A stretch of DNA of 64,000 nucleotides from an uncultured SAR116 cluster alpha proteobacterium (lineage in GTDB: Bacteria; Pseudomonadota; Alphaproteobacteria; Puniceispirillales; Marisalimonadaceae): contig CACNRW010000002.1 of NCBI GenBank assembly GCA_902622875.1, positions 62,001 to 126,000 of the forward strand, read 5' to 3'. The position numbers and the translations under genes are program-made. Shown here in pieces: positions 1-64,000 of this stretch. Below the pieces are notes generated by a model. It was not told where the DNA came from, ran no database searches, and worked only from the letters and a program-made list of their open reading frames with translations. Each line of letters opens with the position of its first letter. Position 1 is the first letter of the stretch.

Positions 1-1599
1 GGTATTATTGATGAAATTGCTCCTAATGATAAAACTGTAGAAAACGGAGTATCTTATGCTCGAAAATTAATTAGTGAAGGTTTTGATGTAAGGCCAACTT
101 CAAAAATCACAAGTAAAGTTAACAATCTTGAAGAGATAAAAGAAATAATTACTAATGCAAAAGCTATTGCTTTAAAAAAATATAAAAATTTATTTTCTCC
201 ACATAATATTATTAAGTCTGTTGAAGAAGGCTTAAATTTAGATTTTCCAGCTGCCATAAAAAATGAAAGAAAACTTTTTAAAGAATGTATAGAAAGTCCA
301 CAGAGACAGGGGCTGATACATTCGTTCTTTGCTGAACGAGCAATTACAAAAATACCTGAATTAAAAAATGGTAAACCCTCTGAACTAAAAAAAATTGGTA
401 TCATTGGTGGTGGAACTATGGGTACAGGAATTTCAATGGCTGCTATGAATGCAGGATTTGATGTGATTATGATTGAGCAAAATCAAGAAGCAATTAAAAA
501 GGCTTTTGATAAAATTAACTCAACATATGACAGAAATGTAAATTTGGGTAGAATGACGACAGATCAAAAAAGCCAAATAATTAATTTATTTAAATCAGAT
601 ACTGACATGAATGTTTTAAATGATAGAGATTTAATAATAGAAGCTGTTTTTGAAAATATGGATGTGAAAAAAGAAGTTTTTATTAAACTAAATAAAATAT
701 GCAATCAAAAATGTATTCTAGCCTCAAATACAAGTTATTTGGATGTAAATGAAATTGCGAAAGTAGTTGATAATCCAGATAGAGTGATAGGCCTTCATTT
801 TTTTTCACCTGCTAATATTATGAAATTGCTAGAAATTGTCGTAGCAGAAAATACTTCAGAGAATACAGTATCAACTGCGTTTATGTTAGCCAAAAAAATG
901 AGAAAAGTTCCGGTACGTTCTGGAGTTTGTGACGGATTTATCGGTAATAGAATCCTTTCAAAATACTTGGTAGCTACTTATCACATGGTAGAGGACGGAG
1001 CAAGTCCATTCCATATTGATAAAGTGTTGAGAAAATTTGGATGTGCAATGGGTGTTTTTCAAGTTATAGATCTTGCTGGAGGCGATATAGGCTGGGCTAC
1101 TAGAAAAAGAAAGGCCCCATTTCGTCATAAAGATGATAGATATGTAGAAATTGCTGATAGAGTATGTGAGAGAGGGTGGTTTGGACAAAAAACTTCAAAA
1201 GGTTATTACCTTTATGGAGAAGGTATAGAGCTTTTTACACCAAACCCAGAGATAGAAATTATATGTAATGATGAAAGAAAAAGAGTGGGAATAACTCCTA
1301 AACATTTTTCTGATCAAGAAATATTAGATAGGTATATTGCTGCAATGGTCTATGAAGGAACCAAAATTTTACAAGAAAAAATTGCTATCAGGCCTTCTGA
1401 CATAGATGTTGTTTATACTAATGGCTATGGTTTTCCTAAATGGAGGGGAGGACCAATGAAATATGCTGATATGATTGGTTTAGATAAAGTACTAGCAAAT
1501 ATTGAAAAGTTTTATCAAGAAGATAAAAGATTTTGGTCTCCACCTCAATTACTTAAAGATTTGGTCTATAATGGTAAAAATTTTGATAGCCTTAATTAA
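1..1599 (+). CDS. 3-hydroxyacyl-CoA dehydrogenase / enoyl-CoA hydratase (FadB/FadJ type), 5' truncated
   Basis: The reading frame is open from the first base, so the gene begins upstream of the window; 532 codons are visible. A Rossmann NAD-binding motif (GIIGGGTMGTG) begins near nt 391, followed by NTSYLDV and GLHFFSPA, which carries the catalytic His of L-3-hydroxyacyl-CoA dehydrogenases, and then a duplicated C-terminal dehydrogenase domain ending in NGYGFPKWRGGP. About 130 residues precede the Rossmann motif and match the tail of a crotonase domain plus linker, so this is the bifunctional beta-oxidation enzyme, which oxidises 3-hydroxyacyl-CoA with NAD and normally also hydrates enoyl-CoA. 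An internal ATG at 418 lies inside the Rossmann motif and is not the start. Its stop overlaps a perfect palindrome. Confidence 0.93.
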   Translation, partial: GIIDEIAPNDKTVENGVSYARKLISEGFDVRPTSKITSKVNNLEEIKEIITNAKAIALKKYKNLFSPHNIIKSVEEGLNLDFPAAIKNERKLFKECIESPQRQGLIHSFFAERAITKIPELKNGKPSELKKIGIIGGGTMGTGISMAAMNAGFDVIMIEQNQEAIKKAFDKINSTYDRNVNLGRMTTDQKSQIINLFKSDTDMNVLNDRDLIIEAVFENMDVKKEVFIKLNKICNQKCILASNTSYLDVNEIAKVVDNPDRVIGLHFFSPANIMKLLEIVVAENTSENTVSTAFMLAKKMRKVPVRSGVCDGFIGNRILSKYLVATYHMVEDGASPFHIDKVLRKFGCAMGVFQVIDLAGGDIGWATRKRKAPFRHKDDRYVEIADRVCERGWFGQKTSKGYYLYGEGIELFTPNPEIEIICNDERKRVGITPKHFSDQEILDRYIAAMVYEGTKILQEKIAIRPSDIDVVYTNGYGFPKWRGGPMKYADMIGLDKVLANIEKFYQEDKRFWSPPQLLKDLVYNGKNFDSLN

Positions 1600-1608
1600 G
1601 GCTATCAA
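1583..1608. terminator. Perfect 26-nt palindrome between convergent genes, candidate bidirectional terminator
   Basis: The palindrome has arms TTGATAGCCTTAA and TTAAGGCTATCAA with no mismatch. It covers the stop codon of the rightward gene (1597-1599) and ends 11 nt before the stop of the leftward gene at 1620. Read leftward it is followed by AAAATTTTT, a short T-rich tract; read rightward there is no T-run. It fits a shared terminator best for leftward transcription. Confidence 0.5.
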
Positions 1609-1619
1609 GAGGTAACCGA

Positions 1620-2645
1620 TTAGATTGTTGGGTCAGGATTTACTCTAACAACTAGTTTCCCAAAATTGTTTCCATTTAATAAACCAATGAAAGCATTAGG
1701 AGCATTTTCGAGTCCATCCACAAAATCTTCCTTATATTTAATTTTGCCCTCTTTAATCCAATTAGACAAAGCTATAATTGACTCTTCTCTTTGATCATAA
1801 TGGTTAAACACTATGAAGCCTTTAATCATCATTCTTTTTGTTAAGACTTGTCTAAATAATAGTGGTAAACGATCTTTTTCACCACCCGGCATACTTGTAG
1901 CATTATACAAGGAAATTAAACCACAGACAGGTATTCTTGCATAATCATTTAGAAGTGGCATTACAGTATCAAAGGTAATACCACCAACATTTTCCCAATA
2001 AATATCCACACCATCGGGACAAGCTGATTTAAGTTGATCTTTAAAATCACCGTCTTTGTAGTTTATACATTCATCAAAGCCTAATTCTGATTTTGTAAAC
2101 TGACATTTTTCATTAGTGCCTGCAACACCAATCACTTTGCATCCATAAATCTTCCCAATCTGACCAACAGTCGATCCAACTGCTCCTGAAGCTGCAGAAA
2201 CAACTAAAGTTTCACCTCTTTGAGGCTTTGCAAAGTTATGCATACCAACATATGCAGTTGTTCCAGGCATGCCCAATACTCCAATAGAGGTTGAAAGTGG
2301 CGCCATATTTGGATCAATTATCCTTAATTTTTTTTCATCAACAGTAGGATTATCTTGCCAACCGGTTCGACCTTCTACAAAATCCCCAACTTTAAAGTTT
2401 TTAGATTTACTTTCTATGACTTGACTTAATGCGCCTGCTTCCATTTCTTCGCCAATTGCAACAGGTTTAGCGTAGCTTTTTGTATCATTCATTCTACCTC
2501 GCATATATGGATCTAAGGACATGTAGATAGTTTTAAGTAGAACCTCACCTTCTTTTGGATATCTAATTTTTTCTTTTACAGTTTTGAAGTTTTTAAGAGT
2601 TGGTTCACCATGCGGTCTTTCATTGAGTAAAATTTTGGTGTTCAT
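1620..2645 (-). CDS. NADP-dependent alkenal/one oxidoreductase, CurA / leukotriene B4 dehydrogenase-like MDR
   Basis: This 341-residue protein is a zinc-free medium-chain dehydrogenase/reductase that reduces alpha,beta-unsaturated carbonyls with NADPH. Seen: the N-terminal segment LNERPHGEP, the substrate-domain motif SLDPYMRGRM, the dinucleotide-binding stretch AASGAVGSTVGQIGKIYGC and YWENVGG, all typical of the CurA/prostaglandin-reductase branch. The ATG at 2645 is chosen over an upstream in-frame start at 2678 because GGAGA sits 8 nt before it. It is convergent with the FadB/J-like gene and 60 nt downstream of the MFS gene in the same orientation. The real substrate is unknown; detoxification of lipid aldehydes or enones is a guess. 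Confidence 0.9.
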   Translation of the reverse strand: MNTKILLNERPHGEPTLKNFKTVKEKIRYPKEGEVLLKTIYMSLDPYMRGRMNDTKSYAKPVAIGEEMEAGALSQVIESKSKNFKVGDFVEGRTGWQDNPTVDEKKLRIIDPNMAPLSTSIGVLGMPGTTAYVGMHNFAKPQRGETLVVSAASGAVGSTVGQIGKIYGCKVIGVAGTNEKCQFTKSELGFDECINYKDGDFKDQLKSACPDGVDIYWENVGGITFDTVMPLLNDYARIPVCGLISLYNATSMPGGEKDRLPLLFRQVLTKRMMIKGFIVFNHYDQREESIIALSNWIKEGKIKYKEDFVDGLENAPNAFIGLLNGNNFGKLVVRVNPDPTI

Positions 2646-2705
2646 GTAATTTTCTCCGTTTGTTAAATATTTTTGCAATTAATTTATTATGACCTCTTTT
2701 TTTAT

Positions 2706-3914
2706 TTAAGCTTTTGATAGATAATACTTAAAACATAATGTTGAAAATAAAGACCCTAATCCTAAACATAAAAATGATAAGAACCAAGCTAAATGACTTG
2801 TTTGTCCACCAAAATTATCTAAAACAAAACCAATTATAGGGCCTCCCAAAGCTCCTCCAAAAAATCCGACCATAGAGTGAAGGGCCAGTCTTACACCTCT
2901 ATCTTCTGGTTTACCGTTAATTACAGTTCCAGTAGTTAAAGATCCTGAATCAAGTACTATAAGTCCATTATAGATTAAAAGCATTATAAGGGCTAACCAG
3001 AAACTAAACCAAAAAGAAATAGCAGTCAAAATTGAACCTATGAAACATAATGATCCCATTGTACTTACTATTCTTGCTCTGTCTTTTCCTATACAATATT
3101 TAGCACCATAGATAGATGCGAAAATACCCAAAAAACCCATTAAACCAATACAATTAGCAATGAATGCGTCACTTACTTTGGTGTTAAAATAATTTGAAAG
3201 AAATAATATACATGGAAATGTCCAACTTCTAAAGCCAAATAACTCATATGTATGTCCCCCATAGCCAAGTATAAATGGCAATGCTTTTTTATTTTTAAAT
3301 GTAGTAAAAATAGGAATAATTACTTTTATAATACCTTGATATGGTCTTTTTTGGCGTTCTTCAATTTCTTCTCCTGAAAATAACAACAAAGGAAAAGCAG
3401 AAATAAATAGAATAAATGAGGCAAATAAGAAGGCTTGCTCCCATGAAATTTCATAACTCTTTATGAAACCAAATAGAGAAAACGAAAATGCGACACCCAA
3501 TCCAAAAAAAGAGGTATAAACTGCAACATATTTCTCTCTAGAAATTTTATTGAGTCTTGAGTTAAGTATTTGCAGTCCAGGCATATAAGTGCCAGCAAGA
3601 CCTCCACCAACAAGACCCCAATAGATTGAAGCATTAATTACATTGCTGGCAAAGAAAGAAAATAATAATAAACCTAAGCAACCAAGTAGAGAAGAAAAGC
3701 AATATAGTTTTCTTGCATCAAAAGTGTCGGTCATGCTCACTAAAAATGGAGTTGCAATAACATATCCAATATAGAATGATCCACTTATCCAACCAGCTTC
3801 ACTATTTGACAAATTCCATAAGGTTTGAAGGTCTAATAAATAGATAGGCCATACAGCAAATCCAGTCATAGAAAACATCTGTATAAAGCAACTTAAAAAA
3901 ACAATTCTAGGCAT
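2706..3914 (-). CDS. MFS permease, substrate unknown
   Basis: This is a 402-residue polytopic membrane protein with about 12 predicted helices and a short loop after helix 2 (SMTDTFDARKL) that resembles the MFS A-motif position. It is hydrophobic throughout with few charged loops. ATG 3914 is used; an in-frame TTG at 3929 would add five residues, and neither has a clear Shine-Dalgarno sequence, so the start is uncertain. The gene lies upstream of the CurA-like reductase in the same direction and may be co-transcribed with it. No residue pattern lets me name the substrate; a cytoplasmic-membrane proton-coupled transporter of a small organic molecule is the family expectation. Confidence 0.85.
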   Translation of the reverse strand: MPRIVFLSCFIQMFSMTGFAVWPIYLLDLQTLWNLSNSEAGWISGSFYIGYVIATPFLVSMTDTFDARKLYCFSSLLGCLGLLLFSFFASNVINASIYWGLVGGGLAGTYMPGLQILNSRLNKISREKYVAVYTSFFGLGVAFSFSLFGFIKSYEISWEQAFLFASFILFISAFPLLLFSGEEIEERQKRPYQGIIKVIIPIFTTFKNKKALPFILGYGGHTYELFGFRSWTFPCILFLSNYFNTKVSDAFIANCIGLMGFLGIFASIYGAKYCIGKDRARIVSTMGSLCFIGSILTAISFWFSFWLALIMLLIYNGLIVLDSGSLTTGTVINGKPEDRGVRLALHSMVGFFGGALGGPIIGFVLDNFGGQTSHLAWFLSFLCLGLGSLFSTLCFKYYLSKA

Positions 3915-4024
3915 TATATTTTTGAACAATCTGACTAATTATATTTAATATTTCTTTTAACAAGTTTATTATTTAATGTAGATTATAGACTGTTAAAAAC
4001 TTGTCTATTAATTAAAGGCTAAAC

Positions 4025-6109
4025 ATGACTACTCTACAAGAAATTATGTCACCTAAATCAATCGCTATTGTTGGAGCTTCAGATAATAAAGCTAGGATTG
4101 GAGGACGTCCATTAGCCCATATGATTGAACAAAAGTTTTCAGGAGGGATTTTCCCAATTAACCCAAATAGAGATAGTGTTCAAGGTATTAAAGCTTACTC
4201 TTCTTTATTAGATGTAAAAGAAGATTTAGATTTTATTTTAGTCGCAGTTCCTTCTCAAATAGTTGTGTCTGTCCTTGAACAGGCTGTAGAAAAAAAGGCA
4301 AAAACAGCATTAATTTTTTCTTCAGGGTTTTCCGAAATAGGTGGTCAAGGACAAATCTATCAAAACCAAATTAAAAAAATTAGTAAAGATAGTGGTTTAA
4401 GAGTAATAGGCCCAAATTGCCTGGGACTTTTTAACTCAGCTACTAATTTTTATCCAACATTTACATCAACCATAGACAGGGCTACTCCAAAGCCAGGTGG
4501 AATATCAATTGCCAGCCAATCAGGCGCTTATGGAAGCCATATATATATGGTAGCTCATCAAAGAGGTTTAGGAATAAGATATTGGATGACAACTGGAAAC
4601 GAAGTTGACTTGTCAGTAGGAGAAACAATCCAATTAATGGCTGAGGATCCAGATGTTCATTCAATTATGGCATATGCTGAAAGTGTAAAAGATGGAGAGC
4701 AATTTACTAAAGCTTTAGACACTGCAAGATCTGAAAAAAAGCCAGTAATTTTTATGAAAGTAGGTAGATCAGAAGTTGGTGCTGCAGCAGCTAACTCACA
4801 CACAGCTTCTTTGGCAGGTGAAGACGTTATTTACGATGAAGTGTTAAAAGCTCATGGTGCCTATAGAGTAAGAAGCACAGAAGAAATGTTAGATGTAGCT
4901 TATGCAACTAAACCAAAGATATTTCCTGCGGGAAAAAATTTAGGTATAGTAACTATATCAGGAGGAGGTGGTGTATTGATGGCAGATGCTGCATCCGATG
5001 AAGGTCTAATAGTTGGTCCCATGCCAGAGGATGCCCAAGATGAATTAAAACAACTTGTACCTTTTGCATCACCGATGAACCCTGTAGATGTGACAGCTCA
5101 ATTTTTTAATGATTTATCGTTGATACCTAAGTTTACGGACTTAATGCTCTCAAAAGGTGGTTATGATGCATTAATAGGTTTTTGGACATCTGTTGCAGGC
5201 TCTCCAGTTTTATCAAAACCCCTTTTATCATCTCTTAAACAGGCTATGAAAGGGTATGAAGATAAATTGTTTATAAATTGTATGGTTGCGCCTGAAGAAT
5301 ACGTTAAAATGTATGAAAAAGAAGGGTTTCCATGTATTGAAGATCCTACAAGAGCTATTATAGCAATGTCTGCATTGATGTTTTTTGGAGAAAAATTTAA
5401 TCTAAATGAAGCTAAACAAGATTTTAAAAAAAATGATTATGTCATAAAAATACCTGAAAAGAAATTAAACGAAATCGACTGTAGTGAAATTTTAAGGGCT
5501 GCTAATTTACCAGTTGTAAAATCTTTGCAGATTAAAAACTTAGATGATTTATCCTCCCTTTTTAAAAATGATGATACCAAATATGTAATGAAGATTTTGT
5601 CATCAGATATTCAACATAAAACAGAAGTTGGTGGTGTAATTTTAGAAATTAAAAATATTGATCAGGCTAGAGAAGCTTTCAAAGAAATTCATAAAAATGT
5701 TAATGAAAAAGCTCCTAAGGCTATAATTGACGGGGTCATGATTTCACCAATGATAAAAGGAGGAATTGAATGCATTTTAGGTGCTAAAATTGACCCAGTA
5801 TTTGGACCAATAGTTATGTTTGGTCTTGGTGGAATATATACAGAGGTAATGAAAGATATCTCTTTTGCTGAAGCTCCAGTATCTTCTGAGAAAGCTGAAA
5901 AAATGATTTTGTCTTTAAAAAGTAAAGATGTTTTTTTTGGTACTAGGGGTCAACCTTCTGTTGATATAAAGTCTTTAATAACTGCGATTGTTAACTTATC
6001 TAATTTAATTGCAGCTAATTTTGATCGGATTGATCAAGTTGAAATGAACCCAATTTTAGTCAGTGAGAATAGTGTTATTGCGCTTGATGCATTGATTGTA
6101 ACTAAATAG
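4025..6109 (+). CDS. ADP-forming acyl-CoA synthetase (acetate-CoA ligase, NDP-forming, fused alpha-beta)
   Basis: At 694 residues this matches the fused form of NDP-forming acyl-CoA synthetases, which interconvert acid, CoA and ATP with acyl-CoA, ADP and phosphate. Domain order seen: CoA-binding Rossmann domain from the N-terminus (MSPKSIAIVGASDN), a succinyl-CoA-ligase-like domain with PNCLGLFN and the phosphohistidine-type motif NSHTASLAG, and a C-terminal ATP-grasp domain from about residue 480 (MKILSSDIQHKTEVGGV, then GGIECILGAKIDPVFGP and the final EMNPILV). A weak AAAGG precedes the ATG by 6 nt. It heads an apparent three-gene operon with a DUF35 and a thiolase-like gene, so it may supply or consume the acyl-CoA used by them. 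Confidence 0.92.
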   Translation: MTTLQEIMSPKSIAIVGASDNKARIGGRPLAHMIEQKFSGGIFPINPNRDSVQGIKAYSSLLDVKEDLDFILVAVPSQIVVSVLEQAVEKKAKTALIFSSGFSEIGGQGQIYQNQIKKISKDSGLRVIGPNCLGLFNSATNFYPTFTSTIDRATPKPGGISIASQSGAYGSHIYMVAHQRGLGIRYWMTTGNEVDLSVGETIQLMAEDPDVHSIMAYAESVKDGEQFTKALDTARSEKKPVIFMKVGRSEVGAAAANSHTASLAGEDVIYDEVLKAHGAYRVRSTEEMLDVAYATKPKIFPAGKNLGIVTISGGGGVLMADAASDEGLIVGPMPEDAQDELKQLVPFASPMNPVDVTAQFFNDLSLIPKFTDLMLSKGGYDALIGFWTSVAGSPVLSKPLLSSLKQAMKGYEDKLFINCMVAPEEYVKMYEKEGFPCIEDPTRAIIAMSALMFFGEKFNLNEAKQDFKKNDYVIKIPEKKLNEIDCSEILRAANLPVVKSLQIKNLDDLSSLFKNDDTKYVMKILSSDIQHKTEVGGVILEIKNIDQAREAFKEIHKNVNEKAPKAIIDGVMISPMIKGGIECILGAKIDPVFGPIVMFGLGGIYTEVMKDISFAEAPVSSEKAEKMILSLKSKDVFFGTRGQPSVDIKSLITAIVNLSNLIAANFDRIDQVEMNPILVSENSVIALDALIVTK

Positions 6110-6130
6110 AACTTTAAAAAAGGAAGAAAA

Positions 6131-6520
6131 ATGCCAGAAAACTTAAAAGGATTGGTTGGCCCAGAACAACAATTTAAAAATTATTTGTCTGAAGGAAAAT
6201 TTATGATCCAAAGGTGTAAAAGTTTAGATAAATTTTTCTTTCATCCGCGAGTTGCTTTTCCAAGTACTGGTGAAAGGGATTTAGAGTGGGTAGAAGCATC
6301 TGGAATAGGAACTGTTCATAGCACCACTTGCAATAGGAGGTTACCAGAAAAGGGTGGTGATTTTAATTTGTCTTTAATTACTTTAGATGAAGGCCCAAGA
6401 ATGATGGCAAGGGTTGAAGGTATAGAGCCAGATAAAGTTCAAATAGGTCAAAAAGTAAAAGCTAGAATTTCAATTCTTAATGGGGAACCAGCAGTAATTT
6501 TTGATATTTTACAAGGATAA
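6131..6520 (+). CDS. DUF35 OB-fold protein with degenerate zinc ribbon
   Basis: This 129-residue protein carries the DUF35 layout: N-terminal helical segment, ribbon region near residues 30-50 and a C-terminal OB-fold with a GIGTVHS start and GQKVKARI core. Family members usually hold a four-Cys zinc ribbon; here only one Cys is found in that stretch (MIQRCKSLDKFF), so zinc binding looks lost. DUF35 proteins pair with thiolase-like enzymes and are needed for their folding or acyl-CoA binding, for example in Ltp2-type retro-aldolases and archaeal HMG-CoA synthase complexes. The thiolase-like gene follows after 5 nt. GGAAG lies upstream of the ATG. Confidence 0.88.
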   Translation: MPENLKGLVGPEQQFKNYLSEGKFMIQRCKSLDKFFFHPRVAFPSTGERDLEWVEASGIGTVHSTTCNRRLPEKGGDFNLSLITLDEGPRMMARVEGIEPDKVQIGQKVKARISILNGEPAVIFDILQG

Positions 6521-6525
6521 TTATA

Positions 6526-7716
6526 ATGAACCAAAATGATATTAATAATTTAAGAGGTAAAACTGCTGTCGTTGGCCTAGCAGAAAGTGGTTGTGGAATG
6601 GCATCAGGTTGGAGCGCTATGGAGATAATGGCAAACTCTGTTCATGACGCTTTAGATGATGCAGGAATAAAATTAAATGAAGTTGATGGAGTTTTTGCTG
6701 CAACAGCCTTTCATTCCATGGCGGCGATGTCTTTATCTGAATATCTTGGTTTAAAACCGAAATTTGCTGATGGTTCTCAGATTGGTGGATCAAGCTTTTT
6801 ATCTCATATTTTGACAGCTGCTTTGGCTTTAGATGCAGGATTGATAAATGTAGCAGTGGTTGCATATGGCTCTAATCAAAAAAGTATTGGAGGATTTAAA
6901 ACTATTTCAGAAGCAATGCCATATGAAGCACAATATGAACCTAGAATGCCAGTTACTGCATATGCTTTAGCTGCAAAAAGATATATGCACGAATTTAGAG
7001 CATCTCGCGAAGATTTAGCAAATGTAGCAGTATCTGCAAGAGACTGGGCCTTACTTAATCCAAGAGCTTACACTTATGATAAGGGTCCCTTGACTGTTGA
7101 AGATGTTCTTTCAGCAAGACCAATTGTAGATCCCTTGGGTAAACTAGATTGTTGCCTAGTCACTGACGGAGGGGCTGCGGTCATAATGACAAGGTCTGAT
7201 AGAGCTAAAGATACTAAGAATACTCCTATTTATTTGCTTGGAGCAGCAATGGAACACCATCACCGAATGGTTTCTGAAATGCCAGATTTAGTTAGAACAT
7301 CGGCAATAGATAGTAGCCAAAGGGCGTTTAAGATGTCTAGTTATAAAGCCACTGACATGGATACAATACAATTATATGATGCCTTCACCATAAATACATT
7401 GTTATTTCTAGAAGATTTAGGTTTCTGTAAAAAAGGTGAAGCTATTGAATTGGTTAAAAACAATAATATTGGGCCCTCTGGATCCTTAAAAGTTAATACT
7501 AATGGAGGAGGGTTGTCCTGTGTACATCCAGGAATGTATGGTCTTTTTGTAACTTTAGAAGCTATTCGTCAATTAAGGAATTCTGCAGGAGACAATGTAG
7601 GTGAAAGATCGGGTGGAGGATGGATTGACAATGCAAAATTGTCAGTAGCTCATGGTAATGGCGGAGTTTTATCAAGTCAGGTTACAAATGTTTGGGGTGT
7701 TTCTGAAACTCTTTAA
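6526..7716 (+). CDS. Thiolase-superfamily protein (SCP2/Ltp2-like) without nucleophilic Cys
   Basis: This 396-residue thiolase-fold protein has the two-half architecture, with VVAYGSNQKS in the N-terminal half and GGGLSCVHPGMYG near residue 330 in the C-terminal half, where true thiolases have the catalytic His. At the usual Cys-acceptor position the sequence reads DGSQIGGSSF, so the acyl-enzyme nucleophile is absent. This matches the subgroup that pairs with DUF35 proteins and includes the steroid side-chain retro-aldolase Ltp2. It sits 5 nt after the DUF35 gene and probably forms a complex with that protein. I infer C-C bond cleavage or condensation on an acyl-CoA; the substrate is unknown. 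AAGGA precedes the ATG. Confidence 0.88.
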   Translation: MNQNDINNLRGKTAVVGLAESGCGMASGWSAMEIMANSVHDALDDAGIKLNEVDGVFAATAFHSMAAMSLSEYLGLKPKFADGSQIGGSSFLSHILTAALALDAGLINVAVVAYGSNQKSIGGFKTISEAMPYEAQYEPRMPVTAYALAAKRYMHEFRASREDLANVAVSARDWALLNPRAYTYDKGPLTVEDVLSARPIVDPLGKLDCCLVTDGGAAVIMTRSDRAKDTKNTPIYLLGAAMEHHHRMVSEMPDLVRTSAIDSSQRAFKMSSYKATDMDTIQLYDAFTINTLLFLEDLGFCKKGEAIELVKNNNIGPSGSLKVNTNGGGLSCVHPGMYGLFVTLEAIRQLRNSAGDNVGERSGGGWIDNAKLSVAHGNGGVLSSQVTNVWGVSETL

Positions 7717-7717
7717 A

Positions 7718-8236
7718 TTATGATTTGAGAGTTTTTAGATAATAAAAAGTTCCAGTTTCTTTATTATATTTTACCTCAAGCCTACCTTTTATTGTTATAG
7801 GATCAAAGGAAAAATCAACTGCCTTTTCTGAACTGATTTCGATAACTTGAGACGGACCAACGTGGTAGTGAAATGGACAACTCAAAGGATATGGTCCAAT
7901 CAAAAATCTTTTTTGTTTTTCTGATTGCTCGAGAGGAAACATAAAGCCCATTACAGTAACTGTTTTTCCATTATATTTTTTAACATTATCATCATAAATT
8001 GGTTTTATAAGACAATAATCAAACCCATCTTTATCAATTGTACAATCTTCAATCTCTTTGGTTTTTTTAAATAATTGCCAAGGTATTGCATCACCAGTTA
8101 CTTCAAGTGGCTCAAATAAATCCTCAACTATAATATTTTCAGATGGATCAATATCATTAAGGTTAAATTTTTCATAACCAAATACCTCAAATGGAAATAA
8201 AGAACAAATGAGTATAATTATTAATTTTTTATTCAT
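7718..8236 (-). CDS. DUF3299 exported protein in a zinc-associated operon
   Basis: The 172-residue protein starts with a Sec-type signal peptide (MNKKLIIILICSLFPFEVFG). The mature part has the DUF3299 pattern: VMGFMFPLEQ, then GPYPLSCPFHYHVGPSQVI, a Cys/His-rich motif that could bind a metal. DUF3299 proteins have no established biochemical role. It is the last gene of a leftward set znuA, ABC ATPase, FtsX permease, DUF3299, and I recall a similar combination in the zinc-regulated zrg locus of Vibrio; that parallel needs checking. It is likely periplasmic and linked to zinc acquisition or envelope metal handling. Its end lies one base from the end of the convergent thiolase-like gene. Confidence 0.82.
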   Translation of the reverse strand: MNKKLIIILICSLFPFEVFGYEKFNLNDIDPSENIIVEDLFEPLEVTGDAIPWQLFKKTKEIEDCTIDKDGFDYCLIKPIYDDNVKKYNGKTVTVMGFMFPLEQSEKQKRFLIGPYPLSCPFHYHVGPSQVIEISSEKAVDFSFDPITIKGRLEVKYNKETGTFYYLKTLKS

Positions 8237-8282
8237 GTTTTGATCTTTTCATATCTCACTATACGTCTGTAAAAATAAATAA

Positions 8283-9470
8283 TTAACTATTTAACAAGGT
8301 GTTTCTAATATTTTGTTTATATACTTTGATGCAGGGTATAAGACAAGTAAGAAAAGAAATAATCAGAATAACAAACCATATTATTAAAATTTCATAAATA
8401 AAATCAAGCTGTCCTGTAACTATATTTCTTCCAAGTAATGAAAAAAATTCAATGCACTTGTAGACTATACTTCCTAAGATCAACCCAATAAAACTTCCTA
8501 AAATTGAAATAGTCATTCCCTCGATTAAAATTATAGAAAAAATTCGTTCCCTAGTAAAGCCAAGTGTTCTTAATATTGCCAGGTCATATTTTCTTTCGTT
8601 TATGTTATTTAATAATGTGAATAAAATCCCTGCAAATGATAAAGATACAATTATAATGCTCAAATAATTAATAATTTTATGGGCTCCGCCAGTTAACTTA
8701 AATAATTTAGAAATTTCAAGATTAGGACTAGCTGCTTGCATACTTGTGTTTTTGTTAATTAGTCTTGGAAAAGAAAAGACAGAGGTTTTATTTTTATATT
8801 TTAATAATAATGCTGTTACTTCTAAGCTATCACTTTTTTTCAAAATGTCATTTTGATTTGAATGTAAATTCCATACACTATTCAAGCTGGTGATAATTAA
8901 ATTATCTAATATAGTACCTGTCTTTTTTAAGATACCAACTACTTTATAAGGTTGTTCAGAATGAATGTCGCCTGTATCTATTAAACCATGAGATCCCACA
9001 AAAAATTTGTCAATTTTTAATTTAGTGAAATTAGCTACATTGGAACCAATTACGGATTGCATAGGCTTTTCCCACATAGAACCTATTTCTAATTCTGCAT
9101 CATATAGTTTTAAGAATTTCTTATCAGTACCTACTATCCTGTAATTTTGGAAATTATCACCTAACGAAATTGGAACTCCAAATTTAATAGCAGGATGTTT
9201 CATAATTTTTTTAGCATTTTTGTAACTTATATTTCCCGTTGGAATATCAATGTGATGAATAGATGATAAGACTAATTGAAGAGGGCTTCCCTTGGCTCCT
9301 ACTACTACATCCAAATTAGGATTATTTTTGGTAAAAGTATTCTTAGTAATTTGATTAACTAAAACTGACAATGTAATTATTGTGACACCTAATATCATTA
9401 AAAGTATACTCATTATGAAATTTAATGGCTTAGATTTTAAATACAAAAATGAAATTAAGAATATATTTAT
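8283..9470 (-). CDS. ABC transporter permease, FtsX/MacB type, in the zinc island; probable ATA start
   Basis: This is a membrane protein with one N-terminal helix (FIMSILLMILGVTIITLSVLV), a large periplasmic domain and three C-terminal helices of the FtsX domain (from about residue 270), with NERKYDLAILRTLGFTRERIF as the coupling segment. I place the start at ATA 9470, giving 395 residues: AGGAG at 9478-9482 is 7 nt upstream, the codon overlaps the TAA of the ATPase gene, and the added peptide restores the usual segment before the first helix. The first standard in-frame start is TTG 9446, without a Shine-Dalgarno sequence and 8 residues shorter. It partners the ATPase encoded just upstream. 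Confidence 0.85.
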   Translation of the reverse strand: MNIFLISFLYLKSKPLNFIMSILLMILGVTIITLSVLVNQITKNTFTKNNPNLDVVVGAKGSPLQLVLSSIHHIDIPTGNISYKNAKKIMKHPAIKFGVPISLGDNFQNYRIVGTDKKFLKLYDAELEIGSMWEKPMQSVIGSNVANFTKLKIDKFFVGSHGLIDTGDIHSEQPYKVVGILKKTGTILDNLIITSLNSVWNLHSNQNDILKKSDSLEVTALLLKYKNKTSVFSFPRLINKNTSMQAASPNLEISKLFKLTGGAHKIINYLSIIIVSLSFAGILFTLLNNINERKYDLAILRTLGFTRERIFSIILIEGMTISILGSFIGLILGSIVYKCIEFFSLLGRNIVTGQLDFIYEILIIWFVILIISFLTCLIPCIKVYKQNIRNTLLNS

Positions 9471-10108
9471 AATACTTCTCCTAATCTCAAAATTTCGTTG
9501 AAATTAAGAATTGATTGAACACGTTTGTCGTGAGTTATTAAAATTAATGAGGCTTTGTGTCTTAAGCTTTCTTCTTTGATTAAGTTTGTAATAATATCTG
9601 TATTCTTATCATCCAATGATGATGTAGGCTCATCACAAAATATCCATTTCGGTTGCCCTATAAATGCACGTGCTACCGCAACCCTTTGTTTTTCACCAAT
9701 ACTTAAATTTGAAACCTTGATATGAGATTTATCAGCCAATCCCACTCTTTCAAGGAGGTCGTAAAGATGATCAGTATCTTGGGAACCTTCCGCAGTATTT
9801 GCTATTTGAAGATTTTGCTTAATTGTAAATGCATTAATTAAATTAAAACTTTGAAAAACTATTCCGAGTTGTTTTCCTCTAAATTCGTCAATTTTGTTTT
9901 CAGATAAACTATAAAGGGAAATATCATTATAACGAATACTTCCTTCAGTAGGTATTTGAAGACCACATAAAACACTTAATAATGTTGTCTTTCCTATACC
10001 AGAAGGACCTGTAATTAACAGGTCCTTTTCTTTTTTTATTTTAAAATCTATGTTTGAGAATAATTTGTGACCATCAATTGAAAATGAGAGATTTTCACAG
10101 ATTAACAT
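9467..10108 (-). CDS. ABC transporter ATP-binding protein, LolD/MacB type
   Basis: The 213-residue ATPase has Walker A GPSGIGKTT at about residues 34-42, a Q-loop in GIVFQSFNLI, the ABC signature LSIGEKQR, Walker B WIFCDEP, the D-loop SSLD and the H-loop LITHD. It belongs to the branch that works with FtsX-type permeases, not to the classical importer branch. The permease gene overlaps its stop codon, so the two should form one complex that moves or extracts a substrate at the inner-membrane/periplasm face. Placement directly after znuA and behind the Zur-like operator suggests expression under zinc limitation. AGGA lies 10 nt before the ATG. Confidence 0.92.
   Translation of the reverse strand: MLICENLSFSIDGHKLFSNIDFKIKKEKDLLITGPSGIGKTTLLSVLCGLQIPTEGSIRYNDISLYSLSENKIDEFRGKQLGIVFQSFNLINAFTIKQNLQIANTAEGSQDTDHLYDLLERVGLADKSHIKVSNLSIGEKQRVAVARAFIGQPKWIFCDEPTSSLDDKNTDIITNLIKEESLRHKASLILITHDKRVQSILNFNEILRLGEVL
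9478..9482 (-). promoter_or_regulatory. Shine-Dalgarno AGGAG for the FtsX-type permease, supporting an ATA start
   Basis: AGGAG (leftward strand) lies in the last codons of the ATPase gene. Seven bases separate it from ATA at 9470-9468, while the nearest standard start, TTG at 9446, is 31 bases away. The spacing argues for initiation at ATA or the adjacent ATT. Confidence 0.5.
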
Positions 10109-10115
10109 AACTCAT

Positions 10116-11267
10116 TTATCCTAAACATTCATTTAAACTTTTAGCCATATTTTTAAGTAATTGTATATAAAAATTTTCTTTTCCAGAAATGTTCACGCCT
10201 AATGGATCTAGAGTTCCAATTTGCGCATTAGTTCCTTCAACAACAATTTTTACTAATTTACTGTCAAATTGTGGCTCTTGAAATACACATGAGGCATTTA
10301 ATTTTTTTATTTTATCTTTAATAAAAGATATCTGTTTTGGTGATGATGCGACATCACCTTCTAGTGCAACTGAACCAACGGCATTTAGCCCAAATGCTTT
10401 TTCGAAATATTGATACGCATCATGAAAAACCACATAAGGTGTGTCTTTAATTGGAGCTAGATCTTTTGTTAACTCACTTTTTAAATCACTTATTTTACTA
10501 ATAATATTATTTGAATTTTCTTTATATTGACTAGCATTGTCTGGGAAAAGCAAACTTAATTCTTTATTCACTTTTTTAACGATTTTGATTGCATTATCTG
10601 GGCTTAACCAGATGTGAACATCATCTTTACTTTGATGATCATCGTGATCGTCATGCTTTTTAGCATGTTTATCATGGTCGTGATCGTCATGTTTTTTAAC
10701 ATGTTTATCATGATCATCGTGGTCGTCATGCTTTTTACCATGCTTATCATGATCATCGTGGTCGTCATGCTTTTTACCATGTTTATCATGATCATCGTGG
10801 TCGTCATGTTTTTTACCATGCTTATCATGATCATCGTGGTCGTCATGCTTTTTACCATGCTTCTCGTGGTCGTCATGGTCTTCATGTCCATGATGGTCGT
10901 GACGTTCCCAAGCTTCATTATCCCTAATAGCAAGATGTTCAATCCCTGTCTCTGCTAATAGATCTATTATTTTAATATTTTTAGGCAAATTTTTGAAAAC
11001 TTTTGTAACACTACTTTCTAAATGGTTTGAAACGAAGAAAATAATATTCGCTTCTTGCATTTTCTTTGTATCAGAAGGTTTTAATTTATACTCATGTGGA
11101 GAAATTTCTGCTGGTATTAATGCAATAGTTTTGCCAGTATTACCAATTACTGCACTAACAAGTGAATTTATAGGCTGAATTGTTGTGATAACTCCCTTCG
11201 TCTCGCTGGCAAAAACAGTAGAGTTTGAAAATATTATCAAAATTATAAAAGAAAGTATTTTATTCAT
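10116..11267 (-). CDS. znuA: ZnuA, periplasmic zinc-binding protein with long His/Asp-rich repeat loop
   Basis: The protein is a cluster A-I (ZnuA/TroA) solute-binding protein with a signal peptide (MNKILSFIILIIFSNSTVFA). Zinc ligands expected in the family are seen at ISPHEYKL, in DVHIWLSPDNA and in VFHDAYQYFEKAFG. Between the first two lies a His/Asp/Lys loop made of 13-residue repeats (HGKKHDDHDDHDK), far longer than in typical ZnuA, which likely scavenges zinc. ATG 11267 is chosen because AAGGA is 6 nt upstream; ATG 11270 is also possible. An upstream in-frame start at 11306 would translate the Zur-like operator and is rejected. It hands zinc to the ZnuBC importer encoded divergently. Confidence 0.95.
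   Translation of the reverse strand: MNKILSFIILIIFSNSTVFASETKGVITTIQPINSLVSAVIGNTGKTIALIPAEISPHEYKLKPSDTKKMQEANIIFFVSNHLESSVTKVFKNLPKNIKIIDLLAETGIEHLAIRDNEAWERHDHHGHEDHDDHEKHGKKHDDHDDHDKHGKKHDDHDDHDKHGKKHDDHDDHDKHGKKHDDHDDHDKHVKKHDDHDHDKHAKKHDDHDDHQSKDDVHIWLSPDNAIKIVKKVNKELSLLFPDNASQYKENSNNIISKISDLKSELTKDLAPIKDTPYVVFHDAYQYFEKAFGLNAVGSVALEGDVASSPKQISFIKDKIKKLNASCVFQEPQFDSKLVKIVVEGTNAQIGTLDPLGVNISGKENFYIQLLKNMAKSLNECLG
10646..10867 (-). repeat. 39-bp in-frame tandem repeat encoding the His-rich loop of ZnuA
   Basis: Four nearly identical 39-bp units lie at 10682-10720, 10721-10759, 10760-10798 and 10799-10837, flanked by a 36-bp variant at 10646-10681 and a 30-bp partial unit at 10838-10867. 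Each full unit encodes 13 residues of the type HDKHGKKHDDHDD. Units differ by only a few bases, so the array is recent or kept homogeneous by slippage and recombination. Copy number probably varies between strains without breaking the frame. Confidence 0.93.
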
Positions 11268-11286
11268 CATTTGTCCTTTAAATATT

Positions 11287-11309
11287 GTAATGTTATAACG
11301 TAACATATT
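11287..11309. promoter_or_regulatory. Candidate Zur operator in the znuA / znuCB divergent promoter
   Basis: The inverted repeat ATGTTA-N5-TAACAT occupies 11290-11306, inside GTAATGTTATAACGTAACAT. It closely matches the known proteobacterial Zur box core (ATGTTATANTATAACAT). It is 20 nt upstream of the znuA start and about 170 nt upstream of znuC, so one site could repress both units when zinc is plentiful. No zur gene is in the window. Confidence 0.75.
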
Positions 11310-11475
11310 TATGTATATAACCTTTAAAAGTCAAGATTAATAAGTTATAAGAAATTATAAAAATTTATAAAGAATATTAAGAAAATTAGTTAAGTTTGAA
11401 TGTTAAACAATTTATTAATAATGATTTATTAATATTATTTAAAATTAAAAGTTTAAAAAAGATTGTCACCAAAAA

Positions 11476-12225
11476 ATGAAAACTACAAATGCATTAATAT
11501 CCGCACAAAATATCAGTGTAGTAAAAAATGAAAAGGCTATATTAAAAAATATTGATATAGAAATAAAAAAAAACGACTTTCTTACAATTATTGGACCAAA
11601 TGGTGCTGGTAAAACTATGCTATTAAAATGTTTAATGCAGTTCTACAAGCCTGATAGTGGCCAAATTATAAAAAAACCAAATTTAAAAATGGGATACATG
11701 CCCCAGTCCATAAATATCATTAATACAATGCCTATGAGTGTCCAAAATTTTATAACCGTAAGAAAAAAATTTGATGAGATTTCTTTTAGACAAGTTGTGT
11801 CAGAAACTCAGATTAAGAAAATAATTAACAAGCAACTTTCAGTTTTGTCTGGTGGTGAAATGCAAAGAGTATTGCTTGCAAGAAGTTTGCTGAATAATCC
11901 TGAATTACTTATTCTTGACGAACCAGCTCAAAATTTAGACGTTTCTGGTCAAATCTACTTTTATAATCTTTTGCAATCTATATATCTAAAAAGAGGTTTA
12001 AGTATTTTGATGGTGTCTCACGATTTACATCTAGTTATGGCTTCAACAAAAAAAGTATTATGTCTTTCTAATCACATATGCTGCGTCGGTAAACCTCAGC
12101 AAATTACCAAAGATCCTGAATTTATATCTATGTTTGGTAAAGATATGGCAGATATAATGGCAGTTTATCAACATTCAAACGAGACTGAAACAGTTCAACA
12201 CAATAATATTATTACTGGAGAATAA
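11476..12225 (+). CDS. znuC: ZnuC, zinc ABC transporter ATP-binding protein
   Basis: The 249-residue ATPase carries Walker A GPNGAGKT near residue 40, MGYMPQSINI as Q-loop region, the signature LSGGEMQR, Walker B LLILDEPAQNLD and the switch His in MVSHDLHLVM. The MPQ and DLHLVM segments are characteristic of ZnuC. It energises zinc import by ZnuB with ZnuA as periplasmic donor. The gene is divergent from znuA and is followed without a gap by znuB, whose probable start lies two bases after the znuC stop. The upstream Shine-Dalgarno region is weak. Confidence 0.94.
   Translation: MKTTNALISAQNISVVKNEKAILKNIDIEIKKNDFLTIIGPNGAGKTMLLKCLMQFYKPDSGQIIKKPNLKMGYMPQSINIINTMPMSVQNFITVRKKFDEISFRQVVSETQIKKIINKQLSVLSGGEMQRVLLARSLLNNPELLILDEPAQNLDVSGQIYFYNLLQSIYLKRGLSILMVSHDLHLVMASTKKVLCLSNHICCVGKPQQITKDPEFISMFGKDMADIMAVYQHSNETETVQHNNIITGE
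12217..12221 (+). promoter_or_regulatory. Shine-Dalgarno GGAGA for znuB, supporting an ATA start
   Basis: GGAGA lies in the last codons of znuC. Six bases separate GGAG from ATA 12227-12229. No ATG, GTG or TTG exists in the znuB frame between here and TTG 12422, which would delete conserved sequence. Confidence 0.6.
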
Positions 12226-12226
12226 A

Positions 12227-13021
12227 ATAACTGATCCTTTCATTATAAGAGGTATTTTAGCAGGTGTTGCCGTTGCTCTAATATCTGGTCTAGTAGGCTG
12301 TTTTGTCGTTTGGAGAAGACTCTCATATTATGGTGAATCAATTGCACATAGTTCCTTACTAGGTGCGGGAATAGGAATATTACTTGGTGTCGGCATAAAT
12401 ATAGGAGTTGTTTTTGTCTGTTTGGTCTTTGGATTTCTATTTTTATGGTTACAACAAAGTAAAGCTCTCTCATCTGATACCCTATTAGGTGTATTGGCCC
12501 ACGTAGCCCTTGCTATTGGGATTATAGTAATTTCATTCAATAAAATTAAAATAGATCTACATGCTATTTTATTTGGTGACATTTTGACAGTAAGCTCAAA
12601 TGATATTTGGGGAATGTATATAGGAGTTTTTTTAGCTATAATTCTTATATTATTAAATTGGTCATCTTTACTTTTAGTGACAGTGGATGAAGATTTAGCA
12701 AAAGTAGAGGGAATTAATCCTCTATACATGAATTTGTTATTGACATCAGTTTTAACCATAGTCGTTGCGTTGTCATTACAAATTATTGGACTTTTATTAA
12801 TTACAGCAATGTTAATAATACCTGCTGCAACTGCTAGAAGACTAGTTAATTCACCAGAAATTATGGTAGTAGCTTCAACCCTAATTGGTATTTTTTCAGT
12901 TATAATAGGAATTTTTATATCTGTTGAAACAGATGTTCCATCTGGACCTTCCATTGTTGTTGTAAGTGCAGTTTTATTTTTTATTTCCCATTTTTTGGGG
13001 AAGTTTTTAAAAAAAGAATAA
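12227..13021 (+). CDS. znuB: ZnuB, zinc ABC transporter permease; probable ATA start codon
   Basis: Read from ATA 12227 the product has 264 residues, the normal ZnuB length, and starts (M)TDPFIIRGILAG, followed by the conserved ISGLVGCFVVWRRLSYYGES and IAHSSLLG. Several hydrophobic helices follow, with VDEDLAKVEGI as the typical cytoplasmic segment and GLLLITAMLIIPAATAR near residue 190. The first standard start in frame, TTG 12422, would remove 65 residues including helix 1 and the conserved motif. A good GGAGA sits 6 nt before ATA. Alternatives are CTG 12215 inside znuC or a sequencing error. It forms the channel of the zinc importer with ZnuC. Confidence 0.9.
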   Translation: MTDPFIIRGILAGVAVALISGLVGCFVVWRRLSYYGESIAHSSLLGAGIGILLGVGINIGVVFVCLVFGFLFLWLQQSKALSSDTLLGVLAHVALAIGIIVISFNKIKIDLHAILFGDILTVSSNDIWGMYIGVFLAIILILLNWSSLLLVTVDEDLAKVEGINPLYMNLLLTSVLTIVVALSLQIIGLLLITAMLIIPAATARRLVNSPEIMVVASTLIGIFSVIIGIFISVETDVPSGPSIVVVSAVLFFISHFLGKFLKKE

Positions 13022-13044
13022 AAAATTTTATAATTTTATATCAA

Positions 13045-14013
13045 CTAAGGTTTTAAAATTATTTTACCCTTAGCACCTCTAGCAAGAATTTTTTCTAACA
13101 CTTTTGCAGCCTCTGATAATGGATAATTTTCTTCTATCAAAGGTTTAACTAGATCTTTTTGATACCAGTCAAATAGTTCAATCATATTCTTTTTATATTC
13201 TTCAGGTTCTCCTCGGGTAAAAGCTCCCCAGAAGACACCTACTACGCTAAATTCTTTTACTAATGCTAAGTTGACTGCTAATTTTGGTATAGTACCTGAT
13301 GCAAATCCAATAACTAATAATCTACCGAATCTAGCCATTGTTCTAGCTACTGTATCAAATATATCCCCTCCGACAGGGTCAAAAATAACATCGACACCTT
13401 TGCCATTTGATATGCTTTTTAATTCCTCTTTAAGATTATCGTATCCAATAGAAATATCTGCTCCATTATCTTTGGCTATCTTTTGCTTCTCAGGATTTGA
13501 AGATACAGCAATTACTTTTGCTCCTATTATTTTACCTATTTGAATGGCTGCTATTCCAGTTGAACCTGAAGCTCCTAAAACAACTAGTAACTCATTTTTT
13601 TGTAATTGAGCTCTTTGTTTTAGTGCGTAATGGGATGTCCCATATGCACATAAGAGTGCACATGAATCATCAAACGACATTTTAGTAGGTATTTTGAAAA
13701 CAGATTTTTCTTGAACAACAGCTTGTTCGGCATATCCACTTAACTGAGAAAGAGCTGCCACCCTATCACCTATTTGAAAATTTTTAACACTTGATCCAAC
13801 TCTAATAATTTCACCAGCTACTTCCATACCGGGAATAAAAGGAGTTTCAGGTTTTAATTGATATTTACCTTGTACTAATAATCCATCTGGAAAGTTTACA
13901 CCCACAGATTTTACATTAATGATTACACTTTTATCCTGAATAATAGGTTTTTTTACATCTTTATATTCTATATTCTGGATTGGTCCAAAATTGTTACAAA
14001 CAATTGCTTTCAT
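13045..14013 (-). CDS. NADPH:quinone oxidoreductase-family MDR enzyme
   Basis: The 322-residue zinc-free MDR protein starts MKAIVCNNFGP and shows GVNFPDGLLVQGKYQ, FIPGMEVAGEI and the nucleotide-binding stretch LGASGSTGIAAIQIGKIIGA, all typical of the quinone-reductase / acryloyl-CoA-reductase branch. It probably reduces a quinone or an enoyl substrate with NADPH in the cytosol. AAGG precedes the ATG. A MaoC-type hydratase gene lies 25 nt upstream in the same direction, so the pair likely forms a small operon that may act on the same enoyl thioester. It is convergent with znuB, the ends 23 nt apart, and has no evident link to zinc. Confidence 0.88.
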   Translation of the reverse strand: MKAIVCNNFGPIQNIEYKDVKKPIIQDKSVIINVKSVGVNFPDGLLVQGKYQLKPETPFIPGMEVAGEIIRVGSSVKNFQIGDRVAALSQLSGYAEQAVVQEKSVFKIPTKMSFDDSCALLCAYGTSHYALKQRAQLQKNELLVVLGASGSTGIAAIQIGKIIGAKVIAVSSNPEKQKIAKDNGADISIGYDNLKEELKSISNGKGVDVIFDPVGGDIFDTVARTMARFGRLLVIGFASGTIPKLAVNLALVKEFSVVGVFWGAFTRGEPEEYKKNMIELFDWYQKDLVKPLIEENYPLSEAAKVLEKILARGAKGKIILKP

Positions 14014-14038
14014 TTATAGGCCTTTATATAATTTTTAT

Positions 14039-14497
14039 TTATGGAAATACTAATGAGATTGTCTCAGCAATAAATGCTGGCTTAGTTTCATTTTTAATTT
14101 CTAATTCACATTTGTTAACTACTCTATATCCCCCATTACTCATTTCCTCACAGGAAATTATCGTTTTGTTAAGCCTAACATGTGATCCAACTTTTACCAT
14201 GTTAATAAACCGTACTTTATCAGATCCATAATTTAATGTTTTAGATGAATTTCGAACTTGTGAGTTTTGGGCAGCTAGTTTTGGAAGCAAAGATAACATA
14301 AAATAACCATGGGCGATTGTTTTTCCCTCAGGCATTTCTTTTTTTGCTCTTTCTTCATCTACATGGATCCATTGGTGGTCAGATGTTGCTTCTGCAAAGT
14401 TATTAATTTTTTCTTGGGTTACATGGTACCATTTGCTTGGTGTCAGAGGTTTATCAACAAAATTTATAATTTCAGAAGGGCGTTCTATAATTACCAT
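14039..14497 (-). CDS. MaoC-family (R)-specific enoyl-CoA hydratase / dehydratase
   Basis: The 152-residue single hotdog protein contains the hydratase-2 motif as SDHQWIHVDEERA, giving the catalytic Asp and His, followed by TIAHGYFMLSLLP. This is the standard form of small MaoC dehydratases that add water to trans-2-enoyl-CoA. It ends in a plain beta-strand core (FINMVKVGSHVRL) with no extra domain. An AGAGAG stretch lies before the ATG. It precedes the quinone-reductase-like gene and is divergent from the DapA-family gene, 88 nt away. The acyl substrate is unknown. Confidence 0.9.
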   Translation of the reverse strand: MVIIERPSEIINFVDKPLTPSKWYHVTQEKINNFAEATSDHQWIHVDEERAKKEMPEGKTIAHGYFMLSLLPKLAAQNSQVRNSSKTLNYGSDKVRFINMVKVGSHVRLNKTIISCEEMSNGGYRVVNKCELEIKNETKPAFIAETISLVFP

Positions 14498-14585
14498 TTT
14501 CTTCTCTCTTATTTTCTATTTAAATTTCAGAATAAATGATAGTTTATTTAATATTAAATAAAAATAAAATTTTGTGGAGATTTTC

Positions 14586-15518
14586 GTGTCTCATACTAAA
14601 GAATTTAAACTAGAAGGTGTAATTCCAGCAACATTACTAGCCTTTGATAAGAATTTTCAAATAAATGAAAAAACTAGTAGAAAACATATAAAAGAATGTG
14701 CTTTAACAGATGGTATATCAGCTATAACAGTAAATGGACATTCTTCTGAAATACACGCATGCTCTTTTGAAGAGCAAAAAAGAATATTAAGTTTTTCACT
14801 TGAAGAAGTTGGTGATTTTATACCATTAATTAATGGTGTTTATGCAGATGGAAGTATAGAAGCAGCAAAAATTGCTAAAATGTCTGATTTAACTGGTGCT
14901 TCAGCATTATTATGCTTTCCTCCACAAAGTATGGCTATGGGTGGTCATTTGAGGCCGGAAATGGCATTAGAACATTTTAAAAGAATTGCAGACGCTACAG
15001 ATTTACCTCTAATATGTTTTAACTATCCGTCTGCAGGAAATTTAACGTATCCATTTGATACATTATTAAAATTGTTTGAAACTGTACCCACTATAAAAGC
15101 CATAAAAGATTGGTCAAACGATCCTATGATTCATGAAAAACATATAAAAACATTTCAAAATCTTTCTAATCCGGTAAATGTTCTTACCACTCATAGTTCG
15201 TGGTTGATGTCGTCTTTGGTTATGGGAGCCAAAGGATTATTGTCAGGTGCAGGTAGTGTCATTGCCTCCTTACAAGTGGAATTATTTAATGCTGTTAAAG
15301 CTAAAAATTTAGAAAGTGCCCAAAAAATTAATGATCAAATTTTTCCTTTAGCTCAGGCCTTTTATTCTCCTCCATTTTTAGATATGCATAATAGAATGAA
15401 GGAGGTTTTAGTATTAACTGGAAAAATGGAAGAGGCTATAGTAAGACCACCATTAATGAAGTTAAGTTCTGAAGAAATTAATAAATTAAAAAAAGCAATT
15501 GAATTATCAAAAATTTAA
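14586..15518 (+). CDS. DapA-superfamily class I aldolase/lyase, substrate unknown
   Basis: The 310-residue TIM-barrel protein begins SHTKEFKLEGVIPATLLAF and carries the N-acetylneuraminate-lyase-family features: a GHSSE motif near residue 50, CFNYPSAG with the catalytic Tyr, and TIKAIKDWS with the Schiff-base Lys. It should therefore cleave or form a C-C bond on a pyruvate-type 2-oxo acid. The usual DHDPS sequence around GTTGE is GHSSE here, so lysine biosynthesis is unlikely. GTG 14586 is chosen because GGAGA is 5 nt upstream; GTG 14574 would start before the Shine-Dalgarno sequence. It is convergent with boxB and could process a side-chain product of aromatic breakdown. Confidence 0.86.
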   Translation: MSHTKEFKLEGVIPATLLAFDKNFQINEKTSRKHIKECALTDGISAITVNGHSSEIHACSFEEQKRILSFSLEEVGDFIPLINGVYADGSIEAAKIAKMSDLTGASALLCFPPQSMAMGGHLRPEMALEHFKRIADATDLPLICFNYPSAGNLTYPFDTLLKLFETVPTIKAIKDWSNDPMIHEKHIKTFQNLSNPVNVLTTHSSWLMSSLVMGAKGLLSGAGSVIASLQVELFNAVKAKNLESAQKINDQIFPLAQAFYSPPFLDMHNRMKEVLVLTGKMEEAIVRPPLMKLSSEEINKLKKAIELSKI

Positions 15519-15535
15519 AAATTAAACCTTAAAAT

Positions 15536-16987
15536 TTAAGAATCATGAATTTTTACATATTCAAAATCACCAGGTTTATTATCAATACCTAAATCAGGTG
15601 CGGATATCCAATCAGCATATATTCCAGGTTCTGAAACTGGTTTCATTAAAGATTCAATAAATAAGTTATCATCGTTTGTTGGTAAAAACTTACATTTATC
15701 CTTATCCCAGGTATCTTTTGTTAAAACATCTCCTTTAGGTGATATATTGGCACTCATAAATGTACCAATTTTTCTATTAAAACCTTCAAAAGGTAATTTC
15801 ATCTCAAAGTTTATTTTTGCTTCTTCTATGGTTCTGTTCCACCTTTTTATACTTACTGCAGTATCTTTTGTGTAATCATCCCTTAATCTCATATTCAGTG
15901 ATAAAAGAGCAGGGGCCTTTTTATTAATAATTATTCCATCTGTAAATTCTAATATTGGATAAGTGTCATTTTTTAGAATATGGTCATCTTTTATTTTTGT
16001 TTCCCAAAATCTTCCTTTAACTCCAGCTGTATAGGTGTTTGCAGCATTTGTAGAAATTTCAGACCCAAACAAATCTAATGATAATGAGTAGTGTAGGTTT
16101 ATTTTCTTTTGAATGGTTGGTAAATCAATAACACCTAATTCTCTTATTTTGGAAATATCATAAGGATCTGAAATACCTGCTTTATTCATCATTTCGCATG
16201 TTTTTTTTATTACTCTTCTTACACCATTTTCACCAACGAACATGTGGTGAGCTTCCTCTGTAAGCATAAATCGACAAGTTCTTGAAAGTGGATCAAACCC
16301 GGATTGTGCAAGGGCTTCCAATTGCATTTTCCCGTCTCTGTCAGTGAATGCTGTAAACATGAAAAATGAAAGCCAATCTGGAGTTGATTCATTGAAAGCT
16401 CCTAACATTCTTGGGGCATCTTCAGATCCTGATTGACGTTTAAGTAATTCATTAGCTTCTTCTCTGCCGTCAGAACCAAAATATTTTTGAAGCAAGTAAA
16501 CCATTGCCCACAAATGTCTTCCTTCTTCAACATTTACCTGAAACAAATTTCTCATATCATAAAGGGATGGTGCCGTGCTGCCCAAAAATCTTTGTTGTTC
16601 GATTGAAGCTGGTTCAGTGTCACCTTGTATAACAATTAACCTTCTTAACATTGATCTATATTCACCTGGTACTTCTTGCCATACTGGTTCGCCAATGTGA
16701 TCACCGAAAGGAATTGTTCTTCCTTCTTTTTGTGGAGCTAGTAATATACCCCAACGATATTCTGGCATTTTAACATAGTCGAAAGTAGCCCAACCATCTT
16801 TGTCAACATTTATGGCAGTTCTCAAATAAACTAGCATGTCTTGAAATCCAACAGGTCCTAAATCTTTCCACCAATCTATATATCCTGGATGCCATCTTTC
16901 AAGAGCTTTAAGTACTTTTTTATCAGAAGATAAACTCACATTATTTGGTATTATTGTATCGTATTCTACTTGACTACTATTTAACAT
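15536..16987 (-). CDS. boxB: BoxB, benzoyl-CoA 2,3-epoxidase oxygenase component
   Basis: The 483-residue di-iron protein forms the 2,3-epoxide of benzoyl-CoA with O2 in the aerobic hybrid box pathway. Candidate iron ligands are visible as E125, E155, H158 (EEGRHLW), D216, E245 and H248 (LTEEAHHMF); these match, with a constant offset of five, the ligands I recall for Azoarcus BoxB (E120, E150, H153, D211, E240, H243). Length is normal for the family. GGAG precedes the ATG. It is the last gene of the long leftward operon and follows boxC by 11 nt. The reductase BoxA that should feed it electrons is not in the window. Confidence 0.96.
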   Translation of the reverse strand: MLNSSQVEYDTIIPNNVSLSSDKKVLKALERWHPGYIDWWKDLGPVGFQDMLVYLRTAINVDKDGWATFDYVKMPEYRWGILLAPQKEGRTIPFGDHIGEPVWQEVPGEYRSMLRRLIVIQGDTEPASIEQQRFLGSTAPSLYDMRNLFQVNVEEGRHLWAMVYLLQKYFGSDGREEANELLKRQSGSEDAPRMLGAFNESTPDWLSFFMFTAFTDRDGKMQLEALAQSGFDPLSRTCRFMLTEEAHHMFVGENGVRRVIKKTCEMMNKAGISDPYDISKIRELGVIDLPTIQKKINLHYSLSLDLFGSEISTNAANTYTAGVKGRFWETKIKDDHILKNDTYPILEFTDGIIINKKAPALLSLNMRLRDDYTKDTAVSIKRWNRTIEEAKINFEMKLPFEGFNRKIGTFMSANISPKGDVLTKDTWDKDKCKFLPTNDDNLFIESLMKPVSEPGIYADWISAPDLGIDNKPGDFEYVKIHDS

Positions 16988-16998
16988 TTTTTCTCCAA

Positions 16999-18660
16999 TT
17001 AAGTTCTTTCTTTAGTATATTGACCTTTGTTACCGGTACCATATTTTTTTAAAGCACCATTCTCGCCTACAGCACTTGGCCGCTGAAATATCCAGTTCTG
17101 CCAAGCAGATAGCCGACCAAAAATTTTTGTTTCCATTGTTTCTTTTCCTGGAAATCTTAAGTTAGACTCCATACCAACCATAGAATCAGGAGAAAAACTA
17201 CTTCTTTCTTCTAAAAACACTCTTATTTCGTCATCCCAATCAATGTCATCAAACTTAAAAGTTATTAAACCTAAATCATGAGCCTCTTGGGCTAAAATAT
17301 GTTTTTCAAGATTTTGTTTTGCTAACAAGATTTGTTCTGGAGATCCAATAAATCTTGTGTCTAATCTGGGCATATCATTTGACATTAAGAAATTTCCAAA
17401 ATTAGAGTTTGATAAGATAATTGATGCTTGCTTATCATCATATTCTTCAAATTCTCCTTCAGCCATGTAACTTCTGTCAGCAGCAAAAATTAATTCAGAT
17501 AAAAATCCTGCATAACAAGAATTTGGTTCAATTAAACTTATTAACGTTCTTGATGTAAGATCAATTCTTTTGAAAATTCTTGTCCAAAAAAATGATATTT
17601 CTCTGATAAACCAATGATTTTTGTAAAGTTCAAAAATTTTATCATAGGATAAAATATTTGAAATTTCGCCGTAGGTTTTGAAAATAATAATTCCTATTTC
17701 TAACTCGTTAAATCTTAAATTTAAAATTGCATCATCTAATTCTCGTGCACATCTTAAAAGCCAAAACTGATCACCTTCAGATACAATATCATTGATATCT
17801 TTTGGAGCCCTTTCTAGAGGTGCATTAATGGAAATAGTAGCAGACTTTTTTTCTCTATCTATTACAACTGATAATGTTGAATAAATTATATTTTCATTGT
17901 TGACATTATTTTTTTGTATATTCTTTAGTTTAATACCAACCAAATTATCAGCTTGTTTTTTATTGGAAGATTTTTCCTTAATCAGTAAATTAAGTTCATC
18001 ATTTAATGAAGTTTTTTTTGTGATTGTATCGACCAAACGCCAGTCTTTCGCTTTTTTAGCTTTTACACCTTCCTCCATAGTACAAAACACATCGGCAAGA
18101 TCTCTTCTTATTTTTCGCTTGTCTGTAAGTCTAGTTAAACCACCTGTGCCTGGAAGGACAGCTAGAAGTGGGACTTCAGGTAATGATATGCTAGATGATC
18201 CGTCGTCTACTAGAATAATGTGATCGCATGCAAGAGCAAGTTCGTATCCACCACCTGCACATACACCTTCAACTAAACATATAAAAAATTGGGATGATTC
18301 CTTAAAAGAATTTTCTAAAAAGTTTCTAGTTTCATTTGTAAACTTACAAAAGTTTACTTTATGAGCATGATCTGATGATGCAAGCATTTTTATATTTGCC
18401 CCGGCGCAAAAGGCTTTATCATTCCCAGATTTTATTATAACAGAATTTACATTTGGATGTTCAAACCTTATTCTTTGAACAGCGTCTGCAAGTTCTATAT
18501 CTACACCTATGTCATAACTGTTTAATTTTAATTTATAGCCCTCAAAAAAACCTGCATCTTCATTTACCTTCATTATTAGAAAAGCACAACTACCCTCAAT
18601 CAATAACTCCCAATGTTTATAGACATTAGGATTAGTCTCAAAGTTAATTTTAGGTTTCAT
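16999..18660 (-). CDS. boxC: BoxC, 2,3-epoxybenzoyl-CoA dihydrolase
   Basis: At 553 residues the protein has the size of BoxC, a crotonase-fold enzyme that opens the ring of 2,3-epoxybenzoyl-CoA with two waters to give 3,4-dehydroadipyl-CoA semialdehyde and formate. Seen in the N-terminal half: DKAFCAGANIKML and VCAGGGYELALACDHIIL, the oxyanion-hole segments of crotonases, then LPEVPLLAVLPGTGG. The C-terminal half is a second, diverged crotonase-like region ending with SAWQNWIFQRPSAVGENGAL, typical of BoxC. GAGGAAAG precedes the ATG. It lies directly upstream of boxB. The next enzyme, the semialdehyde dehydrogenase BoxD, is absent from the window. Confidence 0.95.
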   Translation of the reverse strand: MKPKINFETNPNVYKHWELLIEGSCAFLIMKVNEDAGFFEGYKLKLNSYDIGVDIELADAVQRIRFEHPNVNSVIIKSGNDKAFCAGANIKMLASSDHAHKVNFCKFTNETRNFLENSFKESSQFFICLVEGVCAGGGYELALACDHIILVDDGSSSISLPEVPLLAVLPGTGGLTRLTDKRKIRRDLADVFCTMEEGVKAKKAKDWRLVDTITKKTSLNDELNLLIKEKSSNKKQADNLVGIKLKNIQKNNVNNENIIYSTLSVVIDREKKSATISINAPLERAPKDINDIVSEGDQFWLLRCARELDDAILNLRFNELEIGIIIFKTYGEISNILSYDKIFELYKNHWFIREISFFWTRIFKRIDLTSRTLISLIEPNSCYAGFLSELIFAADRSYMAEGEFEEYDDKQASIILSNSNFGNFLMSNDMPRLDTRFIGSPEQILLAKQNLEKHILAQEAHDLGLITFKFDDIDWDDEIRVFLEERSSFSPDSMVGMESNLRFPGKETMETKIFGRLSAWQNWIFQRPSAVGENGALKKYGTGNKGQYTKERT

Positions 18661-18711
18661 TTCTTTCCTCAGTTTAGGCTTCCAATATATATCTTTAGTA
18701 AAATCGCTAGT

Positions 18712-19491
18712 CTACAAAAGATTAATAATAAAATCATGTATAAATTTCAATGTTATATCTGGATATTTATTTAAGGGGTTATGACCACAGTCTTTTATTG
18801 TTTTTTTTGTAAAAGGTACCTTGATGTTTTTTTGAATAACATTGAGCTGCTCTATTGATCCATAAGGGTCATTCAAACCTTGAATTCCTAAAACTGGGGT
18901 TTTAATTTCTGAAATATGATTAGTTATATTCCAATCTTTAAAGTTTTTATCTAACCAGACATCGCTCCAGCCATAAAACGCATTGTCAACGTCAATATGA
19001 TATTTTTCCAATTTTGAACGAAGTGATCCATGCTCATATTGATAACGTGTTTTTTCAATTGCTTTGAGGTTATCATCTTCTATAAAAAAATGAGGGGCTA
19101 AAAGAACAGTGCCTATTAAATTATTTATTGTTTTACCTCTACTACCTAATGCTGCAATTGTTCCACCATCACTATGACCAATTAAAAAGTAATTTTTAAT
19201 TTTAAGTTTTTGAATAAGAATAGGTAAATATTTCTCTGCTTCAATTGTCATATAATTAAGTGGTCTTGGCAACTCAGAATTAGATGATTTTCCATATCCA
19301 AATCTAGAGTAGACCACTACATTTAAATTTGTTTTTTCATAAATTAATTGTGGAATTTGTCTCCACATAGCTACAGAGCCAAGACCTTCATGTAACAAAA
19401 TTAAAACTGGAGAGTTATTAGAAAAGTCTCCGTAGGTTAAATATTCTAGCCGTTTGTTATTGATTTTTAAAAATGATGATTTAATTTTCAT
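18712..19491 (-). CDS. Alpha/beta hydrolase of the box cluster
   Basis: The 259-residue alpha/beta-fold hydrolase has the oxyanion segment LLHEGLGSVAMW, the nucleophile elbow GHSDGG and a C-terminal DCGHNPL carrying the catalytic His. Such hydrolases are often found in box operons, where they may cleave ester, enol-lactone or CoA-thioester side products; the exact reaction is not established. It has no signal peptide and should be cytosolic. It lies between benzoate-CoA ligase (11 nt) and boxC (51 nt) in the same operon, which supports a role in benzoyl-CoA metabolism. Confidence 0.88.
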   Translation of the reverse strand: MKIKSSFLKINNKRLEYLTYGDFSNNSPVLILLHEGLGSVAMWRQIPQLIYEKTNLNVVVYSRFGYGKSSNSELPRPLNYMTIEAEKYLPILIQKLKIKNYFLIGHSDGGTIAALGSRGKTINNLIGTVLLAPHFFIEDDNLKAIEKTRYQYEHGSLRSKLEKYHIDVDNAFYGWSDVWLDKNFKDWNITNHISEIKTPVLGIQGLNDPYGSIEQLNVIQKNIKVPFTKKTIKDCGHNPLNKYPDITLKFIHDFIINLL

Positions 19492-19502
19492 TACTTGATT
19501 AA

Positions 19503-21056
19503 CTATCTTAATTTGAACCGTTGAACTTTACCTGTAGCTGTTTTAGGAAGGTCATCAACGAAATTTATCCATCTTGGATATTTCCATTTACCAATTTTAT
19601 TTTTTACATGTTCTTTTAAAATATTTTCTTTATCACTTTTTGTTACGTTCTCATTTAAAATAACAAATGCACAAGGTTTATCTAATCCCGCAGTATCTTG
19701 TTTTACAACAACAGCAGCTTCCAGGACTATTTCGTGTGATACTAATGCTTGTTCAACTTCAAATGGTGAAATCCATATTCCACTGACTTTGAACATGTCA
19801 TCCGTTCTTCCGCTGTAGATAAATTTTCCGTCTTCTAGTTTTTCATATTTATCTCCAGTTCTTGTCCATTCTCCTTCGAATGTTTTTCTGGATTTTGTAA
19901 GTTTGTTCCAATATGCGATTGCGGAGGAATTACCTTTTACAAGCAATTCGCCTATTTCTCCTACATTAACCTCTTCGTTTTTTTCATTAACTAATCGTAA
20001 TTTATATCCTGGAACAGCACTACCAGAAGTTCCATAAACTATATCATCAGGCTTGTTAGATAAAAAAATATGTAACATTTCGGTTGATCCAACACCATCT
20101 AATATGTCTACTCCTGTAATGCTTTTCCAATCTTGACCAATTTGAGAAGGAAGTGCTTCACCAGCAGACACACATATCCTAAGGTTTTCAAAATTAGTGT
20201 TATTCTCCTTTCTTAAACTTACTAACATTGCTGCGTAAATTGTAGGCACGGCAAATAAAATTGTTGGTTTTATTTTATTCATTATATCATTAACACTATC
20301 TGGGGTAGGTCTTAATGGGAAAAGGGCGGTGGTTGCGCCAATACCCATAGGAAATGTCATGGCATTACCTAAACCGTATGCAAAAAAAAGTTTAGCTACA
20401 GAAAAAACTATGTCTTTTTCTTTTATTTTTAAAACTTTGAGAGCATATGTTTCAAATGTTTCTAACAAGCTTTTATGAACGTGAATAGTTCCTTTGGGTT
20501 CTCCGGTCGAACCAGAGGAATAAAGCCAAAAAGCTGGTTCATCTCCAGAAACTTTGATTATTTCTTTTTCAACACATAAATCTAATTCGGTAGTAAAATT
20601 TTTAACATCTTTGTTGTTATCACTTTTTCCGATTACAAATATATTATCTATTTGGTTATATAAATCTGGTATATCAAAAATTAAGTCTTTGATTTCTTGA
20701 GATACAAAGATAGTTTTAGCTCTACAGTCATCTAATATAGTTTTGATGATATCTTTAGACAATAATGTATTTATTGGTACGGGTATAACACCAGCTTTTA
20801 TACATCCCCAAAAAATTATTGGAAATTCAATTTGATCTAGAACTAACATTAAGACTCTTTCTTCTCTTCTGACATTTAATTTAGAGAGAAGGTCTATCAT
20901 TTTATTTGTTTGTATCGACAGATCTTTATAGGATATTGATCGACCAATTGACGTTGCTTCAAAAAAAACTTTTTTATTTTTAATTTTAGTATCTAAATGT
21001 CTATCTATAAAGTAATATGCGGCGTTATTCTTTTTATCTATTTTATATTCTTCCAT
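19503..21056 (-). CDS. Benzoate-CoA ligase family protein
   Basis: The 517-residue acyl-adenylating enzyme belongs to the benzoate-CoA ligase branch by its N-terminus (NNAAYYFIDRHL), the stretch RVLMLVLDQIEFPIIFWG and the AMP-binding core YSSGSTGEPKGT. The A8 hinge is GRTDDMFKVSGIWISP and the catalytic Lys is in KTATGKVQRFKLR at the C-terminus. It should convert benzoate or a close analogue (hydroxybenzoate, furoate) to the CoA ester that feeds BoxB. AGGA lies upstream of the ATG. It follows the FAD subunit of the second molybdenum hydroxylase by 14 nt. Substrate choice among aromatic acids cannot be read from sequence. Confidence 0.93.
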   Translation of the reverse strand: MEEYKIDKKNNAAYYFIDRHLDTKIKNKKVFFEATSIGRSISYKDLSIQTNKMIDLLSKLNVRREERVLMLVLDQIEFPIIFWGCIKAGVIPVPINTLLSKDIIKTILDDCRAKTIFVSQEIKDLIFDIPDLYNQIDNIFVIGKSDNNKDVKNFTTELDLCVEKEIIKVSGDEPAFWLYSSGSTGEPKGTIHVHKSLLETFETYALKVLKIKEKDIVFSVAKLFFAYGLGNAMTFPMGIGATTALFPLRPTPDSVNDIMNKIKPTILFAVPTIYAAMLVSLRKENNTNFENLRICVSAGEALPSQIGQDWKSITGVDILDGVGSTEMLHIFLSNKPDDIVYGTSGSAVPGYKLRLVNEKNEEVNVGEIGELLVKGNSSAIAYWNKLTKSRKTFEGEWTRTGDKYEKLEDGKFIYSGRTDDMFKVSGIWISPFEVEQALVSHEIVLEAAVVVKQDTAGLDKPCAFVILNENVTKSDKENILKEHVKNKIGKWKYPRWINFVDDLPKTATGKVQRFKLR

Positions 21057-21070
21057 AATTGAAAGTTCCT

Positions 21071-21904
21071 TTAATTCATATCCATTCTCTTAATGGCTAA
21101 TTCTATTGTCTTAAGTCCTAAATTTCGAACAATTTCTCTTTTATATCTAGCAGAAGTATAGTGATCTGTTTTAGTGTTTAAATCCCATGCAAAATCGTTT
21201 AAACTTTTCTTAATTTCTTTTAAATTATTTGTGCGCCATTCTATAGCTGTAAAATTATCACAAACTCCTCCAACAACAAACCTAACATGATTTTCTTTTG
21301 CAATAGCAGCAAATGATGCCATGGCGAAATCACCATACTTTTCTGAAATTTCTTTGAAAGCGTATCCTGTATTTTTTGTTGCTTTTGGAAATATAACAGA
21401 TGCAACAATTTCATTATCTTTTTTTGAATTTAATAAGGGGCCTAAAAAAAAGTCTTCGGCATTTATTATTCTTTGTGAAGAATAATTCCTTAATTTTACT
21501 TTACCTTTTAAGGCTAAAAAACATAATGGAATTTCAGAGCTAGGGTCTGCATGGCATAGTGAGCCAATTATTGTTCCACGAGCACGATGTTGTTGATGAC
21601 CTATATAAGGAAGGCATTGTGCAATAAGGGGTAAATCTTTTTTTGTTTTATTTCTTATTTCAAGTTCTAGTTGTCTGTAAAGGGGACCTATTTCTATGGT
21701 GTCTTTATGATCAATTAAGTCAATATCATCTTTTATTGTATTTATATCAATCAAAACTTTTGGTTTTGCTATTCGCATATTCATCATAGCAATTAATGAT
21801 TGACCTCCTGCTAAAATCATTGCATCTTTATCATAATTTTTTAGGGCATTTAAGGTTTCTGACCAGTCTTGTGGTTGAAATAAGTCAAAAGAAGCTGGTT
21901 TCAT
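21071..21904 (-). CDS. Molybdenum hydroxylase FAD-binding subunit (CoxM/HmfB-like), module A
   Basis: The 277-residue subunit shows the FAD-binding motifs of the CoxM type: LAGGQSLIAMMNMRIAKP near residue 30 and GTIIGSLCHADPSSEIP near residue 110. It passes electrons between the 2Fe-2S subunit and an acceptor in a heterotrimeric molybdenum hydroxylase. It overlaps the Mo-subunit gene by 4 nt and should be translationally coupled to it. It lacks the Cys-rich insertion of 4-hydroxybenzoyl-CoA reductase (HcrB), so that assignment is disfavoured. With the ligase, 2Fe-2S, crotonase and Mo-subunit genes nearby it resembles hmfB of 2-furoyl-CoA dehydrogenase; this is inference from gene content. Confidence 0.92.
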   Translation of the reverse strand: MKPASFDLFQPQDWSETLNALKNYDKDAMILAGGQSLIAMMNMRIAKPKVLIDINTIKDDIDLIDHKDTIEIGPLYRQLELEIRNKTKKDLPLIAQCLPYIGHQQHRARGTIIGSLCHADPSSEIPLCFLALKGKVKLRNYSSQRIINAEDFFLGPLLNSKKDNEIVASVIFPKATKNTGYAFKEISEKYGDFAMASFAAIAKENHVRFVVGGVCDNFTAIEWRTNNLKEIKKSLNDFAWDLNTKTDHYTSARYKREIVRNLGLKTIELAIKRMDMN

Positions 21905-24882
21905 AGTCGAGACCTAAAAAGATTGATTAAAAAAGCCCAAAAACCTAATTTTTTATTTTTAGGAGACACTGCTTTCGCTAGTTGATCCAAAACTTGATTT
22001 AAAATTATTTTAGCTGCTACGTTCAAAAACCGATTACCAATTGCAGCAATTTTTCCAGAAACTTCTACTTCGTAATAATAGTCTAAAATAGTTCTGGCTT
22101 GTTCGGTTTTTTTAAGTGTTATTTTACCTTCACCTGTTGCAGTTCCTAGACTTCCTGTTGCACTTCCTTTTAATTTAAAACTAATTGGTTTTACTAGATC
22201 TGATAACTCAACTAAAAAGTCATATTTTCCTGTAATTGGACCAAAATTGATATTAATTTCTCCTGTATATAAGTTTGGTTCTTTTATTTGTATATTTTTT
22301 GATCCTGGTAAAGCTTTAATTAATGTTTCAGGGCTTAAAATGTTCTCCCAAACTAATTTATAATTCATATTTACAGACTTTGAACCTTGTCCATTGATTA
22401 AATGATTTTTGTCTACATTTACAACTAATTTTTTTGAAAAACTTGACTTAGATCTCTGTTTTTCTTTTTTATGATCTGTTAAATATGTATATATTTTAGA
22501 ATGTGTTAATGGCAGTGTAATATTTTCTATACCCAAAGCATCTGAGGCGGCATTTGCAATAGCAACTGGAGTAGACATACAATTTCCTTCACCTAAACCC
22601 TTGGCTCCTAATGGTGTAAATGGACTAGGGGTTTCAATATGAATAATAGTAGGTTTTATAATTTCACAAGTTGAGGGAAGTAAATAATCTGTAAACGAAC
22701 CACTTAAAAAAGATCCATCTTCATTATATTTAAATTCCTCATACAAAGCTGCACCAACGCCATGAGCAAAAGCTCCATATATCTGGCCGTTGGCGAGCAA
22801 AGGATTTAAAATTTTTCCAGCATCATGTCCTGTAATATATCGATCTATTTTTGTTTTTCCCGTTGTAGGATCAATTTCAAGGCCACAAACGTCAAAAACA
22901 AATCCATACGCTAGTGAACCGTTGATTTGATCGTTTTGATTTGGTGGTTTTAATTCTTGAGGAGACCATTGCACAACTTCTTGCAATCCATTTTTTGAAC
23001 TTTCATTAATTGGACTTGGAGACCAATGTTCATTACCTCCTAACCTGTTAAAAGGAATTTTATTGTCAATATTATTTTTATCTAAAACATAGTTGTTTTC
23101 AAAAACTAGGTTTTCGGTTTTGCAGTTTAATTTAGATGAAGCAATTAAAGCTAACTTAGTTTTTAGTTTTTTAGCTGCTAAAGCAGCAGTGCCTGCTACA
23201 GCTCCTGCAAAACGGCTTGAATAATTTCCTGCAGCAATTGACCAAGGGTCTTTCTGGGTGTCTAGTTCAGTATTTACATTAACGGTTTCAAAAGAAATAC
23301 CAAATATATCTGCCACAACTTGAGCAATGACAGTTTTGTGTCCTTGACCTTGGGGTAAGCTATCACATGTTACATAGACTCCTCCCATTGGCCCTATTGC
23401 AACGCCAGCACTTGCTATCGCACCTCCCTTGTGCCCTGATTTTTCTCTTTCTTCATATGGAAGGGCTGTCGTAATATAACCCATATTAGAAACAGATGGT
23501 TCAACTACAGCTGTATATCCAATCCCGTATAGTTTACCATTCTTTATAGCTTTTTCTTTTCTTAACTTCATTTCAGAAAATTGTTTAGAACTTATTACTT
23601 TGTTAATTAATTTTGAATATTGTCCTGAGTCAAGTAGGGCTCCAGAAGCAGACTGGTAAGGAAAGTCCTTATCTTTAACAAGATTTAATTTTATTACCTT
23701 TAAATGATCTAAATTTAAAACGTTTGCTATTTTATGGACTAGTCTTTCCAAGGCATAATAATGCTGAGGACCTCCAAATCCTCGATTTAATCCAGTTGGT
23801 GTTTTATTAGTAAGTACAACTCTATTTCTACAAAAAATGTTATCTATTAAATAAGGACCAGATAAGTTACCATGCATTCTATATAAAGATGCAGGTTCAG
23901 GTGCTCTTAAATATGCTCCGACGTCATCTATTTGATCATAATCAAGTGCTAGTATTTTACCGTTCTTTTTAACTGCTGCTTTGATGTTTGTCACTCTATT
24001 AGTCGCTGATGATGCAGCAGTTAAATGCTCTATTCTATCTTCAACCCACTTTACGTTTTTTCCTGAAAGTCTAGAGGCTAAACAAGTAAGAACTATCATA
24101 GGGAGTATGGCTTGCTTAATACCAAAACTACCACCAGAATCTTGATTGGAAATTAGTCTTAATTTATTTTCATTTACATTTAACGATCTAGTAATTACTG
24201 AATGCAAGCTAAACGGACCTTGAAAATTAGAACGCACAGTATATAGAGATTCTTCAGAATTATAATTACTTTGAACAACAAAACCTTCTAATGGTGTACA
24301 ACTATTTCTTGGATATTTTATCTGCAAGTCAACTATTTTATCGGCTTTTTTAAATGCTTCCTTAGGATTTCCATAAGAAAACTCTCTGTCGCTTACAACA
24401 TTATTTACAAGATTTTGATGAACTAACGGAGCATTTTTTGAGGTGGAAATTAAAGTATCAATAACTGGATTAGACTTTTCGTAAATTACCTTTATATTAT
24501 CGACGGCATCTTCTGCAATATATCTATTTTCTGCTAGAACTAAAGCTATAGGTTCTCCAACATATCGAACATATTCAATTGCACATGGCCATACTTCAAT
24601 TTTTGTTCTTAATACAGAAAGTAAAGGTTTAGATATTTTTTTAAAATCTTTACCATCAATTATTAGATTAACTCCAGGGATTGAAGTCGCTCTTGAAGTC
24701 TTTATTTCAATTATTTTTGCGGAAGCATGTTGAGACCTTAATACTGCTACATGTAATGTACCAGGAGGTTGACCAAAATCGTCTCCATAAATACCTTTGC
24801 CAGCAATTAAAGTATCATCTTCTGATCGTTCAATTCCAAAACCAATGTTACATTTAGAATTTTTGTTTAGGACATCATCCAT
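21901..24882 (-). CDS. Molybdenum hydroxylase large subunit fused to a CoxG/SRPBCC domain, module A
   Basis: The 993-residue protein joins a Mo-binding subunit (residues about 1-800) to a C-terminal CoxG-like SRPBCC domain (about 820-970: NYKLVWENILSPETLIKALPG, ATGEGKITL) and a short basic/hydrophobic tail (FWAFLINLFRSRL). The active-site loop reads GLNRGFGGPQ, not the CSFR loop of form I CO dehydrogenase, and GAKGLGEGN carries the catalytic Glu. It should hydroxylate a heteroaromatic or CoA-bound ring with water as oxygen source. CoxG domains are linked to membrane attachment or maturation of such enzymes, so the fusion could tether it to the membrane. Flanking genes suggest an HmfA-like role; the substrate is unproven. 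Confidence 0.93.
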   Translation of the reverse strand: MDDVLNKNSKCNIGFGIERSEDDTLIAGKGIYGDDFGQPPGTLHVAVLRSQHASAKIIEIKTSRATSIPGVNLIIDGKDFKKISKPLLSVLRTKIEVWPCAIEYVRYVGEPIALVLAENRYIAEDAVDNIKVIYEKSNPVIDTLISTSKNAPLVHQNLVNNVVSDREFSYGNPKEAFKKADKIVDLQIKYPRNSCTPLEGFVVQSNYNSEESLYTVRSNFQGPFSLHSVITRSLNVNENKLRLISNQDSGGSFGIKQAILPMIVLTCLASRLSGKNVKWVEDRIEHLTAASSATNRVTNIKAAVKKNGKILALDYDQIDDVGAYLRAPEPASLYRMHGNLSGPYLIDNIFCRNRVVLTNKTPTGLNRGFGGPQHYYALERLVHKIANVLNLDHLKVIKLNLVKDKDFPYQSASGALLDSGQYSKLINKVISSKQFSEMKLRKEKAIKNGKLYGIGYTAVVEPSVSNMGYITTALPYEEREKSGHKGGAIASAGVAIGPMGGVYVTCDSLPQGQGHKTVIAQVVADIFGISFETVNVNTELDTQKDPWSIAAGNYSSRFAGAVAGTAALAAKKLKTKLALIASSKLNCKTENLVFENNYVLDKNNIDNKIPFNRLGGNEHWSPSPINESSKNGLQEVVQWSPQELKPPNQNDQINGSLAYGFVFDVCGLEIDPTTGKTKIDRYITGHDAGKILNPLLANGQIYGAFAHGVGAALYEEFKYNEDGSFLSGSFTDYLLPSTCEIIKPTIIHIETPSPFTPLGAKGLGEGNCMSTPVAIANAASDALGIENITLPLTHSKIYTYLTDHKKEKQRSKSSFSKKLVVNVDKNHLINGQGSKSVNMNYKLVWENILSPETLIKALPGSKNIQIKEPNLYTGEININFGPITGKYDFLVELSDLVKPISFKLKGSATGSLGTATGEGKITLKKTEQARTILDYYYEVEVSGKIAAIGNRFLNVAAKIILNQVLDQLAKAVSPKNKKLGFWAFLINLFRSRL

Positions 24883-24898
24883 TCAAATTTATATCCTA

Positions 24899-25684
24899 TT
24901 AATTACCTTTATAAACAGGTTTTCTTTTCTCAACAAAACTGCTCACTCCTTCTTTAAAATCATTGGAGCTTCTTAACCTACCATAGGTTTCACCTTCTAA
25001 TTCTATGGCAACGTGTAAAGGAGCATCCTGTGAAGTGTTCAGGACAGTTTTAATTGCTCTTTGGGCAAGTGGTGAAACAGAACAAAGTTCTTTAACGAGT
25101 TTACTGGTAGCTTCCTTTAATTTTAAACTTTCAACAACTTCAGACGCAAGTCCCCATTTAAACGCTTCTTCACCAGATATTCTTTTACCTCGCATAATCA
25201 TATCTTTAACACGAGATAAACCAATCATTCTTGCTAATCTAACAGAGCCACCCGAGCCTGGTATCATACCTATTTTCATTTCTGGAAGCGATAATTGAGA
25301 ATTCCTTGTAACAATTCTAAAGTCACATGCCAAAGAAAACTCTAAACCAACACCAAAGCAGTAACCTTGAATAGCTGCAATCACAGGCTTTCTTAATTTT
25401 TCGGGTGTCATAACATTTTGAGCAAGCATTGTAAGTGTTTCAGGTGTTTCTTTCATAAACCCTTCAATATTTCCTCCAGAAGAAAAATTTTCACCTTCAG
25501 CACGTAATACTATAACTCTCACATCTTCGTCATTATCCAAGTTTCTCATAGCTTCTGCCATTTTTATTCTTTGAGAGTATTCAATTACATTAAGCGGAGG
25601 TCTTGATAAAATTACGTCACCTCTTTTATTTTCAGGTGAAACTTTTACTTTAAAACCTTCAAACTCAATTAATTTTTCAGACAA
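24899..25684 (-). CDS. Enoyl-CoA hydratase/isomerase (crotonase) family protein, possible HmfE-like hydrolase
   Basis: The 261-residue crotonase has GENFSSGGNIEGF and IQGYCFGVGLEFSLACDFRIV, the two oxyanion-hole segments, and PEMKIGMIPGSGGSVRLARMIG. Position-specific catalytic Glu residues appear in the third segment (LPEMKIG) as in hydratases. TTG 25684 is the start: AGGAG lies 6 nt before it. It sits between the HpaB-type gene and the CoxG-fused Mo subunit. In furoate clusters a crotonase-family hydrolase (HmfE, 2-oxoglutaryl-CoA hydrolase) occupies this role; alternatively it hydrates a cyclic or unsaturated acyl-CoA. The choice is open. Confidence 0.9.
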   Translation of the reverse strand: MSEKLIEFEGFKVKVSPENKRGDVILSRPPLNVIEYSQRIKMAEAMRNLDNDEDVRVIVLRAEGENFSSGGNIEGFMKETPETLTMLAQNVMTPEKLRKPVIAAIQGYCFGVGLEFSLACDFRIVTRNSQLSLPEMKIGMIPGSGGSVRLARMIGLSRVKDMIMRGKRISGEEAFKWGLASEVVESLKLKEATSKLVKELCSVSPLAQRAIKTVLNTSQDAPLHVAIELEGETYGRLRSSNDFKEGVSSFVEKRKPVYKGN

Positions 25685-25699
25685 TTATTACTCCTATTG

Positions 25700-27160
25700 T
25701 TATTTTTCATTTGGCAAGTCATAACTTTCCATTAAATCATCAACAACACCGTCAAAATAATCCCAGGGTGTTTCTCTATAACTGTGGTTTTTAATGATAA
25801 ATGAAGCGCCAGCATAAAATTTTTCATATTGCTGTTGTCTACCAGCAAACTCTGATCCGACCACATCCCAAGCTAGCTTAAAAAGTTTCATTCTAGATGT
25901 AGCATCCATCTGAGGAGTTTGAAAATATGTTTCAAATTCTTTTTTAAGTTTTTTATTTTTTACTACATTTATACTTGCAGGCATTTGAAAAACGCCACCA
26001 CCACAAAGGGTCCGCAATTCATCAATTATAGCAGTATAGTTTTCTGTACACCAGTTAAGAGCTGCATACATCATTCTTCTATTAAAAGTCATATGATTTT
26101 CTGGCCAACTTTCTGCTGCTTCAATTTGACCATGGATCATTCCTGATAAGTTGGCTTCTAAAGATGACATTTTACCAAGAGTTTCTCTTACTGCAGGTAT
26201 TTGATCAGCTCCAGTTGCTTTTGCAACTTTGTTGCATAGTCCAGTAATTAATTCCATTTTAGACCAATATCTTACATTTGCTTGGTGATTGCCATAACAA
26301 TGAGCAGGTGTTTTGATATATATTTCACGTGCTAGAATTGCATCATCCATTACAAATATTCTTTCCCAAGGCACTAGAACATTTTCACACATAACTAGAA
26401 CATCTGTCTCATCCATATTCCAAGATAAAGGTGAATCAAATTGGTTGTCATAATGAGTTGATAATGGCTGGCGCATCCATAAAGAAAGTCCTTTAATATT
26501 GCAAGGAATAGCACATGTTATAGCTTGTTTTACTTGATCAGGTGCTAGTGGAACGAGATTTCCAATCCAAATTTCATTTGCAAAAACTGCACTTGTTGCA
26601 AGCATTTTCATGCCAGATATTACGACACCTTCTTCGTTCTCATCTACTACAGATAAAGTTGGGATAGGTAGGTTTTGCTTTTGATAAAATTCTGGGTTTC
26701 TTGCTGCTTGTGGAGGAACAACAGCATAAGATGCAAAAATATCATTAGTTTTAATATGATTATAGTAGTTAATTAAATTTTTTTTAAATTTAAATTTTCC
26801 ACTATCAAAAATATCAGGGTTTGTTGACATTCCTGTTACAAAACTAGCTACATGATCCATTGAACGGCCCATCATGCCTGATGTTTGATCAGCTATAATT
26901 TTGTGAGCCTTTGATCTTCTTCTAAGATCACTTTTGTTTTTGGCTTGTAAAAACCATGTAGAAAATAGTTCCCCATCTTCTTCATATGATAAATCATTCT
27001 TATATTTATTTTCGTGTTTAATATCATACAATTTTGCAACTGTTTTAGCAGCCTTTTCAAATGCAGGATGACACGTCACATCATCTATTTTTTCGTCACC
27101 AATATAGACTGTTCGTCCATCTCTTAATTGTTCTAAATGTTGATCACCTGTTTTAATCAT
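25700..27160 (-). CDS. HpaB-family flavin-dependent phenol monooxygenase, large component
   Basis: The 486-residue protein has the start typical of 4-hydroxyphenylacetate 3-monooxygenase oxygenases (TGDQHLEQLRDGRTVYIGDE), then VTCHPAFEKAAKTVAKLYD, and MDETDVLVMCENVLVPWERI in the flavin-binding half. It uses FADH2 delivered by a separate reductase (HpaC) to hydroxylate a phenolic ring ortho to an OH; no hpaC is in the window. The Cys pair and His of the related 4-hydroxybutyryl-CoA dehydratase are not seen. AAAGG precedes the ATG. It follows a cupin gene by 18 nt, suggesting both act on one phenolic or furanic intermediate. Confidence 0.92.
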   Translation of the reverse strand: MIKTGDQHLEQLRDGRTVYIGDEKIDDVTCHPAFEKAAKTVAKLYDIKHENKYKNDLSYEEDGELFSTWFLQAKNKSDLRRRSKAHKIIADQTSGMMGRSMDHVASFVTGMSTNPDIFDSGKFKFKKNLINYYNHIKTNDIFASYAVVPPQAARNPEFYQKQNLPIPTLSVVDENEEGVVISGMKMLATSAVFANEIWIGNLVPLAPDQVKQAITCAIPCNIKGLSLWMRQPLSTHYDNQFDSPLSWNMDETDVLVMCENVLVPWERIFVMDDAILAREIYIKTPAHCYGNHQANVRYWSKMELITGLCNKVAKATGADQIPAVRETLGKMSSLEANLSGMIHGQIEAAESWPENHMTFNRRMMYAALNWCTENYTAIIDELRTLCGGGVFQMPASINVVKNKKLKKEFETYFQTPQMDATSRMKLFKLAWDVVGSEFAGRQQQYEKFYAGASFIIKNHSYRETPWDYFDGVVDDLMESYDLPNEK

Positions 27161-27178
27161 TTTTAAAAACCTTTACCT

Positions 27179-27568
27179 TTAAAAATTTTCATCATTTTTA
27201 TAATAATGTAATTCAAATAAAATACATCCGTTTTCTGATTTAAAAGGGCCATGATAAACACCTGGTGGCCTGCAAGCATAAGTAGATTCAGTAAACTGCT
27301 CTCCACCATTACCGTTTTTATCATTTCCTACTATCAAATCTCCAGAAACTAAGTAAACTTCTTCCCAATGATCGTGAATAAATTGGTCAGTAGTAAAAAC
27401 ACCTGGTTTGAAACGAAGCAACCTTGACCTGCTTCCAGTTTTTTTAAATTCATCAATATCAGATGCTAAAATTTGTTGTTCTATTCCAGAAGGATATCCT
27501 TTCGGTGTATGCCAGTTTTTTTCAGGTGACAATTTTGTAAATTCAATATGTGGTTTATTTTTTGACAT
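27179..27568 (-). CDS. Single-domain cupin protein
   Basis: The 129-residue protein has a conserved cupin core: FIHDHWEEVYLVSGDL in the first motif and RPPGVYHGPF in the second, giving candidate His/Glu metal ligands. The HDHWEEVYLVSG type is common in small cupins of aromatic catabolism clusters, where they act as dioxygenases, isomerases or accessory proteins. GAGGG lies just upstream of the ATG. It is between a CoA ligase and the HpaB-type monooxygenase, so a dioxygenase or isomerase step after hydroxylation is plausible, but no reaction is established. Confidence 0.85.
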   Translation of the reverse strand: MSKNKPHIEFTKLSPEKNWHTPKGYPSGIEQQILASDIDEFKKTGSRSRLLRFKPGVFTTDQFIHDHWEEVYLVSGDLIVGNDKNGNGGEQFTESTYACRPPGVYHGPFKSENGCILFELHYYKNDENF

Positions 27569-27594
27569 TTTTCCCTCGTTTCTGAAACTATTTT

Positions 27595-29130
27595 TTAATC
27601 TAGTTCATATTCTCCAGCCACTAATTTTCTTCTTAAAATTTTACCTGTTGGAGATTTTGGAATTTCTTTGACAAATATATACTCTTTAGGTCTTTTAAAG
27701 TTAAGCATATTTGATTTGATGCAATATTCATCTAACAATTGACTATTTAAATTTTTATTACGAACAACAAATGCACAAACTTTTTGACCCCATTTGGGAT
27801 CAGGTAATCCGACAACAGTTACTTCTAATATATTTTTATTCAATGATAAGATATTTTCGATTTCAATAGGAGAAATATTTTCTCCACCTGTAATAATCAT
27901 ATCATCTACTCTACCGGTAACAAATAAGTCTCCATCTTCATCAAAATAACCTAGATCTCCTGTAAAATACCAACCATCAATAATTGATTTTTTGTTTGCA
28001 TCAGGTCTTTTTAAATATCCTGAAAAAGCTTCATCAGAATTTAAATTAGCAATTATTTCACCTTCAACTTTTTTCCCTAATAATTTTTTAGTGTTATATG
28101 CCCCCATTTCAACAACACGTATCTGTTGATTTATACCAGCTTTACCTGCGGACCCTGGTTTTAAATTTGCATTTTGATCAACTGTGAAAGTATAAATTTC
28201 TGAAGAACCATAATGATTAACTAAATTTTTTGGTTCAAACCCTTCCATTACTTTTTTTATTAATCCATCATTCATTGGTGAGCCTGCAAAACCTAATTTT
28301 TTACAAGTTTTTACCTTTTCTTTTGAAAAATATTCATTTTCTAATAAATCATAATAAAGAGTTGGAACAAGGTATAAACTTGTTATTTTAAAATACTCAA
28401 TTAATTCTATAGCTTGCTGAGAGGAAAATTTTGGTTGAGCAATAAATGTTCCATTAAGCAAAACCATCGAAATCAAAGATCTAACACCCATAGTGTGATA
28501 AAGAGGCATTACACCTAATGTTGATTCATTTTTTTGGTACATATTTTGAGCAATATGAGCTATTGCAGAAGATCTTTCAGCAAAATGTGTTCTAGGGACA
28601 CCTTTAGGTTTTCCCGTGGTTCCAGATGTATATAAAATCAATGATAAAAAATCACTTTTGGCCGTAGGGCCATTTCCAGATTTTCCATTTTTTAATAAGT
28701 CATTAAAATTTATTTTATCCTTTTTTGGTTTTCCAACAAAAATATTAATTAAATTTTGGCATGTAATTGAGTTTTTAACTGAAAGGTAACTTTCTTCTTG
28801 GTAAATTATACATCTAGCATCAGAGTCTGATATACAAAAATCGATTTCTTCAGACTTCATTCGCCAATTTAATGGAACTATTGTAAGACCGGTAATTTGG
28901 CATGCCCAATGTATTGTTGCAGCCGCTATATTATTTTGAAGTAATGTAATTACTTTATCTTTTGATCTTAGACCAACAGATTTTAATCCTCCACAAAGTT
29001 TATCAACTTCTTCAAACCATTCTTCATAATTAATTTCATTATCTATTTCTGCAATAGCAATTGTTTTTGGAGATTTTTCTATAGATGTAAAAAAGGATGT
29101 CCCAAGGTCAAGCATTTTTTTTATGTTCAT
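27595..29130 (-). CDS. Acyl-CoA ligase (AMP-forming), aromatic/furoate type, module A
   Basis: The 511-residue class I adenylate-forming enzyme contains YTSGTTGKPKGVPRTH (P-loop), NHYGSSEIY (A5), GWYFTGDLGYFDEDGDLF (A7), GRVDDMIITGGENISP (A8 hinge) and the catalytic Lys in PTGKILRRKL near the end. It should activate a carboxylic acid as an AMP ester and form the CoA thioester. It overlaps the 2Fe-2S subunit gene by 23 nt, so it is translationally linked to the molybdenum hydroxylase. In hmf loci a 2-furoate CoA ligase (HmfD) stands in exactly this relation to the hydroxylase, hence the suggested substrate class. Confidence 0.92.
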   Translation of the reverse strand: MNIKKMLDLGTSFFTSIEKSPKTIAIAEIDNEINYEEWFEEVDKLCGGLKSVGLRSKDKVITLLQNNIAAATIHWACQITGLTIVPLNWRMKSEEIDFCISDSDARCIIYQEESYLSVKNSITCQNLINIFVGKPKKDKINFNDLLKNGKSGNGPTAKSDFLSLILYTSGTTGKPKGVPRTHFAERSSAIAHIAQNMYQKNESTLGVMPLYHTMGVRSLISMVLLNGTFIAQPKFSSQQAIELIEYFKITSLYLVPTLYYDLLENEYFSKEKVKTCKKLGFAGSPMNDGLIKKVMEGFEPKNLVNHYGSSEIYTFTVDQNANLKPGSAGKAGINQQIRVVEMGAYNTKKLLGKKVEGEIIANLNSDEAFSGYLKRPDANKKSIIDGWYFTGDLGYFDEDGDLFVTGRVDDMIITGGENISPIEIENILSLNKNILEVTVVGLPDPKWGQKVCAFVVRNKNLNSQLLDEYCIKSNMLNFKRPKEYIFVKEIPKSPTGKILRRKLVAGEYELD

Positions 29131-29617
29131 TTCTTTTTTTTATTACTTCTAATACTGCATCTACAATCCCAACATATCCAGTACATCGACAAACATTTCC
29201 ACTAAGTATTTTTCTAATTTCTTTCTCATCGGCATATTCTGGGTTTTCGTTAAGATAAGAACTTATTGTAATTAAAAATCCTGAAGTACAAAAACCACAT
29301 TGTAATGCATGATGTTTCTTAAATGCGGCTCTTAAGTCATCTAAATTTTTGTCTTTAACTATACCTTCAACTGTTGTTAATTCATGTCCATTAACCTGAG
29401 ATGCCAGCATTAAACACGATCTAATGGGTTTTCCATTAAATATAATTGTACATGCTCCACATATCCCATGCTCACACCCAACATGGGTACCTGTTTCTCC
29501 AATTGAATACCTTAAAAAGTCACTTAAAAGAGTCCTTGGATAAATATTTTTACTTAATTTAATTCCATTTAACGTAAAAGTTACGCTAATTTTTTCGCTT
29601 GATTTTATTAATGGCAT
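29108..29617 (-). CDS. Molybdenum hydroxylase 2Fe-2S subunit, module A
   Basis: The 169-residue subunit has the plant-type 2Fe-2S motif GCEHGICGACTI (with the fourth Cys in CLML) and the second, alpha-helical cluster CGFCTSGF ... CRCTGYVG. CTSGF replaces the usual CTPGF, a mild deviation. It carries electrons from the Mo centre to FAD. In this operon it is 4 kb away from the Mo and FAD subunits, with a ligase, a cupin, a monooxygenase and a crotonase between; it is assigned to them because the other hydroxylase set has its own small subunit. AGAGAAG precedes the ATG. Confidence 0.93.
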   Translation of the reverse strand: MPLIKSSEKISVTFTLNGIKLSKNIYPRTLLSDFLRYSIGETGTHVGCEHGICGACTIIFNGKPIRSCLMLASQVNGHELTTVEGIVKDKNLDDLRAAFKKHHALQCGFCTSGFLITISSYLNENPEYADEKEIRKILSGNVCRCTGYVGIVDAVLEVIKKRNEHKKNA

Positions 29618-29665
29618 AAGACTTCTCTATGTTAATAAATAAAAAAATAATAACTAAAATTATTT

Positions 29666-31192
29666 TTAAATTTTAAGTTGATATCGCATAATTTTACCTG
29701 AGCCTGTTCTAGGTATATTATCGACTAGTTTAAAATCTTCAGGAATTTTATACTTAGATAGGTTGATTTTACAAATTTGATTTAAAGTTTCTTTATCAAA
29801 TTTATTTTTATTTTTTAAAACAATGAATGCTATTGGAACTTCACCTAAAGTATCGTGATTTTTTCCTACTATAGCGCAATCCAAAATCTGATCATCTTTT
29901 AGAATTGCTTCTTCAATCTCAGCAGGAGATATATTTTGGCCGCCCCTAATTATTAGTTCCTTTAGACGACCTGTAATGGTTATAAATCCATCTTTGTCAC
30001 GTTTTGCTAAATCACCTGTATAATACCATTTATCTTTAATAACTTTTTTCGTTTCATCTTCTTTATTATGATATCCAAGCATTAAATTAGGCCCGTAGCA
30101 AATCAACTCACCTTCTTCGTTAGGGCCTGCTTCTACATTTTGTGAAGAAATAATTCTTACAGACATTCCAGGAATTGGAATTCCACAAGAACCTATTTTT
30201 CTGTTAGATTTCCAGTTCATTGTAACCATGGTTGATGTTTCTGTAATACCGTATCCATCCAATAATAAATTATTGAAATACTTCTCATATTCACTATTTA
30301 GAGTTGCAGGCATTATTGCACCTGCAGAAACACACCTTGTTATACTTCCTAAATTAGAAATTTTATTTTGTTTTGCAGTTTCAAGAAGATAATGAAACAT
30401 TGTAGGAACACCAGGTAATACTGTAAAATCCTTACTATTTAATAAATCTAAAACTATACTAGGTGAAAATTTTTCTAATATAAACTCAGAACAACCAGAG
30501 GCTATTATGCTTAGAATACTAAAATTAATTGCATATGAGTGAAACAAAGGAAGGGGAGACAATACTTTATCTTTACTATTGAGATTGACTATAGGCATCC
30601 AGCAACTTGCTACTACCCACAACATACTTCTTGTTGTTAAAAGTACACCTTTGGGTTTCCCTGTAGTTCCTGAAGTGTAGATTATTTGGTTTGGGGCGTT
30701 AATATCATCATCATTTATTTTAATGTTTTTGTTATTAAATAAACACAAATGATTAAAGGATAAATTATTGCCTTCAATAGAACTATCTGTAAAACAAGTG
30801 AAATTATCCAAATTAGGAAAAGATTTTAAACTTTCTAAAATTTTTTCATTTATTATACTAGTTATAACAAATTTTGTATTCGAATCATGTAGCTTGTAAT
30901 TTATTTCTTCTGTAGTTGAATCAAAACTTATTGGAACAATAGTAAGGCCTGCCCGTAATGTTCCTAAAAATGCAATGACCCATTCAACAGAATTAGGAAG
31001 TATTAATGCTACTGCGTCACCTTTAGATAATCCTAAACTAAGAATATTACTTGCAAGGTTTAATGTTTTGCGTTCAAGTTCATAGTAATTTATTTCTGAA
31101 TTAAAATCAGAAAAGGCAATTTTTTTATTTTGTACTTTTGCTTGTTTTAGTAAAATTTTATTAATTGGTTCTATTAAATTTGTTTTGATCAT
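29666..31192 (-). CDS. Acyl-CoA ligase (AMP-forming), module B
   Basis: The 508-residue adenylate-forming ligase shows IIYTSGTTGKPKGVLLT, LLDGYGITET (A5), KWYYTGDLAKRDKDGFI, GRLKELIIRGGQNISP (A8) and the C-terminal catalytic Lys in PRTGSGKIMRYQL. ATG 31192 is chosen since AGGA lies 6 nt upstream; an earlier in-frame start at 31225 would run into the SDR gene. It belongs to the broad long-chain/aromatic acyl-CoA synthetase group and its substrate cannot be named. It lies between the SDR gene (20 nt) and the module A 2Fe-2S gene (48 nt), and is one of three ligases in this operon. Confidence 0.91.
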   Translation of the reverse strand: MIKTNLIEPINKILLKQAKVQNKKIAFSDFNSEINYYELERKTLNLASNILSLGLSKGDAVALILPNSVEWVIAFLGTLRAGLTIVPISFDSTTEEINYKLHDSNTKFVITSIINEKILESLKSFPNLDNFTCFTDSSIEGNNLSFNHLCLFNNKNIKINDDDINAPNQIIYTSGTTGKPKGVLLTTRSMLWVVASCWMPIVNLNSKDKVLSPLPLFHSYAINFSILSIIASGCSEFILEKFSPSIVLDLLNSKDFTVLPGVPTMFHYLLETAKQNKISNLGSITRCVSAGAIMPATLNSEYEKYFNNLLLDGYGITETSTMVTMNWKSNRKIGSCGIPIPGMSVRIISSQNVEAGPNEEGELICYGPNLMLGYHNKEDETKKVIKDKWYYTGDLAKRDKDGFITITGRLKELIIRGGQNISPAEIEEAILKDDQILDCAIVGKNHDTLGEVPIAFIVLKNKNKFDKETLNQICKINLSKYKIPEDFKLVDNIPRTGSGKIMRYQLKI

Positions 31193-31212
31193 TTTTGGTC
31201 CTAATATCCTAA

Positions 31213-31968
31213 TTAAACCATACAAAATCCGCCATTAATACTTAAAACCTGACCAGTTATCCAATCAGCATTGTTTGAACATAAAAAAACTACCATTGGA
31301 GCGACATCTTTTGGTTTTCCAAGTCTTTTTAAAGGATAGGATTTTAATATTTTTTCCTTATTTTTTTCTAAAAAAGATTTGTCTGTATGAGTGGTTTCTA
31401 CTAATCCTAATGAAACTGTATTAACGGTTATGTTAGATCTACCAAATTCTTTGGCCAATGATTTTCCTAGAGCAATAGTTCCACCCCGTGCTGCTGCCGT
31501 TGCAGACAAATTAGCCTCACCAATTCTTGAACTGTCACCGACTAAATTAATTATTTTACCAAATTGCTTTTCAATCATGTCTGGAGCGACAGCATGACAA
31601 CAATTTATAGCCCCTTTGAGAGATGTATCAATTTGCTTGTCCCAGTCATTTATATTTGATTCAAGAAATCTCTGAATCTTAGTATATCCAGCATTATTTA
31701 TTAAAAAATCTATTGAACCTAAGTCTTTTTTAATGCTTTGAACCATTTTTAAAACTTCATTATATTTCGTTATATCTGCCTTGAAAATCTTTGCAATACC
31801 TCCTTTAGAATTAATTTCTTCAGCTGTCTGTTCGGCATCTTTTGAAGAATTATTAAAGTTTATTGCAACTGATGCTCCTTCATTAGCAAATGTATTAGAG
31901 ATTTCCTTACCAATATCTCTTCCACCTCCGGTAACTAATACTACTTTTTTGCCAAGGTTTAATTTCAT
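31213..31968 (-). CDS. SDR-family protein lacking the YxxxK catalytic pair
   Basis: The 251-residue Rossmann protein has a dinucleotide motif TGGGRDIGKEI and NNAGYTKIQ, and ends like a normal SDR (WITGQVLSINGGFCMV). At the active site, where SDRs carry YxxxK, the sequence reads ANLSATAAARGGTIALGK, giving Thr and Arg at the aligned positions. The Ser two steps earlier (VGDSSR) is kept. It may be a non-reductive SDR (lyase, isomerase) or the structural partner of a catalytic SDR, as in BbsCD of anaerobic toluene degradation. GGAG precedes the ATG. It overlaps the module B Mo-subunit gene by 4 nt. Confidence 0.9.
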   Translation of the reverse strand: MKLNLGKKVVLVTGGGRDIGKEISNTFANEGASVAINFNNSSKDAEQTAEEINSKGGIAKIFKADITKYNEVLKMVQSIKKDLGSIDFLINNAGYTKIQRFLESNINDWDKQIDTSLKGAINCCHAVAPDMIEKQFGKIINLVGDSSRIGEANLSATAAARGGTIALGKSLAKEFGRSNITVNTVSLGLVETTHTDKSFLEKNKEKILKSYPLKRLGKPKDVAPMVVFLCSNNADWITGQVLSINGGFCMV

Positions 31969-34334
31969 CTAATTTCTCCATTTTTTAATAGTTGAAAGAG
32001 ATATTCTTGATTAACAGGTAGTTCGTTTATATTAATATTATAATCAGATAATGCATCGGCGACTGCATTTGCTATAGCTGCAGGAGCTCCAATTGTTCCT
32101 CCTTCTCCCATTCCTTTAAACTGTCCTAAGTTTTCAGGTAAAAAATGTTCAGTATGAACCACATCTATCTTAGGTATTTCAGACGCAGTAGGTATTTTAT
32201 AATCAACTAAGTTTGCAGTTGTTAATTGACCTTGATTATCATAATTAATTTTTTCTAGTAAAGCTACTCCTATACCTTGTGCAACACCACCATGAACTTG
32301 TCCATCGACAATCATAGGGTTTATGACTTTTCCACAATCTTCTGAGACAAGATATTTTAAAACTTTAACCTTAAGTGTTTGTTTATCTATTTCTACTAAA
32401 GCAATGTGTGTCGCTGTAGTAGTTGCTCCAAAAATGGGGTCATAGCTTTCTTTAGCATACAAACTATCTCTTAATTCAACTGGAAGAGTTTCCATATCTG
32501 AATAAACAGAATTAGCCAGTTCAGAAAAATTTATAGATTTATTAGTATTCAATGACGATATTATACCATCTATTATTTCAATATTATTAGGGTCAGTTTC
32601 AAGTAAATAGGCAGCCACTTTTAAAATTTTTTTTCTTAAAACTCTTGCAGTTTTAATAGCAGCACCTCCTCCAATTACAGCACTTCTACTTGCATATGTC
32701 CCTGTTCCATGTTTAGCTTTTGATGTGTCGCCATGAGTTATTTTAATATCCTCTGGTTTTATACCTATTTCATCAGCAATTATCTGAGCAAGTGTGGTTT
32801 CAAGCCCTTGTCCATGAGAGGCGATAGCAAATATTCCAGAAACAGATCCTGTGCCATCAATTTCAATAGTTGCAGTTTCAGAGCCAGTATTAATAGGCAT
32901 TCCAGGGGCAACAGAAATTTTTGAACCTATACCAGTTAACTCGGCATAGGTCGAAATACCATATCCTATCCAAGTACGATTACATTTTTTTTTATTTTTA
33001 ATATCTATAATTTCTTTAAAAAAATTAGAATTCTTTGATTTTTCAAGGCATTCTTTAAATCCTGCATCATTCCAAATTATTCCACTACCAATCCTGTATG
33101 GCAAATTTTTAGTATCGATTAGGTTTTTCATTCTAATCGTGAAGGGGTCCATTGAAATCGATTTTGCAGCCATATCAACAAGTCTTTCTAAAACAAAAAC
33201 TGCTGCTGGTCTTCCAACACCTCTATATGGACCGGTAGGTGATTTTGAGGTAACTACACATTTAACATTGCCATGAAAATTTTTAATGTCATAAGGCCCT
33301 GGTAGAAAGCCTATTACTTGAACAGGTTCTAAGGCACCCGTCCAAGGAAATATAGAATAAGCACCTATATTGCCAATTACATCTCCCTCTAAAGAAATGA
33401 ATTTACCATCATCGTCAAAAAAAAGTTTAGCCTCAATGATTTCTTCAAACGCCTGACTTGTCGTTAAAAAATCTTCTAATCTATCGCTAGTCCATTTAAT
33501 TGGTTTTTTTAATTTTTTTGATAAATATGTCACTATGATTTCTTCTGGATATAATGAACCTTTCCCTCCAAAACCTCCACCTACATCAAGTGCTTTTACA
33601 TTAATTTTATTACCAGCTATTCCTAATATTTTTGAAAGTGCGTCTCTAATTACTCCTGGTATTTGAGTGGAAGAGTACAATGTGATATTTCCAGAACCAA
33701 TATCGTAGTCACTTAAATAACATCTATTTTCTATTGCTATTGGTGATTTTCTGCTAAGTTTAAATTTACCTGACACAGATTTTATATTTTTGGACTTAAT
33801 GTAATCTTTAGTTCCATGGGAAAAACTTCTTTCCAAAATCACATTTGAACCAATATTCTCATGAAGTAATATTTTATTATTACTGGCAGCTTCTTCTGGA
33901 TCTATAACTGGATCCAGACTTTCATAATCAACTTCTATTAGCTCTAATGCATCCTCTCCAACGTATCTATTTTTTGCAACTATTACCGCTATAATTTCAC
34001 CAACATATCGCACTTTATTTTTTGCAACTACATCTTGATAAGTTGCAAAATAATTAGACATTCTTGATGGTGAGGTGATTTGGTTTAATTCACTGAAATC
34101 TTTAAAAGTTAAAACATCTATTATACCCTCTAATTTAAGAGCTTCTTTATACTCTATATACTTAATTTTTGCATGTGACTCGTCACTCCTTACAAAAACA
34201 AGTTGCAACATTTTATCAATATTGATGTCTGAAGTGTATTTTGCATTTCCACTCAAATACTTTGAGTCTTCAAATCGTTCAATAGGTTTACCTATATATT
34301 TTGGTCTCATTAATATTTTTTTATCTTTATTCAT
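31965..34334 (-). CDS. Molybdenum hydroxylase large subunit (CoxL-like form II), module B
   Basis: The 789-residue Mo-binding subunit starts with YIGKPIERFEDSKYLSGNAKY and shows GGGFGGKGSLYPEE, the active-site loop GPYRGVGRPAA and GQFKGMGEGG with the catalytic Glu. The loop is of the form II type (xYRGxGR), so it is not a bona fide CO dehydrogenase. It should hydroxylate an aromatic heterocycle, aldehyde or CoA-bound ring in the cytosol together with the FAD and 2Fe-2S subunits encoded just upstream at 35.1-36.4 kb. Its start lies within the last codons of the metallo-hydrolase gene (8 nt overlap), indicating translational coupling. Confidence 0.93.
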   Translation of the reverse strand: MNKDKKILMRPKYIGKPIERFEDSKYLSGNAKYTSDINIDKMLQLVFVRSDESHAKIKYIEYKEALKLEGIIDVLTFKDFSELNQITSPSRMSNYFATYQDVVAKNKVRYVGEIIAVIVAKNRYVGEDALELIEVDYESLDPVIDPEEAASNNKILLHENIGSNVILERSFSHGTKDYIKSKNIKSVSGKFKLSRKSPIAIENRCYLSDYDIGSGNITLYSSTQIPGVIRDALSKILGIAGNKINVKALDVGGGFGGKGSLYPEEIIVTYLSKKLKKPIKWTSDRLEDFLTTSQAFEEIIEAKLFFDDDGKFISLEGDVIGNIGAYSIFPWTGALEPVQVIGFLPGPYDIKNFHGNVKCVVTSKSPTGPYRGVGRPAAVFVLERLVDMAAKSISMDPFTIRMKNLIDTKNLPYRIGSGIIWNDAGFKECLEKSKNSNFFKEIIDIKNKKKCNRTWIGYGISTYAELTGIGSKISVAPGMPINTGSETATIEIDGTGSVSGIFAIASHGQGLETTLAQIIADEIGIKPEDIKITHGDTSKAKHGTGTYASRSAVIGGGAAIKTARVLRKKILKVAAYLLETDPNNIEIIDGIISSLNTNKSINFSELANSVYSDMETLPVELRDSLYAKESYDPIFGATTTATHIALVEIDKQTLKVKVLKYLVSEDCGKVINPMIVDGQVHGGVAQGIGVALLEKINYDNQGQLTTANLVDYKIPTASEIPKIDVVHTEHFLPENLGQFKGMGEGGTIGAPAAIANAVADALSDYNININELPVNQEYLFQLLKNGEIR

Positions 34335-35088
34335 AGTATTGTTCTGTTTGTTTTAATATTTCCCATTGATCATAATCATGACCATAAATTAATTGAAAAC
34401 CTCTATTTTCGAGCTTCCTTAACTCTTGATAAGAATTTAACATAAGGTCTCCATCCCAAGCATTTTTTGGAATTTCATCATGTTTAATATTCCTTTCTAG
34501 ACTTATTGCATCAGACGCAATAATAAATGATCCACTCTTATCTGTATTAACTTGGAGACCTATACTTCCTGGTGTGTGACCTGGTAATGCTATAGTAATT
34601 AAACGATCATCGTCAAAAACATCATAAAATTCTTTAATTCCTTTTAATGGCATAGGATGTTGCCATTCATGAGATATATATCCTTTTGTTTTTGCATCTA
34701 ATTTACTTGCAACCTCAATTTCTTCAAAAGAACAAAGAAATTCTGCATTTATAAAAAATTCATTACAACCACAATGATCAGGGTGTAAATGTGAGTTGAT
34801 TACTAAATCAATATCAGTTGGCTCTATGTTATTTTTTTTTAAATTCAAGATTAAATTATCATTAAAATCACCAATAGGTTTCATTATTTTTGCCAATTGA
34901 CCCCACCGTTTTTCTGGTTCTATATAAACATTTGGATGACAGCCAGTATCAAATAAAATTTTAGTACTTTTATGTTCAATAAAAGTTGAAATGACAGGGA
35001 GTGTTATTTTTTCTTCTTTATTTGAGTTCGGAACAAAAATTCTTTCGTTCATTTGTAATTTACCACCACTCAAAAATTTCATTTTCAT
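34327..35088 (-). CDS. Metallo-beta-lactamase-fold hydrolase, lactonase-like
   Basis: The 253-residue protein has the binuclear zinc motif as NSHLHPDHCG, an upstream ILFDTGCHP, ALPGHTPGS and a later DAISLER, plus a C-terminal GHDYDQW. This is the AiiA/AttM N-acyl-homoserine-lactonase subfamily. Sitting between the subunits of a molybdenum hydroxylase it more likely opens a lactone or hydrolyses a ring intermediate of the pathway than acts on quorum signals; no LuxI or LuxR gene is present. It follows the 2Fe-2S gene by 3 nt and overlaps the Mo-subunit gene by 8 nt. It has no signal peptide. Confidence 0.9.
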   Translation of the reverse strand: MKMKFLSGGKLQMNERIFVPNSNKEEKITLPVISTFIEHKSTKILFDTGCHPNVYIEPEKRWGQLAKIMKPIGDFNDNLILNLKKNNIEPTDIDLVINSHLHPDHCGCNEFFINAEFLCSFEEIEVASKLDAKTKGYISHEWQHPMPLKGIKEFYDVFDDDRLITIALPGHTPGSIGLQVNTDKSGSFIIASDAISLERNIKHDEIPKNAWDGDLMLNSYQELRKLENRGFQLIYGHDYDQWEILKQTEQYYE

Positions 35089-35091
35089 TTA

Positions 35092-35568
35092 TTAAGACTT
35101 TCTTGTCTGTATTAATTCTTTTACAGTTTTAATTATATTTTCGTATCCAGTACATCTACAAAGATTTCCAGATAAACCTCTTCGAATATCTTCATCTGTT
35201 TCTAATTTTTCTGTTTCTAACAATTCTTTTACAGTTATAACAAATCCTGGAGTACAAAAACCACATTGTAGTGCATGATTTTTCTTAAAGGCTTCCTGAA
35301 TTCTATCTAGTTTTTCTATAGATCCAAAGTTTTCAATAGTCTCAACTTTTGAACCATTAAGCTGAACAGCAAATTTAAGACATGATCTAGTTGTTTTTCC
35401 ATCTACCAATATCGTACATGCTCCACATACTCCATGTTCACATCCCACATGTGTGCCTGTAAGTTTTAGCTGTTCTCTTATAAAATCAGAAGCTAACATT
35501 CTAGGTTCTACAACTTCGCTAAATCTTTCTCCATTTACTGTAATTGTAATTTCACTTTTATTAATCAT
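35092..35568 (-). CDS. Molybdenum hydroxylase 2Fe-2S subunit, module B
   Basis: The 158-residue subunit has GCEHGVCGACTILVDG for the ferredoxin-type cluster and CGFCTPGF ... CRCTGY for the second cluster, all eight Cys being present. It overlaps the FAD-subunit gene by 8 nt. Length and motifs are standard for CoxS-type subunits. It transfers electrons from the Mo centre of the 31.9-34.3 kb protein to the FAD of the 35.6-36.4 kb protein. Confidence 0.94.
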   Translation of the reverse strand: MINKSEITITVNGERFSEVVEPRMLASDFIREQLKLTGTHVGCEHGVCGACTILVDGKTTRSCLKFAVQLNGSKVETIENFGSIEKLDRIQEAFKKNHALQCGFCTPGFVITVKELLETEKLETDEDIRRGLSGNLCRCTGYENIIKTVKELIQTRKS

Positions 35569-36430
35569 TTTTATTATCTTTATAATTTTGAATAGAATTA
35601 ATTAGAACATTTCGTATTACTTGAGGACCAATATATAATCTATATTCCATTGATGCATGTTCATCACTAGTTGGATTTAATAATGAGAGAAATTGATCAT
35701 TTGTAATGTCGAAATTGGATTCAATATTTTTTCCTTTTATTATAGCTTCAATATTAGACAATCTTATCGGCGTTTCTCCAGCACCACCGACACATAGTTT
35801 AGAATTTATAATTATATTGTGATCAATTTCTATAATTGATCCAGCTGAAAATAATGCAAAATCACCAGATCTTTGAACTATTTTTTCAAAACTCCAACCA
35901 TAATTCTGTTTAATTTTAGGAAAATTAAATGATTTAATTATTTCATCTTCTTTTAGATCAGTAGTCAATTCTGATATAAAAAAATCTTTTGCTAATATAG
36001 TTCTACTATTTTTATAACTAATAATGTTAATGGAACAATCTAATAACATTATTAAAAGAGGCCACTCTGCGGATGGATCTGCGTGGGCAGCACTTCCACC
36101 TATCGTGCCTGAATTGCGAATAGTTTTATGCGCAGTGTGTTCTAAAGCAAATGAAATTATCGGTAAGAATTTAGTAATATCTTTTGAAGTTATTGCTTGG
36201 TTATGTGTAACTAATGATCCTATTTCTAATTTATGATCTTGAACAGATATTTGTGAAAGTTCAATGATAGAACTTATATCGATTAAAGTTGAAGGTTGGG
36301 ACAATCTATAGTTAATAAGAGGTACAAGTGATTGCCCTCCAGCTATTATTTTTGCTTCTGGTTGTTTTAATGATAGAAGAGCCTCATCTAATGTTTTAGC
36401 ATTCACATATGCAAATTTAGAAGGCTTCAT
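35561..36430 (-). CDS. Molybdenum hydroxylase FAD-binding subunit, module B
   Basis: The 289-residue CoxM-type subunit has IIAGGQSLVPLINYRLSQP near residue 30 and SGTIGGSAAHADPSAEWP near residue 110, the two FAD-pyrophosphate contacts, followed by the C-terminal domain that contacts flavin (CVGGAGETPIRL). GGAG precedes the ATG by 7 nt. It is the first gene of hydroxylase module B and follows the ABC transporter genes by 47 nt, so uptake and hydroxylation appear to be co-expressed. It lacks the extra iron-sulfur loop of HcrB. Confidence 0.93.
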   Translation of the reverse strand: MKPSKFAYVNAKTLDEALLSLKQPEAKIIAGGQSLVPLINYRLSQPSTLIDISSIIELSQISVQDHKLEIGSLVTHNQAITSKDITKFLPIISFALEHTAHKTIRNSGTIGGSAAHADPSAEWPLLIMLLDCSINIISYKNSRTILAKDFFISELTTDLKEDEIIKSFNFPKIKQNYGWSFEKIVQRSGDFALFSAGSIIEIDHNIIINSKLCVGGAGETPIRLSNIEAIIKGKNIESNFDITNDQFLSLLNPTSDEHASMEYRLYIGPQVIRNVLINSIQNYKDNKND

Positions 36431-36477
36431 TTTTTTTACTCCAATACACGAATAATGTTAGTGAAAGTAAATATTTC

Positions 36478-37116
36478 TTAATTAATTTCTCCACGTTCTA
36501 TTACAAAAGATTTATCGAGCATTCCCTCATAGTGTCCTGCATTACTTTCTGCAATGAGGGTTGTTACACCTTCTTTTTTTAAATCATTTAATATATCGAT
36601 TATTCTTTTGGCTAATGCTGGTGCAATTCCTTCAGACGGTTCATCTAATAATAACAATTTGCTTCCAACCATTAGAGCTCTAGATAACGCTATAAGTTTT
36701 TGTTGACCACCTGATAGACTTGTTGAAGGCCTGTCTTTTAGTTCTAAAGCTTCAGGAATAATTTTATAAATCCATTCTAATCTGTTTTTCCAATCTAATA
36801 TGTTAGTTGCCCAAACAGGTGTTAAAATATTTTCTTCTGCAGACATAGATGGTATCAACTTTCTATCTTCAGGCATATATCCAATTGAGAGGTAGGCTCT
36901 TTTTTGAGAAGGAAGTTTTATTAATTCATTTTCTTCAAATATTAATTCACCAGATTTAATTGGAAGTATACCCATTATTGCTCGTAACAACGTAGTCTTT
37001 CCAGCTCCATTTCTCCCAATCAAACCAACCATTTGGCCTTTCTGCAGGTCTAAAGAAACATCTTTAAGGATTTCAATTAGTCCAATATTTACATTTATTT
37101 TATTAATTTTTAACAT
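36478..37116 (-). CDS. LivF-like ABC transporter ATP-binding protein, short C-terminus
   Basis: The 212-residue ATPase has Walker A GRNGAGKTT, signature LSGGQQKL and Walker B LLLLDEPSEGIAP, the EGIAP sequence being characteristic of LivF. The chain stops at VIERGEIN, about 20 residues before the usual LivF end; the missing part is a poorly conserved tail, so activity may be kept. It pairs with the LivG-like ATPase (28 nt upstream) to drive the two permeases. It is the last transporter gene before the catabolic genes. Confidence 0.92.
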   Translation of the reverse strand: MLKINKINVNIGLIEILKDVSLDLQKGQMVGLIGRNGAGKTTLLRAIMGILPIKSGELIFEENELIKLPSQKRAYLSIGYMPEDRKLIPSMSAEENILTPVWATNILDWKNRLEWIYKIIPEALELKDRPSTSLSGGQQKLIALSRALMVGSKLLLLDEPSEGIAPALAKRIIDILNDLKKEGVTTLIAESNAGHYEGMLDKSFVIERGEIN

Positions 37117-37144
37117 AATTAAAAAATCCCAGTATCGTATCCTT

Positions 37145-37894
37145 TTAATGTCCTAAAACGTATTCAATAACCTTTTTATCCGATAATGCTTCCTTCGGAG
37201 GTGCATCACATATAATTTCTCCTTGATAGAAAGCAATAACGCGATCTACATATCTTTCAACAATTTCCATATCATGTTCAACAAATAATACAGAAGTTTC
37301 AGTTTGTTTTAAGGCAGCAATTACGATATCCATGATCCCAAACTTTTCTTCAACTGAGACACCTGAGGTTGGTTCGTCTAGTAATATGACTTTAGGATTT
37401 CCAACCACAGCCATGGCAATATCTAATAATTTTCTTATTCCTTGAGATAGTGTACTAACTATATTGTTACTTTGATCCAAAATTTTATATAATTCTAAAA
37501 TTTTATCACATTCTTTAGAAATTTCATCATCAGCTATTGGATCTAACAGTGCTTTTCCATTTTTCTTTGATAGAGACATTGCTATCATTAGATTTTGCTT
37601 AACTGACATTGTCATAAAAACTTGACTTATTTGAAACGACCTACATAAGCCAATATGAGTTGCGTTTCTAGGCTCTATTCCTGTTATATCTTCTCCTAAA
37701 AACTCTATTTTACCACTAGTAGGTTTCAAATAACCTGTGATCATATTTACAAAAACAGTCTTACCAGCACCATTTGCACCAATTATACCTACAATCTCAC
37801 CTTGATTAATTGAAACATTAATATCTTTAGCAGCAATAATTCCAGAAAAAGATTTGTTTAAGTCAGAAGCTTTTAATACCGTATCATTTGACAT
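37145..37894 (-). CDS. LivG-like ABC transporter ATP-binding protein
   Basis: The 249-residue ATPase shows Walker A GANGAGKT, GLCRSFQISQVF as Q-loop, the signature LSQGIRKLLDIAMAV, Walker B VILLDEPTSGVS and the H-loop FVEHDME, all LivG features. ATG 37894 is preceded by GGAAAG at 7 nt; longer in-frame starts would run deep into livM. It overlaps the livM-like gene by 11 nt. It supplies energy for import of the compound captured by the binding protein of this operon. Confidence 0.93.
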   Translation of the reverse strand: MSNDTVLKASDLNKSFSGIIAAKDINVSINQGEIVGIIGANGAGKTVFVNMITGYLKPTSGKIEFLGEDITGIEPRNATHIGLCRSFQISQVFMTMSVKQNLMIAMSLSKKNGKALLDPIADDEISKECDKILELYKILDQSNNIVSTLSQGIRKLLDIAMAVVGNPKVILLDEPTSGVSVEEKFGIMDIVIAALKQTETSVLFVEHDMEIVERYVDRVIAFYQGEIICDAPPKEALSDKKVIEYVLGH

Positions 37895-38846
37895 TTTTTT
37901 TCTTTCCATAATTGAAAACTTTTTCGATGACGGACCATATACCTCCTGGAAAAAAGAAAATGATTGCAAGCAATGTGCCTCCCACAATAGCAGCCCAAGC
38001 CTGTGGTGCCCATTCAAAAGCATAAGTTCTTATAAATTCAAATATAATAGCACCTATAAATGGGGCTAAAATATTTCCCCATCCAGACATAATTGTAATA
38101 AACACTAACTCACCAGAAACATTCCAGTTAACCATAGAATCAGGATCAACTTGACCTAAACTTGCTGCCATTAGTCCACCAGCGCCACCTGCCAAACAGG
38201 CTGACATTACATATTTAATATGAATCGCTTTTTGAACAGAATAACCTAAGTATTCAACTCTTATTTCGTTGTCTTGAATGGCAGTAGTTAGATGTCCTAG
38301 AGTTGACCTTAGATACGCTTGTATAGAGATCGCAGCACAGATAACAAAAAATGTAATTAAATAAAAGAGGTATTGCCTAGTTAATTCCATCCCTAAAAGT
38401 GTAGATGGAGAAATTGACATGCCGTCTGTAGATCCAAGAAACTCAGCTTTTGCTAACAAACCATACAAAACCATTGAAAAAGCAAGAGACAACATTGCAA
38501 AGAATATTTCTCTATATTTTCTTAGAATAAATCCAAGACAAAAACCTAATATGCCTGCAGCAATCACTGCAATTGCAAACCGAAGTAAAATGTCAGTGAT
38601 ACCAAAATATTTTTGACATAACGCTACTGCATATGCTCCAAAGCCATAATAGAGCGCATGTCCAAAAGAAACTAAATTTGTTCTCCATAATAGCATAAGA
38701 CCTAAAATTGCCAATCCTCTGGATAAACCATACATAAAGTTGTTTTGCATCCAGTCAGGAAGAACCAAAGAAGATAAAACACACAAAACTATCATAAATG
38801 TGATTAAAATTCTTACACTTGTATCTTTAAAAATACCTGTAAACAT
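37884..38846 (-). CDS. LivM-like ABC transporter permease
   Basis: The 320-residue membrane protein has about ten hydrophobic segments and the LivM landmarks GLSRGLAILGLMLLWRTNLV, SFGHALYYGFGAY, and the EAA-like coupling sequence around IQDNEIRVEYLGYSVQKAI. AGGA precedes the ATG. It shares its start with the stop of the livH-like gene (one base overlap). With the LivH-like protein it forms the membrane channel; in catabolic operons such transporters often carry aromatic acids, not amino acids. Confidence 0.92.
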   Translation of the reverse strand: MFTGIFKDTSVRILITFMIVLCVLSSLVLPDWMQNNFMYGLSRGLAILGLMLLWRTNLVSFGHALYYGFGAYAVALCQKYFGITDILLRFAIAVIAAGILGFCLGFILRKYREIFFAMLSLAFSMVLYGLLAKAEFLGSTDGMSISPSTLLGMELTRQYLFYLITFFVICAAISIQAYLRSTLGHLTTAIQDNEIRVEYLGYSVQKAIHIKYVMSACLAGGAGGLMAASLGQVDPDSMVNWNVSGELVFITIMSGWGNILAPFIGAIIFEFIRTYAFEWAPQAWAAIVGGTLLAIIFFFPGGIWSVIEKVFNYGKKKNVK

Positions 38847-39742
38847 TAAATTTTCCTTGGTTTTGGTGGTGCAAACAATCCCTCTGGACGAATAATTAAA
38901 ACAATCGCCATAACGGCAAAAACAACAAAAAGTTCTAATATAGGAGCTTGATGAACTGCAAAAGCTCTTAATATACCAACAATTAAAGAACCTATTAGAG
39001 CACCTGGAATAGACCCCATGCCTCCGATAACCACTACCGCAAAGCTTAAGACTACTAGATCAATAGCAAAGCCAGGAGATACAGATGTTGTTGGAGCTAC
39101 ATAAGCCCCTCCTAGAGCACCTAAAATAGCACCACCAATGAAAGTAACAACATAAACTTTAGTTACATCAATACCCATTGCCACGCTTATTTCCCTGTCG
39201 TATATAACAGATTGAAGAAGCTTACCCCATTTTGTTTTTGTTAGGCCATACCAACATGCAAATGCAACTATTGAAGCAAGAAGTATAAGAGTAAGCTGGT
39301 AAACACCTCTGTTTAATCCAACAATGTCAACCCAACCAAGCATCATTGCAGGTTGGTAGGGAAGATAAGGGTCAACTCCAAAAGTAATAATAATTAAATC
39401 TTCAAAAATTAAAAAAACTCCAAAGGTCGCTAAGACTATCAGATGTATATCTTGATTATACATTTTTCGAAGTATAAATCTTTCAATTATGTATCCTAGA
39501 ACTACGCCAACTAAAATCGCAGAAATTAAAATGGCTGGCAAGAAAAGAGCCTCTGACAGTTCATTGTCTGTAATAAAGCCAATAGCAAAAGCTGCTGTGT
39601 ATGCCCCCCACGCATAAAAACTTCCGTGAGCAACATTTAAAATTTTCATTACTCCAAATATAATAGTAAGGCCTAAGCTTACTATAAAAAGGTATGAAGC
39701 ATAGGTTAGACCATCTAATAAAACGGTTGCCCAAAATTGCAT
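38846..39742 (-). CDS. LivH-like ABC transporter permease
   Basis: The 298-residue permease has the LivH start (FWATVLLDGLTYASYLFIVS), ILNVAHGSFYAWGAY and a final IRPEGLFAP, all typical of this family. ATG 39742 is used because GGAG lies 7 nt upstream; an in-frame start at 39763 would overlap the preceding hairpin region. The hairpin at 39765-39796 separates it from the binding-protein gene, so permease expression is probably lower than that of the binding protein. Confidence 0.92.
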   Translation of the reverse strand: MQFWATVLLDGLTYASYLFIVSLGLTIIFGVMKILNVAHGSFYAWGAYTAAFAIGFITDNELSEALFLPAILISAILVGVVLGYIIERFILRKMYNQDIHLIVLATFGVFLIFEDLIIITFGVDPYLPYQPAMMLGWVDIVGLNRGVYQLTLILLASIVAFACWYGLTKTKWGKLLQSVIYDREISVAMGIDVTKVYVVTFIGGAILGALGGAYVAPTTSVSPGFAIDLVVLSFAVVVIGGMGSIPGALIGSLIVGILRAFAVHQAPILELFVVFAVMAIVLIIRPEGLFAPPKPRKI

Positions 39743-39764
39743 TTTAAAACTCCAAAATGGCAAT

Positions 39765-39796
39765 AAAAAAGGATGCTTTAATTAGCATCCTTTTTT
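39765..39796 (-). terminator. Strong intra-operon terminator/attenuator after the ABC binding-protein gene
   Basis: A perfect 12-bp stem (AAAAAAGGATGC / GCATCCTTTTTT) with the 8-nt loop TTTAATTA starts 7 nt after the binding-protein stop codon and ends in six T. It has the form of a Rho-independent terminator in both directions. As the permease genes continue in the same direction, partial read-through would set a high ratio of binding protein to permease. Confidence 0.88.
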
Positions 39797-39803
39797 ATAA
39801 AAT

Positions 39804-41120
39804 TTATTTACACTTTGCTCCAGGCATTCCAGCATTTATCCAGTCTTCGGACTTAGTGCCTGCAGGAGGATAAATACACTCAGGACCGTACATTTTTACT
39901 TTTTCAGCTCCAGGTGTTTTACCTTTCTTATTATATTTAGTGAGACCATAGCCGACAGAGTGAACTGCTTGATGACCGCCACCTCTAGCCATAGATATGG
40001 TCTCTGTAAAAGATTTAAATTTAATATTTTTCATAGCAGCAATCACTTGATCTTGTGTAGGAAACTTGCCTGCTTTTTTCATAGCTTTGTCCATAGCAAA
40101 TTTATAAGCTAATATTGATCTAGCATATTGGTATGATGGACCTAAAGGAAGTGCGTTAAATCTTTTTTTGTATTCACCAATGAACCACAAGTTAAGAGGG
40201 TCTTTATTATCTCTAGCTAAAAGTCCAACATTACCTCGTGTTCCCATTACAATACCATCAGGAAATTTTTTACCTAGGGCGTCAACAGCTGAACCACCAA
40301 CTGACGACACAAAGATTTTCTTTTGGAAAAAACCTCTAACCATAGCTTGCAATGTAAATGCTTCTATATCTCCATTCCAGAAACTTGAGTGAACAACTTT
40401 TGCTTTATCAAGTGATAATGCAGATATTTCAGTACCATATTGACCAACAAAAAGTTTTGGAAATTGCGGCTTGTCAGATCCTTTGCTATCTGGCGACATT
40501 TGTTTCATACCTAATTCAAAAAACTTGTATGAATCTTGTCCCCAAGCATAGTTCTGATTAATACCAGTATAATTTTTTTCATTTGGGTACATGTCAACTA
40601 TGTATCTAGCTGCCGCTAAACTGTCACCAACGGCATTTGCTTGAGTTCTAAAAACATGACTTCTTAATTTTTCTTCATATAGTCTTGGAGTTCCACATGT
40701 TGAGAACACTGTTAACATTTTCAATTCATCTGCAATAGGACCAATTGCCATACAGTTTCCAGAAGAAATATAGCCAATCATTGCATCTACTTTTTGCTTT
40801 TCTACAAAATCTCTAAATAGGCCAACTTGTTTAGTACCACCTCCAGATTCATCGCTGAAAACAGGGTTCATTTTAGCCCCTGCGAATCCTTGAGTATTAT
40901 AAGGTGCTGGCATTGTTCCATTGTTAATTGCATCAATAACAATTTGTGCACCTTGTTTTGCAGGAACACCAAAAACACCTGCTGCGGGTCCAGTTAAAAA
41001 AGAGACAACACCAACTTTAACAGAATCTTTAGCCATAGCTGCTCCTGCAAACAAGCAAGAAGCAACAAGCATTGAAGCTGATGCTATCTTAGTGGTTTTG
41101 TTAAATATTTTGATTTCCAT
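39804..41120 (-). CDS. ABC transporter substrate-binding protein (Peripla_BP_6 / LivJ-like)
   Basis: The 438-residue protein has a Sec signal peptide with cleavage expected after AMA (GAAMA-KDS), then VKVGVVSFLTGPAAGVFG, the opening of type I amino-acid/aromatic-acid binding proteins. It is longer than most LivJ proteins (about 370-400). A GGGAGG Shine-Dalgarno sequence stands before the ATG, consistent with high expression. It is the first gene of the 25-kb leftward operon and has 203 bases of non-coding DNA upstream, where the promoter must lie; I could not pick a convincing -35/-10 pair there. The ligand is unknown; genomic context suggests an aromatic or furan carboxylate. Confidence 0.93.
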   Translation of the reverse strand: MEIKIFNKTTKIASASMLVASCLFAGAAMAKDSVKVGVVSFLTGPAAGVFGVPAKQGAQIVIDAINNGTMPAPYNTQGFAGAKMNPVFSDESGGGTKQVGLFRDFVEKQKVDAMIGYISSGNCMAIGPIADELKMLTVFSTCGTPRLYEEKLRSHVFRTQANAVGDSLAAARYIVDMYPNEKNYTGINQNYAWGQDSYKFFELGMKQMSPDSKGSDKPQFPKLFVGQYGTEISALSLDKAKVVHSSFWNGDIEAFTLQAMVRGFFQKKIFVSSVGGSAVDALGKKFPDGIVMGTRGNVGLLARDNKDPLNLWFIGEYKKRFNALPLGPSYQYARSILAYKFAMDKAMKKAGKFPTQDQVIAAMKNIKFKSFTETISMARGGGHQAVHSVGYGLTKYNKKGKTPGAEKVKMYGPECIYPPAGTKSEDWINAGMPGAKCK

Positions 41121-41323
41121 AAATACCTCCCATCAAAAAAAATATAACAGTTTAATTTAAACTAAGATTTATCAATGGGTCATTCCAAAAAAATAGATAA
41201 ATTAATACCAATTTAATATTTCCCCACAGTGATTAGATAAAATTGAACACAGCGATATTGTTAAATCAAGTTAAATTTTCTAATTTCTATTAACACATTA
41301 AGTATTGTTTATTCATAAAGCAA

Positions 41324-42640
41324 TCATAATTTCTGTTCTTTTTTTTCATAGATTTTACAGATCAAAAAACCACCCACTAGCCCCCAAAAAGAAGATCCAA
41401 CATTTAGAAAAGTTAAGTCTGACATTGTGATTAGAAAAGACACTAATGCTCCAAATGAAAAGCTTCCTGAAAAAGCAGAAATAAAAGTGTTTTTTAACAC
41501 TATTAATAAGGCAATTCCTCCTAGAGAAGCTATAAAACCTGGAGGACAAGATGAAATAAAGCCTGTAAAGAAAGGAGAAAATGTTCCAAAAGCAATACAA
41601 AGAAAAGCAAATATAATTCCACTAGTATAGTGTCCATTAATTGCTGATTTTTTTTTAAATTCTTTAATACCTTCTATAAAGTTTTCTTTACCGTGTTTTT
41701 CAATTAAAAGCTGAACTCTCTCTTTCCCAATTAACTTATTTGCATCAGCAACCTTAACATTATTTTTACTATCATCGTCAGAAACTATAATACCTGTCAC
41801 AGGACCAGTTAAGCAAGATGAGACTGTACCAAAAAAAGAATTTATTATTGAGCCAATACCACATGCAACTGTATATGGCTTGATATAAGTTTTATGCCCA
41901 GCAGATCTAAGAATTGCTAATCCTTGACCATTTTGAATAAATAATACTGTTATTGCTAATGGGATAACTAGTTCAATGTTTGCTTTTAAATTAAATTCAG
42001 GAACAAAAATTGTCGGGATTATAGGGCTGAAGTTCAGGTTATTAAAAACTTCTGGTTGGTTAGAACTAAAAATTATAATAATCCCTACAATTAGAGAGCC
42101 AAGTAGAGGAGGGATTATCCTTTGTAATGAGGGTATTGCATAAATAATAAAATAAGTGATTGTCATTGAGCCTGATAATATGGGCGTTTCTTTTAGAGAA
42201 TATAACCAGTTTAAACTAAATTGAAGAAAAATAGCAGCGACCATTCCCATAACTATTTCAATTGGTATTTTCTTATTTATCCAAGTTAAAATGTTAGTTA
42301 ATCCAAGAAATGTTAAAAAAATACCGGTAACGATATAAGTGCCAACAATTTCATTAAACGAATAATTTTCTATTGATGAACCAATTAATATTATTCCTGG
42401 TATACTCCACATAAATACCAATGGTTGTTTATACCAAAAAGAAAAAAAAATACTTATTACGCTATTAATTGCAAATGCTCCAAACAACCAACTTGAAAGT
42501 TCTTGATTTGTTAGATCGGTCTTAGTGCCTACAAGAAGCATTATTGCTACTGGACCAGTAACTGCAAAAAGAAATGCTACGAAGCCATTAGTAATATTTT
42601 CTTTAGTAATGTCTTTATAAAAATTTTTGACTAAATTCAT
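41324..42640 (-). CDS. BenE-family benzoate/H+ symporter-like permease with an enlarged loop
   Basis: The 438-residue membrane protein has BenE signatures: NGFVAFLFAVTGPVAIMLL, LVFMWSIPGIILI, IPIEIVMGMVAAIFLQF and a late CPPGFIASLGGIALLIVL. Between helices, after VTGIIVSDDDS, there is a charged segment of about 50 residues (to SAINGHYTSG) that is longer than the corresponding BenE loop and rich in Lys/Glu. ATG 42640 is used; TTG 42655 is possible, neither with a strong Shine-Dalgarno sequence. It ends the operon of the 6-hydroxynicotinate-reductase-like gene, so it probably imports the aromatic or N-heteroaromatic acid degraded there. Confidence 0.9.
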   Translation of the reverse strand: MNLVKNFYKDITKENITNGFVAFLFAVTGPVAIMLLVGTKTDLTNQELSSWLFGAFAINSVISIFFSFWYKQPLVFMWSIPGIILIGSSIENYSFNEIVGTYIVTGIFLTFLGLTNILTWINKKIPIEIVMGMVAAIFLQFSLNWLYSLKETPILSGSMTITYFIIYAIPSLQRIIPPLLGSLIVGIIIIFSSNQPEVFNNLNFSPIIPTIFVPEFNLKANIELVIPLAITVLFIQNGQGLAILRSAGHKTYIKPYTVACGIGSIINSFFGTVSSCLTGPVTGIIVSDDDSKNNVKVADANKLIGKERVQLLIEKHGKENFIEGIKEFKKKSAINGHYTSGIIFAFLCIAFGTFSPFFTGFISSCPPGFIASLGGIALLIVLKNTFISAFSGSFSFGALVSFLITMSDLTFLNVGSSFWGLVGGFLICKIYEKKEQKL

Positions 42641-42658
42641 AGTTAATTTACTCAATTT

Positions 42659-43513
42659 TTAGTTAAAACTAATTTGTTTTAAACTTGATTCATTCATAAT
42701 ATTTAAATCAGTTGAGTTTTTTTGTACAATACAAAAACAATCTGACAATTGTATTAATGCTGTATTAATTAAATCTTTTTGAACATAATCTATTGCTGTT
42801 TGGTAGCCATTTTTAAGAGCCTCTTTTATTTCAATTTTTGTTAATTTTCCGACTTCGACTGTAACCGGCAAATTGTTTAAATCACTGTCTTCATATATAA
42901 AATTAGCAGGTTTTTTTTTTATATTTGGATGATCATATATGTCAACCGCGTTACCTATCATTGTTGCGGCTGCGTCTGCTATAGCAGCATTTTTGGCTAA
43001 TACAGTTACAGAATCAGCGATGCCTCTAGAAAAACTTTTCCCTCTCCATCCAGATGTGGCGATACCTCTTGAAGAATTTTTATATTTTATTTCTGTAATC
43101 ATATTTGGAATAGCCGCTAGACTACCTTTCATTGTTTGGTTTTCATTTAAATAAAATGATATATCTCCTCCATTGTTAACATATGCTTTTTCTAGATGTG
43201 TGTCGTCAATTAGAACTTTTAGAATATTATCTGCAATTGAACCAGCGACAGCGGCCATAGGTGTTATATAAGAGGGTATGAATCGTTCTGCAGCATCTTG
43301 CATGCTTTGAGAAATCCTATTATTAAACTTTCTGTTAAGAACTACTTCTTTTTTCAATAAAGTCAGGTCTAATACAAGTTCTTCTAAAAGTGTTTCAAAA
43401 TAATTCCTAGCATTCAGATAAGCTAAATTTTTGTCAATTCCTAAAGCTTCAATAACTATATTTGTAGGACCGTGTTGAAGAAATAACCTATTATCTTCTT
43501 CTTTAATTAACAT
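42659..43513 (-). CDS. UPF0280 family protein (ApbE-related fold)
   Basis: The 284-residue protein opens with RLFLQHGPTNIVIEALG and continues with FIPSYITPMAAVAGSIAD, KAYVNNGGDISFYL and a Gly/Ser stretch GIATSGWRG, the recognised pattern of UPF0280, which is related to ApbE flavin transferases. No function is established. It follows the 6-hydroxynicotinate-reductase-like gene by 12 nt, and I recall these two families as frequent neighbours, so it may attach or supply a flavin or otherwise mature that reductase. It has no signal peptide, unlike exported ApbE. The Shine-Dalgarno sequence is weak. Confidence 0.85.
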   Translation of the reverse strand: MLIKEEDNRLFLQHGPTNIVIEALGIDKNLAYLNARNYFETLLEELVLDLTLLKKEVVLNRKFNNRISQSMQDAAERFIPSYITPMAAVAGSIADNILKVLIDDTHLEKAYVNNGGDISFYLNENQTMKGSLAAIPNMITEIKYKNSSRGIATSGWRGKSFSRGIADSVTVLAKNAAIADAAATMIGNAVDIYDHPNIKKKPANFIYEDSDLNNLPVTVEVGKLTKIEIKEALKNGYQTAIDYVQKDLINTALIQLSDCFCIVQKNSTDLNIMNESSLKQISFN

Positions 43514-43525
43514 TAATTAACTTTA

Positions 43526-44944
43526 TTACAGAAATGATTTTTTTGAGCCATATTCACCACCTTGTTCTATTACATCTTTTTTTGATCTAATATTATCTGA
43601 ATGTCCTCCAATTGATTTATATTGATCTTTATCAATTGTAAATTCCAACGGAGCAACAATGGCGGGGGTAGGTACATATCCAAATGAATTGTCGGGCATA
43701 TCAAAAACATCAACCATAAAAGTAATTCCTCCACCAGGCCAAATATATGGTTTTGCTCCCCCACAAGTTATATTCGTTTTTTTATTTTTGACTGATTTTG
43801 TAAGTTTAATGGGGTTTTTTGTTACTCCTGATCGCAATGAACCACCAGCTCCACCAACAAACATCACAGTACAGAGAGCAGGCTCACAATTTTCTTCAAT
43901 CAACTTAACACTAGGTTTTAGATTTTTAGGAATTATTTTTTTCTGTGGCTTTAAATTTTTATCTAACTGATAGTAAGCAAAATGTTCACCAGTTGTTGAA
44001 ACCATTAAAATTGTAAGACCAGGAAAAGCACCTTTTTTTTCATTCCAGTCTCCTAATATTGTTAATGGATCATCTATGTCGGTTCCACCCCAACCAGTCC
44101 CTGGATTTGCAACTTGAAAATATCTTCCGGGTGTGGATCGTCTTCCTTTAATTGAAATTCCAGTACTTTTCCAGTTTAAAACTTTGCCAGCTTGATGCTC
44201 AGATACAACACCAGTAATATGGTCATCTACAACAACAACTTCGTCCACAAGGTCTTGCCATTGTGAAGCAAACATTCCAATAGTAGCTGATCCGCATCCA
44301 ACTCTCATTTTATCTTCTTTCACACCTTCAATTATTGGCGATTTTCCTGCTTGAACAATTATACTAAGACCTTCATCAATAGACAATTCGACAGCCTCTT
44401 TGTTACACAGTTGCATTAGAGCATTGCAAGTAAGACGGCCTTCTAATTTTGATCCACCAGTTAAATGGTCAACTCCACCCAGAGATAACATTTGTGATCC
44501 ATATTCACTTGTCATAACGTGACCTATTGCTTCACCTTTATACCTAACTATTGACCTTTCAGACCCCAGATGTCTATCAGTGTCAATTTTAACCTTTACT
44601 CCACAATATGAAAAAATAGCCTCAGTAACGACAGTTACAAAATCAGTACCTTCTACTTTGCTACTAAAAATAAAGGGGGCAGGTTTATAATCAGGATAGG
44701 TGGTACCTGATCCTATTGCTGTAATGAAAGTATCATCTTCATGGGTTGTTTCTCCATTCCAATCTGCTCTCAAAAAAGGTTTAACTTTTTCTCCTTTTTC
44801 GATTTTATTATTTAAAATTATTAGGGGATCCAGCCTTATAATTTTACCGTCTTGGTTTGCATATCTATCGCAGGCACCTGACTTGCCATCTGCAATAAAG
44901 CATAATATTGGACATGCATCACACCTAATTTTTTCAGGTTTCAA
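43526..44944 (-). CDS. 6-hydroxynicotinate reductase-like iron-sulfur protein
   Basis: The 472-residue protein begins with a Cys motif C8-x2-C11-x3-C15-x9-C25 (IRCDACPILCFIADGKSGAC) that should bind an iron-sulfur cluster, followed by DRYANQDGKIIRLDPL. This start and length match proteins annotated as 6-hydroxynicotinate reductase (Hnr), the enzyme that reduces 6-hydroxynicotinate to 1,4,5,6-tetrahydro-6-oxonicotinate in Eubacterium barkeri. TTG 44944 is the start, with GGAGG 6 nt upstream inside the end of the Mo-hydroxylase gene (11 nt overlap). The coupling to a molybdenum hydroxylase supports ring hydroxylation then reductive dearomatisation. The exact substrate is not known. Confidence 0.82.
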   Translation of the reverse strand: MKPEKIRCDACPILCFIADGKSGACDRYANQDGKIIRLDPLIILNNKIEKGEKVKPFLRADWNGETTHEDDTFITAIGSGTTYPDYKPAPFIFSSKVEGTDFVTVVTEAIFSYCGVKVKIDTDRHLGSERSIVRYKGEAIGHVMTSEYGSQMLSLGGVDHLTGGSKLEGRLTCNALMQLCNKEAVELSIDEGLSIIVQAGKSPIIEGVKEDKMRVGCGSATIGMFASQWQDLVDEVVVVDDHITGVVSEHQAGKVLNWKSTGISIKGRRSTPGRYFQVANPGTGWGGTDIDDPLTILGDWNEKKGAFPGLTILMVSTTGEHFAYYQLDKNLKPQKKIIPKNLKPSVKLIEENCEPALCTVMFVGGAGGSLRSGVTKNPIKLTKSVKNKKTNITCGGAKPYIWPGGGITFMVDVFDMPDNSFGYVPTPAIVAPLEFTIDKDQYKSIGGHSDNIRSKKDVIEQGGEYGSKKSFL

Positions 44945-47672
44945 TTTCAGCCTCCGAAATAGCCTCTAGTACTCTATGTGGAAGTGCTGGGAGTTTTTTT
45001 ATTATTGCACCAGTGCAATTTCTAAGGGCATTTAGAATTGCTGGAGTAGTAGGTATTAAAACATGCTCCCCCAATCCTTTAGCGCCCATAGGACCCTCGG
45101 GATCAGTTTTTTCTATAAAAATACTTTCAATTTCAGGCATGTCACCAATAGTAGGTATTAGATAATCGTGTAGATTTTCTGTTCTATCTGGAATATATTC
45201 TTCCATTAGAGCTAAACCTAAACCTTGGGCAACGCCTCCTTCGATTTGTCCTTCTGCTAAGAGTGGATTAACTACTTTACCTAAATCGTGAACAGCTGTA
45301 ATTTTTTCTATCTTTATAGTTCCAAGCTCCTTATTAACCTCAATCTCGGCCATTTGGACGCCATATCCATATACAGCATAAGGTTTACCTTGTCCGTTAT
45401 CGTCTAATGGGATAGTGGGAGGGTTATATGTTTCAATTGCAGACAAAACATAACCGTCTTTGTTTTTATCCATTTCATTAAGATTGATAACTTGTTTTTT
45501 ATCTTTATGTTTAACGACAACAGATTTATCTTTAAATTCAATTACAGCATCCAAACCCATATTACTTAATCTTAAAATTTGTTTTCTTAAGCTTATTCCT
45601 GCTAATTCAGCTGCTTTTCCTGAAATATATGTTTGTCTAGAAGCAGATGTTTTTCCACAATCTGGAGTTAAATGTGTGTCAGGTCCTATTAAGTTAAATA
45701 CGTTAATTGGAACACCTAATGCATCTGCGCAAATTTGAGTTATTACAGTATTTGAACCTTGACCAATATCAGTAGCACCTTGGTGCAGAAAAAGCCGACC
45801 AATATTATCTATCCCAATCTTAATAGTTGAAGGATTTGGTAAGGCTGTATTGCCGCAACCATACCAACAAGATCCTAATCCAATACCTTTTTTTATAACA
45901 TCAGAAGATTTATTAAAATTTTTAGTTTTATTGAGACCCACTTTCCACTTATCTGAAAGAGCGTCTAAGCATTCTAATATACCAACTCCATGAAGTTGTT
46001 GACCGCACACAGTTTTTTGACCATCTTGAAGGGCATTAATTTTTCTAAATTCTAACTGATCAATATTACAAATGTCAGCTAATTGGTCGTAAAGAGTTTC
46101 TTGAAGAGCTGCTGCTTGAGGAACACCAAAACCTCTGAATGCTCCTGATATTGGGCCATTACTGTATAATGCGTTACCTAAAGCTTTATAATTTGGTGTA
46201 TAATACGGTCCACTTGCATGTATAGGAACTCTTGTGGCAACTGTAGGACCCCAACTTGCATAAGCCCCCGTATTGAAATTTCCATCAAAAATCATTCCTA
46301 CAATTTTACCATTTTTATTTGCTGAAATTAGTGCATTCATGTCAGCTGGATGTCTTTTAGTCGTTGACATCATGGATTCATTCCTGGTGTAAGCAATTCT
46401 ACATGGCTTATTAGTTTTTAAAGTTACCAATCCTAATAATGGTTGAATTGAAACATCTAATTTTGAACCAAAACCACCACCAGCTGTTGCAGGTATTATT
46501 CTTACTTTTTCTTTTTCTAAACCAAGAATATTAGCGGTATCGTCTCTGTCCATAATTGGAGCTTGAGTACAAGCTTGAATTACTAGTATACTCCCATCCA
46601 TCCAGCTAGCTCCAGCTTCAGGTTCAATGTATGCGTGTTCAACATAAGAAGTTTGTAAAGAGCCTGAAACTTGAAAACCAGAATTTTCTAATACAAGATT
46701 TGGTTCTCCTGAGATAACTTTGCCAACAGTTAGTACATTGTCATCTCTTTCAGAATGAATGTTTGCTATATTTTTTTCTTTCGCAGAAGAAATTGTAAGA
46801 CTCTCCTGTACAGGTTTCCAGTAAACAGGAAAAGAACTTATATCTAATTGACTGATAGAGTTATAATCCCCCGCAACTATAGCTATTGCTTCTCCTTTAA
46901 ATTTTGCCTCTGAAATTGCCAAAGCCGGTTGATCAGCAAAGTTTGGGATTACTCCAAATTTGTTTTCTCCAGGAATATCTTTTGATGTAAGTATAATTTC
47001 CAGGCCATGAATTTGTTTTTTCCATTTATTTAAATCACCAAACTTAAATTTTGCTCTATGGTAAGGTGATCTAATAATCTTAATTAACAGCGAGTCTTTT
47101 GGCCAATAATCAGCTCCAAAAATTTCTGTGCCTAACACTTTTTTAAGACCATCTATTCTAGGAATTCTCTTACCGACAGCTTTTTCATAAAAATCTTTTT
47201 TATCTTCATTGGGATTAACGTCCATAACGGCATTAATAATTTTTTGATAACCAGTACATCTGCATAAAACTCCTGATAATGCTTCTTCTACTTCAGTTTT
47301 ACTTGGCTTAGAGTTTTTTTGAAGAAGGGCGGTTGCAGAAATTAGTAGACCGGGGGTACAAATTCCACATTGAGCAGCTCCGTGTTTTAAAAAAGATTTT
47401 TGTAAATTACTTACACCACAATTACTTAATCCCTCTATTGTTTGTATATCTGTATTTTGTGCTTTTGCAGCTGTCATAAGGCAGGAACAAATAGGTTCTT
47501 TATTTACAAGAATTGTACAAGAGCCACAATCACCAGCATTACAGCCAACTTTTGTCCCTATCAAGCCTAAATCTTCTCTTAAAACCTTACTTATTCTATC
47601 TGAAGGGTTTACATTCAAAACTTGTTTTTTACCGTTTAGAATAAAATCTAATTTGACTTTTATCGCACTCAT
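44934..47672 (-). CDS. Fused 2Fe-2S / molybdopterin subunit of a xanthine dehydrogenase-family hydroxylase, module C
   Basis: The 912-residue protein fuses the 2Fe-2S domain (residues 1-160: GCNAGDCGSCTILVN, CGICTPGL, CRCTGYQK) to the Mo-binding domain (from about 175, EKAVGKRIPRIDGLKKVLG). The Mo part has GGGFGSKLDVS, the loop GAFRGFGVPQ and GAKGLGEHV with the catalytic Glu. The AFRGFG loop places it with purine/N-heteroaromatic hydroxylases and not CO dehydrogenases. It should hydroxylate a carbon next to ring nitrogen using water. The FAD subunit gene ends 1 nt upstream and the Hnr-like gene overlaps its end. Confidence 0.93.
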   Translation of the reverse strand: MSAIKVKLDFILNGKKQVLNVNPSDRISKVLREDLGLIGTKVGCNAGDCGSCTILVNKEPICSCLMTAAKAQNTDIQTIEGLSNCGVSNLQKSFLKHGAAQCGICTPGLLISATALLQKNSKPSKTEVEEALSGVLCRCTGYQKIINAVMDVNPNEDKKDFYEKAVGKRIPRIDGLKKVLGTEIFGADYWPKDSLLIKIIRSPYHRAKFKFGDLNKWKKQIHGLEIILTSKDIPGENKFGVIPNFADQPALAISEAKFKGEAIAIVAGDYNSISQLDISSFPVYWKPVQESLTISSAKEKNIANIHSERDDNVLTVGKVISGEPNLVLENSGFQVSGSLQTSYVEHAYIEPEAGASWMDGSILVIQACTQAPIMDRDDTANILGLEKEKVRIIPATAGGGFGSKLDVSIQPLLGLVTLKTNKPCRIAYTRNESMMSTTKRHPADMNALISANKNGKIVGMIFDGNFNTGAYASWGPTVATRVPIHASGPYYTPNYKALGNALYSNGPISGAFRGFGVPQAAALQETLYDQLADICNIDQLEFRKINALQDGQKTVCGQQLHGVGILECLDALSDKWKVGLNKTKNFNKSSDVIKKGIGLGSCWYGCGNTALPNPSTIKIGIDNIGRLFLHQGATDIGQGSNTVITQICADALGVPINVFNLIGPDTHLTPDCGKTSASRQTYISGKAAELAGISLRKQILRLSNMGLDAVIEFKDKSVVVKHKDKKQVINLNEMDKNKDGYVLSAIETYNPPTIPLDDNGQGKPYAVYGYGVQMAEIEVNKELGTIKIEKITAVHDLGKVVNPLLAEGQIEGGVAQGLGLALMEEYIPDRTENLHDYLIPTIGDMPEIESIFIEKTDPEGPMGAKGLGEHVLIPTTPAILNALRNCTGAIIKKLPALPHRVLEAISEAEIET

Positions 47673-47673
47673 A

Positions 47674-48525
47674 CTAATCTTCGAGGTTAAATTTACTAAG
47701 AGTTTTAATTATTGCATTTTTTACAAGCACTTTTGATACTTTTAGCCTGTAAGAATTAGTTCCTCTAATATCATTAATAGGGGATAGGTATTCTTCATAA
47801 TTAAAATTTAAAATAAGTGTAGATAATTCATCTTTTATGCTTTTACCTATCAACATATTTTCTAATGACTTTATTCTTTTTGCAACAGCGCTACAAGAAC
47901 CAACAGAAATGGCAATATCAGATATGATATCTTTCTCTAGATTTAATTTGCAAGCAATCATAGCAATTGAAATTACTAAATATTTACGTGCACCTAACTT
48001 CAAAAAAGAGGAGTATCCTATTTCAGCTTCTTTAGGTATTAGTATAGCTGATAATATTTCATTATTCTTTAATTCTGTCTTTCTAGATCCTTTTATAAAA
48101 TCTTCTAACTTTAACACTCGTTTGCCATTGACAGATAATAATTCAATTGATGCATCCAGAGATAAAAGGCAAGGAACACCGTCAGCTGCGGGAGAAGCAT
48201 TGCATAAATTTCCTCCAATAGTTCCTAAGTTTTGAATTTGTCGTGAACCTATTTCAAGACTGCATTCTTTAAGCATATCATAGCATTTGGGCAAATTATT
48301 GTTTTCTACAATGTCTGTCCAGGTAACTCCAGATCCTATTCTTCTGAACCCATTTTCAAAATCTACATTTTTAAGGGATTTTATACCTGAAATATCTAAA
48401 ATATTATCACCAAGATTATCTTGTTGGGTTGAAGGAAGTAGGTCAGTACATCCAGCAGCTATGGTTAGTTTCTCTCTTGACAAACTATCGAGGGCCTCAT
48501 TTATTTTATCTGGTCTATAATACAA
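47674..48525 (-). CDS. FAD-binding subunit of molybdenum hydroxylase, module C
   Basis: The 283-residue subunit has IAAGCTDLLPSTQQDNLGD (the xanthine-dehydrogenase form of the FAD motif, in place of AGGQS) and LGTIGGNLCNASPAADGVP, followed by SFLKLGARKYLVISIAM. It differs clearly from the FAD subunits of modules A and B and fits the purine/N-heterocycle branch. TTG 48525 is the start; it has no clear Shine-Dalgarno sequence. It is the first gene of the leftward operon and is separated from the divergent hyuA-like gene by 140 bases. Confidence 0.92.
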   Translation of the reverse strand: MYYRPDKINEALDSLSREKLTIAAGCTDLLPSTQQDNLGDNILDISGIKSLKNVDFENGFRRIGSGVTWTDIVENNNLPKCYDMLKECSLEIGSRQIQNLGTIGGNLCNASPAADGVPCLLSLDASIELLSVNGKRVLKLEDFIKGSRKTELKNNEILSAILIPKEAEIGYSSFLKLGARKYLVISIAMIACKLNLEKDIISDIAISVGSCSAVAKRIKSLENMLIGKSIKDELSTLILNFNYEEYLSPINDIRGTNSYRLKVSKVLVKNAIIKTLSKFNLED

Positions 48526-48665
48526 TTGTCAGCTACTAAATAAATTTTAAACTTAATTAAATTTTCTACAAACGTTGATGAAAAACATAATATATGATCT
48601 AACATTTTTTTGGAAAAAATTTAAAGTAAAAATTAATCTTATCTATTATGCATTGGCAATGACAT

Positions 48666-50738
48666 ATGAAACAAGACAATCAAATTTCAACAAATTTTAA
48701 TGTTTTAGGTATAGATGTAGGAGGAACATTCACAGACCTCATTTATGTTGATAAGGAAAATAATATTATAGAGTTTACTAAAGTTCCAACTTCCCCAAAA
48801 AATCAAGCGTTTGGTGTCATGGATGCTATTAGAAAAGCAGATTTAAAATTAGATCAAGTAAAATTAATTGTCCATGGAACAACCACTACAACAAATGCAT
48901 TATTAGAGAGAAAGTTATCAAAAACTGGCCTTATAACTACAAAAGGTTTCAAAGATGTCATTGAACTAGGCAGAAGAACTAGGCCAAATTCCTATGGAAT
49001 GCATGGAAAGTTTGTCCCAATTATATCTAGAGATTTACGTTTTGAAGTAAGTGAAAGAGTTGATGCAAAAGGTAATGTAATTACGCCTCTTAATGAAATA
49101 GAAGTTAAAAAAAATGCTGAAAAACTTCTTGAATTAGGATGTGAGTCAATTGTCATACATTTTCTACATTCTTACGCAAACAATAATCACGAATTGAGAG
49201 CTTTTGAAATAATATCAGAATCTTGGCCAAATAATTATATCACAATGGGCCACTCATTATTATCCGAAAATAGAGAGTACGAGCGAGGGGTCACTGCTGC
49301 TATTAACGCAAGTGTACAGCCAATTCTTGAAAAATATCTTAGAAAGTTAGAAAATGAACTTTCGATATCTAATTATAAAAATGAATTGCTCGTAATGAAT
49401 GGGAATGGAGGAACTATTTCCTCAAAAATGGTTGTCAATGAAGCAGCTAAAACTGTTATGTCTGGACCTGCTTCTGGTGTAATTGCTGCAGCTCATACTG
49501 GGCAGTCAACAGGAATTAATAATATTATAACCTATGACATGGGAGGGACTTCCACAGATGTTGCATTGATTATTGGTAACCAACCATCTGTTTCAAGTGA
49601 TCTTGAAGTGGAATACGGTATGCCTGTCCATGTGCCTATGGTAGATGTTAGAACCGTTGGTGCTGGAGGTGGTTCTATAGCTAAATTGAATTTAGCAGGC
49701 TTGTTAGAAGTTGGGCCTGAAAGTGCAGGTTCTTTCCCAGGTCCAATTTGTTATGGAAATGGAGGAACTATCCCTACTATTTCAGATGCTAATCTCCTTT
49801 TAGGTAGATTAAATATATCAAAAATTATTTCTGATAAAAATAAAGTTTCTATAGTTGATATTAAAAAGATATTTCTTAAAAAACTAAGTAAGAGTTTGCA
49901 TTTGGATGAAATTAAAACTGCTGAAGCTGTAATTAAAATTGCAAATACAAAAATGGCAGGGGCCATTCGCATGGTTTCAATATCACTAGGTGTTGATCCT
50001 CGAGATTTTACTTTATTTGCATTTGGAGGAGCAGGGCCGCTTCATGCTAGTGCTCTAGCAAAAGAATTAGGAATTCCAAAGGTATTGGTTCCAGCACGTC
50101 CAGGAATAACCAATGCATTAGGTTGTGTTGTTGCAGACTTAAGACAAGATTTTACAAACACTTTAAATACGCCCATAGATAAAGTGAACATTCTTGATTT
50201 ACATTCCCTTTTTGAGGAACAAGAGAAAAAAGGAGTTGAATTAATAAAAAAACAAGGACTTAAGCTCACTAGGATTAGCTCAAATTTTAGCTTAGATATG
50301 CAATTTATTGGTCAAACTCATATTTTAAGAATTTATTTACCTAATTCTTACCCAGACTTAGATTATTTACAAAAAAGTTTCGAAAAATCGTATCTAAATA
50401 GGTTCAAAGTAAAATTATCAGAAATTAAGGCCAATATAGTAAACGTAAACACTACAATTCAAGGACATAAAGCCCCTTTTGATATTTCTTTGTTAAACAA
50501 TAAGTTAGATAAACGTTTGGATTTAGATGATGCATTATTAGAATATAGAAATGTCTATTTTAAAGATAAATTTTTGAATACTCCAATCTATTCTCGCGAT
50601 AGAATGCCATTTGAATTTCAAATGAAAGGACCTGCTATAATTGAACAAATGGATACAACCACACTCATAGAACCCGACGATAAATTATATGGAGATTATT
50701 TAGGGAATATGTTTATTGAAGTTGGAGATTTTTCATGA
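48666..50738 (+). CDS. Hydantoinase/oxoprolinase subunit A (HyuA family)
   Basis: The 690-residue protein carries two actin-like ATPase motifs: GIDVGGTFTDLIYVD near the N-terminus and YDMGGTSTDVALIIG near residue 290, with VHGTTTTTNALLERK between them and FGGAGPLHASALA later. This is the HyuA/5-oxoprolinase A family, which opens lactam or hydantoin rings with ATP. It overlaps the HyuB-like gene by 4 nt. It is divergent from the module C operon, 140 nt away, and could hydrolyse the lactam formed by the Hnr-like reductase. Acetone-carboxylase-type chemistry is less likely because no third subunit is present. Confidence 0.93.
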   Translation: MKQDNQISTNFNVLGIDVGGTFTDLIYVDKENNIIEFTKVPTSPKNQAFGVMDAIRKADLKLDQVKLIVHGTTTTTNALLERKLSKTGLITTKGFKDVIELGRRTRPNSYGMHGKFVPIISRDLRFEVSERVDAKGNVITPLNEIEVKKNAEKLLELGCESIVIHFLHSYANNNHELRAFEIISESWPNNYITMGHSLLSENREYERGVTAAINASVQPILEKYLRKLENELSISNYKNELLVMNGNGGTISSKMVVNEAAKTVMSGPASGVIAAAHTGQSTGINNIITYDMGGTSTDVALIIGNQPSVSSDLEVEYGMPVHVPMVDVRTVGAGGGSIAKLNLAGLLEVGPESAGSFPGPICYGNGGTIPTISDANLLLGRLNISKIISDKNKVSIVDIKKIFLKKLSKSLHLDEIKTAEAVIKIANTKMAGAIRMVSISLGVDPRDFTLFAFGGAGPLHASALAKELGIPKVLVPARPGITNALGCVVADLRQDFTNTLNTPIDKVNILDLHSLFEEQEKKGVELIKKQGLKLTRISSNFSLDMQFIGQTHILRIYLPNSYPDLDYLQKSFEKSYLNRFKVKLSEIKANIVNVNTTIQGHKAPFDISLLNNKLDKRLDLDDALLEYRNVYFKDKFLNTPIYSRDRMPFEFQMKGPAIIEQMDTTTLIEPDDKLYGDYLGNMFIEVGDFS

Positions 50739-52477
50739 CTATCGATAAAATAACATTGTCAGTAATTCAAGCTGGTTTACAGCAAGTATGTGATGAAATG
50801 GATTTAAGTTTTTCTCGTGCTGCTTTTTCTCCAGTTATTTCAGAGGCAAATGACAGATCGGATGGTATCTATGCAGCTGATAACGGTGATTTAATTGCTC
50901 AGGGTATAGGTGGATTACCTGTCTTTGTTGGTACAATGGAGTACTCTACTAGAGAATTAATAAGATTAATTAATGAAGGAAAAGTTGATCGACCTAATGA
51001 AAAAGATATTTACATAGTCAACGATCCATATATTGGTGGCACTCACTTAATGGATGTTAGGTTTGTCAAACCTTATTTTAGAAAAGGTAAAATTTTTTGT
51101 TGGCTATCTAATACTGGTCATTGGCCTGATATTGGTGGGAGTGTTCCAGGAGGTTTTTCAGCCTCTGCTACAGCAGTTGAACAAGAAGGCTTAAGATTGC
51201 CGCCAGTAAAACTTTTTAAAAAAGGTAGATTAGATAATGAGATTTACTCAATAATTTGTTCTAACATAAGAGTTGCTGATCAAAGAATTGGGGATGTAAA
51301 GGCCCAAGAAGCGGCTCTTTTAGTTGGAGAAGAACGGTTAAATTTTTTGTTAGATAAGTATGGTGATGAGGTTGTTCAAAATAGCATATCATTTTTAAGA
51401 CAAACAGCTTGTAATCAAATGAAATCCTTTATACAAGAAATTCCAAATGGTGTTTACAAATCCTCTGCTTGGGTTGATTCTGATGGAGTGATAAACGAGC
51501 CTCTAGAAATTAAATTAGTAATCACCAAAAAAGATGAAGAGTTAGAGTTTGATTTTTCTGGTTCATCTAAACCTTGTAAGGGGCCAATGAACTCAGTTTT
51601 AGCCACTACTTTGAGTTCTGTCTATTTAGCTATTAGACATATTTTTCCTGAAGTACCCATAAACGGTGGTGCTTTTATTCCTCTCAAAGTTAAAAGGCCA
51701 TTAAATACATTTTTAGATGCTCATTATCCAAGACCTGTTTCAGGTTGCGCGGCTGAGGTGTCACAAAGGATTGCTGAAGCAATTTTTATTGCATTAGTTG
51801 AGGTTCTTCCTTCAAGAGTTACCGCTGCACCAGCGGGCACTAGTGGGAATTTTGCTTTGGGTGGTTTTAATGAGGAATCGAATAGTGATTTTGTAATGTA
51901 TCAATTGTCGGGTGGAGGTTATGGTGGTAATGCAGATCATGATGGCTTAGCCAATGGATGCTCAACAATAGGCATATCTAAAGCACCTCCTGTAGAGATA
52001 ATGGAACAGAAGTTTCCAGTATTATATCACCATTATGCACTTCATGAGGGTTCAGGAGGAGCAGGGAAGCAAAGAGGTGGCTTTGGTTTAGATTACAAGT
52101 TAGAGATTTTATGTAAAAATGCTCAAGCAAGTTTTGTCATGGATCACGGCAGATACGGTCCACAAGGAGTTATGGGTGGGATGGATGGTCAAGTCAATGT
52201 TGTAAATGTTGATCAGTCTAACAAAGTTTATACACCTATCCATTTATCCAAAGAGCAAGATATTCAACTTACCAAAGGTGATACAGTTCACGTAAAGACA
52301 CCAGGAGGTGGAGGTTATGGTTCTCCATATGACAGAGACGAATTATTGGTACTGCAAGATGTAAAGGAAAAAAAATACTCTATAAAAGAAGCAATTGAAC
52401 TTTTTGGTGTAAGTATTAAAGAAAATGATTTGAAAATTAATCAAAAAGAAACAAAACTTTTGCGTCAAAAAAAATGA
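50735..52477 (+). CDS. Hydantoinase/oxoprolinase subunit B (HyuB family)
   Basis: The 580-residue protein has VIQAGLQQVCDEMDLSFSRAA, YIVNDPYIGGTHLMDVRFVKP, LSNTGHWPDIGGSVPGG and GGAGKQRGGFGL, all standard for HyuB. Together with HyuA it forms an ATP-dependent cyclic amide hydrolase in the cytosol. GGAG lies 7 nt before the ATG, within the end of hyuA. A DmdB-like ligase follows after 45 nt, so an acid released by ring opening could be activated directly. Confidence 0.93.
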   Translation: MTIDKITLSVIQAGLQQVCDEMDLSFSRAAFSPVISEANDRSDGIYAADNGDLIAQGIGGLPVFVGTMEYSTRELIRLINEGKVDRPNEKDIYIVNDPYIGGTHLMDVRFVKPYFRKGKIFCWLSNTGHWPDIGGSVPGGFSASATAVEQEGLRLPPVKLFKKGRLDNEIYSIICSNIRVADQRIGDVKAQEAALLVGEERLNFLLDKYGDEVVQNSISFLRQTACNQMKSFIQEIPNGVYKSSAWVDSDGVINEPLEIKLVITKKDEELEFDFSGSSKPCKGPMNSVLATTLSSVYLAIRHIFPEVPINGGAFIPLKVKRPLNTFLDAHYPRPVSGCAAEVSQRIAEAIFIALVEVLPSRVTAAPAGTSGNFALGGFNEESNSDFVMYQLSGGGYGGNADHDGLANGCSTIGISKAPPVEIMEQKFPVLYHHYALHEGSGGAGKQRGGFGLDYKLEILCKNAQASFVMDHGRYGPQGVMGGMDGQVNVVNVDQSNKVYTPIHLSKEQDIQLTKGDTVHVKTPGGGGYGSPYDRDELLVLQDVKEKKYSIKEAIELFGVSIKENDLKINQKETKLLRQKK

Positions 52478-52522
52478 ATCTGTATATAGCATATATTAGA
52501 ATTAAACTTTGGAGAGAATGAT

Positions 52523-54157
52523 ATGTTAGGTTTAATGCAAGACCATCCATTATTAATTTCAAGTATTTTTGAACATGCTGTAAGTAATTATGGAAAACAA
52601 GAAATTGTATCAAATACAGTTGAAGGTGGCATCCATAGATACGATTATTCAAGCTGGGGTAGGAGAACAAAGAAATTAGCTAATGCTCTTAAATCACTGA
52701 ATTTAGAGCAAGGTGATAAAGTTGGAACTTTAGCTTGGAATGGTTATAGACACTTAGAAATATACTATGCGACATCGTCTAGCGGCCTAATCTGTCATAC
52801 CCTCAACCCTAGGCTGCACCCTGACCAGATATCTTATATTGTTAATCACGCAGAAGACAAAGTCTTATGTGTTGATTTGAATATTTTACCATTAATAGAA
52901 AAGGCATCAGAAAATTTTAAATCAGTTGAAGCTTTGATAATTTTGACTGATGAAAAGAATATGGTTAAACCTGATATCAAAGATGGGATTAAGGTCATAT
53001 GTTATGAGGATTTTATAAAAGATCAGTCTGATGAATTTATTTGGCCACAATTAGATGAGAAAACAGCTTCATCCTTATGTTACACCTCTGGAACAACCGG
53101 CAATCCAAAAGGAGTGCTTTATTCACATAGATCAACAGTGTTGCATGCATATGGAATGAACTTAAAAGATGTGGTTCCTTATGGAGCGAAAGACGTAGTA
53201 CTTCCTGTAGTTCCAATGTTTCATGTTAATGCTTGGGGAACACCTTACGCCGCTCCAATGTGTGGAACCAAGATAGTTTTTCCTGGTGCTAAATTAGATG
53301 GCAAAAGCTTAACAGATCTTATGAATGCTGAAAATGTAACTATTTCTTTAGGAGTTCCTACAATTTGGCTTTTATTATTAAATTATTTAAGGGAATCTGG
53401 GAAAAAAATAGATACGGTAAAAAGACTTGTTATTGGCGGATCTTCATGTCCTAGAACTTTATTTGAGGGTTTCGAAGATGAATTTGGGGCAGAAGTAATA
53501 CATGCATGGGGTATGACCGAAATGAGCCCGTTAGGAACTGTTAATATGCCTGCATTAGCTGAGGAACCAAAAAATAGAACTGAATATTATGATCAAAAAA
53601 TTGCACAAGGTAGGACAATTTTTGGTCATCAAATGAAATTAGTTGATGATGAAGGTAATGATTTACCTGAAGACGGAGAAACTCAGGGCAGATTACTTTC
53701 AAAAGGTTTTTGGGTTCTTAAAGAATATTATAAAGATACTTCGGAAAAGGATAGGTTTCTTGAGGGAGGATGGTTTGATACTGGGGATGTTGCTAAGATA
53801 GATGCAGATGGTTTTATGACAATAACAGATAGAACGAAGGACATAATCAAATCTGGTGGGGAATGGATAAGTTCTATAGATTTAGAAAATATTTGTGTTG
53901 GTCATCCTGAAGTAGCAAATGCTGCAGTTATTTCTGTTCCTCACGAAAAATGGGAGGAAAGACCAATAGTTATTGTTCAACCTATGCCGGACAAATCACC
54001 TTCAAAGGATGAGATTCTAAATATGTATGAAGGTAAGATAGCAAAATGGATGATACCAGATGATGTAATTTTTACAGATAATATTCCTTTAGGAGCCACT
54101 GGCAAAATATTAAAAAACAAACTCAGAGAACAATTTGGTGGTCATAATATAAGTTAA
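52523..54157 (+). CDS. Acyl-CoA ligase, DmdB / fatty-acyl type
   Basis: The 544-residue ligase starts [19 protein letters not shown] and has [21 protein letters not shown], the form found in 3-methylthiopropionyl-CoA ligase (DmdB) and close long-chain or medium-chain ligases. Core motifs: [62 protein letters not shown] and a catalytic Lys in [17 protein letters not shown] precedes the ATG. It could activate methylthiopropionate, a fatty acid or the ring-opened acid from the HyuAB step; no dmdA, dmdC or dmdD is recognisable here, so a DMSP role is only one option. Confidence 0.91.
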
Positions 54158-54167
54158 AATATTTAAT

Positions 54168-54950
54168 TTATTCCATATGTCTTCTTGCAATTAAAGAACC
54201 ACCATCTACAGGGATAATTGAACCTGTAATGTAAGAACTTGCTTTTGAACAGAGAAATATAGCAGTTCCGGCCATGTCTTCAGGAACACCAATGCGGCCT
54301 CTTGGAACAGATGATTTAATTTGTTCGCCATATTCTTCAAGAATATGTGCCATCATATTACTTTGAAAAGGTCCTGGAGCGATAGCATTAATATTTATGT
54401 TTCTGTGAGCTAATCTATTAGCCAGAACTCGAGTAAGTTGATGTACTGCAGCTTTTGAAGCTGGGTAGGAATACGTCTCTGCTCTTGGTATACCTATTCC
54501 ATCAATGGAACCTACATTTATTACCCTTGATGGATCAGAATTATTTCCAGATTGCTCTAATATTTTTGCTAACTTTTGAATTAAAAAAAACACTGATTTT
54601 ACATTAGTATCCATTACTTTATCCCAACCATTTTCAGGAAATTCGTCAAGGGATGCACCCCATGCTGCTCCAGCATTATTTACTAAGAAATTAAATTGTT
54701 TTTCATTCTTTTTAATATGTTTAACTAACTCGTCCATTTCATTCATGTCAGTTAGATCAGCAGGTATAGAAATACACTCCCCAAATTTAGATAATTCATC
54801 AGCTTTAAGATTACATTGTTCTGATTTTCTTGAGGTAATGTAAGTTTTTACACCATTTTTTACAAACCCTTCAGCTATCATGGCGCCAATACCCCTTGAT
54901 CCTCCTGTTACAAGAGCTACTTTACCCTTAACATTAAATAAGTCTTTCAT
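54168..54950 (-). CDS. SDR-family oxidoreductase, canonical
   Basis: The 260-residue enzyme has TGGSRGIGAMIAEGF for cofactor binding, NNAGAAWGA, the active-site YSYPASKAAVH with Tyr and Lys intact, and the end SYITGSIIPVDGG. It is a regular NAD(P)-dependent dehydrogenase, perhaps of a 3-hydroxyacyl or alicyclic alcohol. AAGGG precedes the ATG. It is convergent with the DmdB-like ligase (10 nt between stops) and divergent from the ACAD11-like set, with a 132-base AT-rich gap that holds no clear motif. Confidence 0.92.
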   Translation of the reverse strand: MKDLFNVKGKVALVTGGSRGIGAMIAEGFVKNGVKTYITSRKSEQCNLKADELSKFGECISIPADLTDMNEMDELVKHIKKNEKQFNFLVNNAGAAWGASLDEFPENGWDKVMDTNVKSVFFLIQKLAKILEQSGNNSDPSRVINVGSIDGIGIPRAETYSYPASKAAVHQLTRVLANRLAHRNININAIAPGPFQSNMMAHILEEYGEQIKSSVPRGRIGVPEDMAGTAIFLCSKASSYITGSIIPVDGGSLIARRHME

Positions 54951-55082
54951 GTTATCCCTTAAAAGTATTAAGATTTGTTATAATATTTACTAGTTATCCT
55001 TTTATTTAACTCTATAAAAAGTTATAAAATTATCATAGCATTTTTATATTTAAAATTATTTAGAAATATATCGTAAATTATT

Positions 55083-56141
55083 ATGGCTTATAAAGAACAA
55101 GAGCTTATAGATGTTAGAAAAGATGAACAATTAGACTTAGGAAATGTTCGTTCATATCTAGAAAATAATTTAAAATTAGCATTTAATAATTTAACGTCTC
55201 TTCAGTTTTCTGGAGGGCATGCTAACTTAACTTATTTATTAAAATTAGACGAAAAAGAATATGTTTTAAGAAGACCTCCGCTAGGGCCTATTGCTCCATC
55301 TTCACATGATATGTATAGAGAGCATAAGGTTCAATCAAGTTTGAATACCTTATTTCCTCTAGCTCCAAAAAGTTTATACTTTTGTGATGACGAAACAATT
55401 ATTGGGTCAAAATTTCATATTATTGAAAGAAGAAATGGATTTGTCATAAGAAAACAATTTGAGCCTTATATTTCTCCATTAGAAGAGAATTTGAGAAAAA
55501 TTAGTTTTAAAATCATCGATATTCTCTCAGATTTACATAAAATTAACCCAGATGAAGTTGGTTTAGGTGATTTAGGAAAACCTAATGGTTTTGTTTTAAG
55601 GCAATTAAATGGTTGGGAAGAAAGATGGAAAAAATCTACTGACAACGAAATTGTTAAATCTAGGTTTGATAAATTAATAGACTTTTTAAGATCAAACTTA
55701 CCTGAACCACAAGCAACGACTATTTTACATAACGATTTCAAGTTAGATAATATTATGTGGAGTAATTCAGACCCATTTGATCCAATTGCAGTATTTGACT
55801 GGGATATGTGCACTAGGGGTGATCCATTAATGGATTTAGGTCATATGTTAAATTATTGGATAGATGAAACAGATAATGAAGACTGTAAATTAATAACTTC
55901 AATGCCTGTAGATAAAATCTCATATCCCACAAGAAAAGAGATTATAGATTATTATTCTAATAAAACTGGCTTTAATGTTGAAAATATTAACTGGTATTAT
56001 GCTTTTGGAGCATTTAAACTTGCTGTGATATTACAACAAATTTTTTATAGGTATCAAAAGGGACAGACGCATGATGAGAGATTTTCCAATTTTGGAAAAA
56101 GAATTGATGCTCTTATAAAAAGAGCAAATAATGTATTTTAA
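55083..56141 (+). CDS. Aminoglycoside-phosphotransferase-like acyl-CoA kinase (ACAD10/11 N-terminal type)
   Basis: The 352-residue protein kinase-like fold has [34 protein letters not shown], the catalytic loop HNDFKLDN and the metal-binding segment [17 protein letters not shown]. This RRPP...PSAHD type is the N-terminal domain of human ACAD10/ACAD11 and is related to LvaA of levulinate catabolism, which phosphorylates the 4-hydroxyl of 4-hydroxyacyl-CoA. The next gene, 17 nt downstream, is an ACAD11-like dehydrogenase, the natural partner. I infer ATP-dependent removal of a 4-hydroxyl group before beta-oxidation; it is not an antibiotic resistance gene. Confidence 0.9.
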
Positions 56142-56158
56142 TAAGCCTAGAGGATGAA

Positions 56159-57361
56159 ATGAACTTTGAAAATTCAGAAAAAGTAAAAGATTTACAAGAA
56201 AAAATTACAAATTTTATGAATGAAAACGTCTACGAAAGCGAAGAAATTTATAAAAGTCAAGTTGAAGAAGGAGGTAGATGGTGTATTCCTCAGATAATGG
56301 AAGATCTAAAGTCTAAAGCTAAATCACAAGGATTGTGGAATTTATTTTTGCCAGAAAGTGACTTAGGTGCTGGTTTAACAAATACAGAATATGCCCCTTT
56401 ATGTGAAATTATGGGACGCTCTCCAATTGGAGCTGAAGTTTTTAATTGCTCTGCTCCAGATACCGGTAATATGGAGGTTTTAGTTAGATACGGAACTGAG
56501 GCACAAAAAGAAGAATGGTTAACACCTTTGCTTAATGGTGAAATTCGTTCTTCTTTTGCCATGACTGAACCTGAAGTCGCATCATCGGATGCATCTAACA
56601 TCCAAGGAAGCATTGTAAGAGAGAGTGATCATTACATCATAAATGCAAAAAAATGGTGGACTTCAGGAGCAATGGATCCTAGGTGCAAAATAATGATTTT
56701 TATGGGTAAAACAGACCCCAATGCTGATAAATATAAGCAACAATCAATGATTTTAGTTCCTTTTGATACTCCTGGTGTAAAGGTGCTTAGGCATTTACCG
56801 GTTTTTGGTTATGATCATGCGCCGCATGGTCACGCAGAGGTTGAATTCAAAGATGTATCAGTTCCTGTTTCTAATATTCTATTGGGTGAGGGTAGGGGGT
56901 TTGAGATTGCTCAAGGACGATTAGGTCCCGGAAGGATTCATCATTGCATGCGATTGATTGGTCAAGCTGAAAGAGCCTTAGAGTTAATGATTTCACGTGC
57001 AAAATCTAGAGTTGCTTTTGGAAAGCCAATTGCTCAACAAGGTGTTGTTATGAATGCTATAGCTGACAGTAGAGCTGAAATCGAGCAGGCTAGATTGTTA
57101 GTTCTTAAAACTGCTCACATGATGGATACAGTTGGAAATAAAATTGCAAGAAAAGAAATTTCTATGATCAAAGTTATAGCACCTAATATGGCTACTAGAG
57201 TAATTGATAGAGCTATACAAGTTCATGGTGGAGGTGGAGTGACCTCTGACTTTCCTTTATCTTATGCATATGGTTACGCAAGAGCATTAAGATTAGCTGA
57301 CGGTCCAGATGAAGTTCATAATATGAGCGTTGCAAAATTAGAGATGAGAGACAAAAATTAG
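56159..57361 (+). CDS. Acyl-CoA dehydrogenase, ACAD10/11 type
   Basis: The 400-residue flavoprotein has [49 protein letters not shown] and [17 protein letters not shown], a pattern specific to the ACAD10/11-like subgroup. At the usual catalytic-Glu site (YEGT in MCAD) it reads LADGPDEVH, placing Asp there. AGAGG lies before the ATG. It works next to the kinase encoded 17 nt upstream; in mammals both activities sit in one chain. In 4-hydroxyacyl catabolism such a protein may eliminate phosphate or rearrange the phosphorylated acyl-CoA and not oxidise it. Confidence 0.92.
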
Positions 57362-57386
57362 GAAATTTCCTATTAATAATTATATT

Positions 57387-58643
57387 ATGAATACTCAACA
57401 AATAGAAACATTTAAAGGTCTTGTTAAATCTAATGATATCAGTGATTTAGGGTTTTTAAAAAGATCTAGTTCTACAAAATTTTTTGAAGACGCAACTCAT
57501 TTTACAAAAGCAGTTTTGAAAGATTTAATAATAGATAGCGAAAAGCATTTAGAAACTGAATATTTTGATACATCAATATTTGAGCATAATACAATATATG
57601 TTAGTTCAGATCTTAAATTAGAATCTCAAGATAAAATTAAAATAACTCACAGTTTATTTTTATTAAATATAGATAATAATAGTCAAGATCAAATATTATC
57701 GAAGCAATTTCTAGCCTTAATTAGTAAAAATATTGATAAATCATTTAAGATTAATCTAAAAAATTCAAATGGTATTTACACTGCTTTTAAGGATTTGGTT
57801 AGAAAAGAAGATTGTGATCAAATGTCTCACATGAATGTCCAATATTATTTCGGAAAACATGCAGACGCAATTAAATGCCTTTTTAATAAAATTAATAGCT
57901 TCTCTACAAAAAAGATTAAATATAAAATTTTAAATGAAAGATGTATTTTTAGTCGTGAAGTTCGTTTAAATTCCGTGCTAGAGATAGTTTTCAAAGTTAA
58001 ATCTATTGAAGATAATGAACTTTTATTATTAAGCAAAGTTTACAGCATAGATCATGAAAACGTATCAGCTTACTTTGAGACGTCTATCTCGTTGGTTGTA
58101 AATAAACAAATTAAAGAAATAATTTCACATTTATTTTCTTCAAGTCATTCTACATTTTTGAATGAATTAGATTTTTCAAATTTAAGGCCACTAACTGATA
58201 ATAGACCGTCGCAAAATTATTCTAAAAATGCATTTATTAGCTGTAAAAGTGCAGTTAACACTTGGGACTTAGACCATGAGGCAATGGGATCAAGTCAATT
58301 TAAAATAGGTTGTATTTCTGATGCAGCAACTCACTTATTTACATATTGTGGAGCAGATTTTAATTGGAGAAATGAATATGATATTGGATCGGCTGCATTA
58401 GATTATTCTGTAAGATATTTTAAAGATGCTTCACTTGGAATGGCAGTTACAATGCATACCAACTTTACAAAGATAGGAAACAAATCACTTAAATTTATTC
58501 ATCACATGGTAGATGATAGTACTGGCGATGTAATAATGGATATTGAGGTTGTTGCAGTTTTATTTGACTTAAAAAAAAGAAAATCAATCGTTGTCCCAGA
58601 CGATTTTAGAGATAAAGCTTCTAAATTGTTAATAGATAACTAA
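57387..58643 (+). CDS. Double-hotdog thioesterase-like protein with unassigned N-terminal region
   Basis: The 418-residue protein has a first hotdog domain from about residue 135 (VRKEDCDQMSHMNVQYYFG, the 4HBT/acyl-ACP-thioesterase start with Asp and His) and a second at about 280-400 (VNTWDLDHEAMGSSQF, then MHTNFTKIGNKSLKFIHHM). The first 130 residues are not clearly similar to anything I recognise; the stretch TIYVSSDLKLESQDKIKITHS could be a decayed third hotdog. It lies 25 nt after the ACAD11-like gene and probably releases an acid from its CoA ester. It overlaps the convergent acyl-CoA dehydrogenase gene by 4 nt at the stops. Confidence 0.8.
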   Translation: MNTQQIETFKGLVKSNDISDLGFLKRSSSTKFFEDATHFTKAVLKDLIIDSEKHLETEYFDTSIFEHNTIYVSSDLKLESQDKIKITHSLFLLNIDNNSQDQILSKQFLALISKNIDKSFKINLKNSNGIYTAFKDLVRKEDCDQMSHMNVQYYFGKHADAIKCLFNKINSFSTKKIKYKILNERCIFSREVRLNSVLEIVFKVKSIEDNELLLLSKVYSIDHENVSAYFETSISLVVNKQIKEIISHLFSSSHSTFLNELDFSNLRPLTDNRPSQNYSKNAFISCKSAVNTWDLDHEAMGSSQFKIGCISDAATHLFTYCGADFNWRNEYDIGSAALDYSVRYFKDASLGMAVTMHTNFTKIGNKSLKFIHHMVDDSTGDVIMDIEVVAVLFDLKKRKSIVVPDDFRDKASKLLIDN

Positions 58644-59758
58644 TTCGAACTTAATAACTTAAATCTGTCTCTATGATAATCTGCATCGCCCATTAAATGA
58701 TCAATCATAATGAGTCTCTTTGCGTAATGTGCAACAGAATACTCCCATGTCATTGCTATTCCACCATGTAGTTGTATTGACTCCTCAGCTATAAGTTTAC
58801 CAACTCTTCCTACTAAATTTTTTGCAGCAGATATATTCTTATCTCGTGTAGATGAATTAGTTTCAAATGTTGAAGATGCTAACATTACTGCAGACCTTAC
58901 TTGTTCAATTTCAAGCATCATATCTACCATTCTATGTTGTATACTTTGGAAAGACCCAATAGACTTGCCAAATTGTTTTCTAGTTTTCAAATATTCGAGT
59001 GTTAAATCAAAACATACTTGCATTATACCAACAGCTTCTGCCGAAAGAGCAAGTGCACCTGTAGAATTTGCTTTGATAATACACTCAAGAGCTAGATCAT
59101 CTTTACATAATAATTCAGCGTTTATGTTGTCAAAGTTTAACTCAGCAGATCTATAACCGTCTATTGTATTATAGGATCTATTATTAATTTGATTATTATC
59201 AACTAAAAATAAACCAATACCATTTTTATCGTTAATTTTTCCTTCTATTCTGGCAGAAATTATAACTTTATCTGCAGAATCACCATTAATTACAAAAGAT
59301 TTACTCCCATTTATTTTCCAGTTTTCATTTTCGAAAAAGGCTTTGCTTTCTACGAAATGGTCGTCATATCTATTATTCATTTCCATATGAGCAAATGATA
59401 CTAATAATTCTCCGTCAATAATTTGATTTATTAATTCAGTTTTAGGATTTTTTATAGAAGACAAAATTGTACTTGATAACAAGCCAGAGGATAAAAATGG
59501 TTCAATGCATAATGATTTTCCAATTAATTCAAATATTATGCTGATATCCTCACCTGAGCCTCCTAGACCTCCAAAGATTGGCGAAATCAAGCCGCTTATT
59601 ACACCTAAATTTGAACTTTCTTTCCAAAATTCCCTAGAAAAGCCGTCATTCATGTCAAGGTTTTCACTTCTTTTTTTGATATCTTTATAACTATTTTCAA
59701 AAAAACGAGCTACGGTTTCCTGAAGCATTTTTCTTTCTTCAGATAATGAAAAATCCAT
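58640..59758 (-). CDS. Acyl-CoA dehydrogenase, probable non-catalytic partner subunit
   Basis: The 372-residue ACAD-fold protein starts MDFSLSEERKMLQETVARFF and has FGGLGGSGEDISIIFE, LKTRKQFGKSIGSFQSIQHRM and QLHGGIAMTWEY. At the helix-G position where its neighbour has FERTG with a candidate catalytic Glu, this protein reads KANSTGALAL, so the base is missing; the C-terminal YEGT motif is absent as well. It lies 9 nt after a catalytic-looking ACAD gene. Such pairs form alpha2beta2 enzymes in steroid and branched-acid degradation. AGGA precedes the ATG. Confidence 0.9.
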   Translation of the reverse strand: MDFSLSEERKMLQETVARFFENSYKDIKKRSENLDMNDGFSREFWKESSNLGVISGLISPIFGGLGGSGEDISIIFELIGKSLCIEPFLSSGLLSSTILSSIKNPKTELINQIIDGELLVSFAHMEMNNRYDDHFVESKAFFENENWKINGSKSFVINGDSADKVIISARIEGKINDKNGIGLFLVDNNQINNRSYNTIDGYRSAELNFDNINAELLCKDDLALECIIKANSTGALALSAEAVGIMQVCFDLTLEYLKTRKQFGKSIGSFQSIQHRMVDMMLEIEQVRSAVMLASSTFETNSSTRDKNISAAKNLVGRVGKLIAEESIQLHGGIAMTWEYSVAHYAKRLIMIDHLMGDADYHRDRFKLLSSN

Positions 59759-59767
59759 TCTTATTTC

Positions 59768-60964
59768 CTATAAACCAAATGATGCTTTTGCGACTATATT
59801 TTTTTGGATTTCATTAGATCCACCATAAATAGAAATTTTTCGCATATTAAAATACTGCTTTGCAATAGGGCCCGCATATTCTGGTCCAATTGGCATTTCA
59901 TTCCATCCTTCATCAAATTGTTCGGGTAAATATGGTAAAGCTTGCGGTCCAAGAGCCTTTCTAAGTAATTCAGTTGTTTTCTGTCTTACAAGTGTTCCTT
60001 TAATTTTAAGTAAAGAACTTTCCATTCCCGGTGCTTTGCCTTCCGTTGCAGCGCTGACCGTTCTAAGGTTAAAAATTTCCATGGCTAATAGATCTATTTC
60101 TAATTCAGCAACTTCTGAAGAAAACATAGGATCTTCAATTAATGGTTTTCCATTTTTCATTGATTTTCTTGAAACCATTTTTAAGTGATTTAAAGCCGAT
60201 TTTGAATTGGGAACACCAGCTATTCCGGTTCTTTCAAAAGTTAGTAAATATTTTGCATATGTCCAGCCTTCATTTTCTTTTCCAACCAGATTTTTTTTAG
60301 GAACTTTAACATCAGTGAACCAAACCTCATTAACTTCATGTTCACCATCGAGTGTAATTATTGGTTTAACTTCAACACCTGGAGAGTACATATCTATAAG
60401 AAGAAAAGAAATTCCTAATTGGGGTTTAACATTAAGATCAGTTTTAACAAGACAAAAAATCTTATCAGCATGATGACCTAAAGTTGTCCAAGTTTTCTGT
60501 CCATTAACTAAATAATGGTCACCTTTATTTATCGCTGTTGTTTTAAGACTTGCAAGATCAGAGCCTGCTCCAGGTTCAGAATATCCCTGAGCCCACCAAT
60601 CCTCGTTATTTAAAATCCTTGGAAGATAATAATTTTTTTGTTCTTCTGATCCAAACTCAATCAAGACTGGACCTAACATATTTACACCAAATGGTACAAT
60701 TCTTGGTGCTGATGCCTTTACAATTTCTTCTTCAAATATGTGCTTTTCAATTGCATTCCACCCAGTTCCACCATATTCTTCGGGCCAATGCCAAGCAATC
60801 CAACCCTTTTTACTTAAATTATTCATAAATAATTCATAATCTTCTTTTGTGAGTCTCTGGTATTTTCTTACTTTTTCAGATAAGTACTTTGGAAGCGTCT
60901 CTTTAAGCCAATTTCTTACTTCTATTCGAAATTTTTCTTCTTTTTTAGAATATTCAAAATTCAT
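59768..60964 (-). CDS. Acyl-CoA dehydrogenase, probable catalytic subunit
   Basis: The 398-residue flavoprotein has WPEEYGGTGWNAIEK, GYSEPGAGSDLASLKT, NGQKTWTTLGHHAD and the end IYGGSNEIQKNIVAKASFGL. Glu244 in LLTFERTGIAG occupies the isovaleryl-CoA-dehydrogenase-type base position. It oxidises an acyl-CoA to the 2-enoyl-CoA and passes electrons to ETF. The next gene encodes the Glu-less partner. The upstream region shared with the divergent CoA-transferase genes is 88 nt long. Confidence 0.92.
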   Translation of the reverse strand: MNFEYSKKEEKFRIEVRNWLKETLPKYLSEKVRKYQRLTKEDYELFMNNLSKKGWIAWHWPEEYGGTGWNAIEKHIFEEEIVKASAPRIVPFGVNMLGPVLIEFGSEEQKNYYLPRILNNEDWWAQGYSEPGAGSDLASLKTTAINKGDHYLVNGQKTWTTLGHHADKIFCLVKTDLNVKPQLGISFLLIDMYSPGVEVKPIITLDGEHEVNEVWFTDVKVPKKNLVGKENEGWTYAKYLLTFERTGIAGVPNSKSALNHLKMVSRKSMKNGKPLIEDPMFSSEVAELEIDLLAMEIFNLRTVSAATEGKAPGMESSLLKIKGTLVRQKTTELLRKALGPQALPYLPEQFDEGWNEMPIGPEYAGPIAKQYFNMRKISIYGGSNEIQKNIVAKASFGL

Positions 60965-61052
60965 TTTTAATTACCATTCAGTTTGATACAATTTTAGTGT
61001 ATAGGTTTGTTATAACATTCAATAAAAAAATACAACAATATGAAAGGTTAGA

Positions 61053-61766
61053 ATGCAAATCAACAAAATAAAGAAAGATATGACCGAAATTTTATCAGAT
61101 GTATTTGATGGAGCAACAATAATGGTTGGCGGTTTTGGTGAAGCGGGAAGCCCAATTGAATTATTGCACGGGTTAATTGATAAAGGTACGAAGGATTTAA
61201 CAATTATTGCTAATAACTCAGGAAATGGAAAAGTGGGTCTTGGTGCGTTAATTGGTCAAAGACAGGTCAAAAAAGTTATTTGTTCTTTTGCAAGATCTGC
61301 TAAAGGAGTTACTTTCCCAGAATTGTATAATAAAGGTGAAATCGAATTAGAAGTTGTTCCACAAGGGACATTGGCGGAGAGAATTAGGGCAGCTGGGTCA
61401 GGTATACCTGGATTCTATACTGCAACTGGGGTTGGTACTCCTTTAGCCAAAGGTAAAGAAGAAAAAATTTTTAATGGAAAAAAATATATACTTGAACAAG
61501 CTTTAAAAGCAGATTTTGCATTTGTTAAAGCAGAAACGGCTGATAGATATGGCAACCTCACATACAATAAAACTGCTAGGAACTTTAACCCAATAATGTG
61601 TATGGCAGCAGACATATCATTAGTTCAAGTAAAAAATATTTTAGAACCAAGCGAAATAAACCCTGAACATGTTATTACACCAGGTATTTTTGTTCAAAGT
61701 CTTATTAATATAGAAAATCCTATTATTGAGACCAATGCTATCGAGGAAGGGATGACATATCCATGA
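61053..61766 (+). CDS. 3-oxoacid CoA-transferase subunit A (PcaI-like)
   Basis: The 237-residue family I CoA-transferase alpha subunit has TIMVGGFGEAGSPIELLHGL, NNSGNGKVGLGALIGQRQVK and a TGVGTPLAKGKE segment. This form is usual for 3-oxoadipate or acetoacetate CoA-transferases. AAAGG precedes the ATG. It overlaps the B-subunit gene by 4 nt. It could move CoA from succinyl-CoA to a 3-oxo acid, or in reverse release the product of aromatic breakdown. Confidence 0.93.
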   Translation: MQINKIKKDMTEILSDVFDGATIMVGGFGEAGSPIELLHGLIDKGTKDLTIIANNSGNGKVGLGALIGQRQVKKVICSFARSAKGVTFPELYNKGEIELEVVPQGTLAERIRAAGSGIPGFYTATGVGTPLAKGKEEKIFNGKKYILEQALKADFAFVKAETADRYGNLTYNKTARNFNPIMCMAADISLVQVKNILEPSEINPEHVITPGIFVQSLINIENPIIETNAIEEGMTYP

Positions 61767-62419
61767 CAAATATAAATACAAAGGATTTAATTAAGGGATG
61801 GGATAGAAATACAATTGCATCGAAAATAGCAAATGATTTGCCTCATTCCTCATATGTAAATCTTGGTATTGGCATGCCAGAATTAGTATCTCAATACATT
61901 AAAGAAGATAGAGAAATAATTTATCATTCAGAAAATGGCTTATTAGGAATGGGACCATCACCAAATGAGAACGAAATTGATTTAGACCTCATAAATGCTG
62001 GTAAAAAACCAGTTTCTATCCTTCCAGGAGGGAGTTTTTGTCATCATGCGGACAGCTTTTCTATGATAAGAGGAGGGCATATTGATTACTGTATACTTGG
62101 GGCAATGGAAATTTCAGTTACAGGAGATCTTGCAAATTGGTCAACTGGTAAAGGCATACCTGCAGTAGGCGGTGCTATGGATCTAGTTGCAGGAGCTAAA
62201 AACGTGTTTGTAATGACACAGCATTTGACCAGAGAAGGAAAGCCTAAACTGGTTCAAAAGTGTACGTTACCACTTACAGGAGCAGGCGTTGTTTCTAGAA
62301 TTTATTCAGATTACGCAGTGCTAGATATAACAGATGACGGTTTTAAAGTAATTCAGTTAAATGAAGATATAACAATTGAATATCTTCAAAGTGTAACGGA
62401 CGGAAATATATATCAGTAA
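61763..62419 (+). CDS. 3-oxoacid CoA-transferase subunit B (PcaJ-like)
   Basis: The 218-residue beta subunit shows YVNLGIGMPELVSQYI and HSENGLLGMGPSP, which contains the catalytic Glu that forms the glutamyl-CoA intermediate, then GGSFCHHADSFSMIRGGHID. Length and motifs are standard. Translational coupling to subunit A is evident from the ATGA-type overlap. The pair is convergent with the RraA-family gene. Confidence 0.94.
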   Translation: MTNINTKDLIKGWDRNTIASKIANDLPHSSYVNLGIGMPELVSQYIKEDREIIYHSENGLLGMGPSPNENEIDLDLINAGKKPVSILPGGSFCHHADSFSMIRGGHIDYCILGAMEISVTGDLANWSTGKGIPAVGGAMDLVAGAKNVFVMTQHLTREGKPKLVQKCTLPLTGAGVVSRIYSDYAVLDITDDGFKVIQLNEDITIEYLQSVTDGNIYQ

Positions 62420-62420
62420 T

Positions 62421-63125
62421 TTAATCCTCATATATAACCTGATCAGTGTTGATATAGTTTAGAGCTTTTTGAGAAATTTTTAGCCCATTTCTTACTTTTT
62501 CATCCATGGCATTTTCTAATTCAATAATTCTATGTAACTTTTCTATAACTTCATCAATTTTGTTAAACGGAACTACAGTAACTCCGTCAGCATCAGCCAC
62601 AATGATATCTCCTGAGTGAATGGTTTTACCACCGATTTCAGTTGGATATCCAATTTTTGCTGGACCACTATTATATGGAGAATTTGGATTTAATCCTGTA
62701 CAAAAGCAACTAAGGCCAGTTTTTACAATACCCTCTAAATCTCTCATAGGACCATCGGTTACAAGACCTACTCCTCCATTATTTTTAATCATTCCTACAA
62801 TTCTATCACCAACTGCTGCAGAGCCTTGAAAACCACTAACCCCATTTACAATAATGTCTCCTGTTTGTATTTCACTTAGCGCAATTGACATTCCAAGTAC
62901 ATCTGCTGCACCAGAAAAAACTGTTAATGCAGGTCCAACAATATGTTTAACATTTTTACCTGGAAAATGAAGAGGTTTGATATTTGTATCCAGAGCTGCA
63001 TAACCGTTCAAAGCATCACATATAAATCCCGTTGGGATATCTTTAAAATTTTTAAGCTGTTTTATTGAAGGTCTATTTCTACTAGATGATTTTTTTATTT
63101 GTATTAGGGGTGGGTTTTCTATCAT
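62421..63125 (-). CDS. RraA-family protein, likely 4-hydroxy-4-methyl-2-oxoglutarate/4-carboxy-4-hydroxy-2-oxoadipate aldolase type
   Basis: The 234-residue protein has VNGVSGFQGSAAVGDRIVG, VTDGPMRDLEGI with the catalytic Arg-Asp pair (GxxRD) and IIVADADGVTVVP, typical of metal-dependent class II pyruvate aldolases of the HMG/CHA family and of RraA-like proteins. HMG/CHA aldolases end protocatechuate/gallate 4,5-cleavage pathways. Seen here beside a PcaIJ-like transferase, an aldolase or decarboxylase in organic acid catabolism fits better than RNase E regulation. The N-terminus is extended relative to RraA. A GAG-rich Shine-Dalgarno sequence precedes the ATG. Confidence 0.86.
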   Translation of the reverse strand: MIENPPLIQIKKSSSRNRPSIKQLKNFKDIPTGFICDALNGYAALDTNIKPLHFPGKNVKHIVGPALTVFSGAADVLGMSIALSEIQTGDIIVNGVSGFQGSAAVGDRIVGMIKNNGGVGLVTDGPMRDLEGIVKTGLSCFCTGLNPNSPYNSGPAKIGYPTEIGGKTIHSGDIIVADADGVTVVPFNKIDEVIEKLHRIIELENAMDEKVRNGLKISQKALNYINTDQVIYED

Positions 63126-63210
63126 TTTTTCTCAATAATCTATTTATTTAATTAATTATTCATTCATAACATGTTAAATTAAAAACTCTAATAAATTTAT
63201 GGAGTACATT

Positions 63211-64000
63211 TTGTCTAGTTTGGTTGATAAATTCCCAAGAGTGTCTGACATGGTAAATTTAGCAAAAAGAAGAATTCCTCATTTTGCTTCCGAATACCTA
63301 TTTGCAGGAACAGGTTATGATGAAGCTCTTGAGAATAATAGAAAAGTATTAAATAAAATTTTTCTCGTTCCTAAGTACTTAAAAGGAACGGTTGATCCTG
63401 ATTTGAAAACAAAATTATTTGATTATGAATATGACGCACCGTTTGGTATGGCCCCTGTTGGAATGACAAGCCTTATGTGGCCTGGTGCAGAAGTATCATT
63501 AGCAAAAATGTCTGTTAAAAATAATATCCCCTTTTCTTTGTCAACTGTTGCATGTGTATCTGTAGAAAAGGTTGGAAAATATTTAAACGGTACAGGCTGG
63601 TTTCAATTATATCCACCAGCAGATAAAGCTATTAGAAACGATTTATTAAAAAGAGCAAAAAATTCAGGATTTAATACGCTAATTATCACTGCAGATATTC
63701 CTGCTTCAAGTAGAAGAGAAAGACTTAGAATGGCAGGTGTTTCTGTCCCTCCCAAAACCAATCTAAGAACATTTTTCCAAGCTGCAATTTGTCCTTCATG
63801 GTCTATCAATACACTTATAAACGGAATACCTAAATTTGGAACAATGGATCAATATAGCGACGGTACTTGGCATGGTAATGCTAAATCTAAAGCTGGTTTT
63901 GCTGGTAGTCAAATGCAAAGATATTTAGACTGGGATTATCTTAAAGAAGTTCGTGATATCTGGAATGGTCCAATAATTTTAAAAGGCTTAATGCATGTAG
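63211..64000 (+). CDS. FMN-dependent alpha-hydroxy-acid dehydrogenase/oxidase (LldD-like), 3' truncated
   Basis: The frame is open to the window end (263 codons seen). It reads SSLVDKFPRVSDMVNLAKRR at the start, then PFGMAPVGMTSLMWPGAE with FMN contacts, FSLSTVACVSVEKV, WFQLYPPADKAI, LIITADIPASSRRERLR and finally PIILKGLMH with the catalytic-site Lys. TTG 63211 is chosen since GGAG (63201-63204) is 6 nt upstream; ATG 63199 in the same frame has no Shine-Dalgarno sequence. It should oxidise L-lactate or a related 2-hydroxy acid using FMN, probably at the membrane. The final active-site His/Arg region lies beyond the window. Confidence 0.92.
   Translation, partial: MSSLVDKFPRVSDMVNLAKRRIPHFASEYLFAGTGYDEALENNRKVLNKIFLVPKYLKGTVDPDLKTKLFDYEYDAPFGMAPVGMTSLMWPGAEVSLAKMSVKNNIPFSLSTVACVSVEKVGKYLNGTGWFQLYPPADKAIRNDLLKRAKNSGFNTLIITADIPASSRRERLRMAGVSVPPKTNLRTFFQAAICPSWSINTLINGIPKFGTMDQYSDGTWHGNAKSKAGFAGSQMQRYLDWDYLKEVRDIWNGPIILKGLMHV

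Follow-up and report, generated by a model that had tools for sequence, protein, structure and literature searches.

A divergent hmf-type gene set with built-in HpaB and cupin genes in SAR116 bacteria, a candidate pathway for heteroaromatic acids

The window analysed here is a stretch of 64,000 nucleotides from an uncultured SAR116 cluster alphaproteobacterium (contig CACNRW010000002.1, positions 62,001 to 126,000), the minus strand of which carries a block of seven genes at 21071-29617 (Table 1). In the direction of transcription, these encode a 2Fe-2S subunit, a CoA ligase, a cupin, an HpaB-family protein, a crotonase-family protein, a Mo subunit and an FAD subunit. An initial annotation had recognised five of them as resembling hmfABCDE, the genes of the 2-furoyl-CoA pathway. 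All five do lie in this interval and on this strand, and the gene families of the block are confirmed by Pfam and NCBIfam, the cupin match being slightly below the cut-off. The reported overlap between the ligase and 2Fe-2S genes is likewise found and amounts to 23 nt. A feature absent from that annotation is the CoxG domain (PF06240) at the C-terminus of the Mo subunit, which spans residues 833-972 according to Pfam; the catalytic loop GLGEGNCMSTP is kept in the same protein.

Table 1. Features of the block and its surroundings, with positions in the window.
Feature	Position	Strand	Remarks
2Fe-2S subunit (HmfC-like)	29108..29617	-	Fer2_2; 49-54% identity to hmf-operon 2Fe-2S subunits
AMP-binding CoA ligase (HmfD-like)	27595..29130	-	best plasmid matches all within hmf operons, 50-54%
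Small single-domain cupin	27179..27568	-	conserved His65, Glu70, His106; fixed in block
HpaB-family flavin oxygenase component, R-H-Y type	25700..27160	-	PF11794/PF03241
Crotonase-family protein (HmfE-like)	24899..25684	-	plasmid best matches all adjoin hmf Mo subunits, 53-57%
Mo-cofactor subunit with CoxG domain (HmfA-like)	21901..24882	-	Pfam/NCBIfam, plasmid matches
FAD subunit (HmfB-like)	21071..21904	-	PF00941; 39-44% identity to hmf FAD subunits
Benzoate-CoA ligase family protein	19503-21056	-	directly downstream of block
Benzoate-CoA ligase family, alpha/beta hydrolase, BoxC, BoxB	15536..21056	-	downstream neighbours, outside block
DHDPS-family aldolase	14574-15518	opposite to block	beside block in most relatives
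Liv-type ABC transporter (substrate-binding protein and four membrane/ATPase parts)	36478..41120	-	synteny
Second xanthine-oxidase-family set	29666-36430		between transporter and block
Third Mo-enzyme set	42659-48525		
Two genes resembling hydantoinase/oxoprolinase A and B	48666-52477		by eye; beside third Mo-enzyme set
Zinc-binding-type transporter protein	10116-11306		His/Asp-rich repeat

The genes from that of the ABC-transporter substrate-binding protein (41120) through to boxB (15536) all run in one direction, and neighbours are no more than about 50 nt apart, which suggests a single transcription unit, and all five hmf components are present in one apparent unit of this kind. The Liv transporter also lies upstream of the block in those relatives with contigs long enough, and its adjacency makes it the probable uptake system of the block. 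The second xanthine-oxidase-family set comprises Mo, 2Fe-2S and FAD subunits, its own CoA ligase, an SDR and a metallo-beta-lactamase-fold lactonase-like protein. It was rejected as a part of the block since it occurs in some relatives whereas three members of the same genus lack it at this locus, and this patchy presence makes it look like an optional cassette. The third Mo-enzyme set consists of a fused 2Fe-2S/Mo protein of 912 aa, an FAD subunit and two proteins of 472 and 284 aa, the former of which, without any Pfam or NCBIfam match, is assumed here to be 6-hydroxynicotinate-reductase-like, and the latter of which belongs to an uncharacterised family. A zinc-binding-type transporter protein encoded elsewhere in the window carries a long tandem repeat rich in His and Asp, DHDDHDKHGKKH.

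Downstream, the initial annotation had placed the block next to box genes, and these follow it directly, with both BoxC (810.7 bits) and BoxB (841.3 bits) passing their cut-offs of 712.3 and 499.1, respectively. As a general feature this arrangement does not hold, since the box genes adjoin the block only in the genus of the window. Their candidacy as members of the pathway was rejected, given that boxB lies on a different contig in two other genera and that boxB is present without the block in some genomes; the neighbours encode the usual epoxidation of benzoyl-CoA and have no bearing on the furan question. The DHDPS-family aldolase was considered as an enzyme acting on a hydroxylated product of the pathway and was also discarded, as 23 of the 35 genomes with the aldolase lack the block.

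Homologues of the Mo subunit, the ligase and the crotonase were sought in a collection of 72,556 plasmids. All three have their best matches in one common group of operons, the organisation of which agrees with that published for hmf/psf loci (PMC6678421, PMC12064950). The 36 best matches of the Mo subunit align over 96-99% of its length, including CoxG, with identities of 45-50%, and the ligase reaches E<1e-100 in only 41 of 2928 records. The order Mo-FAD-2Fe-2S-ligase-crotonase was found in four examined neighbourhoods (Cupriavidus pinatubonensis, Dinoroseobacter shibae, Rhizobium TCK and Paracoccus yeei), and Caballeronia NK8 has the same hmf genes with the crotonase upstream. BenE, XdhC or AraC stand beside some of these plasmid operons, UbiD and UbiX lie near that of D. 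shibae, and a UbiD homologue adjoins the operon in about half of the 69 named loci outside SAR116 that were found with the Mo subunit. Conversely, neither UbiD nor XdhC nor AraC was found beside the SAR116 blocks in flanks of up to 10 kb a side.

With operons of the published layout standing in for the characterised Cupriavidus basilensis proteins (ADE20399-ADE20403) as the canonical reference, the mean identity of the SAR116 proteins to canonical members is 49% for the Mo subunit and 52% for both the ligase and the crotonase, compared with 63%, 64% and 76% among the canonical members themselves. Of the residues that are invariant in canonical HmfA, HmfD and HmfE homologues, the Mo subunit keeps about 89%, the ligase 91% and the crotonase 80%; the corresponding values for the second Mo subunit and the second ligase of the window are 43% and 48%. 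In a ligase tree obtained by a quick method, the SAR116 clade stands beside 29 proteobacterial HmfD sequences with a support of 94. In the Mo tree, SAR116 is a clade with full support and a long stem, and the point at which this clade attaches to the canonical groups is not resolved. The SAR116 ligase and Mo proteins do not nest inside the canonical Hmf clades in these trees, which argues against a typical hmf system and not against one that may work like hmf. The likeness to hmfABCDE therefore appears well supported at the family level, where the best matches lie in hmf operons, and has to be given up as a claim of typical hmf, in view of the separate clade, the other gene order and the accessory genes. 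The initial annotation had itself counted a branching away from the Hmf orthologues against its proposal, and in part this is what the trees contain.

Related sets occur in other settings. On an Agrobacterium plasmid (L192:6956-13548), a Mo trio of the hmf family with the CoxG fusion is accompanied by two alpha/beta hydrolases and another cupin, and genes of the HmfD or HmfE type were not found beside it. This trio is at least as near to canonical hmf as that of the window and probably serves a different substrate with the same type of enzyme. Since it stands in another context, the Mo trio alone does not fix the substrate, and it is the ligase and the crotonase that carry the argument. In Geobacillus kaustophilus pHTA426 (L189:8986-11876), an hmf-type operon with UbiD upstream has CoxG as a separate gene after the Mo subunit, an arrangement suggesting that two adjacent genes were once joined to give the fused form.

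With regard to HpaB and the cupin, the initial annotation had described them as extras that are not part of hmf. They are indeed foreign to canonical hmf, as neither HpaB nor a cupin of the block type was found at any of the 69 hmf loci outside SAR116, in flanks of up to 10 kb a side, whereas HpaB is present in 11 of 11 SAR116 loci searched in the same way. They are not, however, loose additions. The block is identical in all 12 complete loci, window included, which represent three genera of one family, and in each of them both genes sit between the ligase and the crotonase; further loci in relatives are cut by contig ends, and none of these lacks HpaB or the cupin. Being intact in relatives, the seven-gene arrangement is not a product of chance. 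Among 121 related genomes, the Mo subunit and the HpaB orthologue occur in exactly the same 16, where the HpaB proteins are 78-100% identical, and 15 of these 16, plus one other genome, have the cupin orthologue; as the genomes are related and incomplete and the genes linked, the 16 co-occurrences are not independent events. HpaB and the cupin have not been lost where the core was kept, and they are a fixed part of the set in this lineage. The genome of the window is assigned to the AAA536-G10 lineage of SAR116. Its named relatives include the SAR116 single-cell genomes SCGC AAA536-G10, AAA536-K22 and AG-390-L20, and the family AAA536-G10 has been placed in one of two SAR116 subclades (PMC8547437).

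Outside this lineage, the HpaB-cupin pair is found free-standing on plasmids, accompanied by a flavin reductase, an amidase, DUF2848 and a Liv transporter, and it also occurs with DUF2848 in other alphaproteobacteria, the HpaB of which is 67-69% identical. The pair thus exists independently of hmf, and the simplest reading is that it was joined to hmf in the SAR116 lineage. On a plasmid of Caballeronia NK8 (L026:9263-22429), an hmf operon lies about 5 kb from a separate flavin reductase-HpaB-cupin-amidase module. A cupin paralogue with 46-50% identity occurs in other SAR116 genomes (L199, L200, L201, L202 and L203), in a conserved cluster that differs from the block, contains ABC transporter and hydrolase-like genes and is without HpaB. 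A search of the genome for DUF2848 gave no match, a weak result in that the control likewise matched nowhere, and a text search of the literature for DUF2848 found no paper.

At the residue level, the HpaB of the block has R99, H103 and Y145 at the positions of R100, Y104 and H142 in the Thermus enzyme, with Tyr and His exchanged; the Thermus residues are presumed here to hold the phenol hydroxyl. The R-H-Y form is common to every cupin-linked HpaB examined and to several other HpaBs, and therefore marks a subfamily and not the operon of the block. The protein was rejected as a true 4-hydroxyphenylacetate hydroxylase (311.6 bits, cut-off 480.2), for which the R-Y-H triad is also lacking. It was likewise rejected as a 4-hydroxybutyryl-CoA dehydratase, as it has Arg99 and His103 in place of Cys ligands of the 4Fe-4S cluster, assuming that the Cys/His ligands of the dehydratase align to these two positions. 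The cupin has four invariant residues (His65, Glu70, His106 and His121) and gave a structure model with a pLDDT of 88, and a profile search of the PDB with this protein gave nothing significant. Flavin reductase genes are encoded elsewhere in the genome.

Taken together, these data favour, with a probability of roughly 0.6, an hmf-derived pathway for heteroaromatic acids in SAR116 of which HpaB and the cupin are integral parts. The most likely substrate would be furan-2-carboxylic acid or a similar five-membered heteroaromatic acid, and the odds are somewhat in favour of furan as the ring. Judging by synteny, the Liv transporter would take up such an acid, with furan-2-carboxylate, plain or substituted, as the likeliest choice, and by homology the ligase would convert it to the acyl-CoA, the Mo/FAD/2Fe-2S enzyme would hydroxylate a ring carbon with water, with ring opening to follow, and the crotonase would lead to the release of 2-oxoglutarate. 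HpaB and the cupin would provide an obligate additional, oxygen-dependent ring step of the same pathway, in which HpaB would depend on a reductase with its gene elsewhere for reduced flavin. Its probable reaction is the hydroxylation of the heterocycle in an electron-rich or already hydroxylated state, and the cupin would then process the product. Their membership of the pathway rests on genome evidence, whereas the chemistry given for them is an inference. As both are built into a divergent set, the SAR116 version probably handles the ring compound differently from the soil version. The shared best-match operons, the kept invariant residues, the CoxG fusion, the presence of HpaB and the cupin in every complete locus, the strict co-occurrence of HpaB with the Mo subunit, the contrast with hmf loci outside SAR116 and the flavin reductase genes elsewhere in the genome speak for this pathway; the separate long-branch clade, the Agrobacterium trio, the lack of UbiD, XdhC and AraC and the linkage of the genes in related, incomplete genomes speak against it. 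That an uncharacterised oxygen-dependent step, made up of the R-H-Y HpaB and the cupin, has been joined by ocean bacteria to the furoyl-CoA hydroxylase pathway, giving a new route for the breakdown of a five-membered heteroaromatic acid in surface seawater, is a tentative proposal that is rather doubtful at present.

Unlikely, although the best placed of the alternatives, is that one operon serves two parallel routes, with the hmf core degrading furan-2-carboxylate through CoA, HpaB and the cupin independently opening a related electron-rich ring, for instance pyrrole-2-carboxylate, and both ending at 2-oxoglutarate. Of the readings considered, this one comes nearest to the wider substrate range suggested in the initial annotation. 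Pyrrole-2-carboxylate is considered because a two-component flavin monooxygenase for it is known, as indicated by a reference in PMC6165268. Such a division of labour would agree with the existence of the pair by itself, with a flavin reductase and amidase or with DUF2848, and with the proximity of both sets in Caballeronia NK8. However, a merely added activity should sometimes be lost, yet this one is present in every complete locus; moreover, its genes are inserted within the hmf set, and the block contains neither the amidase nor the DUF2848 that accompany the free-standing pair. Somewhat less probable again is a core that acts on another acyl-CoA, derived from a heteroaromatic or aromatic acid that HpaB and the cupin prepare, so that the likeness to hmf would reflect ancestry only. 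The separate clade, the altered gene order, the lack of UbiD, XdhC and AraC and the related Mo-CoxG trio in a different context fit this idea, but the ligase and crotonase are orthologous to those of hmf and most of the family-invariant residues are retained. Finally, an aerobic CO dehydrogenase, 4-hydroxybenzoyl-CoA reductase or aldehyde oxidoreductase with incidental neighbours, as the CoxG domain and generic family matches might suggest, is highly improbable, given partner genes of the hmf type and scores far under the curated cut-offs for CoxL (435 against 950 and 379 against 991 bits), for the reductase (alpha 304 against 995, beta 39 against 405) and for glyceraldehyde dehydrogenase alpha (425 against 790). 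CO, which the initial annotation had listed as a possible substrate of closer relatives, is thus not borne out, and judged by sequence neither CO dehydrogenase nor 4-hydroxybenzoyl-CoA reductase nor xanthine dehydrogenase appears to fit better than hmf.

Among the components of marine dissolved organic matter, furan acids and their heteroaromatic relatives have been traced only poorly. If the hmf-derived pathway with integral HpaB and cupin is correct, some members of SAR116, which is abundant in the surface ocean, can use furan or related heteroaromatic acids. Furthermore, with HpaB and the cupin strictly tied to a furoyl-CoA-type enzyme, these few proteins are a concrete place to look for the role of the HpaB-cupin pair, which is widespread. 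A search of the open-licence literature turned up no account of hmf genes in SAR116, and a phylogenomic study of SAR116 does not mention furan or aromatic degradation (PMC8547437).

In comparison with known systems, the top fold match of the cupin model is the acetylacetone dioxygenase Dke1 (3bal; E 1.1e-7, TM 0.58-0.66), but with 20% identity and an rmsd of 8.0; as many other cupins match nearly as well, no function is implied. The HpaB shares its family and flavin-oxygenase fold with the 4-hydroxyphenylacetate 3-hydroxylase HpaB of Thermus (2yyg, E 2.7e-65), from which it differs in the swapped triad residues and in a score below the curated cut-off. In the free-standing modules (Caballeronia NK8, Thioclava, Roseateles XES5 and Paracoccus versutus), the two genes are adjacent, the cupin is 53-66% identical and HpaB has the same R-H-Y triad, but HpaB is just 34-37% identical; a flavin reductase, an amidase and DUF2848 are present where annotated, and the modules contain no hmf genes. 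Finally, the SAR116 block has all five components in common with hmfABCDE of C. basilensis HMF14 and the homologous operons of Pseudomonas, Burkholderiaceae, Bradyrhizobium, Dinoroseobacter and other bacteria, as well as the CoxG-fused Mo subunit and the overlap or contact of the 2Fe-2S and ligase genes, and the proteins are mutual best matches at 39-56% identity. It differs from them in its gene order, C-D-cupin-HpaB-E-A-B instead of A-B-C-D-E, in forming a separate clade, in its two extra internal genes and in standing without UbiD, XdhC and AraC, although XdhC, AraC and BenE neighbours are also missing from some hmf loci. The closest known relative is thus hmf itself, of which the SAR116 locus appears, from its sequence, to be a divergent and rearranged form with two additional genes built in.

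Follow-up and report, generated by a model that had tools for sequence, protein, structure and literature searches.

A reductive nicotinate-type gene cluster in a SAR116 alphaproteobacterium with a probable ATP-dependent lactamase in place of enamidase

The window analyzed here—a stretch of 64,000 nucleotides from the genome of an uncultured alphaproteobacterium of the SAR116 cluster—contains a tightly packed leftward operon that faces a second, rightward set of genes:

41324..42655, minus strand: BenE-family symporter (PF03594, 222 bits), likely an importer of a ring acid
42659..43513, minus strand: UPF0280 protein with an ApbE/Ftp flavin-transferase fold (AlphaFold model, Foldseek and VIA)
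43526..44944, minus strand: Hnr, a 6-hydroxynicotinate reductase-type protein (57–67% identity to 26 plasmid proteins)
44934..47672, minus strand: nicotinate dehydrogenase-type hydroxylase, fused 2Fe-2S/Mo subunit (Pfam Fer2, Fer2_2, MoCoBD_1, MoCoBD_2)
47674..48525, minus strand: hydroxylase FAD subunit (PF00941, 131 bits; PF03450, 51 bits)
48666..50738, plus strand: HyuA, ATP-binding subunit of an ATP-dependent lactamase (PF01968, 288 bits)
50735..52477, plus strand: HyuB, metal-binding lactamase subunit (PF02538, 501 bits)
52523..54157, plus strand: DmdB-like acyl-CoA ligase (AMP ligase; NF005426, 790 bits), its part in the pathway doubtful

Within the leftward operon, 1 nt separates the genes for the FAD and Mo subunits, the Mo subunit and Hnr overlap by 11 nt, and gaps of 12 and 3 nt part Hnr from UPF0280 and UPF0280 from BenE, respectively. 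The divergent FAD-subunit and HyuA genes lie 140 nt apart; HyuA and HyuB overlap by 4 nt, and 45 nt lie between HyuB and the ligase. Every open reading frame named in a preliminary description of this DNA was recovered in an ORF check, recomputed coordinates reproduced the genes, gaps and overlaps it gave for the leftward operon facing HyuA/HyuB, and Pfam and NCBIfam searches bore out its family assignments for BenE, the Mo and FAD subunits, HyuA, HyuB and the ligase. The symporter is recognized by the Pfam BenE model PF03594 and scores under the cut-off of TIGR00843 (175 vs. 203 bits). Across 14 Hnr loci of the same family, HyuAB is present in 10, UPF0280 in all 14 and BenE in 13; BenE adjoins UPF0280 in 13 of these 14 loci as against none of 67 loci from a wider sample of the class. 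Related clusters, with a different gene order, are also present in Alpha- and Betaproteobacteria. Taken together, the within-family counts and the relatives with other gene orders suggest that the grouping reflects more than chance. An AA_synth gene (PF06684) is a partner in many of the other clusters.

Against the chains of the PDB, the fused hydroxylase matches both 3hrd_A (264 bits) and 3hrd_B (207 bits) of the nicotinate dehydrogenase of Eubacterium barkeri, which by summed bits is the nearest solved structure to it in sequence terms; the best single chains are those of 4-hydroxybenzoyl-CoA reductase (267 bits) and aldehyde oxidoreductase (255 bits). Judged by sequence only, it has what is expected of the nicotinate dehydrogenase-type Mo hydroxylase of the reductive (THON) nicotinate pathway, and the N-heteroaromatic type earlier ascribed to it stands, with the summed bits pointing to the E. 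barkeri enzyme.

For the Hnr-like protein, plasmid records yielded 26 relatives at 57–67% identity, 17 of them annotated as 6-hydroxynicotinate reductase or hnr and the rest as hypothetical or without annotation. The Hnr-type reduction step that had been proposed is supported at the level of the family. A Bradyrhizobiaceae Hnr is reported to be 42% identical to that of E. barkeri (PMC3511419). All four cysteines of an N-terminal C8-x2-C11-x3-C15-x9-C25 motif are retained in 51 of 51 alignment rows, and this invariant motif is likely to be an Fe-S site. No Pfam or NCBIfam model was matched at E 0.001 and no PDB sequence was hit; an Hnr profile gave just two weak PDB matches (E 0.24 and 0.67). 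A structure model (pLDDT 77) had no Foldseek match at E 0.001, and VIA comparison gave a Z of 4.9 at most, to fragments from T-protein, MreC and others. As the model is middling, with residues 39–90 poorly modeled, no reading was taken from these fold searches. A search of viral contigs likewise found no relative of Hnr.

The most fitting reading of the cluster is that it varies the established reductive pathway for nicotinate, which passes from nicotinate through 6-hydroxynicotinate to tetrahydro-6-oxonicotinate. It shares with the E. barkeri pathway a hydroxylase like nicotinate dehydrogenase (3hrd) and a putative Hnr-type reductase, and differs from it in the presence of HyuAB in a genome where no enamidase was found and in the fusion of the FeS and Mo parts into one chain. 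The SAR116 group is known to be aerobic, which again sets it apart from the E. barkeri route. An aerobic Hnr pathway is not in itself new, having already been published for Azorhizobium and Bradyrhizobiaceae (PMC3511419). The cluster described there, from Azorhizobium caulinodans and from Bradyrhizobiaceae SG-6C, is said to encode the pathway's first three steps and hence presumably includes an enamidase; unlike in the window cluster, no HyuAB is named in the available part of that paper. The new part of the pathway is the ring-opening step.

We infer the substrate, the individual reactions, the flavin loading and the fate of the product as follows. BenE would import the ring acid, and the FAD/2Fe-2S/Mo enzyme, going by its homology, would hydroxylate it beside the ring nitrogen, converting nicotinate to 6-hydroxynicotinate. 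Hnr, as expected for its family, would reduce the ring to 1,4,5,6-tetrahydro-6-oxonicotinate; HyuA would then activate this lactam with ATP, and the metal site of HyuB would hydrolyze it to 2-(aminomethylene)glutarate, which would lose ammonia to give 2-formylglutarate. UPF0280, as an ApbE-fold partner, may load a flavin on Hnr.

That HyuAB stands in the place of enamidase, as had been proposed, is supported by the either/or occurrence of the two in genomes and plasmids and by repeated swaps between them on trees. In a sample of 385 genomes of the class, which includes the window's own, 68 have Hnr: 29 of these carry enamidase (at least 64% identity) and 39 carry HyuB (at least 60% identity, a line set after the data had been seen), with none having both and none having neither, although the screen scored at most four enamidase and three HyuB candidates per genome and copies may be hidden. 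Among the Hnr-negative genomes of the sample, a single one (G139) has enamidase and none has HyuB at 60% or above. The 26 plasmid records with Hnr repeat the pattern, with 16 enamidases and 10 HyuBs. Of 41 further Hnr genomes, two (G546 and G611) possess both types, with the enamidase at a separate site in whose surroundings Hnr was not observed; another two, drafts of 56% and 59% completeness, lack both. The amidohydrolase of the enamidase-type genomes matches the E. barkeri enamidase 2vun at E 1e-106 over 383 residues. In agreement with the preliminary description, no match to the 2vun family was found in the window's genome at E 0.001, an absence that is not final since this genome is 81% complete; of 14 further genomes of the family, three have a relative at 36–38% identity and 11 have none at E 1e-40. 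Two other elements of that description read differently in this light: a general lack of HyuAB from homologous clusters, which it had regarded as counter-evidence, is not seen in the sense intended, because clusters without HyuAB have enamidase; and the combination it had considered special to a streamlined genome recurs, with HyuB and Hnr occurring together in 39 of the 385 sampled genomes.

The distribution of the two ring openers might alternatively mark two pathways with different substrates—e.g., nicotinate on one hand and picolinate, perhaps derived from homarine, on the other—both using an Hnr-type reduction, with HyuAB opening another lactam. HyuB and enamidase are indeed unrelated enzymes, transporters vary between clusters, and a VanA-type Rieske demethylase found in some clusters could feed in N-methylated pyridine acids. 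Nevertheless, this reading is unlikely: opener type requires at least 8 changes on the Hnr tree and at least 6 on the hydroxylase tree, 4 of which are in each case forced by well-supported branches, and hydroxylases up to 71% identical carry different openers. Of the 85 fused hydroxylases that were compared, 84 have the AFRGFGVPQ loop, whichever opener accompanies them, and Pseudosulfitobacter (L021) and Sulfitobacter pontiacus (L022) have common core genes in a different order and differ in the opener. The notion that the opener follows the type of hydroxylase was dismissed, as both types (fused and NicB) are found with both openers.

Alternatively, the SAR116 HyuAB might constitute an independent operon, for hydantoin or oxoproline, that just happens to lie next to the pyridine cluster. 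It is divergently transcribed across the 140 nt as another transcription unit, and HyuB relatives without Hnr do exist: nine Hnr-negative genomes have them at 53–58% identity, and those placed on the tree nest among the Hnr-linked HyuBs. Hence, the HyuB family is not exclusive to the nicotinate pathway, and exclusivity to Hnr genomes was dismissed for identities under 60%. This alternative is nonetheless very improbable, given that all 39 class genomes with HyuB at 60% identity also have Hnr and that the whole-genome either/or pattern holds even when HyuAB is far from Hnr, the two lying within about 9 kb in just 21 of 67 class loci. In a close relative (G007), HyuB is broken by internal stops, perhaps through an assembly fault.

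The residues of the proteins themselves accord with a lactamase. HyuA, which matches N-methylhydantoinase 7hk5 at E 2e-115, has D17-VGGT, D291-MGGT and a GSFPGP at 355 when compared with the CapA motifs, while D40, H104, D107 and H129 of HyuB align with D41, H99, D102 and H124 of CapB (6yra_B); thus, both the ATP motifs D-x-GGT, DMGGT and GxxPGP of subunit A and the Asp-His-Asp-His metal site of subunit B are present. HyuA and HyuB keep all six residues at which Ala substitution left caprolactamase with no or almost no activity. The pair resembles the CapAB caprolactamase, 5-oxoprolinase and N-methylhydantoinase (PMC8453981) in having two subunits and in its ATP motifs and metal tetrad, but has Hnr as its genomic partner and lies far under the caprolactamase equivalog cut-offs (NF050156 and NF050157, 478 and 293 bits vs. 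1000). In light of the either/or occurrence, the swaps on the trees and the six kept residues, the ATP-dependent opening of the lactam is most likely the work of HyuAB instead of enamidase. Overall, we put at roughly three in four the probability that the locus is an aerobic reductive cluster acting on nicotinate, or on a pyridine carboxylate closely related to it, in which HyuAB replaces enamidase.

The UPF0280 protein, whose gene is found with Hnr in 63 of the 67 class loci (in one locus, L093, none was seen within 1.6 kb after Hnr), matches only PRK04334-type profile models, always below their cut-offs. Its AlphaFold model (pLDDT 94) nevertheless has the ApbE fold: all 31 Foldseek matches at E ≤ 0.001 are to 2o34 or to ApbE/Ftp/FmnB chains, and VIA gives Z 14.2–15.6 to ApbE-type chains against 7.9 for the next unrelated one. 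With its Ser, His and Asp columns matched by eye to the ApbE active site, S154 and D180 are invariant in 57 of 57 sequences; it is like the ApbE/Ftp/FmnB flavin transferases (PMC12052999) in its fold and its matched Ser and Asp. It departs from them in that the general-base His is not conserved, the best candidate column having His in 30 of 57 sequences and F161 in the window protein, and Hnr lacks the canonical target motif D-x-x-[S/T]-G-A-[S/T] in 51 of 51 and 16 of 16 alignment rows, the shorter [S/T]-G-A-[S/T] being present in 3 of the 51 rows and in none of the 16. These two departures lend some weight to a role other than flavin transfer, as a chaperone or a separate enzyme, which would be compatible with the main explanation for the other parts; set against the fold, the invariant Ser154 and Asp180 and the tight linkage to Hnr, it is the less probable reading. 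The first 40 residues of UPF0280 have no signal peptide by eye.

The ligase scores just under the cut-off of the 3-(methylthio)propionyl-CoA ligase (DmdB) model NF005426 (790 vs. 822 bits). In the ten loci of the family with HyuB, it is found downstream of HyuB in nine—directly beside it in three and behind another AMP-ligase-like gene in six—and in the tenth, the contig ends at HyuB; the idea that it always directly adjoins HyuB in SAR116 was accordingly dismissed. Outside SAR116, the best ligase match near Hnr reaches 42%. Support for the proposed CoA activation by this enzyme comes from gene neighborhood inside the one family, and a CoA-ligase step can be only faintly suggested.

A fuller proposal may be ventured tentatively, at something short of even odds: HyuAB would be an undescribed ATP-dependent tetrahydro-6-oxonicotinate lactamase that repeatedly exchanged places with enamidase during proteobacterial evolution and serves as ring opener more often than enamidase in the sampled Hnr genomes, and UPF0280 would be a dedicated, non-canonical flavin transferase of Hnr, which itself represents an enzyme family with no profile or solved relative found. 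HyuAB in the place of enamidase would be a clean replacement of one enzyme by an unrelated type, with ATP paid where the other needs none. For over half of the Hnr-bearing genomes sampled, the ring-opening step would gain a named gene pair, the UPF0280 family would gain a testable role, and SAR116, a marine group, would be linked to the use of vitamin B3 (nicotinic acid) or related pyridine acids. Among the matches listed from the open-licence literature, titles and abstract starts contained none coupling HyuAB or UPF0280 with nicotinate degradation. In the records seen, the HyuAB genes are labeled "hydantoinase" or "acetophenone carboxylase".

Gene positions, overlaps and gaps claimed in the preliminary description were all borne out when the open reading frames were rechecked, as were, by profile searches, its family assignments for BenE, the Mo and FAD subunits, HyuA, HyuB and the AMP ligase; the cluster is real, and the core reading, in which HyuAB would take the place of the enamidase, is sound. 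In the same searches, the Hnr-like protein matched no Pfam or NCBIfam model at E 0.001, and UPF0280 matched PRK04334-type models only, each below its cut-off. The pathway itself is already known: according to excerpts of PMC3511419, reduction of 6-hydroxynicotinate to 1,4,5,6-tetrahydro-6-oxonicotinate was first found in the anaerobe Eubacterium barkeri and later reported in the aerobe Azorhizobium caulinodans, and a gene cluster whose Hnr homologue is 42% identical to that of E. barkeri is kept in the latter and other proteobacteria, so that aerobic reductive dearomatisation is prior art. Ring opening in E. barkeri is by a bifunctional enamidase yielding 2-formylglutarate (PMC9304392, in part). 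Among the matches listed in the open-licence literature, we found no published account of an ATP-dependent opener replacing it.

One set of 385 genomes of the window's class was searched for Hnr, the enamidase and the window's HyuB, with identity lines drawn at gaps in the lists (enamidase 64% then 45%; HyuB 60% then 58%, the 60% line being picked after inspection of the list). All 68 genomes with Hnr, including that of the window, have exactly one opener, the enamidase in 29 and HyuB in 39. Within this sample, HyuB does not exceed 41% in enamidase-type genomes (limit E 1e-100), and HyuB-type genomes have no full or near-full-length enamidase relative above 41%, only short matches. Among the 317 Hnr-negative genomes, the enamidase occurs in one, HyuB of at least 60% in none and HyuB of 53–58% in nine. 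Genome G139 (locus L261) has an enamidase without an Hnr match, and two congeners, G254 and G347, carry both.

With the same thresholds, a single opener accompanies Hnr on each of 26 plasmid records (the enamidase on 16, HyuB on 10, both on none); HyuB of at least 60% lies on seven further plasmid records that lack Hnr on that record. Seven plasmid Hnr clusters fall into two kinds, those with HyuAB (Fuscovulum, Pseudosulfitobacter, Neorhizobium, strain La 6 and Pleomorphomonas) and those with an amidohydrolase (Sulfitobacter pontiacus and a Comamonadaceae), that of S. pontiacus matching the E. barkeri enamidase 2vun at E 1e-106 over almost its full length. A further 41 Hnr genomes, 14 from the window's family and 27 from a phylum sample outside the class sample, comprise 24 with HyuB only, 13 with the enamidase only, two with both and two, 56% and 59% complete, with neither. 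In the two with both, an enamidase relative of 61–62% identity occupies a separate locus, with HyuAB elsewhere:

L275, 7956-10803: enamidase relative with a MarR gene and two AA_synth (PF06684) genes; Hnr absent from the stretch
L276, 7776-10736: the same gene set, no Hnr in the stretch

HyuB of genome G007 is interrupted by stops. Pooled, the 109 Hnr genomes give 63 with HyuB only, 42 with the enamidase only, two with both and two with neither. As the genomes are related to one another, Fisher values calculated for the class sample and for the pooled set cannot be taken as true probabilities.

The opener label requires a minimum of eight changes on a quick tree of the 68 class Hnr proteins and six on a FastTree of 85 hydroxylase rows, with four forced by well-supported branches in each. 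Hydroxylases with different openers are up to 71% identical, and the fused and NicB hydroxylase types each occur with both: the 67 Hnr loci of the class sample include fused with HyuAB (15), fused with enamidase (14) and NicB with enamidase (1), and the 13 phylum extras and seven plasmid loci NicB with HyuAB (3) and with enamidase (5). The clusters of Pseudosulfitobacter (L021) and S. pontiacus (L022) have a common core gene set in different order and differ in opener. Since an opener lies within about 9 kb of Hnr in only 37 of the 67 class loci (21 HyuAB, 16 enamidase), many openers sit elsewhere in the genome.

Caprolactamase requires CapA D11 and D295 and CapB D41, H99, D102 and H124 (PMC8453981, in part). 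Window HyuA has D17 and D291 in motifs matching those of CapA, plus GSFPGP, and aligning HyuB with 6yra_B puts D40, H104, D107 and H129 at the CapB positions; with these residues and motifs kept, HyuAB looks, from its sequence, like a competent ATP-dependent lactamase. Profile scores place it far from the caprolactamase equivalog. In four Hnr-negative genomes with HyuB of 57–58%, HyuAB is present in all four surroundings, another Mo hydroxylase adjoins it in three, and Hnr is absent from all four (open reading frames read for L257 only). As these four and the one 53% member fetched (L271) fall among Hnr-linked HyuB in a fast tree, the family extends beyond this pathway. One Hnr-free family (loci L257-L260) has, in L257 (6312-14669), HyuAB at roughly 53 and 57% identity next to another kind of Mo hydroxylase, an oxygenase of Rieske type and a cleavage enzyme resembling DUF849 (named by eye), possibly another pathway using such HyuAB.

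For the Mo part of the window hydroxylase, 4-hydroxybenzoyl-CoA reductase scores highest of any single chain (267 bits), with aldehyde oxidoreductase at 255 bits; E. barkeri nicotinate dehydrogenase matches its two halves with one chain each, at 264 + 207 = 471 bits. The window hydroxylase and 3hrd_A have SGAFRGFGVPQA in common, and 84 of the 85 fused hydroxylases taken from Hnr clusters contain AFRGFGVPQ.

UPF0280 accompanies Hnr in 63 of the 67 class loci; the other four comprise a cut-off copy at a contig end, a contig ending 2 bases past Hnr and two loci where it was unseen in the 0.36 and 0.58 kb following Hnr. It is likewise present in all 14 family loci, 13 phylum extras and seven plasmid loci, and in 78 of 80 genome-contig loci, one of the remaining two having a cut-off copy and the other (L093) none seen in 1.6 kb. 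The Hnr of E. barkeri is described with a covalently bound flavin. The predicted UPF0280 model (pLDDT 94) matches the flavin transferases ApbE, Ftp and FmnB in structure comparison, Pfam ApbE is reached at E 0.1 by 15 of 57 members (best 4.5e-5), and Ser154 and Asp180 are invariant. The general-base His of ApbE is not conserved in UPF0280 and the ApbE target motif is absent from Hnr (residue and motif from parts of PMC12052999), and therefore flavin loading of Hnr by UPF0280 remains a proposal.

The window's Hnr is present in 15 of 58 genomes of its family, its own included, and the nearest named loci bear SAR116 titles (AG-390-L20 at 96% identity, then 76 and 75%). In G085 of the searched genomes, Hnr (L243) is split into two frames, although its cluster retains other genes. 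Of the 14 own-family loci, 13 have BenE next to UPF0280, an arrangement that none of the 67 class loci shows; ABC importers, several annotated as branched-chain type, occur in many other clusters, and the SAR116-titled locus L088 has an ABC-type cluster with neither BenE nor HyuAB within 10 kb. On the same strand as the window's BenE-to-FAD genes, the next 15 kb (21901-37116) contain components of at least two additional Mo-hydroxylase systems and two AMP ligases.

Features beside the cluster (window positions; translations, mostly by eye)
21901-24882, Mo subunit
29108-29617, 2Fe-2S protein
31965-34334, Mo subunit
35092-35568, 2Fe-2S protein
35561-36430, FAD subunit
~36478-41120, branched-chain-type ABC importer directly downstream of BenE (binding protein by Pfam)

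CoA activation by the DmdB-like ligase, as earlier suggested, is doubtful: in the ten own-family HyuB loci, this gene is directly downstream of HyuB in three and behind another AMP-ligase-like gene in six (L166, L167, L170, L171, L172 and L174, one genus of the family; 23–25% identity), the contig ending at HyuB in one. The ligase may be the DmdB of DMSP metabolism, and its part in the pathway is doubtful. One or two AA_synth genes occur in 43 of the 67 class loci (e.g., L022 14302-15467); they were not seen in any of the 14 own-family loci and possibly belong to the same pathway. Marine clusters also contain a Rieske oxygenase (L021 15544-16614; L022 16067-17134, VanA-type by Pfam in the latter), which would suit removal of the N-methyl group from trigonelline or homarine ahead of the hydroxylation of the ring.
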